The notes below the pieces were generated by a model. That model made no database searches. It saw only the letters and a list, made by a program, of their open reading frames with translations, and had not been told where the DNA came from. The position numbers were made by a program, and so were the translations under genes. From NCBI GenBank assembly GCA_030386875.1, contig CM059576.1, positions 12,528,058-12,592,057 of the forward strand: 64,000 nucleotides of DNA. The letters run 5' to 3'. This document shows positions 1 through 64,000 of the stretch, piece after piece. The first letter of the stretch is position 1. Every line of letters starts with the position of its first letter. This DNA comes from Morinoia aosen. Taxonomy: Eukaryota > Arthropoda > Malacostraca > Amphipoda > Talitridae.

Positions 1-1416
1 TTGTGTTGTTTGGTGTACAACATTTGTGTTGTTGTCCTGCCTGTGTTGTGTTTTTTGGTGTGCAACATTTGTGTTGTTGTCCTGCCTGTGTTGTGTTGTT
101 TGGTGCACAACATTTGTGTCGTTGTCCTGCCTGTGTTGTGTTGTTTGGTGTACAACATTTGTGTTGTTGTCCTGTGTGTGTTGTGTTGTTTGGTGATACA
201 ACATTTGTGTTGTTGTCCTGCCTGTGTTGTGTTTTTTGGTGTGCAACATTTGTGTTGTTGTCCTGCCTGTGTTGTGTTGTTTGGTGTACAACATTTGTGT
301 TGTTGTCCTGTGTGTGTTGTTTTGTTTGGTGCACAACATTTGTGTTGTTGTCCTGCCTGTGTTGTGTTGTTTGGTGTACAACATTTGTGTTGTTGTCCTG
401 TGTGTGTTGTGTTGTTTGGTGTACAACATTTGTGTTGTTGTCCTGCCTGTGTTGTGTTGTTTGGTGCACAACATTTATGTTGTTGTCCTGCCTGTGTTGT
501 GTTGTTTGGTGTGCAACATTTGTGTTGTTGTCCTGTGTGTGTTGTGTTGTTTGGTGTACAACATTTGTGTTGTTGTCCTGCCTGTGTTGTGTTGTTTGGT
601 GTACAACATTTGTGTTGTTGTCCTGCCTGTGTTGTGTTGTTTGGTGTACAACATTTTTGTTGTTGTCCTGCCTGTGTTGTGTTGTTTGGTGTACAACATT
701 TGTGTTGTTGTCCTGCCTGTGTTGTGTTGTTTGGTGTACAACATTTGTGTTGTTGTCCTGCCTGTGTTGTGTTGTTTGGTGTACAACATTTGTGTTGTTG
801 TCCTGCCTAGTTGTGTTGTTTGGTGTACAACATTTGTGTTGTTGTCCTGCCTGTGTTGTGTTGTTTGGTGTACAACATTTGTGTTGTTGTCCTGCCTGTG
901 TTGTGTTGTTTGGTGTACAACATTTGTGTTGTTGTCCTGCCTGTGTTGTGTTGTTTGGTGTACAACATTTGTGTTGTCCTGCCTGTGCTGTGTTGTTTGG
1001 TGTGCAACATTTGTGTTGTTGTCCTGCCTGTGTTGTGTTGTTTGGTGTACAACATTTGTGTTGTTGTCCTGCCTGTGTTGTGTTGTTTGGTGTACAACAT
1101 TTGTGTTGTTGTCCTGCCTAGTTGTGTTGTTTGGTGTACAACATTTGTGTTGTTGTCCTGCCTGTGTTGTGTTGTTTGGTGTACAACATTTGTGTTGTTG
1201 TCCTGCCTGTGTTGTGTTGTTTGGTGCACAACATTTGTGTTGTTGTCCTGCTTGTGTTGTGTTGTTTGGTGTACAACATTTGTGTTGTTGTCCTGCCTAG
1301 TTGTGTTGTTTGGTGTACAACATTTGTGTTGTTGTCCTGCCGGTGTTGTGTTGTTTGGTGTACAACATTTGTGTTGTTGTCCTGCCTGTTGTGTTGTTTG
1401 GTGTACAACATTTGTG
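1..1416. repeat. 45-bp minisatellite array (about 31 copies)
   Basis: A 45-bp unit repeats head to tail from the first base, recognisable by GGTGTACAACATTTGTG followed by TTGTTGTCCTGCC. The variants are mainly tacaac/tgcaac/cacaac and cctgcc/cctgtg. Because 45 is a multiple of three, the array stays open in several frames on both strands, which gives long Cys/Val/Leu-rich translations that are not genes. The array runs off the left edge of the window, so its true length is unknown. Confidence 0.97.
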
Positions 1417-2036
1417 TCAAGTTATCATTGTTGCCCTGCCTGTGTTGTCAAGTTATCGTTGTTGTCCTGCCTGTGTTGTCAAGTTATCGTTGTTGTCCTG
1501 CCTGTGTTGTCAAGTTATCGTTGTTGTCCTGCCTGTGTTGTCAAGTTATCGTTGTTGTGCTGCCTGTGTTGTCAAGTTATCGTTGTTGTCCTGCCTGTGT
1601 TGTCAAGTTATTGTTGTTGTCCTGCCTGTGTTGTCAAGTTATCCGTGGTACAGTGGTTAAGGGATCAGGCTCGTATGTTGGAGTCGCGGGTTCGTATCCC
1701 GGCGCTGGCGCGGAGATTTTTCCCGTTGGGTATAAGGGAAAGCTCAAGCACAATACCCCACTCAACCCAGGTGTCGGAAATGGGTACCGGCTTTACGGGG
1801 GAACCGTCATGGTGTCCAATATATAGGGTTAGTTATAAGACATTTGAAAAACCAATGCTAAGATCATATGTATCAGGCTTGATTGGAAATAAAGCATCCC
1901 AAAGATGCCGATGTTAACCTAACCTAACCTTTATCGTTGTTGCCCTGCATGTGTTGTCAAGTTATCGTTGTTGTCCTGCCTGTGTTGTCAAGTTATCGTT
2001 GTTGTCTTGCCTGTGTTGTCGAGTTGTCGTTTATGT
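1417..2036. repeat. 31-bp minisatellite array, split by a SINE
   Basis: From about 1,417 the unit changes to 31 bp, containing TCAAGTTATCGTTGTTGTCC then TGCCTGTGT. It shares the TTGTTGTCCTGCCTGTG half with the adjoining 45-bp unit, so one array probably grew out of the other. About seven copies lie before 1,643 and three to four more follow at 1,931-2,036; the interval between is a SINE. The phase resumes exactly across the insertion. Confidence 0.93.
1644..1930 (+). mobile_element. tRNA-derived SINE with CCTAA tail
   Basis: The 5' part resembles a tRNA gene with an internal RNA polymerase III promoter: an A-box-like GGTACAGTGGTTAAGG near 1,647 and a B-box GGGTTCGTATCCCG near 1,689. A non-tRNA body follows, and the 3' end is three CCTAA units, the insect telomere motif. 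It interrupts the 31-bp array and is flanked by a short direct repeat TTATC (1,639-1,643 and 1,931-1,935), which is single copy in uninterrupted array units. A second copy lies on the minus strand at 21.5-21.8 kb. SINEs encode no protein and are mobilised by a partner LINE. Confidence 0.88.
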
Positions 2037-2925
2037 TCTGCCTGTGATATCTATTTATTTTTATAATTAGATTTTTTTCCTTTTTTTCATTCTTTACAAA
2101 AGTTCTCTTCGTTATAATTATTGTTTTACTCTTCTTTCTTTTAGGATATCCGGCATGACACAATTTCCAGTCAGGTATCCCTACCTTCCGTTTAGGCGCA
2201 CCGGTTTGTGGACGACCTAAGATGCACACGAGAATTATCTGCGCCGCGGACTATCGCGTGTTGCTTCGGCTGCTGCTCGTGTTGCTTTTGGTCAGAACAT
2301 GGCTGGTGTTGCAGTTTTGAGTTCTGTTTCATTTAATTTTAGTTGAAGAAGATGGTAAACGTTTGTGATAGCGAATTGTCAATGAAATGTGGGATGAAAT
2401 TCTATTTTTGGACCATTTCCGTTACCACTCGTCGGACTAATGGTCATTTTAAATTACTATAGCATAAATCAACCTGTCTACGGGAGCACACACCACAACA
2501 ACAATCGATCATGGCCTTCAGCATATCATTAAATTCCTATAATCGCCCTAATAGGGCTGTAAAAATAAACATATGGAGCTGGCCGAGCACACATTCCATT
2601 CGACTTTCGAGTTGGATCCCGTTCTCCGCCTTCGGACAACGTCTCAAATTCTCATAGGAGACGGGAATTTATTAAATGCGGTAAATCATTCATATTTGAT
2701 AAAAAAAACTATCAAATATCATCTCATGTAATCGATCATGTGAAAATTCAAATTTTATTCGAAACGGTGTCTGACGAAATGACTTTTTTCATCTGATATT
2801 TTGGTTTCGGTAACTAACATATTTAAAAAAAAACAAGTTTTCACGTTACATCTACACTTGCTGTAGAATGCGTAACATTCAAGACAAAGAGCAATGTACA
2901 CAGAATATATCAACATGGAATACAA

Positions 2926-3260
2926 CAATTGGAGAATAGTTGTACAGAAGTTCTCCTCAGACCTGAAAGGTTGCGGTATTGTACAAAGGCTTGCGATAGA
3001 TTGGGAGTTTCATCAAAGGCGCACTATATCATTGGTGTTCCCTTGAGGGACTACAATGATGGTGTTGGGTATTGTGTACAAACTTGGTTTAGTGAGTGTA
3101 TGAAAGCATGGATTGGCTACATTTGAGGTGATAACGAACAGTTGTGGCACAAGTAGATCGTGACTGACCAGGCGTGCTCGAGTCCAGGGCCTCATTGGAT
3201 GGTCAAGTTGTTGGCACGAAAATGAGAACTGCACACAAACAAATGGGATCGTCCCCGTTA
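2926..3260. other. Highly conserved core of duplicated unit, copy A
   Basis: About 330 bp match 10,848-11,185 with roughly ten differences, far fewer than in the flanking blocks. The plus strand is open for about 62 codons in both copies, but most differences there change the amino acid. In the minus-strand frame that reads SFSCQQLDHP, several differences are silent (ACC/ACT, GAT/GAC, ATA/ATT, AAT/AAC, ACG/ACT) and about three residues change. This is weak evidence for minus-strand coding. I do not recognise the peptide. Confidence 0.6.
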
Positions 3261-4247
3261 CTTCTAGCGAATGCAGGTGTTGTGTTCACGGCAAATGTTC
3301 TATGGTCGTAACTAACAACTATTGGCACCATCATCAGCCAACATGTCACACTACCTCCGGCAAACGATGCAATTTCGTACATGCAGGGAGTGAGCTGCAT
3401 GGGAAAATAGCGGCGTGTTGGCAGCAACCGACCGCAGCATGTGTTCAGGGAGTCTGTTCTCTCAGGTGACACTCAGCTTAGCCAACCTGAGCCTACTTAC
3501 CCACGTCCAGTACTAAAAATGCTCCTGACTAAACACCCAGCCTTACAAAGCCCTGACGGGTAATTAACCCTCACCACCCTCAAACTACCCACAAAAAACC
3601 TCCAAGACTAGCATCATATGTGCAAAGCGCATCTCTATCAGTTTCCTATCTATCCTTTTCCATTTCACCCCTTCTCTTCCCGACACACTCTGCGTCAAAC
3701 TCTCTTTCCGTCTTTTTTATAAGCATCGACCGACCGACCAGCCAGCCTAGCAGTTGTAACATTCATCTTGAAATTTCAAGAACACTCACTATCACATATT
3801 AACGAAATCTTTCGATTCAGATTATCCACAACGGCGCAGCTATGCCCCCTATAGGTGCGTATTATGGACTGTCGTAACGATCATGTATAGGTAGCTAATC
3901 GTGTGACCATTAGAGGCCCAAATATAAACAGTTACTGTAATCGAGGTTAAGCACATACTACACTTCTAATTATCATTAGTTCCGGTTCCAGACAACTAAT
4001 ATAATTCTCATACCCAAATCAATTCTGAAAACTGCGATAAACCCTCATATTTTATTGAAAAATCTATCAAGGTCTTTGTCATGTATTAATAAGTCATTCG
4101 GAAATTTCATTTTTATTTGAAGCAGTATCAAATAAAAACATGGTAATGATTAAAATTTTCCTCATTTGATAACTAAATCATTTTGACAATTGTGTTCATG
4201 ATGATACTTTGAAAAGTTAAATATTTACCACAGGTGCTACAGTTTAA

Positions 4248-5251
4248 GGGGACCTTCCGGGGGGTTGAACTAATTTCGTCCGATTCGTTTGAAAATTGGC
4301 CAGTATATGTATTTGTTGAAATTAAACCGTCACTTGTCGTCACTTTTTCGATTTAGGCCTTATTTTTTTTTACGAAAAATTCGTTTTTTGGGGCATATTT
4401 AGGTACCATTCAAATCCTATCAGGGCATTGAGTTTTGATGTTAGAACAAAACCAAAGACAGTTTTAGAATCCTTGGAACATTTCTAACAAAAGTACATTT
4501 ATTTTTTTTGGAAATTCGAATTTTTTCTATTTTTTTCAATTTTCTAAACCCTTGAAAATTTTTTGGGTTTAGAACAATATATTTTTTCGAAATATTTGAA
4601 TTTGAAAACAAAGAGAATGTACTTCTGTTAGAAATGTTCCAAGGATTCTAAAACTGTCTTTGGTTTTGTTCTAGCATCAAAACTCAATGCCCTGATACGA
4701 TTTGAATGGTAAAAACGGTAATTTTTCACTAGAGCCCAAAAACAAAGTATGTCCATTGAATTGGAATATCATGAAAATATTAGTACATGAATGCAGTTTC
4801 CATGATTTATTTCTATGTACGAATTATGAGCAACGTTTTCCCTCTTGAATTTCAATGAAACACAAGAAATATAGTGCATAAAATTATAGAGAAATATTAC
4901 AGTTCTTTTGAGTACTCAGTCATATTGAGGTCTCACCAACTTTTTTCGTCCGATTCGTTTGAAAATTGGCCAGTTTATGTATTTGTTGAAAGTAAACCTT
5001 TTTTACTCATGTCACTTTTTCGATTCAGGCCTTAGTTTTTTATTATTTTTCGAAAAATTCGTGGAGGGGTCCCCCCCCGGGGGGACCCCTTTGGACCCCC
5101 GGGGGGTCCCCTTTGGACCTCCCGTGGGGGGTTTCTAGCGTCCGTAGCGCGATAAAATTTCATGGCACAATAACCCACCCCCTAAGGATCCTTTTGCAAC
5201 AAATACACGCATTTCCATTCGGGGACCCAAAATTGGCACGGGATGGTCCCC
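4248..5251. mobile_element. TTAA-flanked inverted-repeat element (piggyBac-like MITE)
   Basis: The ends are short inverted repeats, GGGGACCTTCC on the left and the reverse complement of GGGGACCATCC on the right. They are flanked on both sides by TTAA (4,244-4,247 and 5,252-5,255), the target preference of the piggyBac superfamily. Inside is a long palindrome (arms 4,404-4,498 and 4,616-4,711) and a direct repeat (4,274-4,385 and 4,944-5,060, containing CGTCCGATTCGTTTG). Near 5,064-5,125 it is extremely G/C-rich with nested GGGGTCCCC palindromes. No transposase is present, so it is non-autonomous. The paralogous copy B lacks it. Confidence 0.78.
4404..4711. repeat. Long palindrome inside the TTAA element
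   Basis: Arms of about 95 bp (4,404-4,498 and 4,616-4,711) are inverted copies with only a few mismatches, separated by a 117-bp AT-rich spacer. For example GGGCATTGAGTTTTGATG on the left faces CATCAAAACTCAATGCCC on the right. A transcript of this segment would form a long hairpin. Confidence 0.9.
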
Positions 5252-5808
5252 TTAATCTGCGAGTCTCTACAGTCTCTCAAAAAAACTACCACTTATTCAA
5301 ATTAACGACATTAACTTGAGTTCGCTGGTTGGAATCCATATCAATTTAACATTGGTATTTTTGTAAAATACGGTTCTATACTAAATGAATTTTTTTAGCT
5401 TTTGATATGTTAGTTTTTCACCAATCAAAGATAGACTAATGTTTTTATTCGAACATAATTCAAAAATTTGATTTCAAATGAGTGTTTAATCGAAGTGTTC
5501 AAAATTTTTTTTCATGGATGACTACTTTATTTTTCGATGTTCATCATATTAGGATAAATTACTTGTTTGTTCCTACTAATGATTGCAAATGAATGGATTC
5601 AATCATCATGTGATTTTTATTTTACAGGTCATGACAAATCATTTCAATAATTGGTTGTCCTAAATTACTAAAATATTATGACTAACTTAAGAAATTCAAC
5701 ACAAACGTTTAGAGAGTTATTCGGTCTCCCTTTATTGTCATCAGAGTTAATTACGATATTTTTGCTATAGGTTTCATTCAAACCAGTTTCTATTATTATC
5801 CCAATGAT

Positions 5809-6466
5809 AAAAACACAGTTGATTTTTGCTCGATGCGGGCACAACAAGCGAACACTGTGCCTATAGCATCAACAATGTAAGTTGGGATGTTTCTAGCATG
5901 AATTATTTCTAAATTGATATAGCCGCAACCTGCACATTTGGTACCTAACAACAACAACTTACATCTCCTATTACTTAGAGCGACACCCATTATAGCTCCA
6001 ATACTCATACGCGTCCGAGGGACTCATTAATACATATTTTTAGGAAAGCTTACATAAATCTTCAATAAGAAATCGTCATGCCGATGCTTAATTACCTACT
6101 AATAATGAAACAAAATAATGTTTGATGAAATGTTACTGTCAATATTCATGCTTTCAAAAAATATACCTTATTGTCATAATATATTCTATTTTGAATCCAG
6201 GTTCTAAATTTTTATTATATTCTTTCAAGCGCAAGTTTTGTTTTCTATTTTATGTTTCCGATGAGTGACTAGTGTATTTGTGAGGCAATGCTGCACGCCA
6301 TCCGGTATACATATATGTTGACCACAATATCCGTCGCTCACAACAACACGCTGACTCTCATTGTTGGTGCTATGGGCATTGTTGTTGCTTCTTACATTTT
6401 GGTTCTTGTAATATCAACGCATCACTCTTTTATTTCTTATATATGAATTACATTGTTGGTTTCCAC
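5809..6466. other. Unannotated AT-rich spacer
   Basis: No gene, RNA or structured repeat was recognised. Short open frames here lack coding character. Confidence 0.5.
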
Positions 6467-7506
6467 GTTGGTGGTGTAGGTACGGTGGTGGTGGTGTAGG
6501 TACGGTGGTGGTGTAGGTACGGTGGTGGTGTAGGTACGGTGGTGGTGTAGGTACGGTGGTGGTGTAGGTACGGTGGTGGTGTAGGTACGGTGGTGGTATA
6601 GGTACGGTGGTGGTGTAGGTACGGTGGTGGTGGTGTAGGTACGGTGGTGGTGTAGGTACGGTGGTGGTGGTGTAGGTACTGTGGTGGTGTAGGTACGGTG
6701 GTGGTGTAGGTACAGTGGTGGTGTTAGTACGGTGGTGGTGTAGGTACGGTTGTGGTGTAGGTACAGTGGAGGTGTAGGTACGGTGCTGGTGTAGGTACGG
6801 TGGTGGTGTAGGTACGGTGGTGGTGTAGGTACGGTGGTGGTGTAGGTACGGTGGTGGTGTAGGTACGGTGGTGGTGTAGGTACGGTGGTGGTGTAGGTAC
6901 GGTTGTGGTGTAGGTACAGTGGTGGTGTAGGTACGGTGGTGGTGTAGGTACGGTAGTGGTGTAGTTACGGTGGTGGTGTAGGTACGGTGGTGGTGTAGGT
7001 ACGGTGCTGGTGTAGGTATGGTGCTGGTGTAGGTACGGTGCTGGTGTAGGAACGGTGGTGGTGTAGGTACGGTGGTGGTGTAGGCACGGTGGTGGTGTAG
7101 GTACGGTGGTGGTGTAGGTACGGTGGTGGTGTAGGTACGGTGGTGGTGTAGGTACGGTGGTGGTGTAGGAACGGTGGTGGTGTAGGTACGGTGGTGGTGT
7201 AGGTACGGTGGTGGTGTAGGTAGGGTGGTGGTGTAGGTACGGTGGTGGTGTAGGTACGGTGGTGGTGTAGGTACGGTGGTGGTGTAGGTACGGTGGTGGT
7301 GTAGGTACGGTGGTGGTGTAGGTACGGTGGTGGTGTAGGTACGGTGGTGGTGTAGGTACGGTGGTGGTGTAGGTACGGTGGTCGTGTAGGTACGGTGGTG
7401 GTGTAGGTACGGTGGTGGTGTAGGTACGGTGGTGGTGTAGGTACGGTGGTGGTGTAGGTACGGTGGTGGTGTAGGTACGGTGGTGGTGTAGGTACGGTGG
7501 TGGTGT
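6467..7506. repeat. 17-bp minisatellite array (about 60 copies)
   Basis: The unit is GTAGGTACGGTGGTGGT, repeated head to tail with rare point variants (for example TGCTGGT, GTTGTGG, TTAGTAC) and occasional extra GGT triplets near the left end. The strand asymmetry is extreme: G and T on the plus strand with one C per unit. No flanking target duplication was recognised. Confidence 0.97.
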
Positions 7507-8589
7507 GAGTTCGGCAGTTAAATAATTACACCAAAATATGAATCAGTCACCAATAAAAATGACATTCGATTGTATGTATTAGGATCAGAATTGTTCAGCC
7601 TTGTATTCATTATTTTTCTGATGGCAATTATTGAAAGTCAAATTTGATTCTGGCTGTGGGTTAGAATTTATTATCATTTTGTACATGACAAAACTCTAAT
7701 TGTCCAGTTCAATTTTTATACGAAAAAAGAAATTTATATATTTTTGTGCATAATTAGTGGCATGTTATCACAATGGGCATGTGAGTGAACACATCAAATT
7801 GGTTGGTGCGTGTGTCTGTGACGCTCACAAGGACGCTCAATGACCGGATCTGTGATACGAGTTTCACCAGTGCACAAGTACAAGAATATTTTGATGGCGG
7901 GTACTGTTGGCATGGATATATTTGTTGGGCATCCACAGCTGCAGGATTTTATCTGAAGGAAATACAGGGTCCCGTTATTTTTGACGGGCCGTGTACACTA
8001 GAAATAATAAAATAATGATCATAGCAACTGTTAGTCGTTGTCTACCGCGATGACGCGTAATGGCGGTAGGAAGAATAACAATGCACTAGAATATAAAAAG
8101 AAGTAACACTAGTAACAACAACAACACATCGATGTTTCCATCAGCGGGGTACAAAAGGCAACGTGAGAGCTTCTTTCTATTGAATAAAAAGATGACTAGA
8201 AGATCGAGTTCGACAATTTTCTAAAATAATTTAGTTACCGCAAAATTATAAAATTCCTGTTTCAAATCTCTCTGAGACTGGTTTTGACACATGAAAAATA
8301 AACTGGGCATCAATTGAATTTTTCTTTCTTTCCATTCATGATAACGAAATCCAAAGATTTTTCACACACAATAAGTATTCCATGATATTTAGAGAAAACT
8401 ATTTGGAATTTTGGTACGACACTCCAATACGACATGGAAGAGTAGGGTTTGGAATGATACTTTACTGAAATTTAAAAATTTTTATAGCCGCTTTTGGCTA
8501 CAATGTTACTCACAGAAACTTAAGCGCCTTCCCTGTATCGGTTACAGCTCATGTCAATTGCCATGTATAGGGAGTGTACGACTGTCCAT
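7507..8589. other. Unannotated spacer containing a dispersed repeat fragment
   Basis: Apart from the block at 7,800-8,005, described separately, I see no gene or structured repeat. The right end is the edge of the 30-bp minisatellite. Confidence 0.5.
7800..8005. repeat. Dispersed repeat fragment, copy 1
   Basis: This block matches 62,880-63,085 in the same orientation. Shared stretches include TGTGATACGAGTTTCACCAG, then CAAGAATATTTT, then TTCGTTGGGCATC or its near variant, then TTTTTGACGGGC. A more diverged match to its middle lies at 45,913-45,985, exactly at the 5' edge of the large transposase exon. The family is unknown; it could be a relic of a related transposon. Confidence 0.7.
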
Positions 8590-9252
8590 GGGGTAGGGTG
8601 TGGTGGGCGAGCTGGGGGTTAGGTGGGGTGTGGTGGGCGAGCTGGGGGTTAGGTGGGGTGTGGTGGGCGAGCTGGGGGTTAGGTGGGGTGTGGTACGCGA
8701 GCTGGGGGTTAGGTGGGGGTGTGGTGGGCGATCTGGGGGTTAGGCGGAGTGTGGTGAGAGAGCTAGGGGTTAGGTGGGGTGTGGTGGGCGAGCTGGGGGT
8801 TAGGTGGGGTGTGGTGGGCGATCTGGGGGCTTAGGCGGAGTGTGGTGAGAGAGCTAGGGGTTAGGTGGGGTGTGGTGGGCGAGCTGGGGGTTAGGTGGGG
8901 TGTGGTTGGCGATCTGGGGGTTAGGTGGGGTGTGGTGGGCGAGCTGGGGGTTAGGTGGGGTGTGGTGGGCGAGCTGGGGGTTAGGTGGGGATGTGGTGGG
9001 CGAGCTGGGGGTTGGGTGGGGTGTGGTGGGCGAGCTGGGGGTTAGGTGGGGTGTGGTGGGCGAGCTGGGGTTAGGTGGGGTGTGGTGGGCGAGCTAGGAG
9101 TTAGGTGGCGTGTGGTGGGCGAGCTGGGGTTAGGTGGGGTGTGGTGGGTGAGCTGGGGGTTAGGTGGGGTCTGGTGGGTGAGCTGGAGGTTAGGTGGGGT
9201 CTGGTGGGTGAGCTGGGGGTTAGGTGGGGTGTGGTGGGTGAGCTGGGGGTTA
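8590..9252. repeat. 30-bp minisatellite array (about 22 copies)
   Basis: The unit contains GGTGGGCGAGCTGGGGGTTA then GGTGGGGTGT, 30 bp long. The plus strand is nearly free of C and holds the G-run motif GGGGGTTAGGTGGGG once per unit, four closely spaced G tracts of a kind that can fold as a G-quadruplex. Open frames through the array (Trp/Gly/Val-rich) are a by-product of the 30-bp period. Copy B of the duplicated unit begins directly at its right end. Confidence 0.97.
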
Positions 9253-10386
9253 CAGTGTTATCGATATATTTGTTTATTTTTAGAATAAGATTTTTTTTCC
9301 ACTTTTTTTTAAGAAAGTTCTTTTCGTTATAATTATTGTTTTACTCTTCTTTCATTTAGGAAATCCGCCATGACACAATTTCCAGTCAAGTATCTCTACC
9401 TTCCGTTTAGGCGCACCGGGCTGTGGACGACCTAAGATGGATGCGAGAATTTTTTACTCGGTGGATTATTCGCGTGTTGCTTCGGCTGCTGCTCGTGTTG
9501 CTTTTGGTCAAAACTTGGCTGGTGTTGCAGTTCTAAGTTCGACTTAACGAGGGTATACAAATTAAAACCTAGTTAGAGATGATATTTAACTTTATTTGAT
9601 TGACTCTTTTTAATTATAGGTGGAGATGATGTCAAATGATTGTGAGGGTGAAACTGATAACAACGGTTGTTTCGTAACTTCTGACGAATATAGGACGCAA
9701 AAGTCAAGAAGAAAATATTTTCGCTGATTAAACGCCAATATTTGAAAGAAACTTTATTTACTTATTGAAAATCTAAAAAGCATGAACATCTAAATTATAG
9801 ACCTGAACATACTGACGCATTTGTAAAATATTGGAATGATATCAATCAACATACAAGAAATTATTTTCTCCTTAACCATATCCTGTGAATTATTTTTATC
9901 GTAATTGAAAACCATTTATCATGCGTTAATTGCTTTCTAAGCTTATTGCGTGAGCTGAATTGCAGATAAATGTGGAAGGAAGTGCCATTTTGGGACCATT
10001 TCCGATACCACTCGTTAGACTAAGGATCATTTCACATTATTTTAGCACAAACCCACCTGTCTACAGGAGCACACACTTAAGCATCCTACGATCGTAACCT
10101 ACTGTACACACACCCTCCCTCTCCACCGTAGCCCCAGTGAGATGCTGGTGCACGGGCCGCCATCAGGTGCACTGCTGCCGAAGTCATGATAGCCATGGCG
10201 TTTAGAGATGGCTTAACACTGCCCTAAATTTATACACAACTTTACTGCATATATTCACTAGGTGTATTGTAACATACCTAATACCTCTGGGTTGAGATAA
10301 CGTACATAATTCTCCTAACATAGAGAAATTTATAAATAACGGTAAACCGTTTGTGTTTGATAAAAAATGATCAAATTTCTTGTCTT

Positions 10387-10594
10387 TAAGAATTTAAAGA
10401 CGAAGAATACAGCACGAATAGGTATCATTTTTAATAGAATTTAGCAAAACTAAATTTTAAAAATCCTAATTAGTCAATTTTTAAAAATTGTATCAATAAA
10501 AATTGACTAATAAGGACTTTTAAAACTTAGTTTTGCTAAATTCTATTAAAAATGATACCTATCCGTGCTGTATTCTTCGTCTTTAAATTCTTAA
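10387..10594. mobile_element. Foldback (near-perfect palindrome) element
   Basis: Two arms of about 97 bp, starting TTAAGAATTTAAAGACGAAG on the left and ending with its inverse on the right, are separated by only about 10-15 bp. The arms are almost identical. The paralogous copy A lacks this sequence at the equivalent place (near 2,710), so it is an insertion. It has no coding capacity and behaves like a foldback MITE. Confidence 0.85.
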
Positions 10595-10847
10595 TGATAG
10601 TCCGACTTAGGAGTGTTAATTTTACGGATTTCATGTCTTGTTGTAGATCATTCGAAAATTTATATTTTATTCGAAATCACGTCTGACGAAAATACGTTGG
10701 CAATCAAATTACAAATTGTTGGTAACTAAAATATTAAAAACAGAAGTTTTTACATTTATCCCACATTTGCTGCTGAATGTTAGGCATCGCAAAATTAATA
10801 ACAAAAAGCAGGGTACATGTAATATATCAACATGGAATAGAACAATT

Positions 10848-11185
10848 GGGGAATAGTTGTACAGAAGTTCTCCTCAGACCTGAAAGGTTGCGGTATTGTA
10901 CAAAGGCTTGCGATAGATTGGGAGTTTCATCAAAGGCGCACAATGTCATTAGTGTTCCCTTGAGGGACTACAATGATGGTGTTGGGTATTGTGTACAAAC
11001 TTGGTACAATGAGTGTATGAAAGCATGGGTTGGCTACATTTGAGGTGATAACGAACAGTTGTGGCACAAGTAGATCGTGACTGACCAGGCGTGCTCGAGT
11101 CCAGGGCCTCGTTGGATGGTCAAGTTGTTGGCACGAAAATGAGAACTGCACACAAACAAATGGGATAGTCCCCACTAGTTACTGG
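10848..11185. other. Highly conserved core of duplicated unit, copy B
   Basis: The partner of 2,926-3,260, about 97 percent identical by eye, in a unit whose other parts have drifted much more. The plus-strand frame stays open in both copies and ends at the same TGA, but its differences are mostly replacement changes (for example Y/N, G/S, F/Y). Confidence 0.6.
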
Positions 11186-12028
11186 GTCTGCTGGTGTTGT
11201 GTTTACGGCAATTGTTTTGTGGTCGTAATTGACAACTATTGCCACCCTCATCAGCCAACACGTCACACTACCTGCGGCCAAACGATGCAATTTTGTACAT
11301 TCAGGCAGGAGCTGCACATGAAAATAGCTGCGTGCTGGCAGCAACCGACCGCAGCTGTGTTCAGGGTGTCTGGTTTGTCGCAACTCAACCGACCATTTCA
11401 GTACCTCTTCTACCTGTACTATACGTCACTGCTCTCGACTGCCAACAGCTCCAAGTATCTGAGCCAATGTAACATATTCGAGTCAATACTGACTCTCAAA
11501 AATAGTTTAACACAAATTTCGAGGAACAATAACCCGTCACTATGGCTGAATATTTCTAGGTTAAATTAACGTGTGTATTGTTGTAAAATATGGTACTATA
11601 CTGAAAAAATTCTGTTGTCATTTAATGACAGTTTTTCACTAATCAAACGTAAATACTTTTTTTTATTTCAAAATACATCCACAATTTGGCATTGAACAAA
11701 TATTTAATCAAACCTGATTCATTTATATAATTTTTCTCGGTGACAAATTCATTTTATTTGTGAATCAAAATTGAATAAATGACATGTGTGCTCCTACCAT
11801 TAATTGCACATAAATTAATTCAATTATTATCTAATTTTTATTTTGAAGGTCCTGAAAAATCATTTCAATGATTTGTTGTTCTATACTACTACAATAACAT
11901 GACTAACTTAAGAATTTCAATACGAGCATTTACAGAGTTATACTGTCTCCCATCAGTGTCATCAGTGTTAATTACGTTATTTTTGCTATAGGTTTTATTC
12001 AACCCAGTTTCTATTATTGTCATAATGG

Positions 12029-13399
12029 TAGTTATTAGAAATTATAGTTATATATGAGGGTGGATTAAAACTTATTTATCATAAAATGATGTACTTAAAA
12101 TGTCCTTACGTCCATACAGAGTGAGTTAGAGGTTGGAGCTAAGGGGACCGGTAACGGCCTGGCTAAGTTCGGGTGGGCAGGTTAGGTTAGGAAGCGCAGC
12201 GTTCTGTGGTGTCGACAGCGAGCGAAATGGTTGGACGGCTCTTGATAAAGTGGGAAAGTTGCGATGGAAGCCTGAACTGGTGTTTGGATCAAAACCAATA
12301 TTTCAATCTATTGCTTTTAGTGCCACAATTATTGTGAGAGTAATCGTAAAATTGTACGTACAACGACGAAACAAGTGCAGACAATAGGAACAATAGCTCT
12401 GCGTCAGGTCACACACCGAAGTAACGATAGAGGCAACAGCAGCAAAACACTCAATACAGCGATGGTGCTCACAGTAGGTCACATGAGGCAGCGGGGAGGA
12501 ATAAAGCGCACCGATGAACTCCGGATTGTACTCAGCAACCCACTCTTCAATATCAGTCTCCTGTGAGAGCTTTGCCTTAAATGTTGTAAAATGAAACATC
12601 AATATCGAGTTCATTATCTTGTTGATCAGTCTAATGTGAAACTAGGCTAAGTGAATTAGGTTAAACATTATTGTATACCCTAGAATAATATAATGGTAGG
12701 ATGCCCTAGAAGTCGCTGAACTTATTCGGGCCCAAAGGTAGCTATACTCAAATTTGACCTTTGTATTAGACTTCTGTATCACCTCTGTATCACCTGTGAT
12801 TAGACCTCTGTATCACCTGTGGTAAATAAATTGTTTAAATTGTTTAAATTGAAATAAGTCTAACAATTATAGTCAGATGGGGCAAGACAACCGCAGCCAT
12901 CATGGGGTGAAAAAGTAAAGAAACTACTGGCCTATGGGGAGCATTCAAGCTGCACTGGAATAAATTTGACAATGGAATCTGTTGGAGCATTTACTTCCAA
13001 TCATTTTAGTGTTTGTTGCTATCCTGTACTGCGAAAAGTGAATTTGTTGGCAAATTTAAAAAAAAATTGGCATGTCACTACATGTTGTAACATGTAACAG
13101 TGTGGTTGACTGACTTGACTTGCGCAGCTAAGCACTCCAGCTCACACAATACATATGTTAAGTTGTTAACAGCATGACTGTTGAGTGATGTGCAGCTGTC
13201 TTGCTTCAAGTTGCTTGTGGTGGTTACTTATGATCTGCATGGTGCTTTCCTCTCACATGACTTGCGCCTGTCTGATGCTAAAACAACTTACTATGAATTG
13301 ACAAGCGTAGCAATTCTCTTTGCACATCTTATATCTTTACAGACTGCCCGTGTAGCAAATGAAGCTCCGGGAGATGTTACTGAATATTCACTTTATCCT
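12029..13399. other. Unannotated region with a weak Cys/His-rich frame
   Basis: Nothing here is recognised with confidence. A minus-strand frame at 12,303-12,614 contains YCEHHRCIEC and further Cys pairs, which could be a decayed zinc-binding exon, but no family is identifiable. A tandem TGTATCACCT motif occurs near 12,775-12,822, and GGTTAGGTTAGG near 12,180 is a telomere-like motif common in insect DNA. Confidence 0.4.
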
Positions 13400-13600
13400 C
13401 TCAAGTGCCGGAATATCTAGTTTCCGAAATCGAATATTCTGGAATATTGAGGATATTAAGCTTCAATGCACCCGTTTTAGTATATCCGGGGACATTCGAT
13501 TCTGAATTTTGGATATTACCGATATTTATGAATATTCAATAATGAATATGCTTTGAATATACATTAACGAATATTCTATGAATATTCTAGAAAGTTCTAA
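13400..13600. repeat. GAATATTC-rich tract, copy 1
   Basis: The palindrome GAATATTC or a one-base variant recurs many times here (for example near 13,433, 13,523, 13,568 and 13,578), in a context of GGATATT and TCCGGGGACATTCG. A similar tract lies at 20,770-21,180. The match to the inverted GAA-nn-TTC heat-shock-factor half-site pair is noted, but function is not shown. Confidence 0.5.
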
Positions 13601-15123
13601 ACATCCTCATTTAATCGATGCACAGCGAGTGAAATAAAAGAGTAAATGTATTAAGCAAAATCAAATTTTCATCAGATGAGTATTCAACTATCCATTACTG
13701 TCGAATGGGCTACGTTTGCACAAATTCGAAACAAATACTCGAAAGCGCCGAATTTTGGTACGTTTTAATGATTTTCACAGTTTATCCAAGAAGTTAATTA
13801 AGAAGTTTATCCAAGAAGTTTCACTGAAGAAGTTCAAAAAAAGATCATCCTTGTTTTGGGCATTTACAAAACATTTCAAATCAATGATCGAGAGGCAAAT
13901 GAAACGAAATAAGAAATCCCTGAATGTGCGTTACGTAACGCGTTCGAAACCAGAAAAAAACGAAGGTTAGAACTTATGTCGTTGTCAGTGTCACGCTGCA
14001 CTTCTCAAAGGTCCATTTGTACATTAGATATAAATAGAGAGAGTAGAAAATTTGAATGCAATATTAGTTTTGTTATTTGCAAATATTGCTTATTCATGAT
14101 GTTTTGTTGACTGAGATTGGCGAGCATTTGAGTAAAGAGTACGGTTTTTCTGTACTCGTTTGGTCGTAGTTTTGAATCGATCATACGTCGGTTTGACGTT
14201 ACTACTCGCCTCAGTTAATTAGATGCCATCGTGAGGCGTGGGTGTCCTTACGGCGCGTTCCTATGTGCTATCAATTCGGGATGAACTTTATTGAACTAGG
14301 GTAAATTAACGTGAAAGTGATATATTGAGTGTATAATTTTAAGCTGTAGTAATTTATAGCTTGTCTACACCGGGGGAAAGCACTTAGCCTATATGGGACC
14401 TCCCTAGCTGGGGCTGTTGCATGAAACGTGCATTTATATGATTTGGGATTAAGTATGTATGCTAATTTTGTGTTAGTTACTTAAGCAAAAAACATATGTG
14501 AACTGTTTGAGGTGTACATTGTATTGAGTACTCATATATGGAAGGTATGTAAGCAACATATTTTAAAACTCTACTCATTTTTTTGTTCTACTACAAAAAC
14601 ACAAAATTATTGTGTTGACAGCTTTACACTAGCAATACTACCTAGCTTTAGGTGTGGCCTACTTGTCTTTTGTCTATATTTATAAAACAAGTGCCACTCT
14701 CTCAAGGTATTTTGTTCAAATGTGAACAGGAAACAAAATGAATTTTGTAGATTTAGATTTGTAGATGAAACTTCAAGGAATTATTTTAAATATTAACTTC
14801 ATAAGAATGAATCCTTGGTAATTTGTCTGACCACAAAGTCGGTACCGGAATTATGCTTATATTTTAAGATATTCAAAGAGCATGTTTCCATAATGGAATC
14901 ATTAAAATATATATGATTGATAGTAGATATTAAGGTTCATGAAATATACATCTATTTTTTCCGCAGTGGTCTAAGTACTGTCAGTTTTATAACCAAATAT
15001 GGCTCATTATAAAAATTATTATATGATTATTTAAGAGAATGCAAAGTTTGAAAAGAGTATCAGATATGTTGAGCCTTGCTCTGATAGTGAATTCAATAAT
15101 CAAGTGAATTTTAAGATAATATC
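13600..15123. other. Unannotated AT-rich region
   Basis: No gene, RNA or repeat was recognised. Several short open frames have no coding signature. Confidence 0.5.
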
Positions 15124-15582
15124 TCCGAAGTCAATGCAGAAGAACCATGTTTTGACGGACAAGTGAGTGGTGGTAATAATAATGATGTTCAGAGTGCAGC
15201 TTTAGTGAAGGGGCAAGAGATGGCTGAAAGTGGTGATGACAAATCAGTAATTGATGACAGTGATTTAACTGTATTGAAAGCTGTTAGCAACATCAAAGAA
15301 TCTTATCCTGGTGAAAATATTGATAAATTTTTCCAGAACACAAATGATGAGCGCTGGCCTCCTGCTATTGACAATGAAAAAGATGACAGTAATTCCACCA
15401 CCCAAGAAGAAATTTCCATCATTGAGGAATCAAAAGAGCTTGAAGCTCAGAATCCTGCACTGCAAGACAAATTGTGTGGTTGGTGTAATAAAAATATTGT
15501 TCCTCTGAGCTGCATTAAAGAATTGCTATTTTGAGACATTTCCAGAGCCTCCTAGGGAAGAAACAAAAGGCTACCGATGCAT
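15124..15582 (+). pseudogene. Possible decayed exon, acidic with a CxxC motif
   Basis: An open frame runs from about 15,115 to a TGA at 15,535. It is rich in Asp, Glu, Ser and Asn (for example DDSDLTVLKAV, DNEKDDSNSTTQEE) and ends with KLCGWCNKNIVPLSC, a possible zinc-binding pair. After the stop, another frame reads FETFPEPPREETKGYRCM and meets a good splice donor (ATGCAT/GTAAGT at 15,582/15,583). A single indel near 15,530 would join them. I do not recognise the family. It lies 950 bp upstream of, and on the same strand as, the DUF4806 relic, so the two could be exons of one dead gene. The evidence is coding-like composition and one splice signal only. Confidence 0.35.
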
Positions 15583-16530
15583 GTAAGTACATACATATAT
15601 TAGTTTTGAATTACTCTCTTGAACATCATGCTTTCAAATAATACAAATAAATGAGTTTTTGTGGGATGTTAGGAATGCAATTACGTCTTTTTTTTAGAAA
15701 TTATGTCATTTGACACAAATGCCTTGCTTCAACAATCAAATTGTTGCATTTATAATAGGAACGAGACAATTACGGATGCCATGAAGGTCACCATGTTATA
15801 ATCCGGAAAATTTATAAATCTTTCTTTGCCATAAATTGCAGTAGTTGATCTTGAAACATTACTTTTCATCATGAGGAAATTTCGTAATCAGATGATCAAT
15901 CAGATTTTCTTTCGAATGAACTGATAAACAACTATACTGTATCTGCATAACTGTTTCATTCATTTTTTACCTCCTGCTGTGTTTTGTTACTATTCTAATA
16001 TTGCTTCAGGAAATTAGTTTTACAGTTACTTTTTGATATATACTCAATTTTTAAAATGATCCTGTGAGAGACGAAGTAGGCTATTCAATGGAACACATAT
16101 TATTTGCATAAAATGAAACATTCACGTTAACATTATATTTCAATTCAGTGAAAATTAGGCATGTTAGTTGATTTCTTATGCTTTGTAAATTTTAGCGATG
16201 AAATGGTTCAACTATAAAATATGTTGACTCCAAAGTTAATAAAACTAATGGTAAAATTTATAAAGCATTTCTTCTACAATGCTGCATACCATCTTGCTGT
16301 AAAAAGCTATGCGTTTCAGGCCTTTTCACATATGATCAGTGTGCACAGTTATTCTCATCCACAGATACAAGCTGACATTAACAGTAAAATTTTTGTTGGA
16401 ATTAAGATACCTGCAATCATAGCAACGAATTGTGCAAAATTAAATAAATGCCAAGACTTTTTACTGGTGCATCCCTCATCTCCTTAATTCAGCTCACGCT
16501 ACGAAGAGACGGACCGCTAAAATTTCAAGC
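15583..16530. other. Unannotated AT-rich region
   Basis: No gene or repeat was recognised. If the acidic exon and the DUF4806 relic belong together, this would be intron. Confidence 0.4.
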
Positions 16531-17040
16531 ATGAACGCGAAAGATGATAACACCAGTCTCCTTGCATCAGAAAGAACAACTGAGCTTAAAAATATTAAAT
16601 CAGTCATTATTGGCACGGACAGAAGACATCAACGAAAATAGAGTTACTAATTGCAGGAATGACAGCACTCCATAAGGAAGTGACAAATATGAGAGATGAG
16701 CTGGGTGCTTTCAAGAAATGTCAGATGCCAAAAGAACAAGAATCATCATATGTAAGCCTAAGGCTTCCTAAACTTCCGATCAAATCAATGACTAATTTTG
16801 ATCGTACTGAAGAAGTTTTACTAGTGGATTCCGAGAGGAAAATATTCATGAACATCCTTTAAAACTTCGGAGGAACCCACCTGAGCAGCTTGGTGAATAA
16901 TATAATGAACCGAGTACTCACCAGAGACGTGGTTTACAGCTCAGCTTGCAGGGCCGTAGTGGAAAGAAACGGCTTTTCTGTACTACACAAATCTGCATGT
17001 GCATCCTTGGTAGGTGAACCGACGATGTAGAAGTAACTAA
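16531..17040 (+). pseudogene. DUF4806-type protein relic
   Basis: The translation follows the pattern of insect proteins carrying the DUF4806 domain, a short C-terminal domain of unknown function common in insect multicopy and transposon-like genes. From 16,659 the frame reads a coiled-coil-like KEVTNMRDELGAFKK, then LPKLPIKSMTNFDRTEEVL, then after an in-frame TAA at 16,860 it continues NFGGTHLSSLVNNIMNRVLT and RDVVYS. The pattern then switches frame near 16,942 to LQGRSGKKRLFCTTQICMCI, the usual Gly-Lys-Lys-Phe segment. At least one nonsense and one frameshift mutation, plus a third break near 16,640, make it a pseudogene. The family assignment rests on remembered domain shape; a profile search would settle it. 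Confidence 0.62.
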
Positions 17041-18003
17041 GAACTCAGTAGGGTATGTCAATGAATTATTATAACAATTTTATTCGAGAAAGAACGCAGC
17101 TATTAAATGTTTTCTGAGAATATTCGTAGTTCTCTGGAATTTGCATGAAATGGTTCAAGGGGTAGCGCTTTCATTTCACAACCTTCAAACTAATACATAT
17201 GATGTATTTTGGATGCAGCTAAATAAAATAACATTTTTTCTATTTCTGCAACGATGGGTCAATTGGGCTAATTCATTTACGCTGATAGCGAACGAATATT
17301 TTTAGAATTTTCTAGAAATATATCGTACTCAAAATCATGAATAGCATTACTGATATTTTGGTCTCACTTTGCATCGCAGGTCCTTAACATTTCATCAGCG
17401 ATACTGTATATATTTAGACCTCTTCATTATTTGCACTGAATTGTAGTTCATATTATGGTCATACGTTTGGCATCTAACTATATTCTACCCAATTTAAATG
17501 ATTTGCAATGATTCAACAGTTATGGCATAGTCAACATCAAATACATTCCGCGTATACTTGCAGACCGGAGAATTCTAGTGTTATAATGCGGTATAAATGT
17601 GCGAAGGTTGAACTAGATAATTTATACCGCACTTAATAAGCTGAACTAGAGGCAATGCCATTTCAATTCATACAGCTAACCCGTGACTGAATTGTGAACG
17701 TGACGCTCTGTTCGTCACGTGTGACGGTAACAAAAGTGGTAACAATAGCTTTGTCTCATTGTTACCATATTTGGCACTATTGAGCACCATATTTTTAGCT
17801 GCATTTTCAATATGATTGAGTAGCAATGTATGTTTGATGCAGTTATGTGTTTATTTGATTCAACTAGATCCTTTATTTAAACTATTTATTTAGTTACTGC
17901 AGCGTAAGCTTTCAGGCTTGATTGAATGAATGTAGTCAAAACGGCCAGCAAGTTGATGCAATATTTTAGAATAATTTGCTAAATTCTTTATTTACCACAA
18001 TAC
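17041..18003. other. Unannotated region with a small hairpin
   Basis: No gene was seen. At 17,587-17,631 a 12-bp perfect inverted repeat (TGCGGTATAAAT against ATTTATACCGCA) flanks a 21-base loop. The rest is plain AT-rich DNA. Confidence 0.5.
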
Positions 18004-18263
18004 TTGAAGGCCAAAAACAGAAATAGGCCAAGCGCAGTTTACGTAACCTAACAACTGCAGTTGTAAATTTACTCATATATTATGAAGATTCACAGTTAAA
18101 ATCTATTCTAGCGTCTGAATAAGAAAATCACAACCTTGCCTCCATATTGAGGATAGTCATACCTTGCTCATATAAAATTTCCAAGAGATATGATCACCTT
18201 TGCAACTGAGGTTATTAGGTTACGTAAACCGTGCTTGGCCTACTTCTATTTCTTGGCCTTCAA
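18004..18263. mobile_element. MITE with about 60-bp terminal inverted repeats
   Basis: TTGAAGGCCAAAAACAGAAA at the left end faces its inverse TTCTATTTCTTGGCCTTCAA at the right end. The similarity continues inward through GCTTGGCC, GTTTACGTAACCT and CAGTTG for about 60 bp. The 140-bp interior has no open frame. No clean target duplication was found, so the superfamily is unassigned. Confidence 0.82.
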
Positions 18264-18529
18264 TGATATTGCATTGCCATTGAAGTAGATACCACTTGGA
18301 AATTAGAAACACTGACTTTAAAATCGAGTGGCTTATGTTGAACAAATATTAGTATACTTGACTGTTTTGATTGATTGAACTCAAGAAATAGTCAATTTAA
18401 CAATATACGAATATGCCTAAACCGGCTTAGTCAATATGACAAATTTGTTTTCAGTGTGAAGTTGTGCGTGTACCTGTCCGTCAAGCCCGGATAGACATAT
18501 TTCTGGGGGCTAAGTAGGGTAAAATTTAG

Positions 18530-19234
18530 TATCTAGGAATTTATCTTAATGGGACGAAGCTATATGTATTGCTTCCAGATTTAACCCAAGTAGAGACAAC
18601 GGATAGTGCGTCAGTCCCCGAGCAGACATGGGTGGGCTGTATCGATGAGCTGGAGACAGTGCTTATAGTGTTGTCTCTGTGTTGGAAAGACGTCTTAGAA
18701 CATCTAATTCTTTTTTTTTTAGAGATGGAATGGAATATCACATGAGTTCAGTTGAAATTTATCTACCAGCATCGTCGGTTCCGAAAATGTAATGATAAAT
18801 TTCTTCATCAAGATATTCGCTTTTCAGAAGTCGTGAAGAAGGACATCATCGGACGTGATGAGCAGTCGAAAACCATTTCAGCTTTAATTGGTAGTAATTT
18901 AGCTCATACTAAAGATCGACTGTCATCGGAGAATGAACGAAAAGCTCGAAGTATTTCTGGCAATGGTAATCATGAAAGAGAACAAAGTAGTGTCAACACA
19001 GCGATGTTGGAAGTTGTAGCTTCAACCTCCGTGCCATCTGCCATCTCCTTGCCTGCTAAACATGCCCCCTCTGCCTGTGGTACCTCAATTCCTGCTTCCA
19101 CTGCTACTACTTCTGCACCTGCCTTCACTGAAGTTGTTTCACTTAGCACGACAAAACCCGTAGCAAAACATTTATGCTTGAAACTTCGGAACCATTGGAG
19201 TATGAAATTTAATACAATTCCGATTAAGTGCTAA
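18530..19234 (+). other. Overlapping unrecognised open frames
   Basis: Two overlapping plus-strand frames have mild coding character. The first (18,530-18,807) reads LYVLLPDLTQVETTDSA and VPEQTWVGCIDELETVLIVL. The second (18,752-19,234, 160 residues) becomes Ser/Thr/Ala-rich, for example ASTSVPSAISLPAKHAP. They could be one frameshifted relic. An ATTCTTTTTTTTTTAG tract at 18,708-18,721 resembles a splice acceptor. No family was recognised. Confidence 0.25.
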
Positions 19235-19326
19235 GTAATGAAGAGTAATATGGAGAGTAATAAAATATTTTGAAGATGAAAACTTTATGACTGGCTGATT
19301 TGAAATGTTAAATTATGAATGCCGGT

Positions 19327-19705
19327 CCCTCAGGGGGATACTACTATCGCATCTATGGGAATTAGCCCTCCCAGGGTGGAAGATGTCTAGGCCCGAGCTG
19401 AAGGTTAGGTAGGTCTTCCTTTAGTTGAGATAAAATAGGTTTGTATTTCTTTACGAACCATCTTTTTTTGGTTCACGGCTGTCATTTATTTAGCACCTAT
19501 TACTTTATTCTTCAACGTTTATCTTGTTTCATTAACTTCTTTCGATCTTCCTATTTCGATGCTCAAGGTGTGGGGACAAACCTCGTGCATAGATTCCCTG
19601 TTAGCTTAATTAATTCCACACTAAATGCTGCCTTCCACTTTCCTCTCTTGGGATCATATCTACTGTAAGTGGTTAGGGAGGCTTAATTAAAATAACTCAT
19701 AATCT
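19327..19705 (+). mobile_element. Dispersed retroposon, copy 1 (plus strand)
   Basis: It begins CCCTCAGGGGGATAC and ends with GGTTAGGGAGGCTTAA and an A/T-rich tail. Shared landmarks with copies at 23,517, 36,257 and 48,075 are TCTATGGGAATTAG, GGCCCGAGCTGAAGG, CATAGATTCC and TAAATG(C/G)TGCCTTCC. It has no clear coding frame. It resembles a SINE or the end of a short retroposon; the two copies with clean target duplications define the ends. Confidence 0.8.
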
Positions 19706-20769
19706 ATTCAATTGCTTTCCGAGGATGATAGGACGAGGTGCACTCATTTTTTTTTAGAAGTTGAAATTATTTTCATTTTCATAAAATACATACGAATTTA
19801 GTATTGTATTCTTGAATTTTTTTTAATTAATTATCTAATGAATGCACTTTGTGACAGTACCTCGTTAAAAAACTCTCAACGATTGCCGCAGAAGGTACGA
19901 CACAAGGCCCTCAGGGAATATCAGCATCAGTTGATGTTGTTAGTGAGAGCCTTGATCGTGCATTGGAAAGCCTTCTGAAATAAACTTCTCTTTCCAGCAA
20001 ACCATTTGAGAACAGCAGCGCTGTGTAATCACAGCACAAGTAGTACTACGTATGTTTGACACGTTTGCATGTTTGCTAAGTGAATTTTTTATTATAAATT
20101 GTAAATTATGAATCATGACAATAATTTGTGATTGAACGTTTCAGATAGTGACTCGCAATCTACACCGAGGAACTTCAAAGTCACTATACACTCGTACGTG
20201 TAAAGTCAAGACCTTCAACAATTTTCAAGCATGCAGTGGGGAAGTCCATCAGACTACAATATCGGAGGCCGTTACTTGCATTTGCCGAATTTCTGCATTG
20301 CTTATATTCAAGTAAGTTGATATTTTCGTGTTCGCAGTCTTTAATGTTAACGAATTCAATAATGTTCTCGTTCGTAAAGGTATTGCCCCACTTTTAGCTT
20401 AGCTCTCACGGTGAAAAGTCTCCTCAGTGACAATTAACCAGGGAGTGGGACTGGAAGTAACGCTACTACTCAGCTAACAAAGAGTTTTCATGCATACATG
20501 CTCTCACCGATAATGCGGTGGAGGATGAAAATACATGACACTTTTAGCAACGCTTTCTAGGTAAACATTCTTTTCAATGACATTTACCCTGGGAGTGGAG
20601 CTGGAAGGAGGGATAACATTCATCAAAGTAGCATTCATGACGTAAAGCGATGGGTTTCAACTCCGCTAACCAGAGAGCTCGATCTGAGAAATATGGTTTA
20701 CATATGGACACGAATTCGAGGCTTAATAACGTCATGTCTGCGAAAGATGTTCAAGGTATGTAGTAGTGT
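19706..20769. other. Unannotated region
   Basis: No gene or structured repeat was recognised. Confidence 0.5.
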
Positions 20770-21180
20770 AGTGTAGGTAGTGAATATTCATGAAAGTTAT
20801 ATATGAAATTCTAACGACGTTCTATATAGAATGTCCTAGAATATTCGCGAATGGATATACATGGACTTCTAACTCGATATTAAATATCTGTAGTGGATCC
20901 ACACGAATACTCATCAATGAGCACTCAGTAATATTCGTATATGTGCGAATTTGGATATTCAAATCCCTACATTCCAGAATATTCGGTGATGTATATTCTT
21001 GAAGTTACTTTTGTGAAGATATACGATGTTTAGTATCCATTGGGATATATATGAATATTCAACATGAAGATCCCGGGGATTTTGTAAATTAGGAAGTGAG
21101 GCGAATATTCACCAGGGACATTCGGAGATGTCCAGGTCGATGCTTAGCGAATATTCAGATGAACTTCATTGCTACCTGGG
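20770..21180. repeat. GAATATTC-rich tract, copy 2
   Basis: GAATATTC and close variants recur about every 30-60 bp (for example near 20,782, 20,839, 20,979, 21,052, 21,102 and 21,150), with GGATAT, TGTCC and CGAATA words, as in the 13.4-kb tract. It is compatible with a degenerate satellite-like family. Confidence 0.5.
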
Positions 21181-21507
21181 ATTCCATATGGCAAAAATAG
21201 TTATTTTTGCACTGCTATTACAACTAATGAAGGTAATAGTGCAGTATGCGTTTATGCTATCTGCCATTAATAACTCTGCCAACTGTTAGGAATATGAAAT
21301 GGAGGAATCAATTTAATGGTTGAATAATATTCTAAGCGAGTCTTTCTCACCATTTCATGCTCAACATTAACTTTTTTTCATTCACTACTCGTTCTTGCTC
21401 TTAACGTATCATTCGAATCATCTGACATCTTTTGTAACACATATCTTTGTTCAAATTGCCGGAGTATAACGTCCCTCGAAAACGTTTACATCAAATCTTA
21501 TAATGAA
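21181..21507. other. Unannotated AT-rich spacer
   Basis: Nothing recognised. Confidence 0.5.
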
Positions 21508-21778
21508 GGCATCTACGGATGCTTTATTTCCAATCAAGCCTGATACATATCACCTTGTACATTGGATTTTCAAATGCCTTGTAACTAACGCCAGGACGCC
21601 ATGACGCTTTCCCCCGGTCGAAACCGGTACCCATTTCAGACACCTGGGTAGAGTGGGGTATTGTGCTTGGAATTTTTCTCCTATACCCAACAGAGAAAAT
21701 CGCCACTGCCAGCGCCGAGTTTCGAACCCGGGTCCCGGCCGCACGGCGGCAGAACCTCTAGCACATGGCTCCTTAAGT
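21508..21778 (-). mobile_element. tRNA-derived SINE, second copy
   Basis: Read on the minus strand, this matches the 1,644-1,930 SINE: a tRNA-like head with B-box GGGTTCGAAACTCGG (near 21,720), then GGGTATAGGAGAAAA, CACAATACCCCACTC, GAAATGGGTACCGG, and the 3' end CAGGCTTGATTGGAAATAAA. The head is a better tRNA match than in copy 1. No CCTAA tail or clear target duplication is seen. Confidence 0.88.
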
Positions 21779-23159
21779 GGATCTTGCTCGCGCGTTTCAC
21801 TTGCAGTGGTCTACGACATCGCAGGAACTTTTGCTGAAGAGTTCTGGCTCAAAAACAGTTGAAAACAGATTTTGGAATATTTTCTAAACAGCGAATTTTT
21901 TTGAAATACAGAAGCAAATTTTTAAGCTTGTATTTCATTGTGCTCTCATATTTTCGCTTACAAATGTACCCAAAATTCATTTTCGTTAGGTGCAGCCTGC
22001 CCCTATCTCTACATATATTGAAATACAACGATGAGGCTGCAAATGACTATGCATCAATTTATCAATTTTCCGTTTGCTTTCTATGTAATAACAATCCTCG
22101 AGAATGTTTCGAAAAGTTAATCCTGTTGAAGAATTCAGACATTTCAACTTCAGCCTCGACATTCATGTACTATTTCTTCATCGCTTGTTTGTGAAATCAT
22201 TTGCAGCCTTTAGAATGGAGATGCCAGTTTGCAGGTGTAATATAAAACTAATGCATAATTTGTTCAATGAATATGGGAGACACAGTGAAAGTGTTGAATG
22301 GGTGAACGTGAAAGTTTAGAATTAATTACTCAAATCGACCCTCGAACTATGCACAATAATAACATTTTAACAAGTCTTCGCCATTCAACTGCTAACATGA
22401 TTCATCATATTTTATTGACACCAATAATTTTCTGATACTCAAATACTAATAGAATTTTCACTCAGGTAATTAAGAAGTTGTGTAATTAATTGAAATGCTC
22501 AACCTAATTTCATACACTTGTCCTTATTCCTCACTTTTTTCCACAATTCGATTTTACAGCGAATAACTTCGAAATTTTTCGCAACACTAAAACATACGCT
22601 CTACCCGGAAACCGTTCAATGAAAGTATTTAGAAAAACAATATTTCCGTTCTTTAAAAATTTTAACTGAAAATTTTGAGAGCCCTTGATCGCATTCGACT
22701 ACATAGAAAGTGACATGCTCAGTATTAAAAGTTAGGCTGTAAATTCCTATTAATCTTATTAACACGAAGGAAGGTTTTCTAACATAAATACAATAAACCC
22801 AAGAACAATTAGTTGGTTATTAATCATGCGTTCATACACCCCAACCAACCAGAGATAGTTCTGTAGTAGTGCATAGGTGAATAAAAAAACAGACTCAGAA
22901 ATGTTTTAATCAACGTAAGTCTGAGGAAAAGCTCCATTGCTGACTTATGATGTGCAAGAACATCAAAAATATTTAGGTAGAATTAACATTTACTATTACG
23001 AAATGAAGTCACATCTGTACGTTTGGGCACATCATATTAAAAAAATACAGTCGTTGAGGTACAGGTTATATGTCATAGAATGAATTTCTATAAATTTAAT
23101 TGCGAAATAGTGACAGCTCAAGAAATATCAAGTTCATCGATACAAATAAACCAGCATAG
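21779..23159. other. Unannotated AT-rich region
   Basis: No gene or repeat was recognised; the open frames lack coding signs. Confidence 0.5.
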
Positions 23160-23350
23160 CCCACGAGGGGCGAACCCACACAAACAGACATCCACACTCC
23201 CATCATACTCACAACACACACTCACAGAGACATTCACACAAACACACGCACATGCCCACGCAAGGCACACTTATCAAATCACCACAAATCAGCAGCAACG
23301 CAATCAGCACAAATCAGATGCACCATCGTCTCCAATGACACAACATTATA
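23160..23350. repeat. CA-rich low-complexity tract
   Basis: A plus-strand run rich in CACA, ACAC and CATC words with almost no G, for example CACACAAACAGACATCC and CACAAACACACGCACATG. Confidence 0.8.
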
Positions 23351-23516
23351 TATAAACAATGTCGTCCACTTGAAGCTCTATGTTGAAATTTCAAACACCA
23401 CAAGCATCTCATTTAGGAGTAGCAATATCAAACAATATTTGTTAAAACGCCACAAGCATTTTCTTTACCGAAGGGAATATTATTTGCCAATATACTAACA
23501 CCAACACAATTTACTA

Positions 23517-23873
23517 GATTAGATTAGTCGTTAGTTTTAGCCTCCCTACCCAGCAACAAATGCGATCCAAAGAGAGGAAGGAGGAAGGCACCATTTAGTA
23601 TGGAGTTAAGGAAACGCGGAATCTACGCAGAAATGCATAGAAACAGTTAGTTGTGAAAGAAGATTATGAAACAAGACCAAAGTTGAAGAGGAAAGTAGTA
23701 GGTGGTGAAGAACAAGACAGCAGTGAACCGAAAAAAGGTGGTCCTTAACATAACAAAAACATTTTATTGCAACAAAAAGAAGGCCTACCTAACTCTCAGC
23801 TCGGGCCTTCACACATTGTTCCCCTGGGAGCGCTAATTCCCATAGATACAATAGTTGTGTCCCCTTGAGGGGC
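23517..23873 (-). mobile_element. Dispersed retroposon, copy 2 (minus strand)
   Basis: The copy is flanked by a 13-bp direct repeat ACACAATTTACTA (23,504-23,516 and 23,874-23,886), a target-site duplication typical of LINE-driven retroposition. On the minus strand it starts CCCCTCAAGGGGACACAAC and ends AGGGAGGCTAAAACTAACGA followed by (TAATC)2. It matches the 36,257 copy throughout. Confidence 0.88.
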
Positions 23874-23886
23874 ACACAATTTACTA

Positions 23887-26585
23887 AATTTGCAATACCA
23901 ACTTAACACAACTAAAACCTGACCAAACTCTGCCCCCAACAATCTGGTGAGAAATAATTTTGCTAACCCATTTCCATGGACAACAGAGCAAAACCAAAAC
24001 GATGGCACCCTCATTTATGGAATTAGACTGACTTAACGTATGTGTAACGATTTATTCAATCAATAAATCAGTTTTCATGTCACACCCTAAACGAACACTA
24101 TCTGAAGTAATATAAGGTACTCTCACCCAACCTAACCTTAGGCAAGGTCACTTAACCTTAACTAACAAAACATAATCAAAACTAACCTAAGCAAATCAAA
24201 TTTGACGTAACTTTCATGTAACACAAGTTAACCTATCCTGCTCATATATAACGGGAACTTATTACTCGACATAGTTTAAACTCACATACATACAACTCAA
24301 TTGCATTAATCCAGGGTGCCCTGTCCTATTCTATAGTTGAAATTTCGGTCCCACTTATTTTATCCTATTCTATTCTAACGCCTTAGCCCTTATTCTTCAC
24401 AAATTCCATACCTCTATGTGCGCTAACGTTCTTACAACAAATTTACAAATAAACACTTAATATACGTACGTTAAAACCGCGAAAATTTGTTCCATAACTA
24501 TTCCCGCATAAGAGAGTTGCAATAATTTCCTATTCAATTTCGATTCAGGGTCCAGTTAAACATGTTACAAACCTGATCTCATGAAGCACTCTGACGAAAG
24601 ACATTATATTTCGCTTTATTCATTGCTTTACATCACCAGACGTTTTCTCTGTTTCGAAAATAACAACCGCGCTTCGCTCTAATCAACAATTGATGACATC
24701 ACACTTACATAGTCATTGGAAATTCGTTTTCACGAATAAATGACGTCAGAGCGATGTAAATTGGAAAACATTACACAAAATCTCCATCATTTTGCATCCG
24801 GCTCGTTTAGAATATTAAAACCTACATCTTTACGGTCGACACACCGTAACAAAACAGTAATCATTACCAAAACAACTTACCATCAAAACACTAAGCCAAG
24901 CGGAACTCAATTCTCGGTCCAATAATCAAAGTTTCCTAACTGTGCATCACAAATGGGAAAACGAATATAGAAATCGCTATCGCGCTGGAAGATGAGCGCC
25001 CAAGAAATAAACTCTTAATTTTCGGAACGCTCGGAGAGATCTAAAGCTCTCGCTGAGCGCAACCGTTTTCGTCTTGAAGTGAGGAACTGCCAAGAAAAAA
25101 CGTATTCACTTACAATCACTTAAAAACTTCAAACAATTCATGAGAATTTGATATTCCAGTAAAATTTTAGATGCACTGTACACTACACTAAAACCCTCTA
25201 AATTGTCAGTGCCATGAAATTCAGCTCTTTATCAAAAATTAAACTTAGTAATTCTACATTAAGACAATATTATTTCCCAACAAATTTCTCACATTTCTCA
25301 AACAAATGCGTCTGTCAACATAGACCATTAGACACCTTTTTCCCATTGTTTCCCATTAGACACCTTTTTTTTCGCAAAATTCAAATACGTCATGAATGAG
25401 ACCAATTTGCGCCTTTTTCTATTCCGATATTTCTATCACGGATCGATATAAAAACTTTCATTAAAGCAGAGAGGGAATTTAAAAATTGTTGAAAATATAT
25501 GTTATACACTTGAAATTCCGTAAATAACATAATTGAAACACTAATAACCTCAACAAATTTAGTCGCCATCAGAGACACACGTTCACCACAATTAACAATC
25601 ATTTAGCGACTCAAAATGTTATGTACCCACTAAAATGAGGATTTTCTGGAACTTACACATGCCAGGTGAGCGACTTAAAGGCCTCCAAACAACGGGTTTT
25701 TATTATTGTAGGCGATCGAATTTTTCGTGTACACTTAAACAAGTTCCTGGTCATGAAGATCGTGAAATATAAAGTCCCAATCATAGATATTATTGAGAGA
25801 AATGTTCATCCAAACTACCCTTCTAAGAAAATGCCTCGTTCAATGGACGCACGCAAAGGGAACCATTTTCTTGAAGTTTAAGCGAAAATAACGAGAGATT
25901 CGTTCCCAACTGAGCTTTTCTTAGTTACGAAATGAAAATTCAAATTCTTGGACTTGGTGCTCTTCCAATTTTAAATTTCTAACGTCAAAATAACCTCTTG
26001 AAAACACAACACAAATAGGCACAAATAGCCCTGCTCAACGATTCTTCGTTACCCGCAAAATCTTTGCACAAGACAAATTTCAACACTCATAACTTGGAAT
26101 TCTTCTTCATTTTCATAGTTATATTTCGAAGTGTCGACAGTGAAAACATTTTTTGCATAATTGTTATGCTGAACAGGGCATTGTTGAAACGGTGCTATAA
26201 ATTTAACATCTTATACTCCCTCAAAAAAGAAATAAACTTGAACTAAAAACATGTCGAGCAAATGAGCATTAATTTTCGTCACATCAACCACAAGCGATGT
26301 TTAGCCCTCTACACCTGGGGTCGTTTTCTACTTATTGCATGATATATTATTTAAACCTGTTTGAACTAACAACTTCTCAAAGTAGCTGAAGAGTCGAGCC
26401 TCAAATCTCAAACATCAATGAGATATTGTAATTCAAGACGGCCAAGTAGGGATATTCAGAGTTACAGGTTTAACAAGTGTGGGCTTTAGGCAAATAAATT
26501 GACACATTGTACTACGTGAATCCTCGCAGGAATAATTTCTGCTCACATACACGCCAAGTGTCGCCTTTTCACAGTATATTTCGTA
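23887..26585. other. Unannotated AT-rich region
   Basis: No gene was recognised over 2.7 kb. CCTAAC-like words cluster at 24,127-24,240, a degenerate insect-telomere-type motif. Confidence 0.5.
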
Positions 26586-27373
26586 CTATTTTGTGTGATA
26601 GTAAGTCAAGGTAAATGTACATTCTGTCCCTTTGCGAACAGTGGGACTGAAATTGTGGCGAGAGTCAAGGAACTTTTCCACTTCTTCTGGCTTGCACTCG
26701 GGCGTTTTGTCGGGAGCACTCTTAGCTGGTGAGGTACAGCTATTTTTTGTTTTTTGTAAAAACACTTGAGATGCCGAATATTTTCATGTAAACCAACTTC
26801 CACACTTGATTGTCCAGGAAGTAACTTCTGCAGGGCCAGGGCTTTACTCGTGATTCTTTCACTGAAGTTCGTTTCCCTGTTGTCGTGCAGCTTCCTTGGC
26901 ACCTTCTGAGAACATTTTGATATCTATAGAACCAGTGGGCCGAGAACGAGAATGAACAAGAACGGTAGGACTAGTAGAGCTTGCTAGTTTCAGGATGTCT
27001 CGGCACCTGTAAAACGTTAGGATGGATAAGTCTTGCCAATAAAAATCGTTCCACGCACGGTGGCACTAGATAATTGGTAAACTCAAATACATATGTAGAT
27101 TAGAAAGGGTTAAAAAGAAAAGATTTCAACTGCTCACCATTTGCATCCGAGGCAAGTGCGACTACGAAAAACAGCGTTATCGGTAAAATTAATTCCAACC
27201 GGACGAACATTCTTTTTTCCTTCTTTTCGTGTTTTCAATCTCATGTTTGTCACATTCATGAAGCGCATTGATATGATTTCCATTGTAGTGATATATTCGA
27301 TAGGAATGCATGGGTAATGAGCACGATAAAAATTGGCCGATCCTCGGTATTGTTCTACTGTAAATGAATGCAT
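26586..27373 (-). pseudogene. Decayed two-exon gene, Cys-rich, family unknown
   Basis: From ATG 27,373 the frame runs to RSRTCLGCK and meets a donor (AAATG/GTGAGC at 27,138/27,137). After a 131-bp intron an acceptor (GTTTTACAG at 27,007) leads in matching phase into WCRDILKLASSTSPTVLVHS, then KMFSEGAKEAARQQGNELQ and a TGA at 26,859. Intact, this would be 127 residues with a CxxCxxC cluster. The same frame stays coding-like after further stops, reading APDKTPECKPEEVEKFLDS and TECTFTLTYYHTK to a TAG at 26,586, so the original protein was probably longer and has collected nonsense mutations. The open frame also extends upstream of the ATG. No family was recognised. Phase-matched splice sites are the main support. 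Confidence 0.42.
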
Positions 27374-28216
27374 TTTTAGATCAAAACCATGACCAGAAGC
27401 CAGACTACCCCTTGCTCTTACATCAAGCCTGTGTCTACAGCGCCAAGGAAAAGATCAAAACTTTCTCTCACCATTTACATGAAAGCAATGAGTAATTTTT
27501 TTCAGTTCAGGTTACACATGTTCATTTCTTTGACATTCAAAATGCCCCAGTTTGTCGTAAACAACGAATTCATATCTACGAGTCGTAAACACGTGAACAA
27601 GGAATTTATGCACAAGTGCTTTCAGATCCTTGAGCAGCCAGTCCGGGAAAAAAGTTCTTTAAAAATAGCTCAATTAGTAGGTGCTAAAAAAGGAAAACAG
27701 AGACGATCATTACAAATGAACAAAATGAACGTTCACCTAAATTACACTTCGGGTCCTGACATCTCCTCGGAGCACTACTTTACTAACAAACAAAAGTTCT
27801 ATTCTCTTGACAAGTTTAAAAAACCGTTTCTCGAATCTCAAGTGTAAAAGATTTGTTGCAAGGCGTCACCCTTGAGAATCATAAAGAGTGGATCTCGATT
27901 CAAATAGTTGAGCACAAGTTGGCCTTGCAATCGTATTTTCAAATCGCATAAAAGAATTTCGCCCAACTACGTGTGTAGTGGGAATTTAGGACTATATTTT
28001 CAAAACTATCCTATTCATTTTTGGTCATGTTTCTCTTTTCCTAATTCATTTATTTTTGCATTGAAAAGATTTTAAAAGTTTGCGAGTAGTATTTGAAGAA
28101 TAGTTGATTACTAGCCCTCACAAATTAGTTTCATATACAATAAGCATATTAACATGAACAGAACTCTGCGTTCTGTTGAAAAAAATTACCTCCGCCTTTC
28201 TGCGTTCTGCGTTCAT
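27374..28216. other. Unannotated region, one long unsupported frame
   Basis: A plus-strand frame of 152 codons (27,389-27,847) is basic and compositionally plausible but has no recognisable domain and no splice or codon support. Nothing else was seen. Confidence 0.35.
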
Positions 28217-28431
28217 TCATGCTGCAACAGGACAGAAAATATTGATGTCAACTTTGTCAAATTCACATGATCTGGGATTAAGTTTTGAATGAGATATTAC
28301 ATTCGTTGGCCCACCTTGTTCTGTATCGGTAATATTTGCAAAGCCACAAGCTAGTGGGTTATCACTGAAGAAGCGGACGGTAGGGGAATGCGACAGTATC
28401 TCCACCCCAGTTTCGTGAGCTTCAGGTCCAT
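28217..28431 (-). CDS. Candidate terminal coding exon, function unknown
   Basis: A good acceptor (ATATCTTGCAG on the minus strand, ending at 28,432) opens a frame of about 70 residues to a TGA at 28,217. It has strongly coding-like composition: GPEAHETGVEILSHSPTV, then PLACGFANITDTEQGGP, then LNPRSCEFDKVDINIFC. The exon starts in phase 2 (two bases before the first full codon). No partner exon was identified; an upstream exon should lie at higher coordinates. I do not recognise the domain. The three Cys and the NIT glycosylation-type motif would suit an extracellular segment, but that is a guess. Confidence 0.4.
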
Positions 28432-29092
28432 CTGCAAGATATCATGAATGAGTATAGATCGAGATAAGTAAAATAAGCCCTTAATTAATTGCGAAGTAAT
28501 TTGTACTGCAATATTATTACATAAATTTTTTTTTGCGTGTTATGAAAGCATTTCCTTCACAACAATGTAGGCGCTATCGGTTGAACAGTGTTATAACTTT
28601 TTTTTACCAGATATTAAGTTTCGCATCTACTTACCGGCTTGTCATTAAATGAAAAATTTCAACTAACCCAGCTTCACAACGTGAATGGTGTATTTCAACA
28701 CGTTCCCTGGGTATTGGGCCACATGTGTATCAATAGGTAAATTGCTCATTCACGTACCGTTGTAAATAAATGGCATTTTATCTGTTTCGCGATCTTTGTA
28801 AAAAACAACAGTTATTACACGAGGTTAAATGTTATCGTACAGTAGCATTTTTATTATAAATTAGAAAGGATAAAAATTTATTAGAGCAGTAAAGTTGATT
28901 TCCCAGGTTTGCTACTTAAAGCCTAGCCAAATCAACTGTTGACAACCGCGGAAACGCAGGGAGCGTGGTAAAAATTTCACAGCTTATGTCTATTGCGAGC
29001 TGTCAGACGCGAACAAGGAGTCGCACATATTATTAGGGGCTGCCATATTCCTTGAGTGAACGAAATGTGTCCTATCGCGCTATTTTTTTCTT
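28432..29092. other. Unannotated AT-rich region
   Basis: Nothing recognised. Confidence 0.5.
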
Positions 29093-29458
29093 TCAATAGT
29101 GTCTACGATACTTTCTGGAATTCCTATAAACTAACCACTTTCCAAACTTCACGATCAAAATGATAAATACGAGCAAAAAGAGCCCAAGCAACTTTTGCGC
29201 CCAGCTGCCCCACTGATGGCCAACCAAGATGCTTAACGGTCCATAGAACTTTTTCTCAAGTCTTGTTCTTTTTACAGAGTTGAAGATTCGACTCGAACTA
29301 GAGGTTGCTAACACTCAAATGTCGAAGTATGCCGGGGTAAGGGAACACTGTACCGTGGCTTTTACAATGTTTGTGACATTTTTATGAAGCATCGTTCGTT
29401 CATAGCGACCGAAATGTGACACTAGCAGACCTGCATTTTTCTTGTGGTTCTTATTTAT
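29093..29458 (-). pseudogene. Single-pass membrane protein fragment (broken)
   Basis: The minus-strand frame is open from 29,458 to a stop at 29,093, apart from one TGA at about 29,315. The second half has a clear hydrophobic segment, LLGLFLLVFIILIVKF, preceded by GHQWGSWAQK and followed by a short basic tail RNSRKYRRHY: a type I membrane anchor with a small cytoplasmic end. The first half contains KNVTNIVKATVQCSLTP, with a potential N-glycosylation site. This arrangement occurs in receptors and in envelope-type glycoproteins; nothing more specific can be read. Confidence 0.4.
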
Positions 29459-32400
29459 CTACATACATTTTTTTTCTTGACAAGAGTTTCTGCTTTCAAT
29501 GGTTGAAGATTATTATTTAAGAATCTGACCTGAACTGACTCAATCACCCCTTTTAGGGCATCATTTGAGCGATTGTCATCGCTAACTCACTCCTACGATA
29601 CACGGGCGAAATTATTCACGTGACGATTTTTTACTTTTTCTATCAGGTGAAATTTTCTCACTTAGATAGCCGTGAGACGCGTTTTTGAAAGCGCTTTCGG
29701 AATTCATGCTAATTCTTAGACCAATTTCCTGTAATAAATGTGTGCAAAATTGAATCGAGAAACTAATTCTATCGGACCTCACTAGCGTCCCATGCTCTCT
29801 AAAATGTCTCAAACCACTGTTTTTCTGCATGAACTAAATTACAAATACTTTGAAACGCGGCGGAGGGGTTGTACTATCAAACGCTGACTGTGATAGCTGA
29901 GGACCGTCTGTCAAATATCTCTGCAATGATCATTACAGAGGAGAAGAATACCTAACCTATATTAACGAGTTGAGCTGGCATCACGGGGTCCTACGCTAAG
30001 CCCTGTGCAATCTCGAGTGATTATTTCAATTCGCAAGCAATTATGCTGTGTAATTTTGAAGATGTAATTGAAAATTGGAAAAACTCACTCGAAGAACCAT
30101 TTATTAATTAGAAATCAAAACTTAGCACGGGTTTGGAGGAAGACCTCGAAGAACCCTGAACGCGAACTAGAGCACAAGGTCCACCGAGAACCAATCAACT
30201 ACCTGTATCTGTTTTAGAGAAATGGTAACTTGCAAATTTAAATATAAGTAAGCACGTTCTAAATTATCGAAATTCATCCCAATTTTACTCCTAAACTCGT
30301 ACTTAACTCATTCATTGTTTTGAAACGCATATATTCCCGTGCATGTCGTCCGAATTCATTCTTGTGTGTGGCAGAATGACTTCATATTCCTCATTATTAT
30401 CATTTCGTCGAATGATTTTCTGGAACGTTTGAGAGTCCACAATACTTCACAGAACAATACTTTTACGCACCCAAGTGCCCGAGATGAAACATGTGAAAAT
30501 AATACAGTCGGGTGCGAAGCTTAACTTCATAAAAATTATCATTATTACATATAATAATTGCATGAATATGTTTGGATACATAAGCCAAATAAGATGAGGT
30601 TAGCTCTAGATGATGTCCCGTTTGGAAATGGACTTGAATAAATTAACTAAGATCGCAACTATATACAAAAATTATCGAAAGGAATGTGCAGCGATGATTT
30701 GAAGAGGATGCCAACTAATTAAAAAAAACTATGTGCTGAGAAATAGCATGAAAAACATTTGCACATTTACCATGAAAGGATTATTGATTGGACGAGCAGC
30801 TGCTTATGCTCGGATCGTAGTCAACCAAATTGACTCTGGAACATTGTAGACCAGGGTGGAAAACAAGGCTGGATGCGTCCCCTAAAGCAGGGAAAACAAA
30901 AAATATTCATCATTCAATAACAATATCAATCTACTCAAATTCAAGAGGGATGACGAGCATCAATATTAAAGCTCATTCGGGGGTAACAGTTACTGATGTG
31001 AAGATCGATCACTCCGCGAAATTTATTGCACGAATCTATTTTGCGACATTCATTTCGGCAACAAAATTGGAGTACATGCCGAAAAACAGGATGAAAATTT
31101 GATAATAAAGTCCTTATAATAAAGCAGTCATTCTACAATCATATACCATAAGGTTCCATGGGAAAATTTTGTCACGGATCAGAAGTTCCTCTTGACGTTT
31201 GCAACAAATTGTAAATTCAAGTTCTATTTAGGAGGGTTGGTATCGTGTTATGAAATCTAGCTAAATCGCTATACGATTATCAGAATTTAAGCATTATGCC
31301 GAAGATTTAACTTCCTACATTTTACAAACTGAAACGTAAAAAAAATTCCACGGTTTTACACCAATGATAGCAAAAAAGCACATGTCCACGGGTTTTGGTT
31401 CAAATAGTACATGGTGAAAGAAGTTCCTGTAGGTTAAGAAAATTAGTTTATTTAGAGTAAATTCAGTCTAGAGTCGGTAGTGTAAGTTCAGTTTAATTGA
31501 TTTTACTAGTTGCAATTTTAAAAAATTATAATCGAGTGGAGACTTTCCTTCAGTAAATAGCAGGGGTTTCCTAGTTTAGGTTCGAACACCTTACAATGGA
31601 TAAAGTTAGGTTAGGTTATTTCGAGTGAGATTGGGGTTAATTTGTATGATTTCAGGTTCACTTATTTAACATATTGATATATAAGATGGAGTAAACTCAA
31701 AAAAATAATTTTTCAACTTGGGTTCTGGTTCAGGTTCAAGTAAAATTCAATTGGTTAGAAAATATTAATGAACAAACCATGAGCTTCATTACGGGACCTA
31801 TAAGATATCATTATTCCCTGACTAGGTTTGACTGAGCCCCATTTTCAACGGCGGCTTAGTTTTCATATCAACTTGAACAACGTTGTGTGAACTTCACTAC
31901 TATAAGCTCAAGATTTTTATACCAACTAAAATTATACCACACTACTGATATTACTTTCGAGAGGGCACTTCTTTACGGCTATTTTGCGAACGCCAAAGTG
32001 CTGCTACAATAAAATATGTATTAATTGATACTAGTTCAGTAGCTTACCCAGAGAGTTTATGACTCAGTCAGTGGAGCCGCTCGAAGATGAAGAGCAGCTC
32101 ACTTGGTACGTATTCAGCCCCCCCGTTCTGCTCCTCTACCCAATGGTGAACCATCGGATCGTCCCGATGAGGCACCGTCCGGGTAGAATTTGGTCACCAT
32201 TCTGTAATTACATTCATGAAAAAGCACACATTATACTTAATATTCAGCTAAATAATATGTTGGTGAAAGCTCGCAAGTCGTTATAATTCGGTAACAGTTT
32301 ACTTCGGTAAAAAATCAGAAATGTCTTCGTTCTGCGATGAGAGAAAATTCAACTGACACAACGCAGACACGGGCGCTCATGGAAAAGGTTAATTGTACAG

Positions 32401-34249
32401 AAACCATAAACAACCCATTAATTTGAGGGCAAACAGATTAGGCTTGCTAACAAAGGCAAAACGACGTCTTTGCTTAAATGGTTGATACATTCCTACTAGA
32501 AATATTGCCTAGTCCCTTCCTCTGCCAAAAGAAAAAGAAATGAAATCGAAATCGCTATTATTTTTTGAACGTTATCGCTAATCGTTCGAATGATTGATAT
32601 AGAAAAAATTTAGGAGGCAATGAATGCAGTGGTATTGTACCAGAGAAAGGTAAATTCACGCTATCAGTGGTCGAAGTGATCAGGACTTCAAACTTTAAAG
32701 CGATTTTCATTTATTGTATCATAAATTACCAACGTGGTATACATTCATGCAGTCTCTAACCATAGAGATCGTTCGATCTTAACGAATTGAAGTACCGAAG
32801 AACACTCGTATGCGACACCCGCATCACAACGGCATGCTATTTAGGTAACCTAATTTTGTTAAAATAGATGGTATTACTTGATCTTCATTATGAAAACCGT
32901 CCCGCGGAAAATTTTGCAGAATTCGATTTATTCCTATTACGAAACTACGTTTCCTTTATGTTCCTGGCATAACTACGTGACGTCCTGACTAATAGTTTTA
33001 AGTTAGGTGTCTGCCTGCGTAGATGGCCGACACGCGTGATGTTGATGCTGCTGCTGTGTTGCAAAAACGTTCGTTCATTGCTCCAACATTTCGCTTGTTT
33101 CTTTTCTGTTCCTACGTGAGTTATACAGTCTAGAACCGAATCATTCTGAAAACCGAGCGAAGTATAACGAAAATAGAAGATCAATCAATTTGAAGACGGT
33201 TACGAGTAACTGCGCCTGATCACAGCAGAGTTGCTTTTTATTAGTTACTGTTGTTAGCTTGCAATTAGGTGTTTTTATTATTTGATAGTACTCGTCGGAC
33301 AATTTCGATGAAATCTCACTCTGTAAGTGAAAATGAGCTCCAAAGTAATGATGAACGTATTTAATTGCAAACGTTTAGAAACGTTATAGTTTCATCATCC
33401 ACAGAGATGAAACGGTAGAAAAAATCAACAATAATAAAAGAGAGCAAAGTTATACAACTTCTTAAAAATAAAAATAGATACAAGCTAATTCGGTAAACCT
33501 AACATAACTGACAGATACATATTAAAAAGTTGTGGCAATAAATAATTCCGTAGAGTTCAGTTCGATCGTTGTTCACACGGCGTGGTTCTTAAAATGAACA
33601 ATGATTACAAAATACGGAGATCTTGCAGGTTTTCAATTGGCAGACTGTACTAAAATTGGGAAATTTGAATGGCTGAATAAAACTATTACAATGAACTCTA
33701 ATTGCAGATTTTTCTGATTGTACTGAAATTCAAATGGGTGATAAAAACTATTACAATGAACTCCAATGGCTGATTGAAACGAGGTGAGGAGACGCCCAGT
33801 TTGCGTGAGACACCCGAATGCTGGCTGCGACGAATTAATTGCTAAAGCACAATTTTTCCAACGTATGACTGCTGGCAGCAACGACAAACATCAAAATACA
33901 CGCACGATGTCTCGCCATCGATGTCTTCGCCAAAACAAGCTTTCTTTTTTTAAAATTAACCAATTTTAAAACTGTTCCTATAATAAACCATGTACATCAA
34001 GTGAGGTAAAATATCTATAGCCCAACACTAAAATCTTCCTCTTCACTTCATTGTTTTTTTTACCCCATGAATGGGACAACGAACTTTTGCTTGGACGCTG
34101 ACAGGATCACAGGACAAAATTGCTCGTTCGAAAAGGTGTTAACAATGCCGTCTATCAAAAAAATTTTGCATAGATTTACGGAAAAGAATCTGCGAGGATA
34201 ACCAGTTTCGTGAAATATTTAAAATGAGCCAGATAAGCAGAATGCTCAG
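29459..34249. other. Unannotated AT-rich region (4.8 kb)
   Basis: No gene, RNA or long repeat was recognised. Minor items: GTTAGGTTAGGTTA near 31,606, and a diverged tandem duplication of about 75 bp at 33,640-33,778. The open frames are short and not coding-like. Confidence 0.5.
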
Positions 34250-34865
34250 TGCAGTAACGTAGTTATGCAAGATTTCTTATGTCCACAGTAAATGCAAGTA
34301 AAATAGTGGGTTCCTAGGTTGGTGAAAGTAGGTTTCCGATAAACAGACAGTTATATTTTTACAAGCACATCAAGTAAGGCAATTTAACCATCCTGCTGAC
34401 ATTCCAAAGTAAATGTAATATTCGAGTGGACCTTATCAACATTTTGTAAGAATTGAGTAGCCTGGCCTTTTGAGTGAAATAAAACATACGTGTCAGCCAA
34501 GTCCCTACGATAAAACACAGGTTTAAATTCACGGGACAGTTTTCTAGACGGGTATTTTTCAAGTGAGATTAAAAAGCAATCAGCAATAAGAGGTGAGGGA
34601 CGGGAGCCCATCGCGAGTCCGTCAATTTGTTTATAAATTTTACTATTTCAATTTGTTTATAAATTTTACTATTAAACATGAAAAAATAATTAGGGCAGTT
34701 TCAAGTTTGCGTTTAAACTTTTTTTTTGTAATTAATAATTGAATTATAGCAGATAAAATGGTTTAAAGCACAACTTGAACACATTCACTTAAAGATACAT
34801 TGGTATAGAAGACTGTGTCAAAGTTGCACATAAAATACTGATTAACGTTTTCAACAGTTGCGAGA
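34250..34865 (-). pseudogene. Penelope-like reverse transcriptase fragment
   Basis: Read on the minus strand, the fragment shows reverse-transcriptase landmarks of Penelope-like elements in order: NFDTVFYTNVSLSECVQVVL (the SLFTNVPL motif), then after a break KIYKQIDGLAMGSRPSPLIA (the DGLAMGSPLSP motif), then DLADTYVLF (degenerate form of the YVDDTFV catalytic box), QFLQNVDKVHSNITFTLE, ALLDVLVKI, and VYRKPTFTNLGTHYF. The catalytic YVDD is altered to LADT, stops interrupt the frame (for example after ECQQDG and after LVKI), and there is a frame change between the first two motifs. It is a dead fragment about 600 bp long; the N-terminal part and any GIY-YIG endonuclease are missing. Confidence 0.85.
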
Positions 34866-36242
34866 TCTCTTATGAAGTGTCAGATTATTGTTATTATTAT
34901 TCACGTAAGTTTCAACCTCTCTAGTCACTACTACAGTATAATCAAGAGAGAAATAGTGAAGGGACCATCGGGTATGGACATGTACACGGGGAAACTATGC
35001 ATAATGTGTGTTCCCACACAGACCATCCTCGTGTGTATGCACAATGCGCATGGAAGTAAGCTCACACAAGACTAAGAAGGATGGAGTAGGTGCTGGAGAA
35101 AATGAGCGAACCCAAAAAAGATGGTCCTTAATTTCAAACTAATTCGAAAGCGATCAACGATAAAAATTGAGCCATTAAAATATCTTTCTCATGCAGAACT
35201 TATTCATGCGAATAAGTAGCAAAAGTCGTCTGTAACCTAAGTAGAAGTGTTTTTTCTTCTTACTCATTAACATGCATTCACAACAGGAATGTTCGAAAAA
35301 ATTGCTCAGTTGCATGTACAAACGTTTGTGCAAGCGCAAACGTGGCTCGCTGTTCATTGCGCCCCTGTGAATAATGCCTTTGATAATCTACTTCTAAGAA
35401 TGACCGTCGTGTATATATTTTGCGTAACGCTCTTAACAATAGAAAGGAAGAATTTAGCACTGGCGGTCTTGGTTTCAGTTCACCTAGAAATTAATCCATT
35501 AATTTTCATTGTGCAAGTGCACTATAATATAAAAAACTACTTTCCAAAAAGGAGAGATAACCAGAGCCTTAGAGAAACGGTTTCACTTCTGAGATATGTA
35601 GCAATCGAAAAAAATGAAATGTTCATTCTTTTCAATTAAAAGTCCCTGTTCAATTGATTACACAGTAAATATTTCCTTGGCTATTGAGAACACCGAACTT
35701 TCTGACGTACGAACACATTAGAAATTTCAAATCATTGTGAGGAATGAAGTCTTCATCGAAAAATTCATTATGTTTATTAAAACAACACCATTCAAACAAC
35801 GGTTTCCGAACGCGGAATGCGATTTTGCGTCCGACTTTGTGTTTTACTGTATTAGGTGGAAGGGATTGGAGTTGAATGTTAGACTGCCTAGAGCAGTGCT
35901 ACTCAGTAATTTTTTTTAGAGAACCACTTCGGTTAAACGCATTGAGAGAGCCGAAGCTACTGCGAGTTTGCGCATGTTTCATAAATTATATATTAAATAA
36001 TTATTTATATATTTTCCGAGAACCGTGAATCGAGTCCGCGCAATGAATACCACTGGCATGTAGTGTCTCCGCGAGTGTACTTTATAGCTGGATAATCCGG
36101 AAAAAACTACTGACAACACTTCTTAGGAAAAAACGAAGTAATTTTGAAAGAATAGAAGTTTGGAAGTGCCCAAATCAACTCGTTATACGATCATACGTGA
36201 ATGAGCCCTGTTATTAGCTCTGGGTTTACGGTAGCGTTCAGA
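34866..36242. other. Unannotated region with a retroposon-like fragment
   Basis: At about 34,960-35,140 a segment (GGTATGGACATGTACACGGG, TGTGTTCCCACAC) resembles the 57.9-kb copy of the dispersed retroposon family. A 116-codon plus-strand frame at 35,289-35,639 has no recognisable domain. Nothing else was identified. Confidence 0.45.
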
Positions 36243-36252
36243 AGACCACCAT

Positions 36253-36256
<4 letters not shown>

Positions 36257-36294
<38 letters not shown>

Positions 36295-36645
36295 ATAAAA
36301 GAAAGTTTAAGCCTCCCTATACCAACCACGACAAAGATGTTCCAAGAGAGGAAGGAGGAAGGCACCATTTAGTATGGAGTTGAGGGAACGCGGAATCTAT
36401 GCACAAGGTGCACATAAACAGTAAGCTAAGAAAAAAGTTCATGACAGAAGAAAAAGTTGAAGAAGAAAGTAGTAGGTGCTGAAAAACAGGACAGCAGTGA
36501 ACCAAAAAAAAAGAATCTATAACAAAACAAAAACCTATTCTATTTGAACAAGAAGAAAGCCTTCCTAACCTTTAGCTCGGGCCCTCACATAGTCCCCCGG
36601 GGACGCTAATTCCCATAGATACAATAGTTATATCCCCCTGAGGGG
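36257..36645 (-). mobile_element. Dispersed retroposon, full-length copy with TSD
   Basis: The copy is flanked by a perfect 14-bp direct repeat AGACCACCATAGTA (36,243-36,256 and 36,646-36,659). On the minus strand it begins CCCCTCAGGGGGATATAAC and ends AGGGAGGCTTAAACTTTC followed by a (AAT)n microsatellite of about 14 units. It has no internal coding frame and no clear tRNA-like box. The microsatellite tail and long target duplication point to retroposition by a LINE whose tail is a microsatellite. This copy best defines the family's ends. Confidence 0.92.
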
Positions 36646-36868
36646 AGACCACCATAGTAACACCTTCTCCATATCTTAAGTATTCAATCAAGTTATAAAC
36701 TTGGACATCTACTGTTTATGAACTCAATGGATAACCGAATAAGTAAAATTAAAAGTGCACATTTAGTTTGAAAATTATACGTAGATTTTTTAAAAAATAA
36801 ACATGCCATTATTTTTACTATCTAAGTGTAGAAAAAATATAACCAGTTTTATGTTATATTGGAATTTT

Positions 36869-37359
36869 GGTAAATGTGTAGCGTTGGTCAGTAATCGATT
36901 TTCCACTTTTCGGTGCCTAATCATAGTTAGTAAGATCGAAATAAACAAGTTTTCTTCTATGCACTTTCCGTCTCAAATGAGTATTTTATTAGCTATAGCG
37001 GTGAATAACTTACCGCAACTCCAGTGTTTGAAGCGGAAAGAAATTCTTCGATCGAGTGATATGGCGTCTCGCTTCCAGCGCTCTGTCATAAAAGACGAAA
37101 CCAAACCTACCGCTATACCTCGTTGAATACTCATTTGACGAAAAAAGTGTATAGAAGAAAAGTTGTTTATTTCGATGTTATTACCATGATCCAAGAAACA
37201 AAAATTCGAAAATTGATGAGACGGAATCGTAATTGATCGTAAAATACTCATTGGAGACGGAAAGTGCATAGAAGAAATCTTGTTTATTTTGATTCAATTA
37301 ATTAGGTTCAGGCACCGAAAAGTGGAAAATCGATTACTGACCAACGCTACACATTTACC
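36869..37359. mobile_element. 491-bp MITE with about 130-bp TIRs and 8-bp TSD
   Basis: The inverted ends begin GGTAAATGTGTAGCGTTGGT and run inward for about 130 bp (through CTATGCACTTTCCGTCTC) with some drift. They are flanked by an exact direct repeat GGAATTTT (36,861-36,868 and 37,360-37,367). An 8-bp duplication fits hAT-like or some Mutator-like elements. The interior of about 230 bp has no transposase. Long TIRs favour a Mutator-type or foldback origin; the ends do not match the large element at 38,697. Confidence 0.9.
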
Positions 37360-37367
37360 GGAATTTT

Positions 37368-37961
37368 TTGAACTCTTCTCATAATTCTGAAATGATGCAC
37401 TGTTTTTGACTTAACCAAAAACTCATGGCATAAAGATAGTTTCGCCTTCAACGCATCTGATACGTCGGAATTACCCTCTGCGCGCAAAACGACTTAATTT
37501 TAGTCTGAAATCAAATTTTATCAAAACAATCCTATCCTGCACACATATGAACAAAAATGTTGATGACTGTACCGGTATTTAATGCCACAAAAAATTTCAA
37601 AAACTCTCTGAAATTAAATTCGCTTCAAGGTTTAAACACCATGCAATTACCGATTTAACACACAGTATGTTCAACACAATTATTTCATGGCAACGCATAA
37701 ACATTGATTGATTACAAGCTACTGCAATATGGTATTAACGGATGGTTCTGAACTTCTGACACGGAGAACAGTAGATAGAACGAATAGGCAAAAAAACATT
37801 TTTGCAGATTGGGCGAATCCACACAGTTGACATAAAAATATCTAAATAAACATGCTAGAACACCATGAGCGTTTTTAATAAAACACCATGCTCCGAATCA
37901 TACACCATGTGGTAACAATACACATTGAAAAATGATCAGTGAATACCCAGTTAGAACTTAC
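37368..37961. other. Unannotated AT-rich spacer
   Basis: Nothing recognised. Confidence 0.5.
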
Positions 37962-38170
37962 CTTCATTGCCAGAAATTTGTTTTTCATTCAAGCGTTTAG
38001 CGAGATTAACTAAGAGCTGTCCTCTTGACTTTCTGTTTGATATTTTATAATACTCTACACATTTCGCCAGATTATTGAGGTCATTTTCTCCAACCCACAC
38101 ATGTTGCCTCTTAAGCCTAGCATGACACAACTTCAACTGACGCCGGAAGATGAGACCACGTACATCTACA
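37962..38170 (-). CDS. Candidate internal exon, function unknown
   Basis: Both splice signals are good: acceptor CGCTGCCTGCAG ending at 38,171, and donor GAAG/GTAAGT at 37,962/37,961. The frame between them is open and coding-like, about 69 residues reading VDVRGLIFRRQLKLCHARLK, HVWVGENDLNNLAKCVEYYK and LLVNLAKRLNEKQISGNE. No domain was recognised. It lies 527 bp outside the left end of the Mutator-like element, so it may belong to a host gene into which the element inserted, or to an older element. Confidence 0.4.
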
Positions 38171-38696
38171 CTGCAGGCAGCGAGTTACTCCGATATTGAG
38201 AAGCTCTGTGATTGGTGGAAAACGGAGAGAAATTAGAAATAAGTAAAAATATTTAACTTGCATGAATGTAGCTTAATAGAGCTTTCCACACGTAACGAAT
38301 TTTGTAGAGGACTATTTTGTTCATATAATGATGGCGATGACAGGAATTTTAGTGACAGTGTCACGCAATAGTGCTCGTAAACATGTTTAACGTGCTTTGT
38401 TCATGCAAGCTCGTTTGATTCGACCGCTCCGTGAACACAGCTCTCAAGTTTTTGCGCTTCTGAAAGATTCGCTCTGATGTCACGTCAGGGTTACCACTTG
38501 TTTTCATCACTTAATCTGGAATGCAGTAAAATATTACATACTTGAAATACTTACAATTTTCACAGACATGTTTACACTTAATTTAATGTATCATGAATAA
38601 TTTAATTGTTTATTTCAGTGTTTCATTTCATGCTTAACCACGGTAAAAATAGTATAGCGTAGAATAAGTGGTTGGGATAAAAAATGACAAAAATCT

Positions 38697-39974
38697 ACCG
38701 GCGTGCCAAATTGCGACCAGTCGCGCGAACGGAAACTCGAACGCACTCTTTCTCCCTAAAAACAGGGTAAAGAAGACCGGCAGGCGGCAGCAGAGGGACT
38801 TCATAACGCCGTTAGGTACAGAATTTCTGGAGATTTCTTGAGTTCACCTCGTGCGACTTTACACTTAAGTTTACCGACTCGTAACTTTGGAACGAATGCA
38901 CCCATCGACTTCAAATTACTCTTAAATGAAAGAGCGAAACATTCTCTACCTCCCATATCGAACACAAGACCACGACCCTAACGGTTCTCTCATAAATACA
39001 GAAATTATTCGTTAAGCTTACCCGACTCGCGCGCTGTCAAAATTAATTGCGTTTACCGACTCGTAACTTTTGAAAGAATCCACTCATCGACTTCTAATTA
39101 CTCTTAAATGAAAAAGCGAAACATTCTCTACCTCCCATATCGAACACAAGACCACGACCCTAACGGTTCTCTCATAAATACAGAAATTATTCGTTAAGCT
39201 TACCCGACTCGCGCGCTTTCAAAATTAATTGCGTTTACCGACTCGTAACTTTTGAAAGAATCCACTCATCGACTTCTAATTACTCTTAAATGAAAGAGCG
39301 AAACATTCTCTACCTCCCATATCGAACACAAGACCACGACCCTAACGGTTCTCTCATAAATACAGAAATTATTCGTTAAGCTTACCCGACTCGCGCGCTG
39401 TCAAAATTAATTGCGTTTACCGACTCGTAACTTTTGAAAGAATCCACTCATCGACTTCTAATTACTCTTAAATGAAAGAGCGAAACATTCTCTACCTCCC
39501 ATATCGAACACAAGACCACGACCCTAACGGTTCTCTCATAAATACAGAAATTATTCGTTAAGCTTACCCGACTCGCGCGCTGTCAAAATTAATTGCGTTT
39601 ACCGACTCGTAACTTTTGAAAGAATCCACTCATCGACTTCTAATTACTCTTAAATGAAAGAGCGAAACATTCTCTACCTCCCATATCGAACACAAGACCA
39701 CGACTCTAACGGTTCTCTCATAAATACAGAAATTATTCGATAAGCTTACCCGACTCGCGCGCCGTCAAAATTAATTGCGTTTACCGACTCGTAACTTTTG
39801 AAAGAATCCACTCATCGACTTCTAATTACTCTTAAATGAAAGAGCGAAACATTCTCTACTCCCCATATCGAACACAAGACCACGACTCTAACGGTTCTCT
39901 CATAAATACAGAAATTATTCGATAAGCTTACCCGACTCGCGCGCCGTCGAAAGTAATTGCGTTTACCGACTCGT
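38697..39974 (+). repeat. Left terminal inverted repeat (1.28 kb)
   Basis: The outer 175 bp (to about 38,870) are single copy: ACCGGCGTGCCAAATTGCGA, then GACCAGTCGCGCGAACGG, AACAGGGTAAAGAAGACCGG and CTTAACG-like inner words. Then comes the 182-bp satellite. Comparison with the right arm shows isolated differences only (for example CGAACGC/CGAATGC near 38,748). Such ends are where a Mutator-type transposase binds and cuts. Confidence 0.95.
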
Positions 39975-40012
39975 AACTTTTGAAAGAATCCACTCATCGA
40001 CTTCTAATAACT
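38871..40012. repeat. 182-bp satellite in left TIR (six periods)
   Basis: The anchor ACCGACTCGTAAC recurs at 38,873, 39,055, 39,237, 39,419, 39,601, 39,783 and 39,965, exactly 182 bp apart. Each unit also has CCCGACTCGCGCGC, giving two CGACTCG words per unit, plus ACCACGACCCTAACGG and GAAAGAGCGAAACATTC. The outermost unit is the most diverged (ACTTTGGAACGAATGCACCC), as in the right arm. Confidence 0.97.
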
Positions 40013-40257
40013 CTCAAACGGGGTAATATTAGTATCTGTAAGTCTCATTTTTTCTGTACTTGCAATCATGTTAATTTCTGAATAAGTTTGATGCCTAATA
40101 CTGTCAACTTGACTCTGTCATTGGGGGAAGATATTTTGAGAATTACAACATAATTAGGATGAATTCAACATGCACATGATCGTTTGAAGGTCTGGACTCT
40201 TTACACATAAACTGAATACATCCTTTACATTTATTTTAGCTTACCTTCTCAGCTTTC
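40013..40257. other. Spacer between left TIR and internal array
   Basis: Short AT-rich spacer; nothing recognised. Confidence 0.5.
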
Positions 40258-41312
40258 TCGAGATAGCGTACAGCGAAGACGACGACCACGACCCATTTTT
40301 TCTTCTGTAGTTGAATCCTATATGCCAAGGCTTGAGTAGCTCCATTGGTCTTATTTAGTGCTCCCGTCTTCGATGGTGAGTGATTATGCCTTTCATTACA
40401 ACCCCACTATAATGGAAAACTGCCAAAAATCAGTCTGCCGCTATAGTGAGGCTATAATTTGGGCTATAAAGAAGCCTTTATTCATAAACAAAAATTATTC
40501 ATTCATATACAAAATTATTCATAACATATACAAAATTATTCTACAGAACTCGATTATTGGAACATTTCTGCCGGGCCGGAGGCTTCAAAACCTTCCACAT
40601 CGAACTTTTCTTGAGATAGCGTACAGCGAAGACGATGACCACGACCCATTTTTTCTTCTGTAGTTGAATCCTATATGCCAAGGCTTGAGTAGCTCCATTG
40701 GTCTTATTTAGTGCTCCCGTCTTCGATGGTGAGTGATTATGCCTTTCATTACAACCTCACTATAATGGAAAACTGCCAAAAATCAGTCTGCCGCTATAGT
40801 GAGGCTATAATTTGGGCTATAAAGAAGCCTTTATTCATAAACAAAAATTATTCATTCATATACAAAATTATTCATAACATATACAAAATTATTCTACAGA
40901 ACTCGATTATTGGAACATTTCTGCCGGGCCGGAGGCTTCAAAACCTTCCACATCGAACTTTTCTTGAGATAGCGTACAGCGAAGACGATGACCACGACCC
41001 ATTTTTTCTTCTGTAGTTGAATCCTATATGCCAAGGCTTGAGTAGCTCCATTGGTCTTATTTAGTGCTCCCGTCTTCGATGGTGAGTGATTATGCCTTTC
41101 ATTACAACCCCACTATAATGGAAAACTGCCAAAAATCAGTCTGCCGCTATAGTGAGGCTATAATTTGGGCTATAAAGAAGCCTTTATTCATAAACAAAAA
41201 TTATTCATTCATATACAAAATTATTCATAACATATACAAAATTATTCTACAGAACTCGATTATTGGAATATTTCTGCCGGGCCGGAGGCTTCAAAACCTT
41301 CCACATCGAACT
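40258..41312. repeat. 353-bp tandem array (three copies)
   Basis: Three near-identical units run head to tail; GAGATAGCGTACAGCGAAGA recurs at 40,260, 40,613 and 40,966. Each holds a short A/T-rich subrepeat (ACAAAATTATTCATA) and a GC-rich GCCGGGCCGGAGGC. The same 101-codon frame is open in the first two copies and cut short in the third, as expected from duplication rather than coding. The motif ACCACGACCC is shared with the 182-bp TIR satellite. Confidence 0.96.
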
Positions 41313-41395
41313 CATTGCATTCGGTGAGTTATGAACGTCAAAGAAACACATCCGAACGTGTACATGTGCACACAGATACATAGACATTCATATTT

Positions 41396-42300
41396 GCGTG
41401 CGCACACATGAACACACACATGCACACACCTACACACACATATTCATGTATATATACTTATTGAAAATGAATGCAAGGAAAATGAAAATACTAATAAACA
41501 TAAAAAACAATCTTGCTCCTGCTACATCTAAAATGACAGTCAAGCTTTGTGTAATCGTCAGAAATAACCTGAGGAAAAAGTAAATAATATGCTAAAAGAC
41601 TTCGAAAAACGTAGAAATGAAATGCTTTTTAATTTCGGAAAATTAGTTTTAAGAAAACTAAATTTTTCAAGGAACAAGAACAAAAGAACATATTTCATAT
41701 TTTCTCCAACATCATGCGGACATGGGTACATGGGGTAAAATGGAGATACAGTGTATGCGTGATATCACTCATGATTAGCAGATATCTACGAAATTTCTGT
41801 AGAAATGCGTAGACAAACAAACATATACTCAACATCAAAATTCATAGCTTGTTCAACATACGGACAGAAAGAAAATTTTACTACTATTCATAGGCTCTTG
41901 GAATTGGGCTTTATTGCACTAAATTGATTTCTCAATTTTTTCCTATTCACAAAAACGCCCCTGGGGAAGTGGTAGATCTATTTTATATTTTCTTCGCTAG
42001 TGCAATTAAATTAATTAAGCGGATGGTTTTCACGTAAAGAAATGAAATAGAAACATGTATGTCTATTTATGTAAATATACATATACCTACATACGTACAC
42101 ACGCATACTAATCTACATATACATATTGAAAATGAAATATAAGAGTAAATAATATGTACATATAATAACAACATGAAAACAACCTACCATCTACTAAATC
42201 GAAAATTACAGTCGAGCTCACTGTAATCGTAAGAAATTTTTCAGACAAAATAACTAAAAGGAAAGAAAACTTCGAAAAACGTAAAAATACAATGAATGAA
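41396..42300. repeat. Pair of diverged direct repeats 3' of the transposase gene
   Basis: About 220 bp at 41,396-41,620 and 42,082-42,300 are diverged copies. Both have CACA/TACA-rich starts, TATTGAAAATGAATG-like and TAAATAATATG words, an ACAGTC.AGCT core, GTAATCGT.AGAAAT, and finally CTTCGAAAAACGTA. The second copy directly follows the transposase stop codon and probably contains its 3' untranslated region. The 460 bp between them show nothing else. Confidence 0.7.
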
Positions 42301-42333
42301 CACTTAAAACGAAAGTTGTAAGGAGCCATTTCA

Positions 42334-45300
42334 TCAGGAGTCAAGCTGAATCTCTTCGATCTTGAAAATTCTTTCTCCGTAGAGTCCGACCAGCTTTCCT
42401 TCTTCATCAGTGAAGTTTTCTTTTCTCTTTGACGATGGAAATTCCATGACAACATTTTGCTCGAGGCAGAAGATGATGTGTCTTCTCATTTTCTCTTTGA
42501 CATAGGTTATAAGGCTGGGATCATGACCATTTACCACGGACGTAACGAACGCTAAACAGAATGGTCCGCAACTGGATGCGTCCATTTGATGTTGTACTGT
42601 TACACATTCAATAATCAGTTTCCTTATTGTCTTTATGCCTGTATAGAGATTCTGCAGATACTTTTTTACGTCGGTACTTGGTGCGCCGTTTAAAGAACAA
42701 ATGTGCTGTACATGTGCTACACCTTCTTCAGAGCGGTCGCGAGACAATGCATTGGTGATGACTATCCAATGGGTACCGCCGTCACTCGCACTTTTGTAAC
42801 CAGTCTTTTTGACCATGACCTTGCACCGGTTGTAGGTAGTATTGAGGACTTGTATAAATTTTTCGCTGGCGTATCTCAGGGGCGGTGGAGTAAAGCACGT
42901 CAGCGGCGAGTCGAATTTATACTGAGGATGGCAATTTCTAACAAGTCTTGCGAAGCCTTCTATCGTGTCACTTGTGAGCCAACTGGAGCATTGCAGGATG
43001 TTATCCTTGTCCTTCCTTTTTAGACCAAAACGACTGAGCCACATCATTTCACTTGGTGAGTATGTTTCTTCTGATTTGTACGTTTCCAAAGAGAACAATT
43101 TTTCTTTGTTGACATGCTGATTATGTTCATCATTGTATTTAACTTTCTTGTACGACTCCTTCTTTCGGGGCGACGTTGAAATGCTTCTACGGCGAAATTT
43201 CGCCAGCTTCACGATATCGCAAACGTTGGTCGATTGCGTTTCGCGTGTGTCATCTTTCTCAGATAGACGACCCTGTCGGACTTTTGCTTTCTCTTTAGCT
43301 TTAGAGCTGTAAGATTGCTCCAATTTTTCTTTTTTCTTTGACCAACGTTCAACAAATTCACTTAGATTAGAAATGACTTTTTTCTGAACGATTTTGTAGT
43401 CTTTTTCGGATTCTATCGTTCTGCCTTTAGTTTGTTCATACATTTTGAAAATAAAGTCAGCTGTTGATACTTGCTGTCCTCGGAGAATATCCCTCTTCAC
43501 GATCTTGTGCCACCCCTCCACTAATCCGTTTGTTTCAGTTCCACCATGGATTCCACACCAGAGTGGCGTGAATGGCATGCAGGTTGTCAGTATTTTCTCC
43601 ATGAAACTTGGAGAATAAAATGGGTTTTTCACACTACCTTCATTTGCAAGGTTATTTTTTACCTCTTCAGCTACAGACACGAATTTTTTACCTACTGCAC
43701 ATTTTTCACGATATCTTCCGCCATCTTCAACCACCAATGCGTTGGTCGACTCAACACTGTCACATTCACTACCAACGTAGCCACGGTCAAGAAGAGGTTT
43801 TATTTCTTCTCCAAGAAAACGGCTCTGTACTATTTTAGCCAGGTTTCGAAACACAGAGTACAGTTCATCTCTAGAGGAGGCTTCTGTCATGTCGGCGAAG
43901 TATTGTTTAATTATGCTACGGTCTTTGGGCTTCATATTCGGATAAAATTTTTTGCAGTTGTGTGCGATATTGTTCATAAAATGGGCTCTGCACAATTTTA
44001 TATTCAGGAAGTTTAGTTCTGACTCTTCAGGATGCATCCACAACTTGTCAAGGTAGGTAGGCAGATCGCCCAGCTTAAATGAGGACACTATTGCGTGTAG
44101 ATAAGCAAAGCTGTGGTCAACTACTATGCACTTCGGCGCGAGCTCTTTTCCGTGCACTTTTCGATAGTTGTGCAAGAGGCTGGCCAGCATGGCTTCGATG
44201 GTGTTGGCCGAACTTTGTTTTGTCAACATGGAGGTTGCTGTTAACTGTGGAGCTCCGCTGTGGCGCTGGTATACAACCGCGTGATATAAGTAGTTTCGGC
44301 CTTCTGAACCTTTGATGATACCACCTGTTGAATCTAAATGAAGAGTTACATTGGGGCATCTAGCTAGTTCGCGCAGCTCTCCTTCAGATTGCAGCACGAT
44401 CCTTGACGTAAGTGGGTCGAATTCGGAAACAAAACCTGGGATGATTTTGTTCTCTGCTGAGTCTATGTTATGAAGAATCTTAGCGGTTAATTGGAGATTC
44501 TCCTCTTTATCTTGTGAAATTTTAAAATTGTTCTTGACGTTCTGCCCAAGTTTTTTCAAATTGTTCAGAGAGAAAATCTTCGGTTTCATATTCTTACCAA
44601 CTGCCGCGTGTCGAATTTGATCATAGTACACGTTTGAGGGTCCATCTCTTAGAACAGCTTCTCCAATAACTCTTCTTTCCTCCTTTTCAGCTTGTCGCCT
44701 AGTTACTTTATGGTTCTTATCAGCTTCGGTCTTTTCCAACAAATAAATGGTACATATGTTCACCTTTTCTTCGAGACCGGGGAAATAAACAATTTTTTGC
44801 TTCAGCTTACATGATGGCTCTTGGCATTTAATCAGGAAGCTGAAAAGTGGATCCCCTGCAAAACTGGAGTTGCGATGTTTTTTCCTTTCATAAACTTTTA
44901 TAACGCAATCATTATTCACGTTCCGTATGCCATTCAGAAGAGTCTTGTGCTTTTCATGTCCTGGTTCAAATATGTTGTTAGGGCTACAATTATCTATCAC
45001 CACCTTAAATCTTTGCTTCAATTTATAAGAATGATTTATTTTTCTTTCCAAAAAATAATTTAGATTAGTTTCGACACTTCTTTTCTGCGCCGCAAGTTTC
45101 CATTCTCGCATGAAAGATGCTTCATACACCTCATAATCTTGAGCCTGATGCACTTCGTTACTTTTTCCATTAATGCCTTCAGTGCTATATTCGACCTCGA
45201 AGCACACGGCTGGTGATTTGTTTCCGTTTTCTTCCTGCGAGTTCTCCTCTTCCCCATCATCTTCGGAATTGGCCTCTGATCCCTCTTGAGAAGCCGCCAG

Positions 45301-45912
45301 TGATGTGTCATCGGCTTGTGATGATTCTTCCTGTGAGTTCTCCTCTTCCCCATCATCTTCGGAATTGGCCTCTGATCCCTCTTGAGAATCCGCCAGTGAT
45401 GTGTCATCGGCTTGTGATGATTCTTCCTGTGAATTCTCCTCTTCCCCATCATCTTCGGAATTGGCCTCTGATCCCTCTTGAGAATCCGCCAGTGATGTGT
45501 CATCGGCTTGTGATGATTCTTCCTGTGAATTCTCCTCTTCCCCATCATCTTCGGAATTGGCCTCTGATCCCTCTTGAGAAGCCGCCAGTGATGTGTCATC
45601 GGCTTGTGATGATTCTTCCTGTGAGTTCTCCTCTTCCCCATCATCTTCGGAATTGGCCTCTGATCCCTCTTGAGAAGCCGCCAGTGATGTGTCATCGGCT
45701 TGTGATGATTCTTCCTGTGAGTTCTCCTCTTCCCCATCATCTTCGGAATTGGCCTCTGATCCCTCTTGAGAAGCCGCCAGTGATGTGTCATCGGCTTGTG
45801 ATGATTCTTCCTGTGAGTTCTCCTCTTCCCCATCATCTTCGGAATTGGCCTCTGATCCCTCTTGAGAATCCGCCAGTGATGTGTGTTCGGCTTCTGATGT
45901 TTTCCCATCGAC
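42334..45912 (-). CDS. MULE transposase fused to Ulp1-like protease, large exon
   Basis: Numbering counts residue 1 at the GTG at 45,918, two codons before the exon. Order: acidic tail with seven 32-residue repeats (18-231), a basic linker region, MULE transposase (about 520-830) with VTLHLDSTGG (D529), CIVVDHSFAY (D601), CRAHF (C643, H646) and TNGLVEGWHKIVK (E801), a basic linker with RRRSISTSPRKK (about 860-945), then a C48-type domain (about 955-1160): WLTSDTIEGFARL, THWIVIT (H1050, W1051), Q1111 and DASSCGPF (C1117). The transposase cuts and joins DNA; Ulp1 domains cleave SUMO isopeptide bonds. The usual Asp of the YDSL motif reads ICSL (C1074), so protease activity is uncertain. No in-frame ATG precedes residue 270, and a stop lies 15 codons upstream of the GTG, so it is read as the 3'-terminal exon, acceptor GGTGAAG at 45,913. 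MULE-Ulp1 fusions are known from plants (Kaonashi type). Confidence 0.92.
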   Translation of the reverse strand, partial: VDGKTSEAEHTSLADSQEGSEANSEDDGEEENSQEESSQADDTSLAASQEGSEANSEDDGEEENSQEESSQADDTSLAASQEGSEANSEDDGEEENSQEESSQADDTSLAASQEGSEANSEDDGEEENSQEESSQADDTSLADSQEGSEANSEDDGEEENSQEESSQADDTSLADSQEGSEANSEDDGEEENSQEESSQADDTSLAASQEGSEANSEDDGEEENSQEENGNKSPAVCFEVEYSTEGINGKSNEVHQAQDYEVYEASFMREWKLAAQKRSVETNLNYFLERKINHSYKLKQRFKVVIDNCSPNNIFEPGHEKHKTLLNGIRNVNNDCVIKVYERKKHRNSSFAGDPLFSFLIKCQEPSCKLKQKIVYFPGLEEKVNICTIYLLEKTEADKNHKVTRRQAEKEERRVIGEAVLRDGPSNVYYDQIRHAAVGKNMKPKIFSLNNLKKLGQNVKNNFKISQDKEENLQLTAKILHNIDSAENKIIPGFVSEFDPLTSRIVLQSEGELRELARCPNVTLHLDSTGGIIKGSEGRNYLYHAVVYQRHSGAPQLTATSMLTKQSSANTIEAMLASLLHNYRKVHGKELAPKCIVVDHSFAYLHAIVSSFKLGDLPTYLDKLWMHPEESELNFLNIKLCRAHFMNNIAHNCKKFYPNMKPKDRSIIKQYFADMTEASSRDELYSVFRNLAKIVQSRFLGEEIKPLLDRGYVGSECDSVESTNALVVEDGGRYREKCAVGKKFVSVAEEVKNNLANEGSVKNPFYSPSFMEKILTTCMPFTPLWCGIHGGTETNGLVEGWHKIVKRDILRGQQVSTADFIFKMYEQTKGRTIESEKDYKIVQKKVISNLSEFVERWSKKKEKLEQSYSSKAKEKAKVRQGRLSEKDDTRETQSTNVCDIVKLAKFRRRSISTSPRKKESYKKVKYNDEHNQHVNKEKLFSLETYKSEETYSPSEMMWLSRFGLKRKDKDNILQCSSWLTSDTIEGFARLVRNCHPQYKFDSPLTCFTPPPLRYASEKFIQVLNTTYNRCKVMVKKTGYKSASDGGTHWIVITNALSRDRSEEGVAHVQHICSLNGAPSTDVKKYLQNLYTGIKTIRKLIIECVTVQHQMDASSCGPFCLAFVTSVVNGHDPSLITYVKEKMRRHIIFCLEQNVVMEFPSSKRKENFTDEEGKLVGLYGERIFKIEEIQLDS
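45226..45867 (-). repeat. 96-bp coding minisatellite (seven copies)
   Basis: Seven almost identical 96-bp units encode 32-residue acidic repeats built on SQEGSEANSEDDGEEENSQE followed by ESSQADDTSLAA or LAD. The variation is limited to a few bases (GCC/TCC giving Ala/Asp, and GAATTC/GAGTTC), so the expansion is recent. The period keeps all frames open, which produces long but meaningless frames on both strands. Confidence 0.96.
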
Positions 45913-46063
45913 CTTCACCAGTGCACAATGAAAAGAACATTTTAATCACGGGTACCATTAGGCTGGATGTGTTTGTTTGACACCCACACCTGGATAATTT
46001 AGGGATGTAATGAATTGTGAATCCCTAAATTGATAATTTTGGGATTTAATACTGACGGAGAAC
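45913..46063. other. Intron edge matching a dispersed repeat
   Basis: The intron side of the splice acceptor (TTCACCAGTGCACAATG on the plus strand, then GGCTGGATGTGTTTGTTTG) resembles the blocks at 7,800-8,005 and 62,880-63,085 over about 75 bp. Beyond it is a short inverted motif (TTTAGGGAT ... ATCCCTAAA) near 45,997-46,028. Confidence 0.5.
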
Positions 46064-46170
46064 CAGGGTTGGCACAAAAAAAACCCACCCAAAAAAAACC
46101 ACCTAAAAAAGCCCAAAAAAACCCACATTAAAAAGCCCACTAAATAGTGTTTTTTTTTTGTTTTTTTTGG
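46064..46170 (+). mobile_element. Possible hAT-like transposon terminus
   Basis: CAGGGTTGGCACAAAAAAAA followed by ACCCACC/AAAAAGCCC repeats and then GTTTTTTTTGGGG has the look of the left end of a hAT element, whose ends begin CAG and are often followed by such C/A- then G/T-rich stem sequence. I did not find the facing CTG end or an 8-bp duplication. The BED-finger relic at 49,251 could belong to the same insertion. It lies within intron 2 of the transposase gene. Confidence 0.45.
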
Positions 46171-47927
46171 GGTTTTATCATGGTGACTACTGATTTTTCA
46201 TTTCCAAATTTTACTACTTTTTACTACCTTCAACGGCCAAAAAATTACTACCTTTTTTGAACACAAAGAATGTTGTCCAAATGTCCAGATGGTAGTAATA
46301 GGCCTATAATGAGTAATGTAAGTCAATAATATCCGCAATACCAAAAGTTCAAAAGAAGCTCCAAGTTTCTTAATACTTAAAATACTTAATACTGAATGGA
46401 GCAACCGAAGCTTTACTGCAAAAAAGTTACCTAAATTTCTATGGTACCCAGTCCTAAATGAACTCCAACAAAAGTTTTGTGAAGACCTTGTCTTAACATC
46501 TTTCAACTATGAGGGCAACAGTTCATCATATGGAAAAAATAAACTGACTGAAAACTAGTAGATACCAGGGGATTTTCAGATCCCTTTACAGCAGGATAGA
46601 ATATCAAGGAATTTCATTATGACCAAACACTATGGCACTTCGGAAATATGATTTTGTAAACTATTTCTATGGTACCTCAAAATCTAAATCGGCATCTTAA
46701 TTGCGATCAATAATAAATAGGTTATGAACATGTTATGTTACGGAACCAATCACGAAAATGCAAATTTCATCTAGCTTTCCTATATACTTTTAGTAGAAGA
46801 ATGAACTTTGATTACATGGAGTATCTGCATGCTATGACGACATCCTGGAGGTAACTGAATCGTCATGACTGCCAAAAGGAACTTCAAAGGAACTAAACCC
46901 TCATTCAAATGATGACACATTGTATCAAAAGATAATTTTAAAGCATTATTCTTTCTGTATTTGGACATGAATGAACGTTACTGAAAAAAAACCTTCAGCT
47001 TTACAAAGAAGTAATTAAAAAAAAAACATTTATAGTCACAGTAAATCGTTTTTTCCCCAAATCGAAGTGGACAGAATAAACTCGTCTTTCAAAGGAAGAT
47101 AATACTGCTCACAATCAAGCTCAGGTTTAAAAAAAACCCTTTATGGATATAAATGAACTGCGGAGAAGTTCCTACGGCGTCATTGCAATGGTTCTATCCT
47201 GACGCAACAACTTTTAGTGTGGACATATTCGTCTTAGAACAAGAATTGGAAGGCTACATCAAGTTCATGATAGTCAAGACCTTACCAGCTAAATATATGA
47301 CTTGGAATTAAACATTATTCATTAGGAGAACTTACTCATTAGGAGGACTTCATTCATTAAGAGGACTGTTCACAACTTACTCATCTGGAATTGCAGCAGG
47401 ACTCTCTAAAAGCTAATTAAGAATAATTTTATTTCTGTACTTACGTTTGTGAATAAAATACTTTAATTTTTGAGTATCAAGTACACAAAAAGAACAATTA
47501 CGCCAACTTTGCTATACATTTAACGGGCAACTGCATCCACTAAAGATGAAATCCAATAAAATGTAAGAGTTATTTAGTGATAAGTACAACTTCCTATTTA
47601 AAAATTTTTGCTTGTGGTTGAAAGTTATTCATGAGATTTAAAAGAAAAATTTCACAAGATGTTTTACATTTAAGAGAATCGTAATTCTTAATAAAATATA
47701 AGTAATTTTACTTGACAAACATTTCAATAAAAGCTACTTGATATGCTTCCACAAGAAAATATGTAGCGATGGTATTTCATTTTTCCTTGAAATCGTACAA
47801 TGCATATTTGATACGTAAGAATAAAAGATGTTAAATGTCGACCTCATAATCATAATTCGCTCAGCACAAAGAAGAAACCATCGCTTCATCAATTCACTTT
47901 AGAGAATGGAAACAAAGTAGAACTCAC
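46171..47927. other. Intron 2 sequence, AT-rich
   Basis: No gene was recognised. If the hAT-like terminus is real, part of this is its interior. Short open frames have no recognisable domains. Confidence 0.45.
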
Positions 47928-48029
47928 CTTAGCGCACTTCGCCGTAGATGCTGAATCGTTTTCAGCGTGAAAATATTCATTGAGACGAACACCTCCGGTG
48001 GGAGGTCCTTTGCTTGTGTCGCACTTCAA
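47928..48029 (-). CDS. Predicted exon 2 of the MULE-Ulp1 gene
   Basis: The exon has 102 bases, 34 codons, reading LKCDTSKGPPTGGVRLNEYF then HAENDSASTAKCAK. The acceptor is TTTTACTTTCAAG (ending 48,030) and the donor is CTAAG/GTGAGT (47,928/47,927). Both boundaries fall between codons, which matches the phase of exon 1's donor and of the large exon's acceptor, so the joined frame has no stop. There is no recognised domain. The inference rests on splice signals and phase only. Confidence 0.5.
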
Positions 48030-48074
48030 CTTGAAAGTAAAAGAAAAGCGACCATAAGTGAGTATCAGGCCACG

Positions 48075-48236
48075 TAGCTTACTGTTTCCGTGCACCTTTT
48101 GTATAGATTCCGCGTTCCCTCAACTCCATACTAAATGGTGCCTTCCTCTTTCCTTTCTTAGAACATCTTTGTCGGGGTTAAGGGAGGCAAAAACTTTATT
48201 ATATAAAATAATAATAACAATAATAATGGAAAGAAC
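48075..48236 (+). mobile_element. 5'-truncated retroposon copy in intron 1
   Basis: It matches the 3' part of the dispersed retroposon: TAGCTTACTGTTTCCGTGCA, CATACTAAATGGTGCCTTCC, GGTTAAGGGAGGC and a (AAT)n-rich tail. The 5' two thirds are absent, as is common for LINE-mobilised copies. Confidence 0.85.
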
Positions 48237-48887
48237 GGAAATATGTTAATGAGGAAATAATTATCAAAACTTGCGCAAACGTTGTAATATATGCTTTACA
48301 CTTCATTTTGTGATGTTTAGTTATGACGTTTCAGCAGTACTATTGTTTCCATTACATTACTGTACTTTTTCATAAAAGTGCATTTGTACACGAGTTATCA
48401 AAAAAATTTATATTTGTTATTTTTGTTATTTTCAAACGCTTCCTATCAATTTATTGTCCAATTCCGCTAGGGATTGCGACCTAAACATGTTTAATGAGGA
48501 TAATAATAATAATGGTTCATTTGATAGGGTGTCATCTACCGGATGATCGTCGGTAGGAAATAACCCTTGGGTAATTGCTTATAGGGTTTCTTTGCTTATT
48601 TGCCTTTTAATAATAGGGTAAATAATTAAAGAAGTAATCAATGAATTTTGATTCCTGCAGAATTGATGGAAAGGTAATTAGTTATTAATGAGCATTAAAT
48701 AAAATTTAAATAATTACCAATTAAGATTAATTAACAAAGGTTCAGACCAAGGTTCAACCCTGTGGTTAGGGTAATGTATAGTATTTTATATATTTTAAAT
48801 GCACAAGCTGAAAAAAATATTACGTAATTTGGGTATTGTAACTATCACAAACTAAAAATGATTTAAATCGATAGCAAATTGACAAAG
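48237..48887. other. Intron 1 sequence, AT-rich
   Basis: Nothing recognised. Confidence 0.5.
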
Positions 48888-49092
48888 AGCAAATCAGATT
48901 TCACTTAGCGCAATTCTATTTTCACGAGGAGCAAATCAAATTTCACTTGGAGCAATTCTATTTTTACGAGGACCAAATCAAATTTCACTTGGAGCAATTC
49001 TATTTTTACGAGGAGCAAATCAAAATTCACTTCGAGCAATTCTATTTTCACGAGGAGCAAATCAAATTTCACTTGGAGCAAATCAACTTGTA
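48888..49092. repeat. 42-bp tandem repeat (about 4.5 copies)
   Basis: The unit joins GAGGAGCAAATCAAATTTCA, CTTGGAGCAATTC and TATTTTTAC. The copies differ by one to three bases. It lies inside intron 1 of the predicted transposase gene. Confidence 0.92.
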
Positions 49093-49250
49093 AATGGTAC
49101 AGATAGGACTTTAGTGTTTTAATATTATTGCAATTTCCATCGCTACACAGTGTAGTCTAGACTAGCTCATAATATAGTTCAACTCTTTCATCAGAATATA
49201 TTTAGGGGTTTGGTTTTGCAGGTAATAAAAAATATACTGTAATAGATACA

Positions 49251-49424
49251 ATGGCAACAGACGATGTAGAAAGTAAAGCCTATGTGGGGCGATACTATGT
49301 TAAAGATGCAACTGGAGAAAGTGCGAAGTGTATACAGTGCGGCAAGAGTTTACTTTGAAAAGGCTGGTCTACCAGTGGTTTGTTACATCACCTAAAGAGT
49401 GAACACAATATAGTGAAGCCTTAA
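49251..49424 (+). pseudogene. BED-type zinc finger relic
   Basis: ATG at 49,251 opens a 58-codon frame with one internal TGA (49,356). It reads YVGRYYVKDATGESAKCIQC, GKSLL, stop, KGWSTSGLLHHLKSEH. The spacing C-x2-C ... H-x4-H and the STSGLLHHLKSEH stretch are those of a BED finger, the DNA-binding module at the N-terminus of many hAT transposases and ZBED proteins. No catalytic domain follows. The stop replaces a position just after the Cys pair, so it is inactive. Confidence 0.8.
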
Positions 49425-49709
49425 ACTGTAGACCTAGTTGCTTCAACTAGTAGCTGAGAAAAAAAAAATCTATTGGAACAAAGCACCCTCTTGCAAGAGG
49501 GCTTTGCTTCTTGCAAGCACTAAACATAAACAAACAAAAATAACATGTTTCGTAAAGATGCATCAAATTTCTCAGGAAGAAAAAGTGACTAAGATTGTAG
49601 CAATATAGGAAATCCTTCTCAGATAAGAATTTTTCACTCATATAAATATGTATTATATATATACATCGGAGTCGGACTCGCACAAACTAATTTAAGTTTA
49701 TAAATTTAC

Positions 49710-49892
49710 CTGAACTATTCTTGCCAATTGGTAGTTGAAAGCTGCATTCGAGGATTCCAGTGTTCTGAAGCGATTTCTGTCTCTTTCTGGTCTTCTACTT
49801 CCTAATTCTTTAGATAATAGTATATAAAGGGCATTTTTGCTTCTCACACTCTTGCTCGGAAACGTTTTCATGAGCTCGACTACACTGTCCAT
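49710..49892 (-). CDS. Predicted first exon of the MULE-Ulp1 gene
   Basis: ATG at 49,892 starts 61 codons reading MDSVVELMKTFPSKSVRSKN, ALYILLSKELGSRRPERDRN and SSNAAFNYQLARIVQ. They end at a donor CAG/GTAAAT (49,710/49,709), between codons. Exon 1, exon 2 (47,928-48,029) and the large exon (45,912-42,334) splice without a phase change to a predicted 1,287-residue protein. The composition suggests a helical, basic N-terminal domain; no family was recognised. Evidence: ATG, splice consensus and phase agreement, within the TIR-bounded element and on the right strand. Confidence 0.5.
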
Positions 49893-49964
49893 TTTGAAAG
49901 AAGAAAGAATTCACAATATTGAAACGTGCACTTTTTGATTGTCTTAGTTAGTTTTGATCTTTGA

Positions 49965-50195
49965 TTAGTCAAATTTTTTATGATCGTCTGCTGTGACTAA
50001 AGGAATGGAGAACCTAGCACGAGAACTCTTCACATAAAACTGACGCAATATGCACGGAGCATATCGCAACTGCAGGAGAGATCTCAAAACATCCCGAGCG
50101 CAAGCCTCTGGGCCTCCAAAACATTTAAGGGCTTCGTCAGCAGAAATATGCAGTGTGCGCAAAATAATCCCGGCGTCTAGCTGTCCACATGTTAT
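49965..50195 (-). other. Coding-like open frame upstream of exon 1
   Basis: A 77-codon frame reads CGQLDAGIILRTLHISADEA, then FGGPEACARDVLRSLLQLRY, and ends TADDHKKFD, stop, 73 bases before the predicted start codon. Composition is protein-like but it has no recognised domain and no clear splice donor before its stop. It could be an upstream ORF, an earlier exon, or chance. Confidence 0.3.
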
Positions 50196-51776
50196 GAGTT
50201 AGATTAAAGAGTCTCACTTTAAATATGAAGTAGAAAACAGAATTGTTTTTTTCCAATATAAGTTTTACAGTTTCACATGCGAAAAATGAATTCTGTAACC
50301 CATCCGTTGTTTCTTAAAGCTGAAAAGTTCAACGTAACTTACCCATACGAATGAAAAATTGAAACTGAAAAATATTTATCTCTAATTTGCTGATTCGATG
50401 AATCTATACATTGGGATGTAAGAATGATTTAATAAGAAATTAAAGTGCTGAAAGTAGTATTTGAAACAAATTCAATCAAAACATATAAATTAATTCGGCA
50501 GTGTTATATCTGGGGCTAGTAAGCCGTAAAAATGTGCGGTTCTTATTTGCTATAATTTAACGAAACATGGATAAATAAATCAGGATTATTAAGCGGCACA
50601 TAAAATATAAGAAAAGGTAATTGCCTTGTCGCTTGTAGAAAAGCTGATTGGAAGGAAAAAATAAAAAGTATTCAGTGCTTATATTGGAGCTCGTCGTAAA
50701 ATTCGATCAAATATCAAGACCGAAAACACATTAAATTTGAACCGTCTCGGCTGCGGCCTGCCGGTAAAGTAAACAATGAAGTATTGGACTAGCTAAAATT
50801 TTTGACTAGGTAAAATGTGGACTAGCTAAAATTTTATAATACTTCATGGCGGAGAAGCATGGTTCTCACTTTTAAGAACGTATTCTTGAAATGTTCAGAA
50901 CTTTTATATTTTACCCATCCATCAATTTAATTATTTAAAAAACAAAATCAACGCGAAATTTTTTTACTTAAAGCTATGAATTTTAAGTCAAAAATGTGAT
51001 AAACCCGTCAATATTGAACTAGACGCATCGTAAACGCCTGTTGAGCTGAAATAAATTTTGAAAAAAGTAACCAAAAATACCTGAGCATACATCCTGAAAG
51101 AACGCGTTGAGGCATCGAAACAGATTCATTAAGAATAAACATAAACACAACACAAAAATTGTAGTGGATATAATGTATAAACGCCTAAATGAACTGATTC
51201 AAAAGAATATTAATAAAAACAGGCAGTCCATAATAATTCGTTATGCACTACCATAAATTAGTTTATCAAAAATATTTCGCCCTAATGGTCACTCAATATA
51301 ATTTTGGAAAATATACCAACCAAACCAGCTTTGCGAATGACAATTTGATTAGTTGAACTCTTGAATTAAATGAAAACAAAAGAAAAAACAAAGTGACACA
51401 ACTTATCTAGACACAGCAACCGCGGGGAAAAAACTAATAGTTGAGTTCGAGGTTCCACAAATGCTTGAAATGGAAGTAGAATAATATTCTAGGTTTTCTA
51501 GGGCTTAAAGATAGTACATAAGCACAAAACAATTTAAATATTCGCTAAAAAAGGCTTCAATAGGGATCAATATATACCTTGGCACAACAGGAAAAACTTG
51601 AGCTTTTATTCTCCGAAAATATTGATGTAAGAAATGATATCACACTGAGGTTAATTATAATTGTTATTGATTTCCCATGCCTTCTTTTGCCATGAAAAGG
51701 TCTGTTCATTGTAAGTAAATTTGCGGATATTGTTATTTCGTATGTTAGGATAGGATGTTTTGACAACGCGCGAAGT
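50196..51776. other. Unannotated AT-rich interior of the transposon
   Basis: No gene was recognised between the predicted first exon and the right TIR. It presumably includes the promoter of the transposase gene, but no specific signal is convincing. Confidence 0.45.
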
Positions 51777-53053
51777 ACGAGTCGGTCAACCTAAGTTTTT
51801 TGACGGCGCGCGAGTCGGGTAAGCTTATCGAATAATTTCTGTATTTTTCAGAGAACCGTTAGGGTCGTGGTCTTGTGTTCGATATGGGAGGGAGAGAATG
51901 TTTCGCTCTTTCATTTAAGAGTAATTAGAAGTCGATGAGTGGATTCTTTCAAAAGTTACGAGTCGGTAAACGCAATTAATTTTGACGGCGCGCGAGTCGG
52001 GTAAGCTTATCGAATAATTTCTGTATTTATGAGAGAACCGTTAGAGTCGTGGTCTTGTGTTCAATATGGGAGGTAGAGAATGTTTCGCTCTTTCATTTAA
52101 GAGTAATTAGAAGTCGATGAGTGGATTCTTTCAAAAGTTACGAGTCGGTAAACGCAATTAATTTTGACAGCGCGCGAGTCGGGTAAGCTTAACGAATAAT
52201 TTCTGTATTTATGAGAGAACCGTTAGGGTCGTGGTCTTGTGTTCGATATGGGAGGTAGAGAATGTTTCGCTCTTTCATTCAAGAGTAATTAGAAGTCGAT
52301 GAGTGGATTCTTTCAAAAGTTACGAGTCGGTAAACGCAATTAATTTTGACAGCGCGCGAGTCGGGTAAGCTTAACGAATAATTTCTGTATTTATGAGAGA
52401 ACCGTTAGGGTCGTGGTCTTGTGTTCAATATGGGAGGTAGAGAATGTTTCGCTCTTTCATTTAAGAGTAATTAGAAGTCGATGAGTGGATTCTTTCAAAA
52501 GTTACGAGTCGGTAAACGCAATTAATTTTGACAGCGCGCGAGTCGGGTAAGCTTAACGAATAATTTCTGTATTTATGAGAGAACCGTTAGGGTCGTGGTC
52601 TTGTGTTCGATATGGGAGGTAGAGAATGTTTCGCTCTTTCATTTAAGAGTAATTAGAAGTCGATGAGTGGATTCTTTCAAAAGTTACGAGTCGGTAAACG
52701 CAATTAATTTTGACAGCGCGCGAGTCGGGTAAGCTTAACGAATAATTTCTGTATTTATGAGAGAACCGTTAGGGTCGTGGTCTTGTGTTCGATATGGGAG
52801 GTAGAGAATGTTTCGCTCTTTCATTTAAGAGTAATTTGAAGTCGATGGGTGCATCCGTTCCAAAGTTACGAGTCGGTAAACTTAAGTGTAAAGTCGCACG
52901 AGGTGAACTCAAGAAATCTCCAGAAATTCTGTACCTAACGGCGTTATGAAGTCCCTCTGCTGCCGCCTGCCGGTCTTCTTTACCCTGTTTTTAGGGAGAA
53001 AGAGTGCATTCGAGTTTCCGTTCGCGCGACTGGTCGCAATTTGGCACGCCGGT
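51777..53053 (-). repeat. Right terminal inverted repeat with 182-bp satellite
   Basis: The inverse of 38,697-39,974. The anchor TACGAGTCGGT recurs at 51,777, 51,957, 52,139, 52,321, 52,503, 52,685 and 52,867, so it carries the same number of 182-bp periods as the left arm (the innermost is 180 bp). It ends GGTCGCAATTTGGCACGCCGGT-type sequence at 53,053 and is followed by the 9-bp duplication. The innermost partial unit is diverged (GTCAACCTAAGTTTTTTGAC). Confidence 0.95.
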
Positions 53054-53062
53054 CAAAAATCT

Positions 53063-55261
53063 TTCAATAGTAGCCCACACTGGGCTCCCATATTCGTTGC
53101 AGGAAGATAGGGTTGTGCGGCAAATGATGTGAACATTTAAAACAGACTTGACTCAAATCTAATGAAGTTTTCAACTCAGTTTTAGGGTAAAATTATATAA
53201 TCATTATATAGCGGAAACGATGAAAGTAACCACTATACTGAGGTTCCTTATGATTTAGGTCACACGCCATGAAATCTTTTTCATACATCGAAACAATGCC
53301 CCTAGCTATTTGTAAACAAGATATATAATGTAAAAATAATTCGTGCTCACATAAGCCATGCGCATGTAAGATATTATATTCATCAGCTAAAAACTGAAAT
53401 ACACTTTACATTTTTTCGCGTTTTAGTGAACACGAATGAAGTTAATACACCTCCGTTCTTCATTGGCATTGATGGGTAGCACCAGCACAAAATCACTCGT
53501 TGAAAAAAATCTATCAATGAATTCTTTTGAACGAACCGTTATTAGGTATTTGTGTAAAATGAAATTCGCATTGATTAACTTAATTCCCTATCGAAAAAGC
53601 CCTCAGTGATGAATATTTCCTGGTTACAGAAACGACACGTGTGATTTAAGCTCTTGAAATTATGTGCGCGATAACAAACCATATAGCCTGCATCAAATAA
53701 GATCATCAATTTCGACCCCTTGGTTTCATTCTGCATTTTTTTTAATTCAGTACGAACATGCTACCTCCAGCTATCTCGATCAAGCGAAGACAGGGAGCGT
53801 TCCCTATGATGTTAATCACTGGATGCCAGTGTACGTACGTGAGGTGATATAGAAGTGTTGTTTTTTCGCTTGTAATTGGTCCACTGTACATATTTATTTC
53901 ACAGTATTTTAATAAGCAGAACGCAACTGTAACCTATTTTCAAGGGTCTCGGGCATGAAATCACGATTGCGTTGAAAGAGAGGATACGAATGTTTTTCAT
54001 ATTTGCAAATCGTAAGAGAAACTAATAATATTTGTAACAAAACAACGTTAACTTTAACCCAATTGCATTTCAAATTACTCATAGGACGGACACTTGGAGA
54101 GTGTTCGATATTGTACGATATTCAACTTTTATTCGACGATATCGAGTTGATATGTTTTTATAACTGTCGTACGTTAATATTATTTATGAAAATAACTAGG
54201 AAATTACATCCCGAGAGAATCAGTGCAGAGAAATGATTAAACTGTAGGTTTTTGTGAACTGGAAAGCGGGTTATGTATTCATGTTTGTCGAAGTTATTTA
54301 TCAGCAAATTCGATAATAAGTTCTATACGGAAGCCATTCATTATCAGCAAAACATTATTTTGTGTTGAATATTCGTAAGCTCGTTAAAAAAAATTATTTG
54401 CAGTGGAATGGCCAGCAAGTTCCGGTAGCTGCATAGGACGATTGTGACAATCTCAGCAGCTCAAATGTGCTTTGTATCGCTCCGTGTAGCCTTACTAGGC
54501 TCATGATTACAATGGCAGGCGCAGGAACGGCATTTGAACACTGCGTGGAGAGACGGAAATGATGTTCGGATCGCTACACTCATCTGGCTGGGAGTCAATT
54601 TTCAACGTGATTCACTACATTTATTTTCGTTGGCCAAGGAATCCAAGGTGATTATACGAATTTGTATCTAAAAATATAGGTGAAAATACTAACAAAATTG
54701 GCGACGCTAAAACGAAACACGTGGTAAGCTTTGCTGGTATTTTTCTGTGTAATATTATTTTTTTGCAGCTCATATACTGAATTTTGAATGCAGTCTCTAA
54801 CGCCCAATAGATGTTGGTCAAGTCAGGCGCAAAATGGTTTGGCAAGAGAAATTTTCTTTTGCCTGATTCTGATTTTTAATGAATAATTGGAAATCTATGC
54901 TTTTAAATAGAATTCCTTTATGAATTGTATTATCGTTTTACATTTTGATGGTATTTTTGTTAAATGGTAATTAATACCTTACATGCAGTGAATGAAAGAG
55001 CTGCTAAGTACGTGTCAGCAATTGCGTAATAGCACAATGCTTTCAAGTGCATTAAGTGTAATCATGGCATTTACGTAATGTTGGAAAATCTCTCTGATTT
55101 CAATTAGTTGTTCAGTTTTTGAATTAAATATATAATAATGCTAAGTTCAGTTCCTAGCGTCGTATTTAGATAAACATTAAAGTCGTGTTCTGGCTCTTGT
55201 TGCTTCAACGGTTATTCTAGGGGGACCTGGACTGGCATTATGCGGCATATAATTTTGAGAC
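53063..55261. other. Unannotated AT-rich region
   Basis: No gene, RNA or repeat was recognised in 2.2 kb right of the transposon. Confidence 0.5.
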
Positions 55262-55400
55262 TTGTTGAGGATACCATTTCAGGTTGACGGCGTTTCGCAT
55301 GTGCGCGTTGCCTCCAACGCTGAGTGCGGTGCTGGAGTTGGATTCCGCCGGCGCCGGTGTCTGGCATGGGGCGAGTCGAGGCGTCCCCTGCGTAAATTTC
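55262..55400 (+). other. GC- and CpG-rich patch after a splice-acceptor-like tract
   Basis: In otherwise AT-rich DNA, about 115 bp from 55,284 are GC-rich with many CpG (for example GTTGACGGCGTTTCGCATG and TTCCGCCGGCGCCGG). They are preceded by ATACCATTTCAG, a good acceptor, with a weak donor (CTGC/GTAAAT) near 55,393. It could be a non-coding or short coding exon, or a small CpG patch. No protein was recognised. Confidence 0.3.
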
Positions 55401-56341
55401 TTGTTCACTCTTCTTCTCCTCTTCGTCAGCTCTTTTTGTGCTTTATTATTATTCTAAATTAGTGCGTTTGTGTGTGGGTATATGCGTGATTCAATTCCTT
55501 CACGTAAAGTGACGTTTTATGTCTGCTCATCTATAAGTGTTCTTGAATTAGCAAACTATTAAATCAGGTGGCTCGTCTGAAACTTCAATTAAAAGGTTCC
55601 ACCTGATTGACGAGTCGCCGTACTCTGATGTGGTTACCTTCCACTTAGATCTTTAAACCTTAGCTGAAACCTACCAATTTCTACTGCAACTTTAGACTTC
55701 AAACCTTAAACATAACTTGCCCTTTACCGTTTCCTTGCTATTTTCCTCTAAAGTTCGACTTTTCGTCCTAGTACTAAGTGTTTCTACACTGAGTTGCACC
55801 ATAAGAGCAGATGTGCATTGAAAACTAATATCCTTATTTGATCGAGATGGAATGAAATACATGTATAGATATTACCAAATTTTGGTGGAGTCTTTCGATT
55901 TGTAACTCATAGTGTGATATCCTTCGCAGTATCCCATTATCGTCTTGACTAAGTTTCTCGTGCGGTTTCTTATTTGCAGCACTACATCGGCGGTTTTCTT
56001 GACGCCGGTGTTAACTTCATTCAGTTCTTTAATTGGATTATTTACATTCATACGTGTTCTTAGGATATTGTCTATTTTTCAAGAACTCTACCATTATTTT
56101 CCAGCTTATGTTGACCGTGAGATTGGACATATTGTGAGAGCCACAGTTATTGTCTGGCTGGGGACGTCAAGACCCTGATTTCGTTCAACTTACAGCCAGA
56201 CGCTGTCGACTAGCGATTTGCCAGTCGAACCTCTTTACGTGAAATCCTAACTGCGAACGCAGAGATTTTTATGTATAACGATATTTTAAAAGAATTTTAA
56301 ACTAATAATAGAAAAGATCTTCTATATGTTAACTCGTAATG
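55401..56341. other. Unannotated AT-rich region
   Basis: Nothing recognised. A 77-codon hydrophobic plus-strand frame at 55,945-56,178 has no identifiable family. Confidence 0.45.
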
Positions 56342-56562
56342 TTCGCCGTTGAGACGCTTAAAAATGAACAAAAAGTTCACCTTTGCGACACTCAAAAATG
56401 AACAAAAAGTTCACCGTTGCGACAATTCAGAATTAACGTACAGTTTACCGTTGCGACGCCCAAAAATTTAGAAAAAGTTCGCCGTTGCGACAACTATAAA
56501 TAAACATTCAGTTCCCGTCGCAAGACCTAAAAATAACATGTTCGGCGCTGCGACACTTTGAT
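56342..56562. repeat. 34-bp tandem repeat (about 6.5 copies)
   Basis: The unit is GTTCACCGTTGCGACA followed by CTCAAAAATGAACAAAAA, with considerable drift among copies. The most constant word is GTTGCGAC. Confidence 0.9.
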
Positions 56563-57889
56563 GTAAACTTATGTAAGCCGTATATGAGCTGTGGAAAAGT
56601 TTTTTTTGCCTTTAACTGGCGGGTAAAGTCCAATTTGCTCGCTTAATGGGATGTTCGGTGAAGATCTCATTACCGACACATATTATCTAATTCTGTAGGG
56701 CTTAGTATTAAATTAGAAATGCTGTTTCAAACAGCTTCTTGTGAATTTCTTCTCTTTACGCAGCAAAATAGTCCGAATCATACTGCTTGTGTGAACAAGC
56801 TGAAGTTTGACCGTTTCTAGTAAACCTTGCACCAGAAAACTTTTCAGAGCGACTCCACAGTTTAATTACACAATAAAAAATCGATGACATATTCAGGAAG
56901 CCGTACCTGCCTAACAATATCAAATACGTCGTCAAGCTGATGGAACTCTACTCTGATTTTCAATTAGGTGAACCACTCGCATTAAATCAAATATAATACT
57001 GATCAGGAATAATGTTACAATTACACCAGACAACAGATGGTTCATGTGGAAATAACCTCAGTCAATGTATCTGAGTAGTAAACATAAATCTGAACTTACC
57101 TCCTTGGTTAATACACGTCTGCAGCTCACAAGGCTTCGAAAGGAAAACGAACAGCTAGGCCAATAGGTATTTTTAGCTACCTGGCATCGGAGTTTCAGAA
57201 ATATACAACCGCCGGTCTAAATTTCAATATTTAAAGGAAAATATTGATGTCAAGTTTTGCGCAATAATTTCAGTTGAAAAGCATTTGTCACCAGTTTTAA
57301 GCCTGAATAATTTCTGGTATATGAAATAATATTCCAAGCTAGGATCGCGTCGGGGTTGTGTTCAATACGTGGTGCACGTCATCTCTAATTAGTTTCAGAC
57401 CACCTAAAAATTTTATTGAAATGACTACGCTATTTAGTCCCGCCGGGGTTTCACAGCCTAGTCTCGAACTCCGGCGTTGTTCTTGATAAGAATATGCAAG
57501 AAAATGGTACTTGCCCTCTCAAAAACGTTAAACAATTATCAATCGGCTAAAATTTAGGCTTTTGTTTTGCAGTAACAGTAAATTCATAACCAATCCATTG
57601 AATTTTCATAACAGCTGACATGGTTTCAGCATGACTCAAAACGATATCAAAACAGTTTTCGAACATTCTGGAGATTGAGATGGGGCAACTCACAGTATTA
57701 TTAGTAGTGTATTCATTTGGTAATAATTCAGATGATAAGTTTATCCACCAATGAACCAACATCTTCAAAATAGTATACCAACTTTCTAATAGTATATCGA
57801 CTTTTAAGTGTATCACAACATTCTTATAACTTTCATGGAATTTCATTCATAGCTTCGTTCCTATGAGAGTTGTTTACGCTAAGTGAGAG
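56563..57889. other. Unannotated AT-rich region
   Basis: Nothing recognised. Confidence 0.5.
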
Positions 57890-58115
57890 GAAGGAACCAT
57901 CCATTATGGACACGTACATGGGGAATCTACACACAGGGTGTGTTCCCACACTGGACGTCCTTGCGTAGTACCACGAGCGTCTTCCAACGCAGTTCACCCA
58001 AGGCATTGGAACAGCAAGTCAGGAAGAAAGTTCCAACACTACAAAAGTTGAAGAAGAAAACATTTGGCACTGAAGAAAAGGATAGAAGTGAACGTAGAAA
58101 AGATGATAGTGCGTA
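57890..58115 (-). mobile_element. Diverged member of the dispersed retroposon family
   Basis: On the plus strand GAGAGGAAGGAACCATCCAT, then AGTTGAAGAAGAAAACATTT and CACTGAAGAAAAGGATAG align with the 23.5- and 36.3-kb copies in the same relative orientation. The middle (GGGTGTGTTCCCACACTGG) is specific to this copy and the 35.0-kb fragment, suggesting a subfamily. No target duplication was found. Confidence 0.6.
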
Positions 58116-61100
58116 AATTTAAAAATTCATTTCAACAAAGAGAAGTAAGTACCTTTAACTTTGGCACTCGCGCTTTGCAACAGTGAGCGCCACTTATCAC
58201 AAATGCATACTTTGTTTATCCATAGTGGATGTCTCACATCATTAAATACAATCGCTGAGTGTGAAACCTTTCGACTCTTTTTTTCTCCATATACAAAATC
58301 CTAAAATATTTGAGATTTATTCCATGTGTGTCAACAAACTAAACACAGTGGTTTTCCTGGTAACCAATCACAGTTGAGCTTCGATTGCTGCTGGAAGCCT
58401 AGCACAACTCTAAGCCACGACTCGAGATCAGCGCGTGCTACGCACCCAACAATATTCAACGTTAATTCGAGGGTTATCTGAGTTCGGTTGAACAGACAGT
58501 GACTTTATGCAGCATTTCCACGTTTTGACCGAAGCTGATGCGTGTGCACGTAAGCTTTAATTTGTGCTGAGATATCAGTTACCTTCGAATTAAGCACAGA
58601 ATTAAAAGTAAAACTGAGCAGGAAGTGCATTTAACTGAGCGTAGCATGAATTTGATGCAGAATTTGTTAGTTAGGACAAAATACGCCTCATATATTTGTA
58701 AGTTCATTGCACGTATTCATTTGAGTCAAATTATATATATACATAACATTGTGACAAGCTCTCATGGGAGGTAAAATTAAATGCTAAACGACACAAGCAT
58801 GTACGCTCAATCAACCAAATTTACCGCTGTAGAGGTACCTCGCGATTAAAGCGAGCCCAAGAAGCCAAAGGTTCCTTTGGAAATGAAAGGCACCTGCGTG
58901 AGCGCGTAAATCAGCATGGAAACGAATGTGACCGTTTATTTTGATTCTTATTCTACTTCGGTGGCTGTGCGTTACGTATTAGACGACATGAAACTTGGAA
59001 AGCTTCTCGAGAGTGAAGGAACGTACTCGTCTTTTTAGCCGCCATCTAGTCTATTTTATTCTGAAAAGCGATGAATGGGGTGGCGTTGGAGTGATGTGTA
59101 GTCTTGCGAAGAAAATAAATTAGTTTGCTCACAAATGCTTCTAATGATTTTAAAAACATTTACAATGATTTAAAATTATGCTTATAAAAACTCTTATTGA
59201 ATATAACACATAAATATATTTTAAATATATTTTACGACTGGCGACTAACAAAAAAAGGGGCGAGCAATGGCAAATCGTTATCAATGAATGCGTTACGAGT
59301 TTAAAATTGTACTTTTCAAATACACTGGAAAAAAAAATATTTACTTGGAACGAATGATGTGTGGGAAGTATCGGATTCTTTAAAAACAAGCTACAAAATT
59401 TATCAATTATTGTGTAAACTTTCTTAATCGGCCACATTCAAGTTTTGTAATCTCTCTAGTTATTTTCACTCTGGAACTAGTTCTCAGATAAAAAGAATGG
59501 TCACAAAAATAATGTATCGTAAACATGGTACCATGACAAATTGCACATCAACTGAATTAAAAGAAAATATCACTGTTACACTATAGAGCTAAGCAAATTG
59601 AAGTACGATGCTCTTACGGATGGTTCATTCCAAGATCTGAAAATACTTAAGTTGTGTGATTTTCATCAGACGTCCATCAATAATTTCATGTACGAAACAA
59701 TTACTAATGATGGCAACAAAGATCTCATTAGATTAGTTAGTACGTGCACAAATTAACTTTCTGTGCGAACACACTAAAAATAGAATTAATTTCGTTCTTC
59801 CTTAAAAAAAGTCAACACAGTTTCACTTCGTTGGAACCAACTCGATCCTTGCTGAAATTCGCAAAAAAATTTTATCATGAATTCGAAATTAATATTGATT
59901 TATGTTTTCTTTTAAGTAATAATGATGAAAAGACAAATTGTGCATCTATAGAAGGTTAGTATTATTAAGAAAATATACGCTAGAATATTAACTAATACTT
60001 TGTAGAGAATGACATGCGTCATTCACACATCTTTCACTTTTTCATAGGTCTTGAATCGTAATTACCTAGGATTTTTCAGTTCGGTCGTTCTTATTAAACG
60101 TTTTCACGTTTTTTATTAGTAGTTATATGGAATTCCATTTTGTACTAGCCTACTGTTTGGTTAATAAAGCGTGATAATTGGTCAAGGCTACTAGGTTCAG
60201 CTAATGATTAAATCAGAGTTTGTTGGGCTGCCTTAGAATTCAACGAGCTTTTTTTGGGGCACAAGGATTGATGATCAGTTGTGATGATTGTAATCACTCT
60301 AAGTACAATACTTCTCCTGTTTATAGACTATCAAATAATTGTTTCAATTAATTTAAATTATTTGAATAGATACCATTTTTATAACAGCACCCAATCATAA
60401 ATTCATTTCTGATACATCAACCTCTCGTATGAAAAGATACAAAACAAAAAATGAAAAATGTATTTAAATTTGGTGCATTTAAATTAGTTGCAGTTAAATT
60501 TGATCTTCTCGGTGAGGCGCAGGCGAAGGCTTCCTAATCTCCCGAAGAATTTTTGATAGATTCATAGGGAGTTGAATGATCATGATCTCATGAAGCATAT
60601 ATACCTGTCATTTAATATTTCCGTTTAATTCCGAATTTAGCAGTAACATTTTTTCAACCTCAAAAATATCTCACATGTAGTGGCTTGAAATTCGTGCTAG
60701 TATTAGAGTAGAAGAATGTTCTATCAGTGATCTCAAGATGCGGTGAATGGTGGTAGGAAGCCTCTGGGTTATTAAAACCAAATGATGATGTGATAACAAA
60801 GCAGTAGAATACCAGTATTTCCTAGTACAAGACAAGAGGCGTGTTCCATACAGGATTCCCATTGTGGTGGTAAAACCACGCTCGTTTTAAGTACAATAAT
60901 GAATTGATCACTATTCTCCACCGCAATTCAATATCTCAGAGTTAGCTGAATGGTGGTATTTCCATTACTCTAAGATTTCCTAACCAAATGAATGAATAAA
61001 TTTAGGACCAGTAAACAATCACAGCTTTAATTTTTTTCAATTCTACAGCTGAGTCATAAGCGAAGTGGAATGGAAGCTGAAGTTAATATTTTTATTTAGC

Positions 61101-61436
61101 GTAGAAGATGCATTTTCGGTAATATTATTTTGGATTAATAAAATAAAGTAAAGTATTGATGCAGAAAACAATGAAAACGAAAAATCTTAAAAATATTTAT
61201 TACTAAAGTTGCATTCATAAGATAGGTCTCTACAACATTGAAACCGAGTGAACCTTTCATTAAAAATTCAGATAAACGAACACGCTTGCTGCAAATAAAA
61301 TGTAAAATACGTGAAAGCGGGTTTGAACACAGAAACAATTTTCCAGTGCTATTATAAAAGCCTAAACAGAAACAGTAAGAAGTGTGGACGTGGGTTATTG
61401 GCCAACTGTTTAACAGGGAATGAGCTCTGAATTACG
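58116..61436. other. Unannotated AT-rich region (3.3 kb)
   Basis: No gene, RNA or structured repeat was recognised; the open frames are short and AT-driven. Confidence 0.5.
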
Positions 61437-61868
61437 TTAAGTGATGATTTTAGTTTACGAGTATACAGAGATTCACGAGTGTATTATATAGTAGTAAGTG
61501 ATGATTTTAGTTTACGAGTATACAGAGATTCACGAGTGTATTATATAGTAGTGAGTGATGATTTTAGTTTACGAGTATAAAGAGATTCACGACCGTGTTA
61601 TATATCAAGCGATTTTCGTTTACGAGTATACAGAGATTGACGAATGCGATATATATTCAGTGATGATTTTAGTTTACAAGTATACAGAGATTCACGACTG
61701 TGTTAGATATTAAGTGATGATTTTAGTCTACGAGTATACAAAAATTCACAAATGTGATATATATTCTTTGATGATTTTACTTTACGAGTATACAGAGATT
61801 CACGATAGAGTTTGTTATATATTAAGTGATGATTTTAGTTTACGAGTATGCAGAGATTCACGAATGTT
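61437..61868. repeat. 57-bp tandem repeat (about 7.5 copies)
   Basis: The unit contains GTGATGATTTTAGTTTACGA, GTATACAGAGATTCACGA and GTGTTATATA. The first two units are near identical and 57 bp apart; later ones drift in length and sequence. Confidence 0.93.
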
Positions 61869-62359
61869 CATATCAAAGTGTGGGGAAGAGCTGCCTAAAG
61901 TCTTAATATTATCAGTGTCAATAACATTCATGGATTATTCTTAAATTGAAGGGTAAAAAGCACAAGTAGGACAAACGCAAGATTCCCGATTTTTTCGAAA
62001 ACAGTCAACAACTATGCTAAGCATCAGAACCTACTTTGAAACGAAAGGCTATGTTCTCAAATAGGCGGGAAGCGTAGCAGGATAAGCGCATCGTTTGCTA
62101 TTTTCTATTCACCGCTACTTGAATTGAAAACGAGTTTTTTATGGCATCCTCAATTAAATCATTTAGCTTGCATATGAGCTCAAATAGATCTGAGTACATA
62201 ATGTGAAAGTTTTCATTTTTGTTATTTCACTACTGCAGCTCACATATGAAAATCAATGATTGTGTATTGCATAATTTTTCTACATGAATTGATAAAGTGG
62301 ACGAGACTTCATTTTGTTGCTTGCATTATCACTCATTTGTGTTACATGATGATGATTCT
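61869..62359. other. Unannotated AT-rich region
   Basis: Nothing recognised. Confidence 0.5.
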
Positions 62360-62482
62360 AGTGATGTACCGATGTATCGGTATCGGTATCGGTATCGGCA
62401 GTATCGGCCATTTTTAGTGGTATCGGTATCGGTATCGGTATCGGCAAAATCCGGCCGATACTTTACCGATACTTTCCTAAAA
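62360..62482. repeat. TATCGG hexanucleotide repeat with inverted end
   Basis: GGTATC/TATCGG units occur in two blocks (62,372-62,400 and 62,417-62,445), followed by the inverse words CCGATAC twice (62,455 and 62,466). The tract can fold on itself. It may be the terminus of a transposable element whose ends are (TATCGG)n, but no partner end was found. Confidence 0.75.
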
Positions 62483-62685
62483 TACGTATTTTATCATTCA
62501 AATGAAGGTCATAAATCATGAGAGTAAAAGTATTTAACCTAATAATACCCGTTGTGTGTTTATTTATACATTTATTTGGTGTCCGCGTTGTGTGAGTCCG
62601 CGTTGTGTGAGTGAGTTCATGGATACCGAATTCCTCGGTGTAACATTAAACGATGGCGTTTCCATGCATTTAAATATTTGACATT

Positions 62686-62762
62686 TTATCAGGATAGGTT
62701 TTGTTAGGATAGGATAGGTTAGCTTAGATTAGGATAGGCTAGGTTAGCACAGGTTAGGTAAT
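62686..62762. repeat. Degenerate telomere-like tract
   Basis: GGATAGG, GGTTAG and TTAGGATAGG words are tandemly mixed, resembling a decayed insect TTAGG-type array of about 75 bp. Confidence 0.6.
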
Positions 62763-62879
62763 ACTGTCAGAATTTTTTCTCGGGTCCGCCTAGCTTAACG
62801 ATGACATTGTCCATGGTATCTCCGCGGGTCCTGCTACTATCTAATAATACCCTTGGTTTATTTGGAGTCCGCTTCTTCC

Positions 62880-63085
62880 ATTTTCTTTGTCACGCTCATG
62901 AGGAGAGTTATAGTGACCGTATCTGTGATACGAGTTTCACCAGTGCGTAAGAACAAGAATATTTTTCATCACGAGCGCTGTTAGGATGAATACATTCGTT
63001 GGGCATCACATTTGGAAAATTTGTTCAAGAAAGTTAGTGAGTTCCGTAATTTTTGACGGGCTGTGCGTACTTGTAATCAAGTAAA
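62880..63085. repeat. Dispersed repeat fragment, copy 2
   Basis: This matches 7,800-8,005 in the same orientation across about 200 bp with moderate drift, sharing TCTGTGATACGAGTTTCACC, TTCGTTGGGCATC and TTTTTGACGGGC. No coding frame is conserved between the two copies. Confidence 0.7.
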
Positions 63086-64000
63086 GAGCCTATTCATACC
63101 TAGTAAATTAGATAGCTAACTGTTGAATTATAGCGTTCAATCAGGCCCGCTAACTGAATTCACTACTTTGAATTCCCGATGAGTCACGGTCATAACTGAA
63201 AGCTATGTAAAATGAATAGTTAAACCCTGTAGCAACATAAAATTTTTATACTTTTACGACTAAACCTTTATAGTTTGACTTAATGTCCAAATCTTAAAGT
63301 ATGTGACAGGCTAACAAAAACCAAACCAATTTAATAAAGTTGAAGGTGCATTTGAAAGTTTTTGTGAATTTAATATGGAAATTGCCGAAAATTCTATTTT
63401 AATTTAGCTTGTAAATCGCCAAATATTACGAAGCTAATAATTTATTTTAACTTAGCATGCATATCACCGTTCATTACGAATCTTGCATTTTTCTTCTATA
63501 TTAAGATGTTTGAACAATTCACGAACAATCTTATAGTTCAATACATCTAAACGGGTCAGTTGATTGCTTTCATCGCAACTTGATGAATTTAAAAACGAGG
63601 AAAATTCAAATGAGCTTAATCATATTTACTAGGAATACGTTTCGGAGTCCAGCTCCATCATCAGTTCGTAAAATTAAAATTCATTACGACTACAATAAAA
63701 GAAAAAATAAAATGTTGGATACAGTCATTAAAGAAAATCACGAAAACAAAAAAAAATCAAAACATGTCCCAGAGAAAGTAAAATCGACATGATCTACTTC
63801 CAATTTACGATGGGTAGGAACTGTCAGAATTGTTGAGGGCCAGTTTTCGTTTAAAAATATGTAGCGACTCTGAAATTCTGAGGTCACATGTAGTTGAAGC
63901 CGAATCTAAGATTTTGAAGTCCGCAGAGGATATCGGTTCGTTGCGTTTTACTGCGTGATTACGTACGAATTGTGCGAATTCATTCCCCGTGCGGAAGCTT
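63086..64000. other. Unannotated AT-rich region to window edge
   Basis: Nothing recognised. Confidence 0.5.

Follow-up and report, generated by a model that had tools for sequence, protein, structure and literature searches.

A full-length Mutator-like transposon with foldback arms and a probable C48-like tail on its transposase in the amphipod Morinoia aosen

The segment at positions 38697 to 53053 of a 64,000-nucleotide stretch of the Morinoia aosen genome (GCA_030386875.1, CM059576.1, 12,528,058 to 12,592,057 of the forward strand; hereafter the window, in which all positions are counted) is a complete DNA transposon of 14.4 kb. We consider it likely that the element is a full-length, probably autonomous and recently active cut-and-paste member of the MULE superfamily in the broad sense, which takes in Mutator and Rehavkus, and that it has a foldback build. 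Its gene is predicted to join a MULE-like transposase to a C-terminal domain that probably has the C48 (SENP8-like) fold.

Ends, arms and genomic copies

The ends of the element can be read directly. The 9-mer CAAAAATCT stands immediately outside both borders, at 38688 to 38696 and at 53054 to 53062, and these are its only two occurrences on the element's read strand of the window, with none on the other strand. The coordinates and the exact 9-bp target site duplication (TSD) given in the initial annotation are correct. The inverted arms align without gaps over 1256 bp with 14 mismatches (98.9% identity) and reach about 1279 and 1278 bp once small gaps are allowed, in agreement with the 1.28 kb first reported, but they are not simple terminal inverted repeats (TIRs).

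Each arm is foldback-like and consists of a 172-bp outer terminal domain and about six tandem units of 182 bp. The left outer domain, which begins ACCGGCGTGCC, occupies 38697 to 38868, and 6.3 units follow at 38869 to 40018. On the right, 6.1 units in inverted orientation (51776 to 52881) adjoin an inverted outer domain (52882 to 53053) that differs from the left one by 1 mismatch. Every whole unit carries two CCGACTCG motifs, and 13 are found in each arm of the window element; these motifs might act as extra transposase-binding sites, with the DDE core of the transposase cutting at the 172-bp ends. A 353-bp unit is repeated three times in tandem at 40254 to 41312, in the stretch from the 3' end of the gene to the left arm, and alignment to the window element shows that two other copies, E9 and E10, are shorter by 706 bp at this array. 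Neither an Rfam family (at gathering scores) nor a tRNA was detected in the window, and the 25 longest inverted pairs, out of 34, revealed no obvious nested TIR element in the interior.

When a 174-bp end query was compared with the 1.99-Gb genome, all 40 scored matches were 100% identical. Ends face each other in 15 pairs, and 12 other elements were read whole; the pairs at C2:1000922-1017736 and at C5:39.42 and C4:73.68 Mb (middle 9 kb read) were left out of the TSD count. The 172-bp outer domain is identical at all 24 ends of the 12 elements, whose TSDs measure 9 bp in nine cases and 10 bp in two, and are lacking in one. Four of the other copies (E9, E10, E11 and E12) are full-length, each with an intact large open reading frame (ORF) and its own TSD, and E9, E10 and E11 differ from the window element by mismatches at only 0.49-0.59%. 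Together with the window element, the full-length copies measure 14.4 to 16.8 kb. A protein search of the genome scored 47 gene copies, including the window's own; 40 have no stop across the matched core, and 38 are stop-free over the full core. The ends and the gene thus move together, as the initial annotation had supposed, and the family has been recently active.

Sites without the element are also present. Of 149 first-look candidates, 40 paralogous places were scored, and all of them match the joined flanks at 94-97%. Three places were read (L036-L038), and each carries a single CAAAAATCT and no element. It is very improbable that the 14.4-kb unit is a composite, a segmental duplication or an assembly artefact. 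Chimeric relatives (E5, E7 and E8) and a BED-finger-like remnant in an inferred intron might suggest such an origin, but full-length copies with the same order of parts and their own TSDs exist elsewhere, and so do the empty sites. The original description of a complete, TSD-flanked MULE-like transposon is upheld by these full-length copies with their own duplications and by the 40 open gene copies.

Copies of the transposon vary in their arms and interiors. Across 13 elements the number of whole 182-bp units per arm ranges from 2 to 22, and it differs between the two arms as well as between copies, which is a foldback trait. E7 and E8 lack the DDE part of the gene, and their C48 frame is still open. 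The existence of chimeras and the shifts in unit number suggest a reshuffling of arms and interiors between copies through recombination or gap repair.

Gene structure, transposase core and selection

The large ORF lies on the minus strand at 42334 to 45945 and has 1203 codons from stop to stop. We infer a three-exon gene in which exons 1 and 2, absent from the initial annotation, lie upstream of this ORF, and the exon joins are predictions. Exon 1 (49710 to 49892, minus strand) would contribute 61 codons from its ATG and end in phase 0 at the donor CAG/GTAAAT, where the slash marks the junction. Exon 2 (47928 to 48029, minus strand), with 34 codons, would lie between the acceptor TTTCAAG/ and the donor AAG/GTGAGT, also in phase 0. 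Exon 3 (42334 to 45912, minus strand) would begin at the acceptor GTGAAG/GTCGATGG and encode the acidic repeats, the DDE transposase, a basic linker, the C48-like domain and the stop. The spliced mRNA would then yield a protein of 1287 residues. Four elements (E1, E6, E7 and E8) contain an exon 1 homologue that is 63% identical and free of indels, with the donor kept and a dN/dS of 0.44-0.48. A BED-finger-like remnant is located within one of the inferred introns.

The acidic region (45229 to 45899, minus strand) is built from seven in-frame 96-bp repeats, each encoding a Ser-rich unit of 32 residues, and the 228-residue stretch that was counted has 88 Asp or Glu residues and 1 Lys or Arg. Motif counts give 4 to 15 such units among the window element, E5, E9, E10, E11, E12 and L031. 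This region may be a low-complexity part that contacts chromatin or proteins.

Motifs of the DDE core are found at 43516 to 44334 on the minus strand, namely D538, D610, CxxH at 652-655 and E810 in ORF numbering, and they are kept in 12 of the 12 copies that hold this part. The intact large exon proposed at the outset, with DDE motifs followed by His, Gln and Cys, is present. A profile search, which had been recommended as a check, returned weak matches to the Pfam MULE family PF10551 (E 0.12 for the ORF, and 0.034 and 0.017 for pieces of it), all below the curated cut-off, and no Pfam C48 match. The spacing of 72 between the first two Asp residues falls inside the 60-76 given in an arthropod MULE survey (PMC13359780, as far as its available text goes), and the spacing of 200 from the second Asp to the Glu is beyond the usual 120-135. 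The motifs and the first of these spacings fit a MULE-like transposase; the second spacing and the scores below the cut-off speak against it.

Substitution patterns indicate that the gene, including its tail, is under purifying selection. Between the window element and E5, 48 of 1015 positions are substituted in the 3' noncoding part versus 24 of 2895 in the coding sequence (p 3.1e-13), and 7 of 657 in the C48 domain (p 1.6e-5). Comparison with four diverged copies gives an overall dN/dS of 0.54-0.59 (Fisher p 0.017, 0.0064, 0.062 and 0.078). Between near-identical copies dN/dS is not low, at 0.71-1.42 in four pairs, and two pairs have no synonymous change. In comparisons with two 93% copies that are close kin of one another, the tail is more constrained than the DDE part. 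Comparisons with the 96% and 97% copies do not show this, so stricter constraint on the tail is found in one lineage only.

The C48-like tail

The domain at 42421 to 43077 (minus strand) carries W989, H1059, Q1120 and C1126 in ORF numbering, and the Trp, His, Gln and Cys motifs occur in 13 of the 13 copies that hold this part, with the Gln six residues ahead of the Cys. The His, Gln and Cys of the initial annotation are thus in place, but the fourth catalytic position had been passed over. The column that is Asp in Ulp1, SENP1 and SENP8 is here Cys1083 (TGT, within HICSLNG) in all 13 copies, and TGT is at least two base changes away from an Asp codon.

Searches of Pfam (E up to 10), NCBIfam and PDB sequences gave no C48 match; taken literally, the Pfam result is the one that the initial annotation had named as refuting its claim. 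A directed C48 profile favours the fold nonetheless. On the domain its P value is 2.9e-5, and none of the other windows scanned across the protein (54 in total) does better; 1 of 5000 shuffles tied the score. When the whole protein is scored the profile gives P 7.6e-4, and when SENP8 is left out P 0.007. The alignment to SENP8 scores 58, compared with a shuffle mean of 29.8 (sd 4.4), and was reached by none of 500 shuffles; the pair scores with Ulp1 and SENP1 are ordinary, since 62 shuffles out of 500 reach the Ulp1 score and 32 the SENP1 score. A single-sequence AlphaFold model of the domain has a pLDDT of 45 and is uninformative. The domain could be unrelated to C48 and its His-Gln-Cys pattern a product of chance, as the empty Pfam search, the P value without SENP8 and the Ulp1 and SENP1 scores would allow. 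We regard this as unlikely, in view of the directed profile, the SENP8 score and the alignment, in which the motif order W-L..D..I, HW, Q.....C agrees with C48. The tail probably has a C48 fold.

If so, the domain may act on SUMO or another ubiquitin-like protein at or near the transposition complex, whether by cutting it or by binding it. Binding is considered because the usual Asp is Cys. A retained C48 fold that is not a protease, serving instead as a reader of SUMO or a ubiquitin-like protein or as a structural part of the transposase, has an appreciable chance of being correct, if a smaller one than the alternatives to it taken together. The replacement of Asp in all 13 copies despite purifying selection on the domain favours such a role, but the His, the nucleophilic Cys and the Gln before it have all been kept. 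Cysteine proteases can function with a Cys-His pair or with a different third residue.

Relation to known elements and possible significance

The element has general traits of Mutator and MULE transposons, with a TSD inside 8-11 bp and long TIRs, and appears to be a variant of systems that are already known. Rehavkus, a sister group of Mutator represented in Repbase from insects and annelids, is described as having a 9-bp TSD, a single ORF, a minisatellite ahead of the 3' TIR, arthropod or annelid hosts, TIRs of 26-400 bp and a PHD finger (PMC6446971, available text). Rehavkus-1_TC of Tribolium is 9.5 kb long, and the inverted termini contain a 164-bp unit in tandem, mostly five and eight times (PMC10218199, available text). 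The window element shares with these the TSD, inverted ends built from tandem units of similar length and number, large size, one transposase ORF and a repeat array before its 3' end. The chances are about even that it is simply a Rehavkus, and that the C-terminal domain is perhaps a familiar part of that family. The 353-bp array ahead of the 3' arm favours this assignment, but the arms here exceed the stated TIR lengths, and no PHD finger was seen in Pfam with E values allowed up to 10, a result to be read with the HMMER filters in mind, since they discard most weak matches. Other differences from Rehavkus, as judged by its published description, are the length of 14.4-16.8 kb and the C48-like tail and acidic repeats, which are absent from the available text of these two sources.

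Ulp1 domains in Mutator elements have likewise been published, in Kaonashi/VANDAL elements of Arabidopsis, in melon, rice and grape, and in MuDR elements of hydra and lancelet (PMC2836005, PMC13317346, both from partial text). These resemble the window element in coding an Ulp1-like domain in a MULE-type element; in the window element the protease-site Asp is Cys. Arabidopsis KIU elements are non-TIR and encode Ulp1 in a separate gene, whereas here one ORF holds both parts between repeat-bearing arms. The foldback elements FB/NOF, Tetris and Tm1 have similar long inverted arms of tandem units in variable number and TSDs of 8-10 bp, but Tetris copies are described as non-autonomous, whereas intact large coding copies abound in the present family, and Tm1 encodes a 496-aa Phantom-type FLYWCH transposase unlike that of the window element (PMC4079207, PMC3169594, PMC8277862, as far as available). 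Ginger1 transposases carry a C-terminal Ulp1 or OTU domain on a Gypsy-integrase-like core (PMC2836005), in contrast to the weakly MULE-matching core found here. Phantom/Muta and other arthropod MULEs belong to the same superfamily, with a TSD of 8-9 bp in a tested mosquito element, but their ORFs are 313-1136 aa and contain zinc fingers (PMC5225508, PMC13359780, in the text available). Pfam scans found neither an integrase nor a FLYWCH zinc finger, and identity with Ginger or Phantom was rejected.

The element had been called unusual at the outset. This is too strong for the Ulp1-like domain and for the arms, given the published plant, hydra and lancelet elements and Rehavkus-1_TC, but the element is indeed longer than the 1.4-10.0 kb recorded in a 2026 arthropod MULE survey, in which TIRs reach 1193 bp (PMC13359780, available text). 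No homologues outside its own genome were matched in protein databases, in protein and pattern scans of viral contigs or in a pattern scan of prokaryote genomes; these collections are believed to be poor in animal DNA, so this result is silent on rarity.

A 2026 review calls the precise function of Ulp1-like domains in plant elements unknown (PMC13317346, available text). The 38 stop-free copies, the chimeras, E7 and E8 with their open C48 frames, and the natural differences in the number of arm units and of acidic repeats therefore make the role of such a transposon domain testable. The arms also display foldback structures and satellite-like arrays in formation. More speculatively, and with low probability in our judgement, the Asp-lacking, C48-like tail is a non-canonical deSUMOylase or a reader of SUMO or a ubiquitin-like protein, fused to the transposase and kept by selection to escape or use SUMO-dependent silencing. 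Such a tail would explain the persistence and spread of dozens of open-gene copies in one genome. Should the tail act on SUMO, the transposase would be carrying a counter-defence.

Insertion site, termini and related elements

The element at 38697-53053 (W) had been described in the initial annotation as a complete transposon with an exact 9-bp flanking duplication, and its ends, empty sites and further copies bear this out. The duplication, CAAAAATCT, lies on both sides of W (38688-38696 and 53054-53062); no other occurrence of the 9-mer exists on that strand of the window, and the opposite strand has none. When the flanks of W were joined without the element around a single CAAAAATCT (194 nt), the genome search gave matches of 94-97% identity at all 40 scored places (the best 40 of 149 first-look candidates), 39 spanning positions 1-194 and one 3-194. 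The three places that were read (L036, L037 and L038) have a single CAAAAATCT, lack the element and differ from the query at 5 of 194 positions each; these are empty sites of the kind that the annotation proposed to look for. W thus inserted into one copy of a different dispersed repeat, and the 14357-bp insertion with its 9-bp duplication is directly shown. The flanks at 38611-38696 and 53063-53170 belong to this surrounding repeat. Outside the element, long minisatellites occupy 1-2046, 6465-7506 and 8592-9252 (units of 45/31, 17 and 30 bp).

The inverted arms of W match without gaps over 1256 bp with 14 mismatches. Inward from a 172-bp outer end, a 182-bp unit is repeated 6.3 times in one arm and 6.1 times in the other, and each arm has 13 CCGACTCG motifs. 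Several units are closest to their counterpart in the opposite arm (L1/R1 and L5/R5 differ by 1 each), while the innermost pair, L6/R6, differs by 13; we take the arms to have been copied or homogenised as wholes.

A 174-bp end query against the genome (1,990,973,590 bases, 29 contigs) gave 861 first-look candidates, of which the best 40, chosen for likeness, were scored, all at 100% identity. They form 15 facing pairs and 10 single ends, and 12 pairs were read whole (E1-E12). As the annotation had anticipated for other copies, exact duplications of 9 bp flank nine of the 12; two have 10 bp and one (E1) has none. All 24 ends share an identical outer 172 bp, and the arms hold 2 to 22 whole units. 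E9, E10 and E11 differ from W end to end at 76/13362, 79/13363 and 70/14355 positions, and E12 is another full-length copy of 16,818 bp; the remaining eight (7.5-11.5 kb) lack parts of the interior.

Predicted gene and intact copies

The large minus-strand ORF (42334-45945) is open in W, E5, E9, E10, E11, E12 and a copy at C4:73.69 Mb; a copy at C5:39.43 Mb has 902 of its residues within the stretch read, and an ORF of that size was not found in E1-E4 or E6-E8. When a 966-residue core was searched against the genome and the best 47 of 1739 candidates were scored, 40 copies (W included) had no stop, 38 of them spanning residues 1-966, one 60-966 and one 1-879; the other seven have 1 to 4 stops. 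Reading frames differ chiefly in the number of a 32-residue acidic repeat, which by motif count is 4 in E12, 6 in E5, 7 in W, 8 in E9 and E10, 11 in E11 and 15 in the genomic stretch L031.

A three-exon gene on the minus strand is predicted, with exon 1 at 49892-49710 (61 codons), exon 2 at 48029-47928 (34 codons) and exon 3, within the large ORF, at 45912-42334. It would encode 1287 residues, every join being in phase 0 with GT...AG. Support for exon 1 comes from a homologue of 63% identity in E1, E6, E7 and E8, where start and donor are kept, indels are absent and dN/dS is 0.44-0.48. In E3 and E4 exon 1 is frame-shifted and an ORF of 200 codons is absent. E5 has the large ORF and no space for exons 1 and 2, since its right arm array starts where the match to window position 46979 stops.

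The putative introns carry other features. Intron 1 contains a 21/42-bp minisatellite (48887-49086) and, on the plus strand at 49200-49460, KCIQCGKSLL*KGWSTSGLLHHLKSEH, a translation interrupted by an in-frame stop. It resembles a BED zinc finger and is probably a remnant of another transposon, although the 50 residues ahead of the stop had no Pfam match. At 46064, a CAGGGTTGG motif next to poly-T/G tracts resembles hAT-type ends; no exact partner of it was found within the window.

Transposase core and C-terminal domain

The annotation regarded the protein as a fusion of a Mutator-like (MULE) transposase with an Ulp1 protease. In ORF numbering, the DDE motifs are LHLD (D538), VVD (D610), CxxH (652-655) and NGLVE (E810), and they are kept in all 12 copies holding this part. 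The Pfam MULE match is weak, below its cut-off (E 0.12 with the ORF, 0.034 and 0.017 with pieces of it). The D1-D2 spacing of 72 lies within the 60-76 reported for most arthropod MULE families, whereas D2-E, at 200, exceeds the usual 120-135 and falls short of the 214 of one family (PMC13359780).

Neither Pfam nor phmmer against PDB matched a C48 domain in the ORF or its C-terminal pieces. However, a directed profile of Ulp1, SENP1 and SENP8, with filters off, gave P 2.9e-5 on the domain and 7.6e-4 on the whole protein. The score was tied by 1 of 5000 shuffles, and among 54 windows placed along the protein the C-terminal domain scored best. P became 0.007 on leaving out SENP8 and 0.0006 on leaving out Ulp1 or SENP1. 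The tail aligns with SENP8 at a local score of 58 (shuffle mean 29.8, sd 4.4; reached by 0/500), whereas scores against Ulp1 and SENP1 are ordinary (reached by 62/500 and 32/500 shuffles). Aligned pairs are SSWL..D.IE with PSWLND.II, THW with THW, VQHQMDASSCG with the PQQ...DCG motif, and HICSLNG with HYDS and YVDSLSNG, the last placing Cys in the catalytic Asp column. The Trp, His, Cys-for-Asp, Gln and Cys motifs are kept in all 13 copies holding the tail. The profile, the SENP8 alignment and the His, Gln and Cys residues indicate that the tail is probably a C48 fold closest to SENP8 with its third catalytic residue altered, and the label of an Ulp1 fusion is likewise probable. A simple deSUMOylase role is uncertain, because the catalytic Asp is missing.

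Published work describes Mutator elements with Ulp1 from hydra, lancelet, Arabidopsis, maize, rice and melon (PMC2836005), and a review covers Kaonashi and the anti-silencing VANC and gives the precise function of Ulp1 as unknown (PMC13317346). Rehavkus transposons (PMC6446971), among them Rehavkus-1_TC (9.5 kb, inverted termini with a 164-bp unit; PMC10218199), foldback MULEs (PMC3169594, PMC4079207) and an active mosquito MULE (PMC5225508) are likewise described, and a SUMO role in animal transcriptional silencing is the subject of published work. The arthropod MULE survey reports elements of 1.4-10.0 kb, TIRs up to 1193 bp and ORFs of 313-1136 aa, and its main text does not contain the word Ulp1 (PMC13359780). 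Our literature search found no description of an Ulp1-bearing foldback element; Repbase entries and most subscription papers lay outside it, so we do not claim that such elements are undescribed.

Subfamilies and selection

Arms are of two types, A and B, whose units are both 182 bp long; one A unit and one B unit agree at 139/180 aligned bases (77%). E5 combines B-type arms with an A-type ORF. In E7 and E8 the arms are also B-type and the 5' half is diverged, but the 3' part is A-type and includes the C48 frame; neither element matches the DDE part. This mixed make-up indicates that modules are exchanged between subfamilies. Elements of the second subfamily (E1, E6, E7 and E8; L009, L016-L021) have the 172-bp outer end of W, other 182-bp units and the 63% identical exon 1; a transposase exon proper to this subfamily was not found. 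E7 (L018-L019) and E8 (L020-L021) carry open C48-like frames of 313 and 288 codons and an intact diverged exon 1, and might code for a protease-like protein without transposase.

Between W and E5, substitutions number 48/1015 in 3' noncoding sequence, against 24/2895 in the CDS (p 3.1e-13) and 7/657 in the C48 domain (p 1.6e-5). The domain differs at 6/657 from both E7 and E8, against 47/1015 and 45/1015 noncoding (p about 1e-5), although E5-E8 probably have a common history. For E6, only part of the CDS was reached (p 0.054 and 0.024). For W over aligned parts, dN/dS is 0.565 (against E5), 0.85 (E7) and 0.65 (E8). Among near-identical copies, four pairs give 0.71, 0.85, 1.28 and 1.42 and two have no synonymous change, the changes being too few to tell.

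Against the four least similar stop-free copies among the 47 scored, W gives overall dN/dS of 0.58, 0.57, 0.59 and 0.54 (p 0.017, 0.0064, 0.062, 0.078), with 0.245, 0.213, 0.51 and 0.34 in the last 233 codons (p 0.013, 0.0049, 0.21, 0.076) and 0.67, 0.68, 0.58 and 0.65 in the N-terminal and DDE part (p 0.083, 0.089, 0.096, 0.32). Against the two 93% copies, the tail has a lower rate of nonsynonymous change than the N-terminal and DDE part (p 0.0006, 0.0004) and a similar rate of synonymous change (p 0.55, 0.84); against the 96% and 97% copies, its nonsynonymous rate is not lower (p 0.85, 1). The 93% copies are close kin, so a stricter hold on the tail than on the DDE core would come from a single lineage. 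The tail is thus under purifying selection, in a family that has been recently active and retains dozens of stop-free gene copies.
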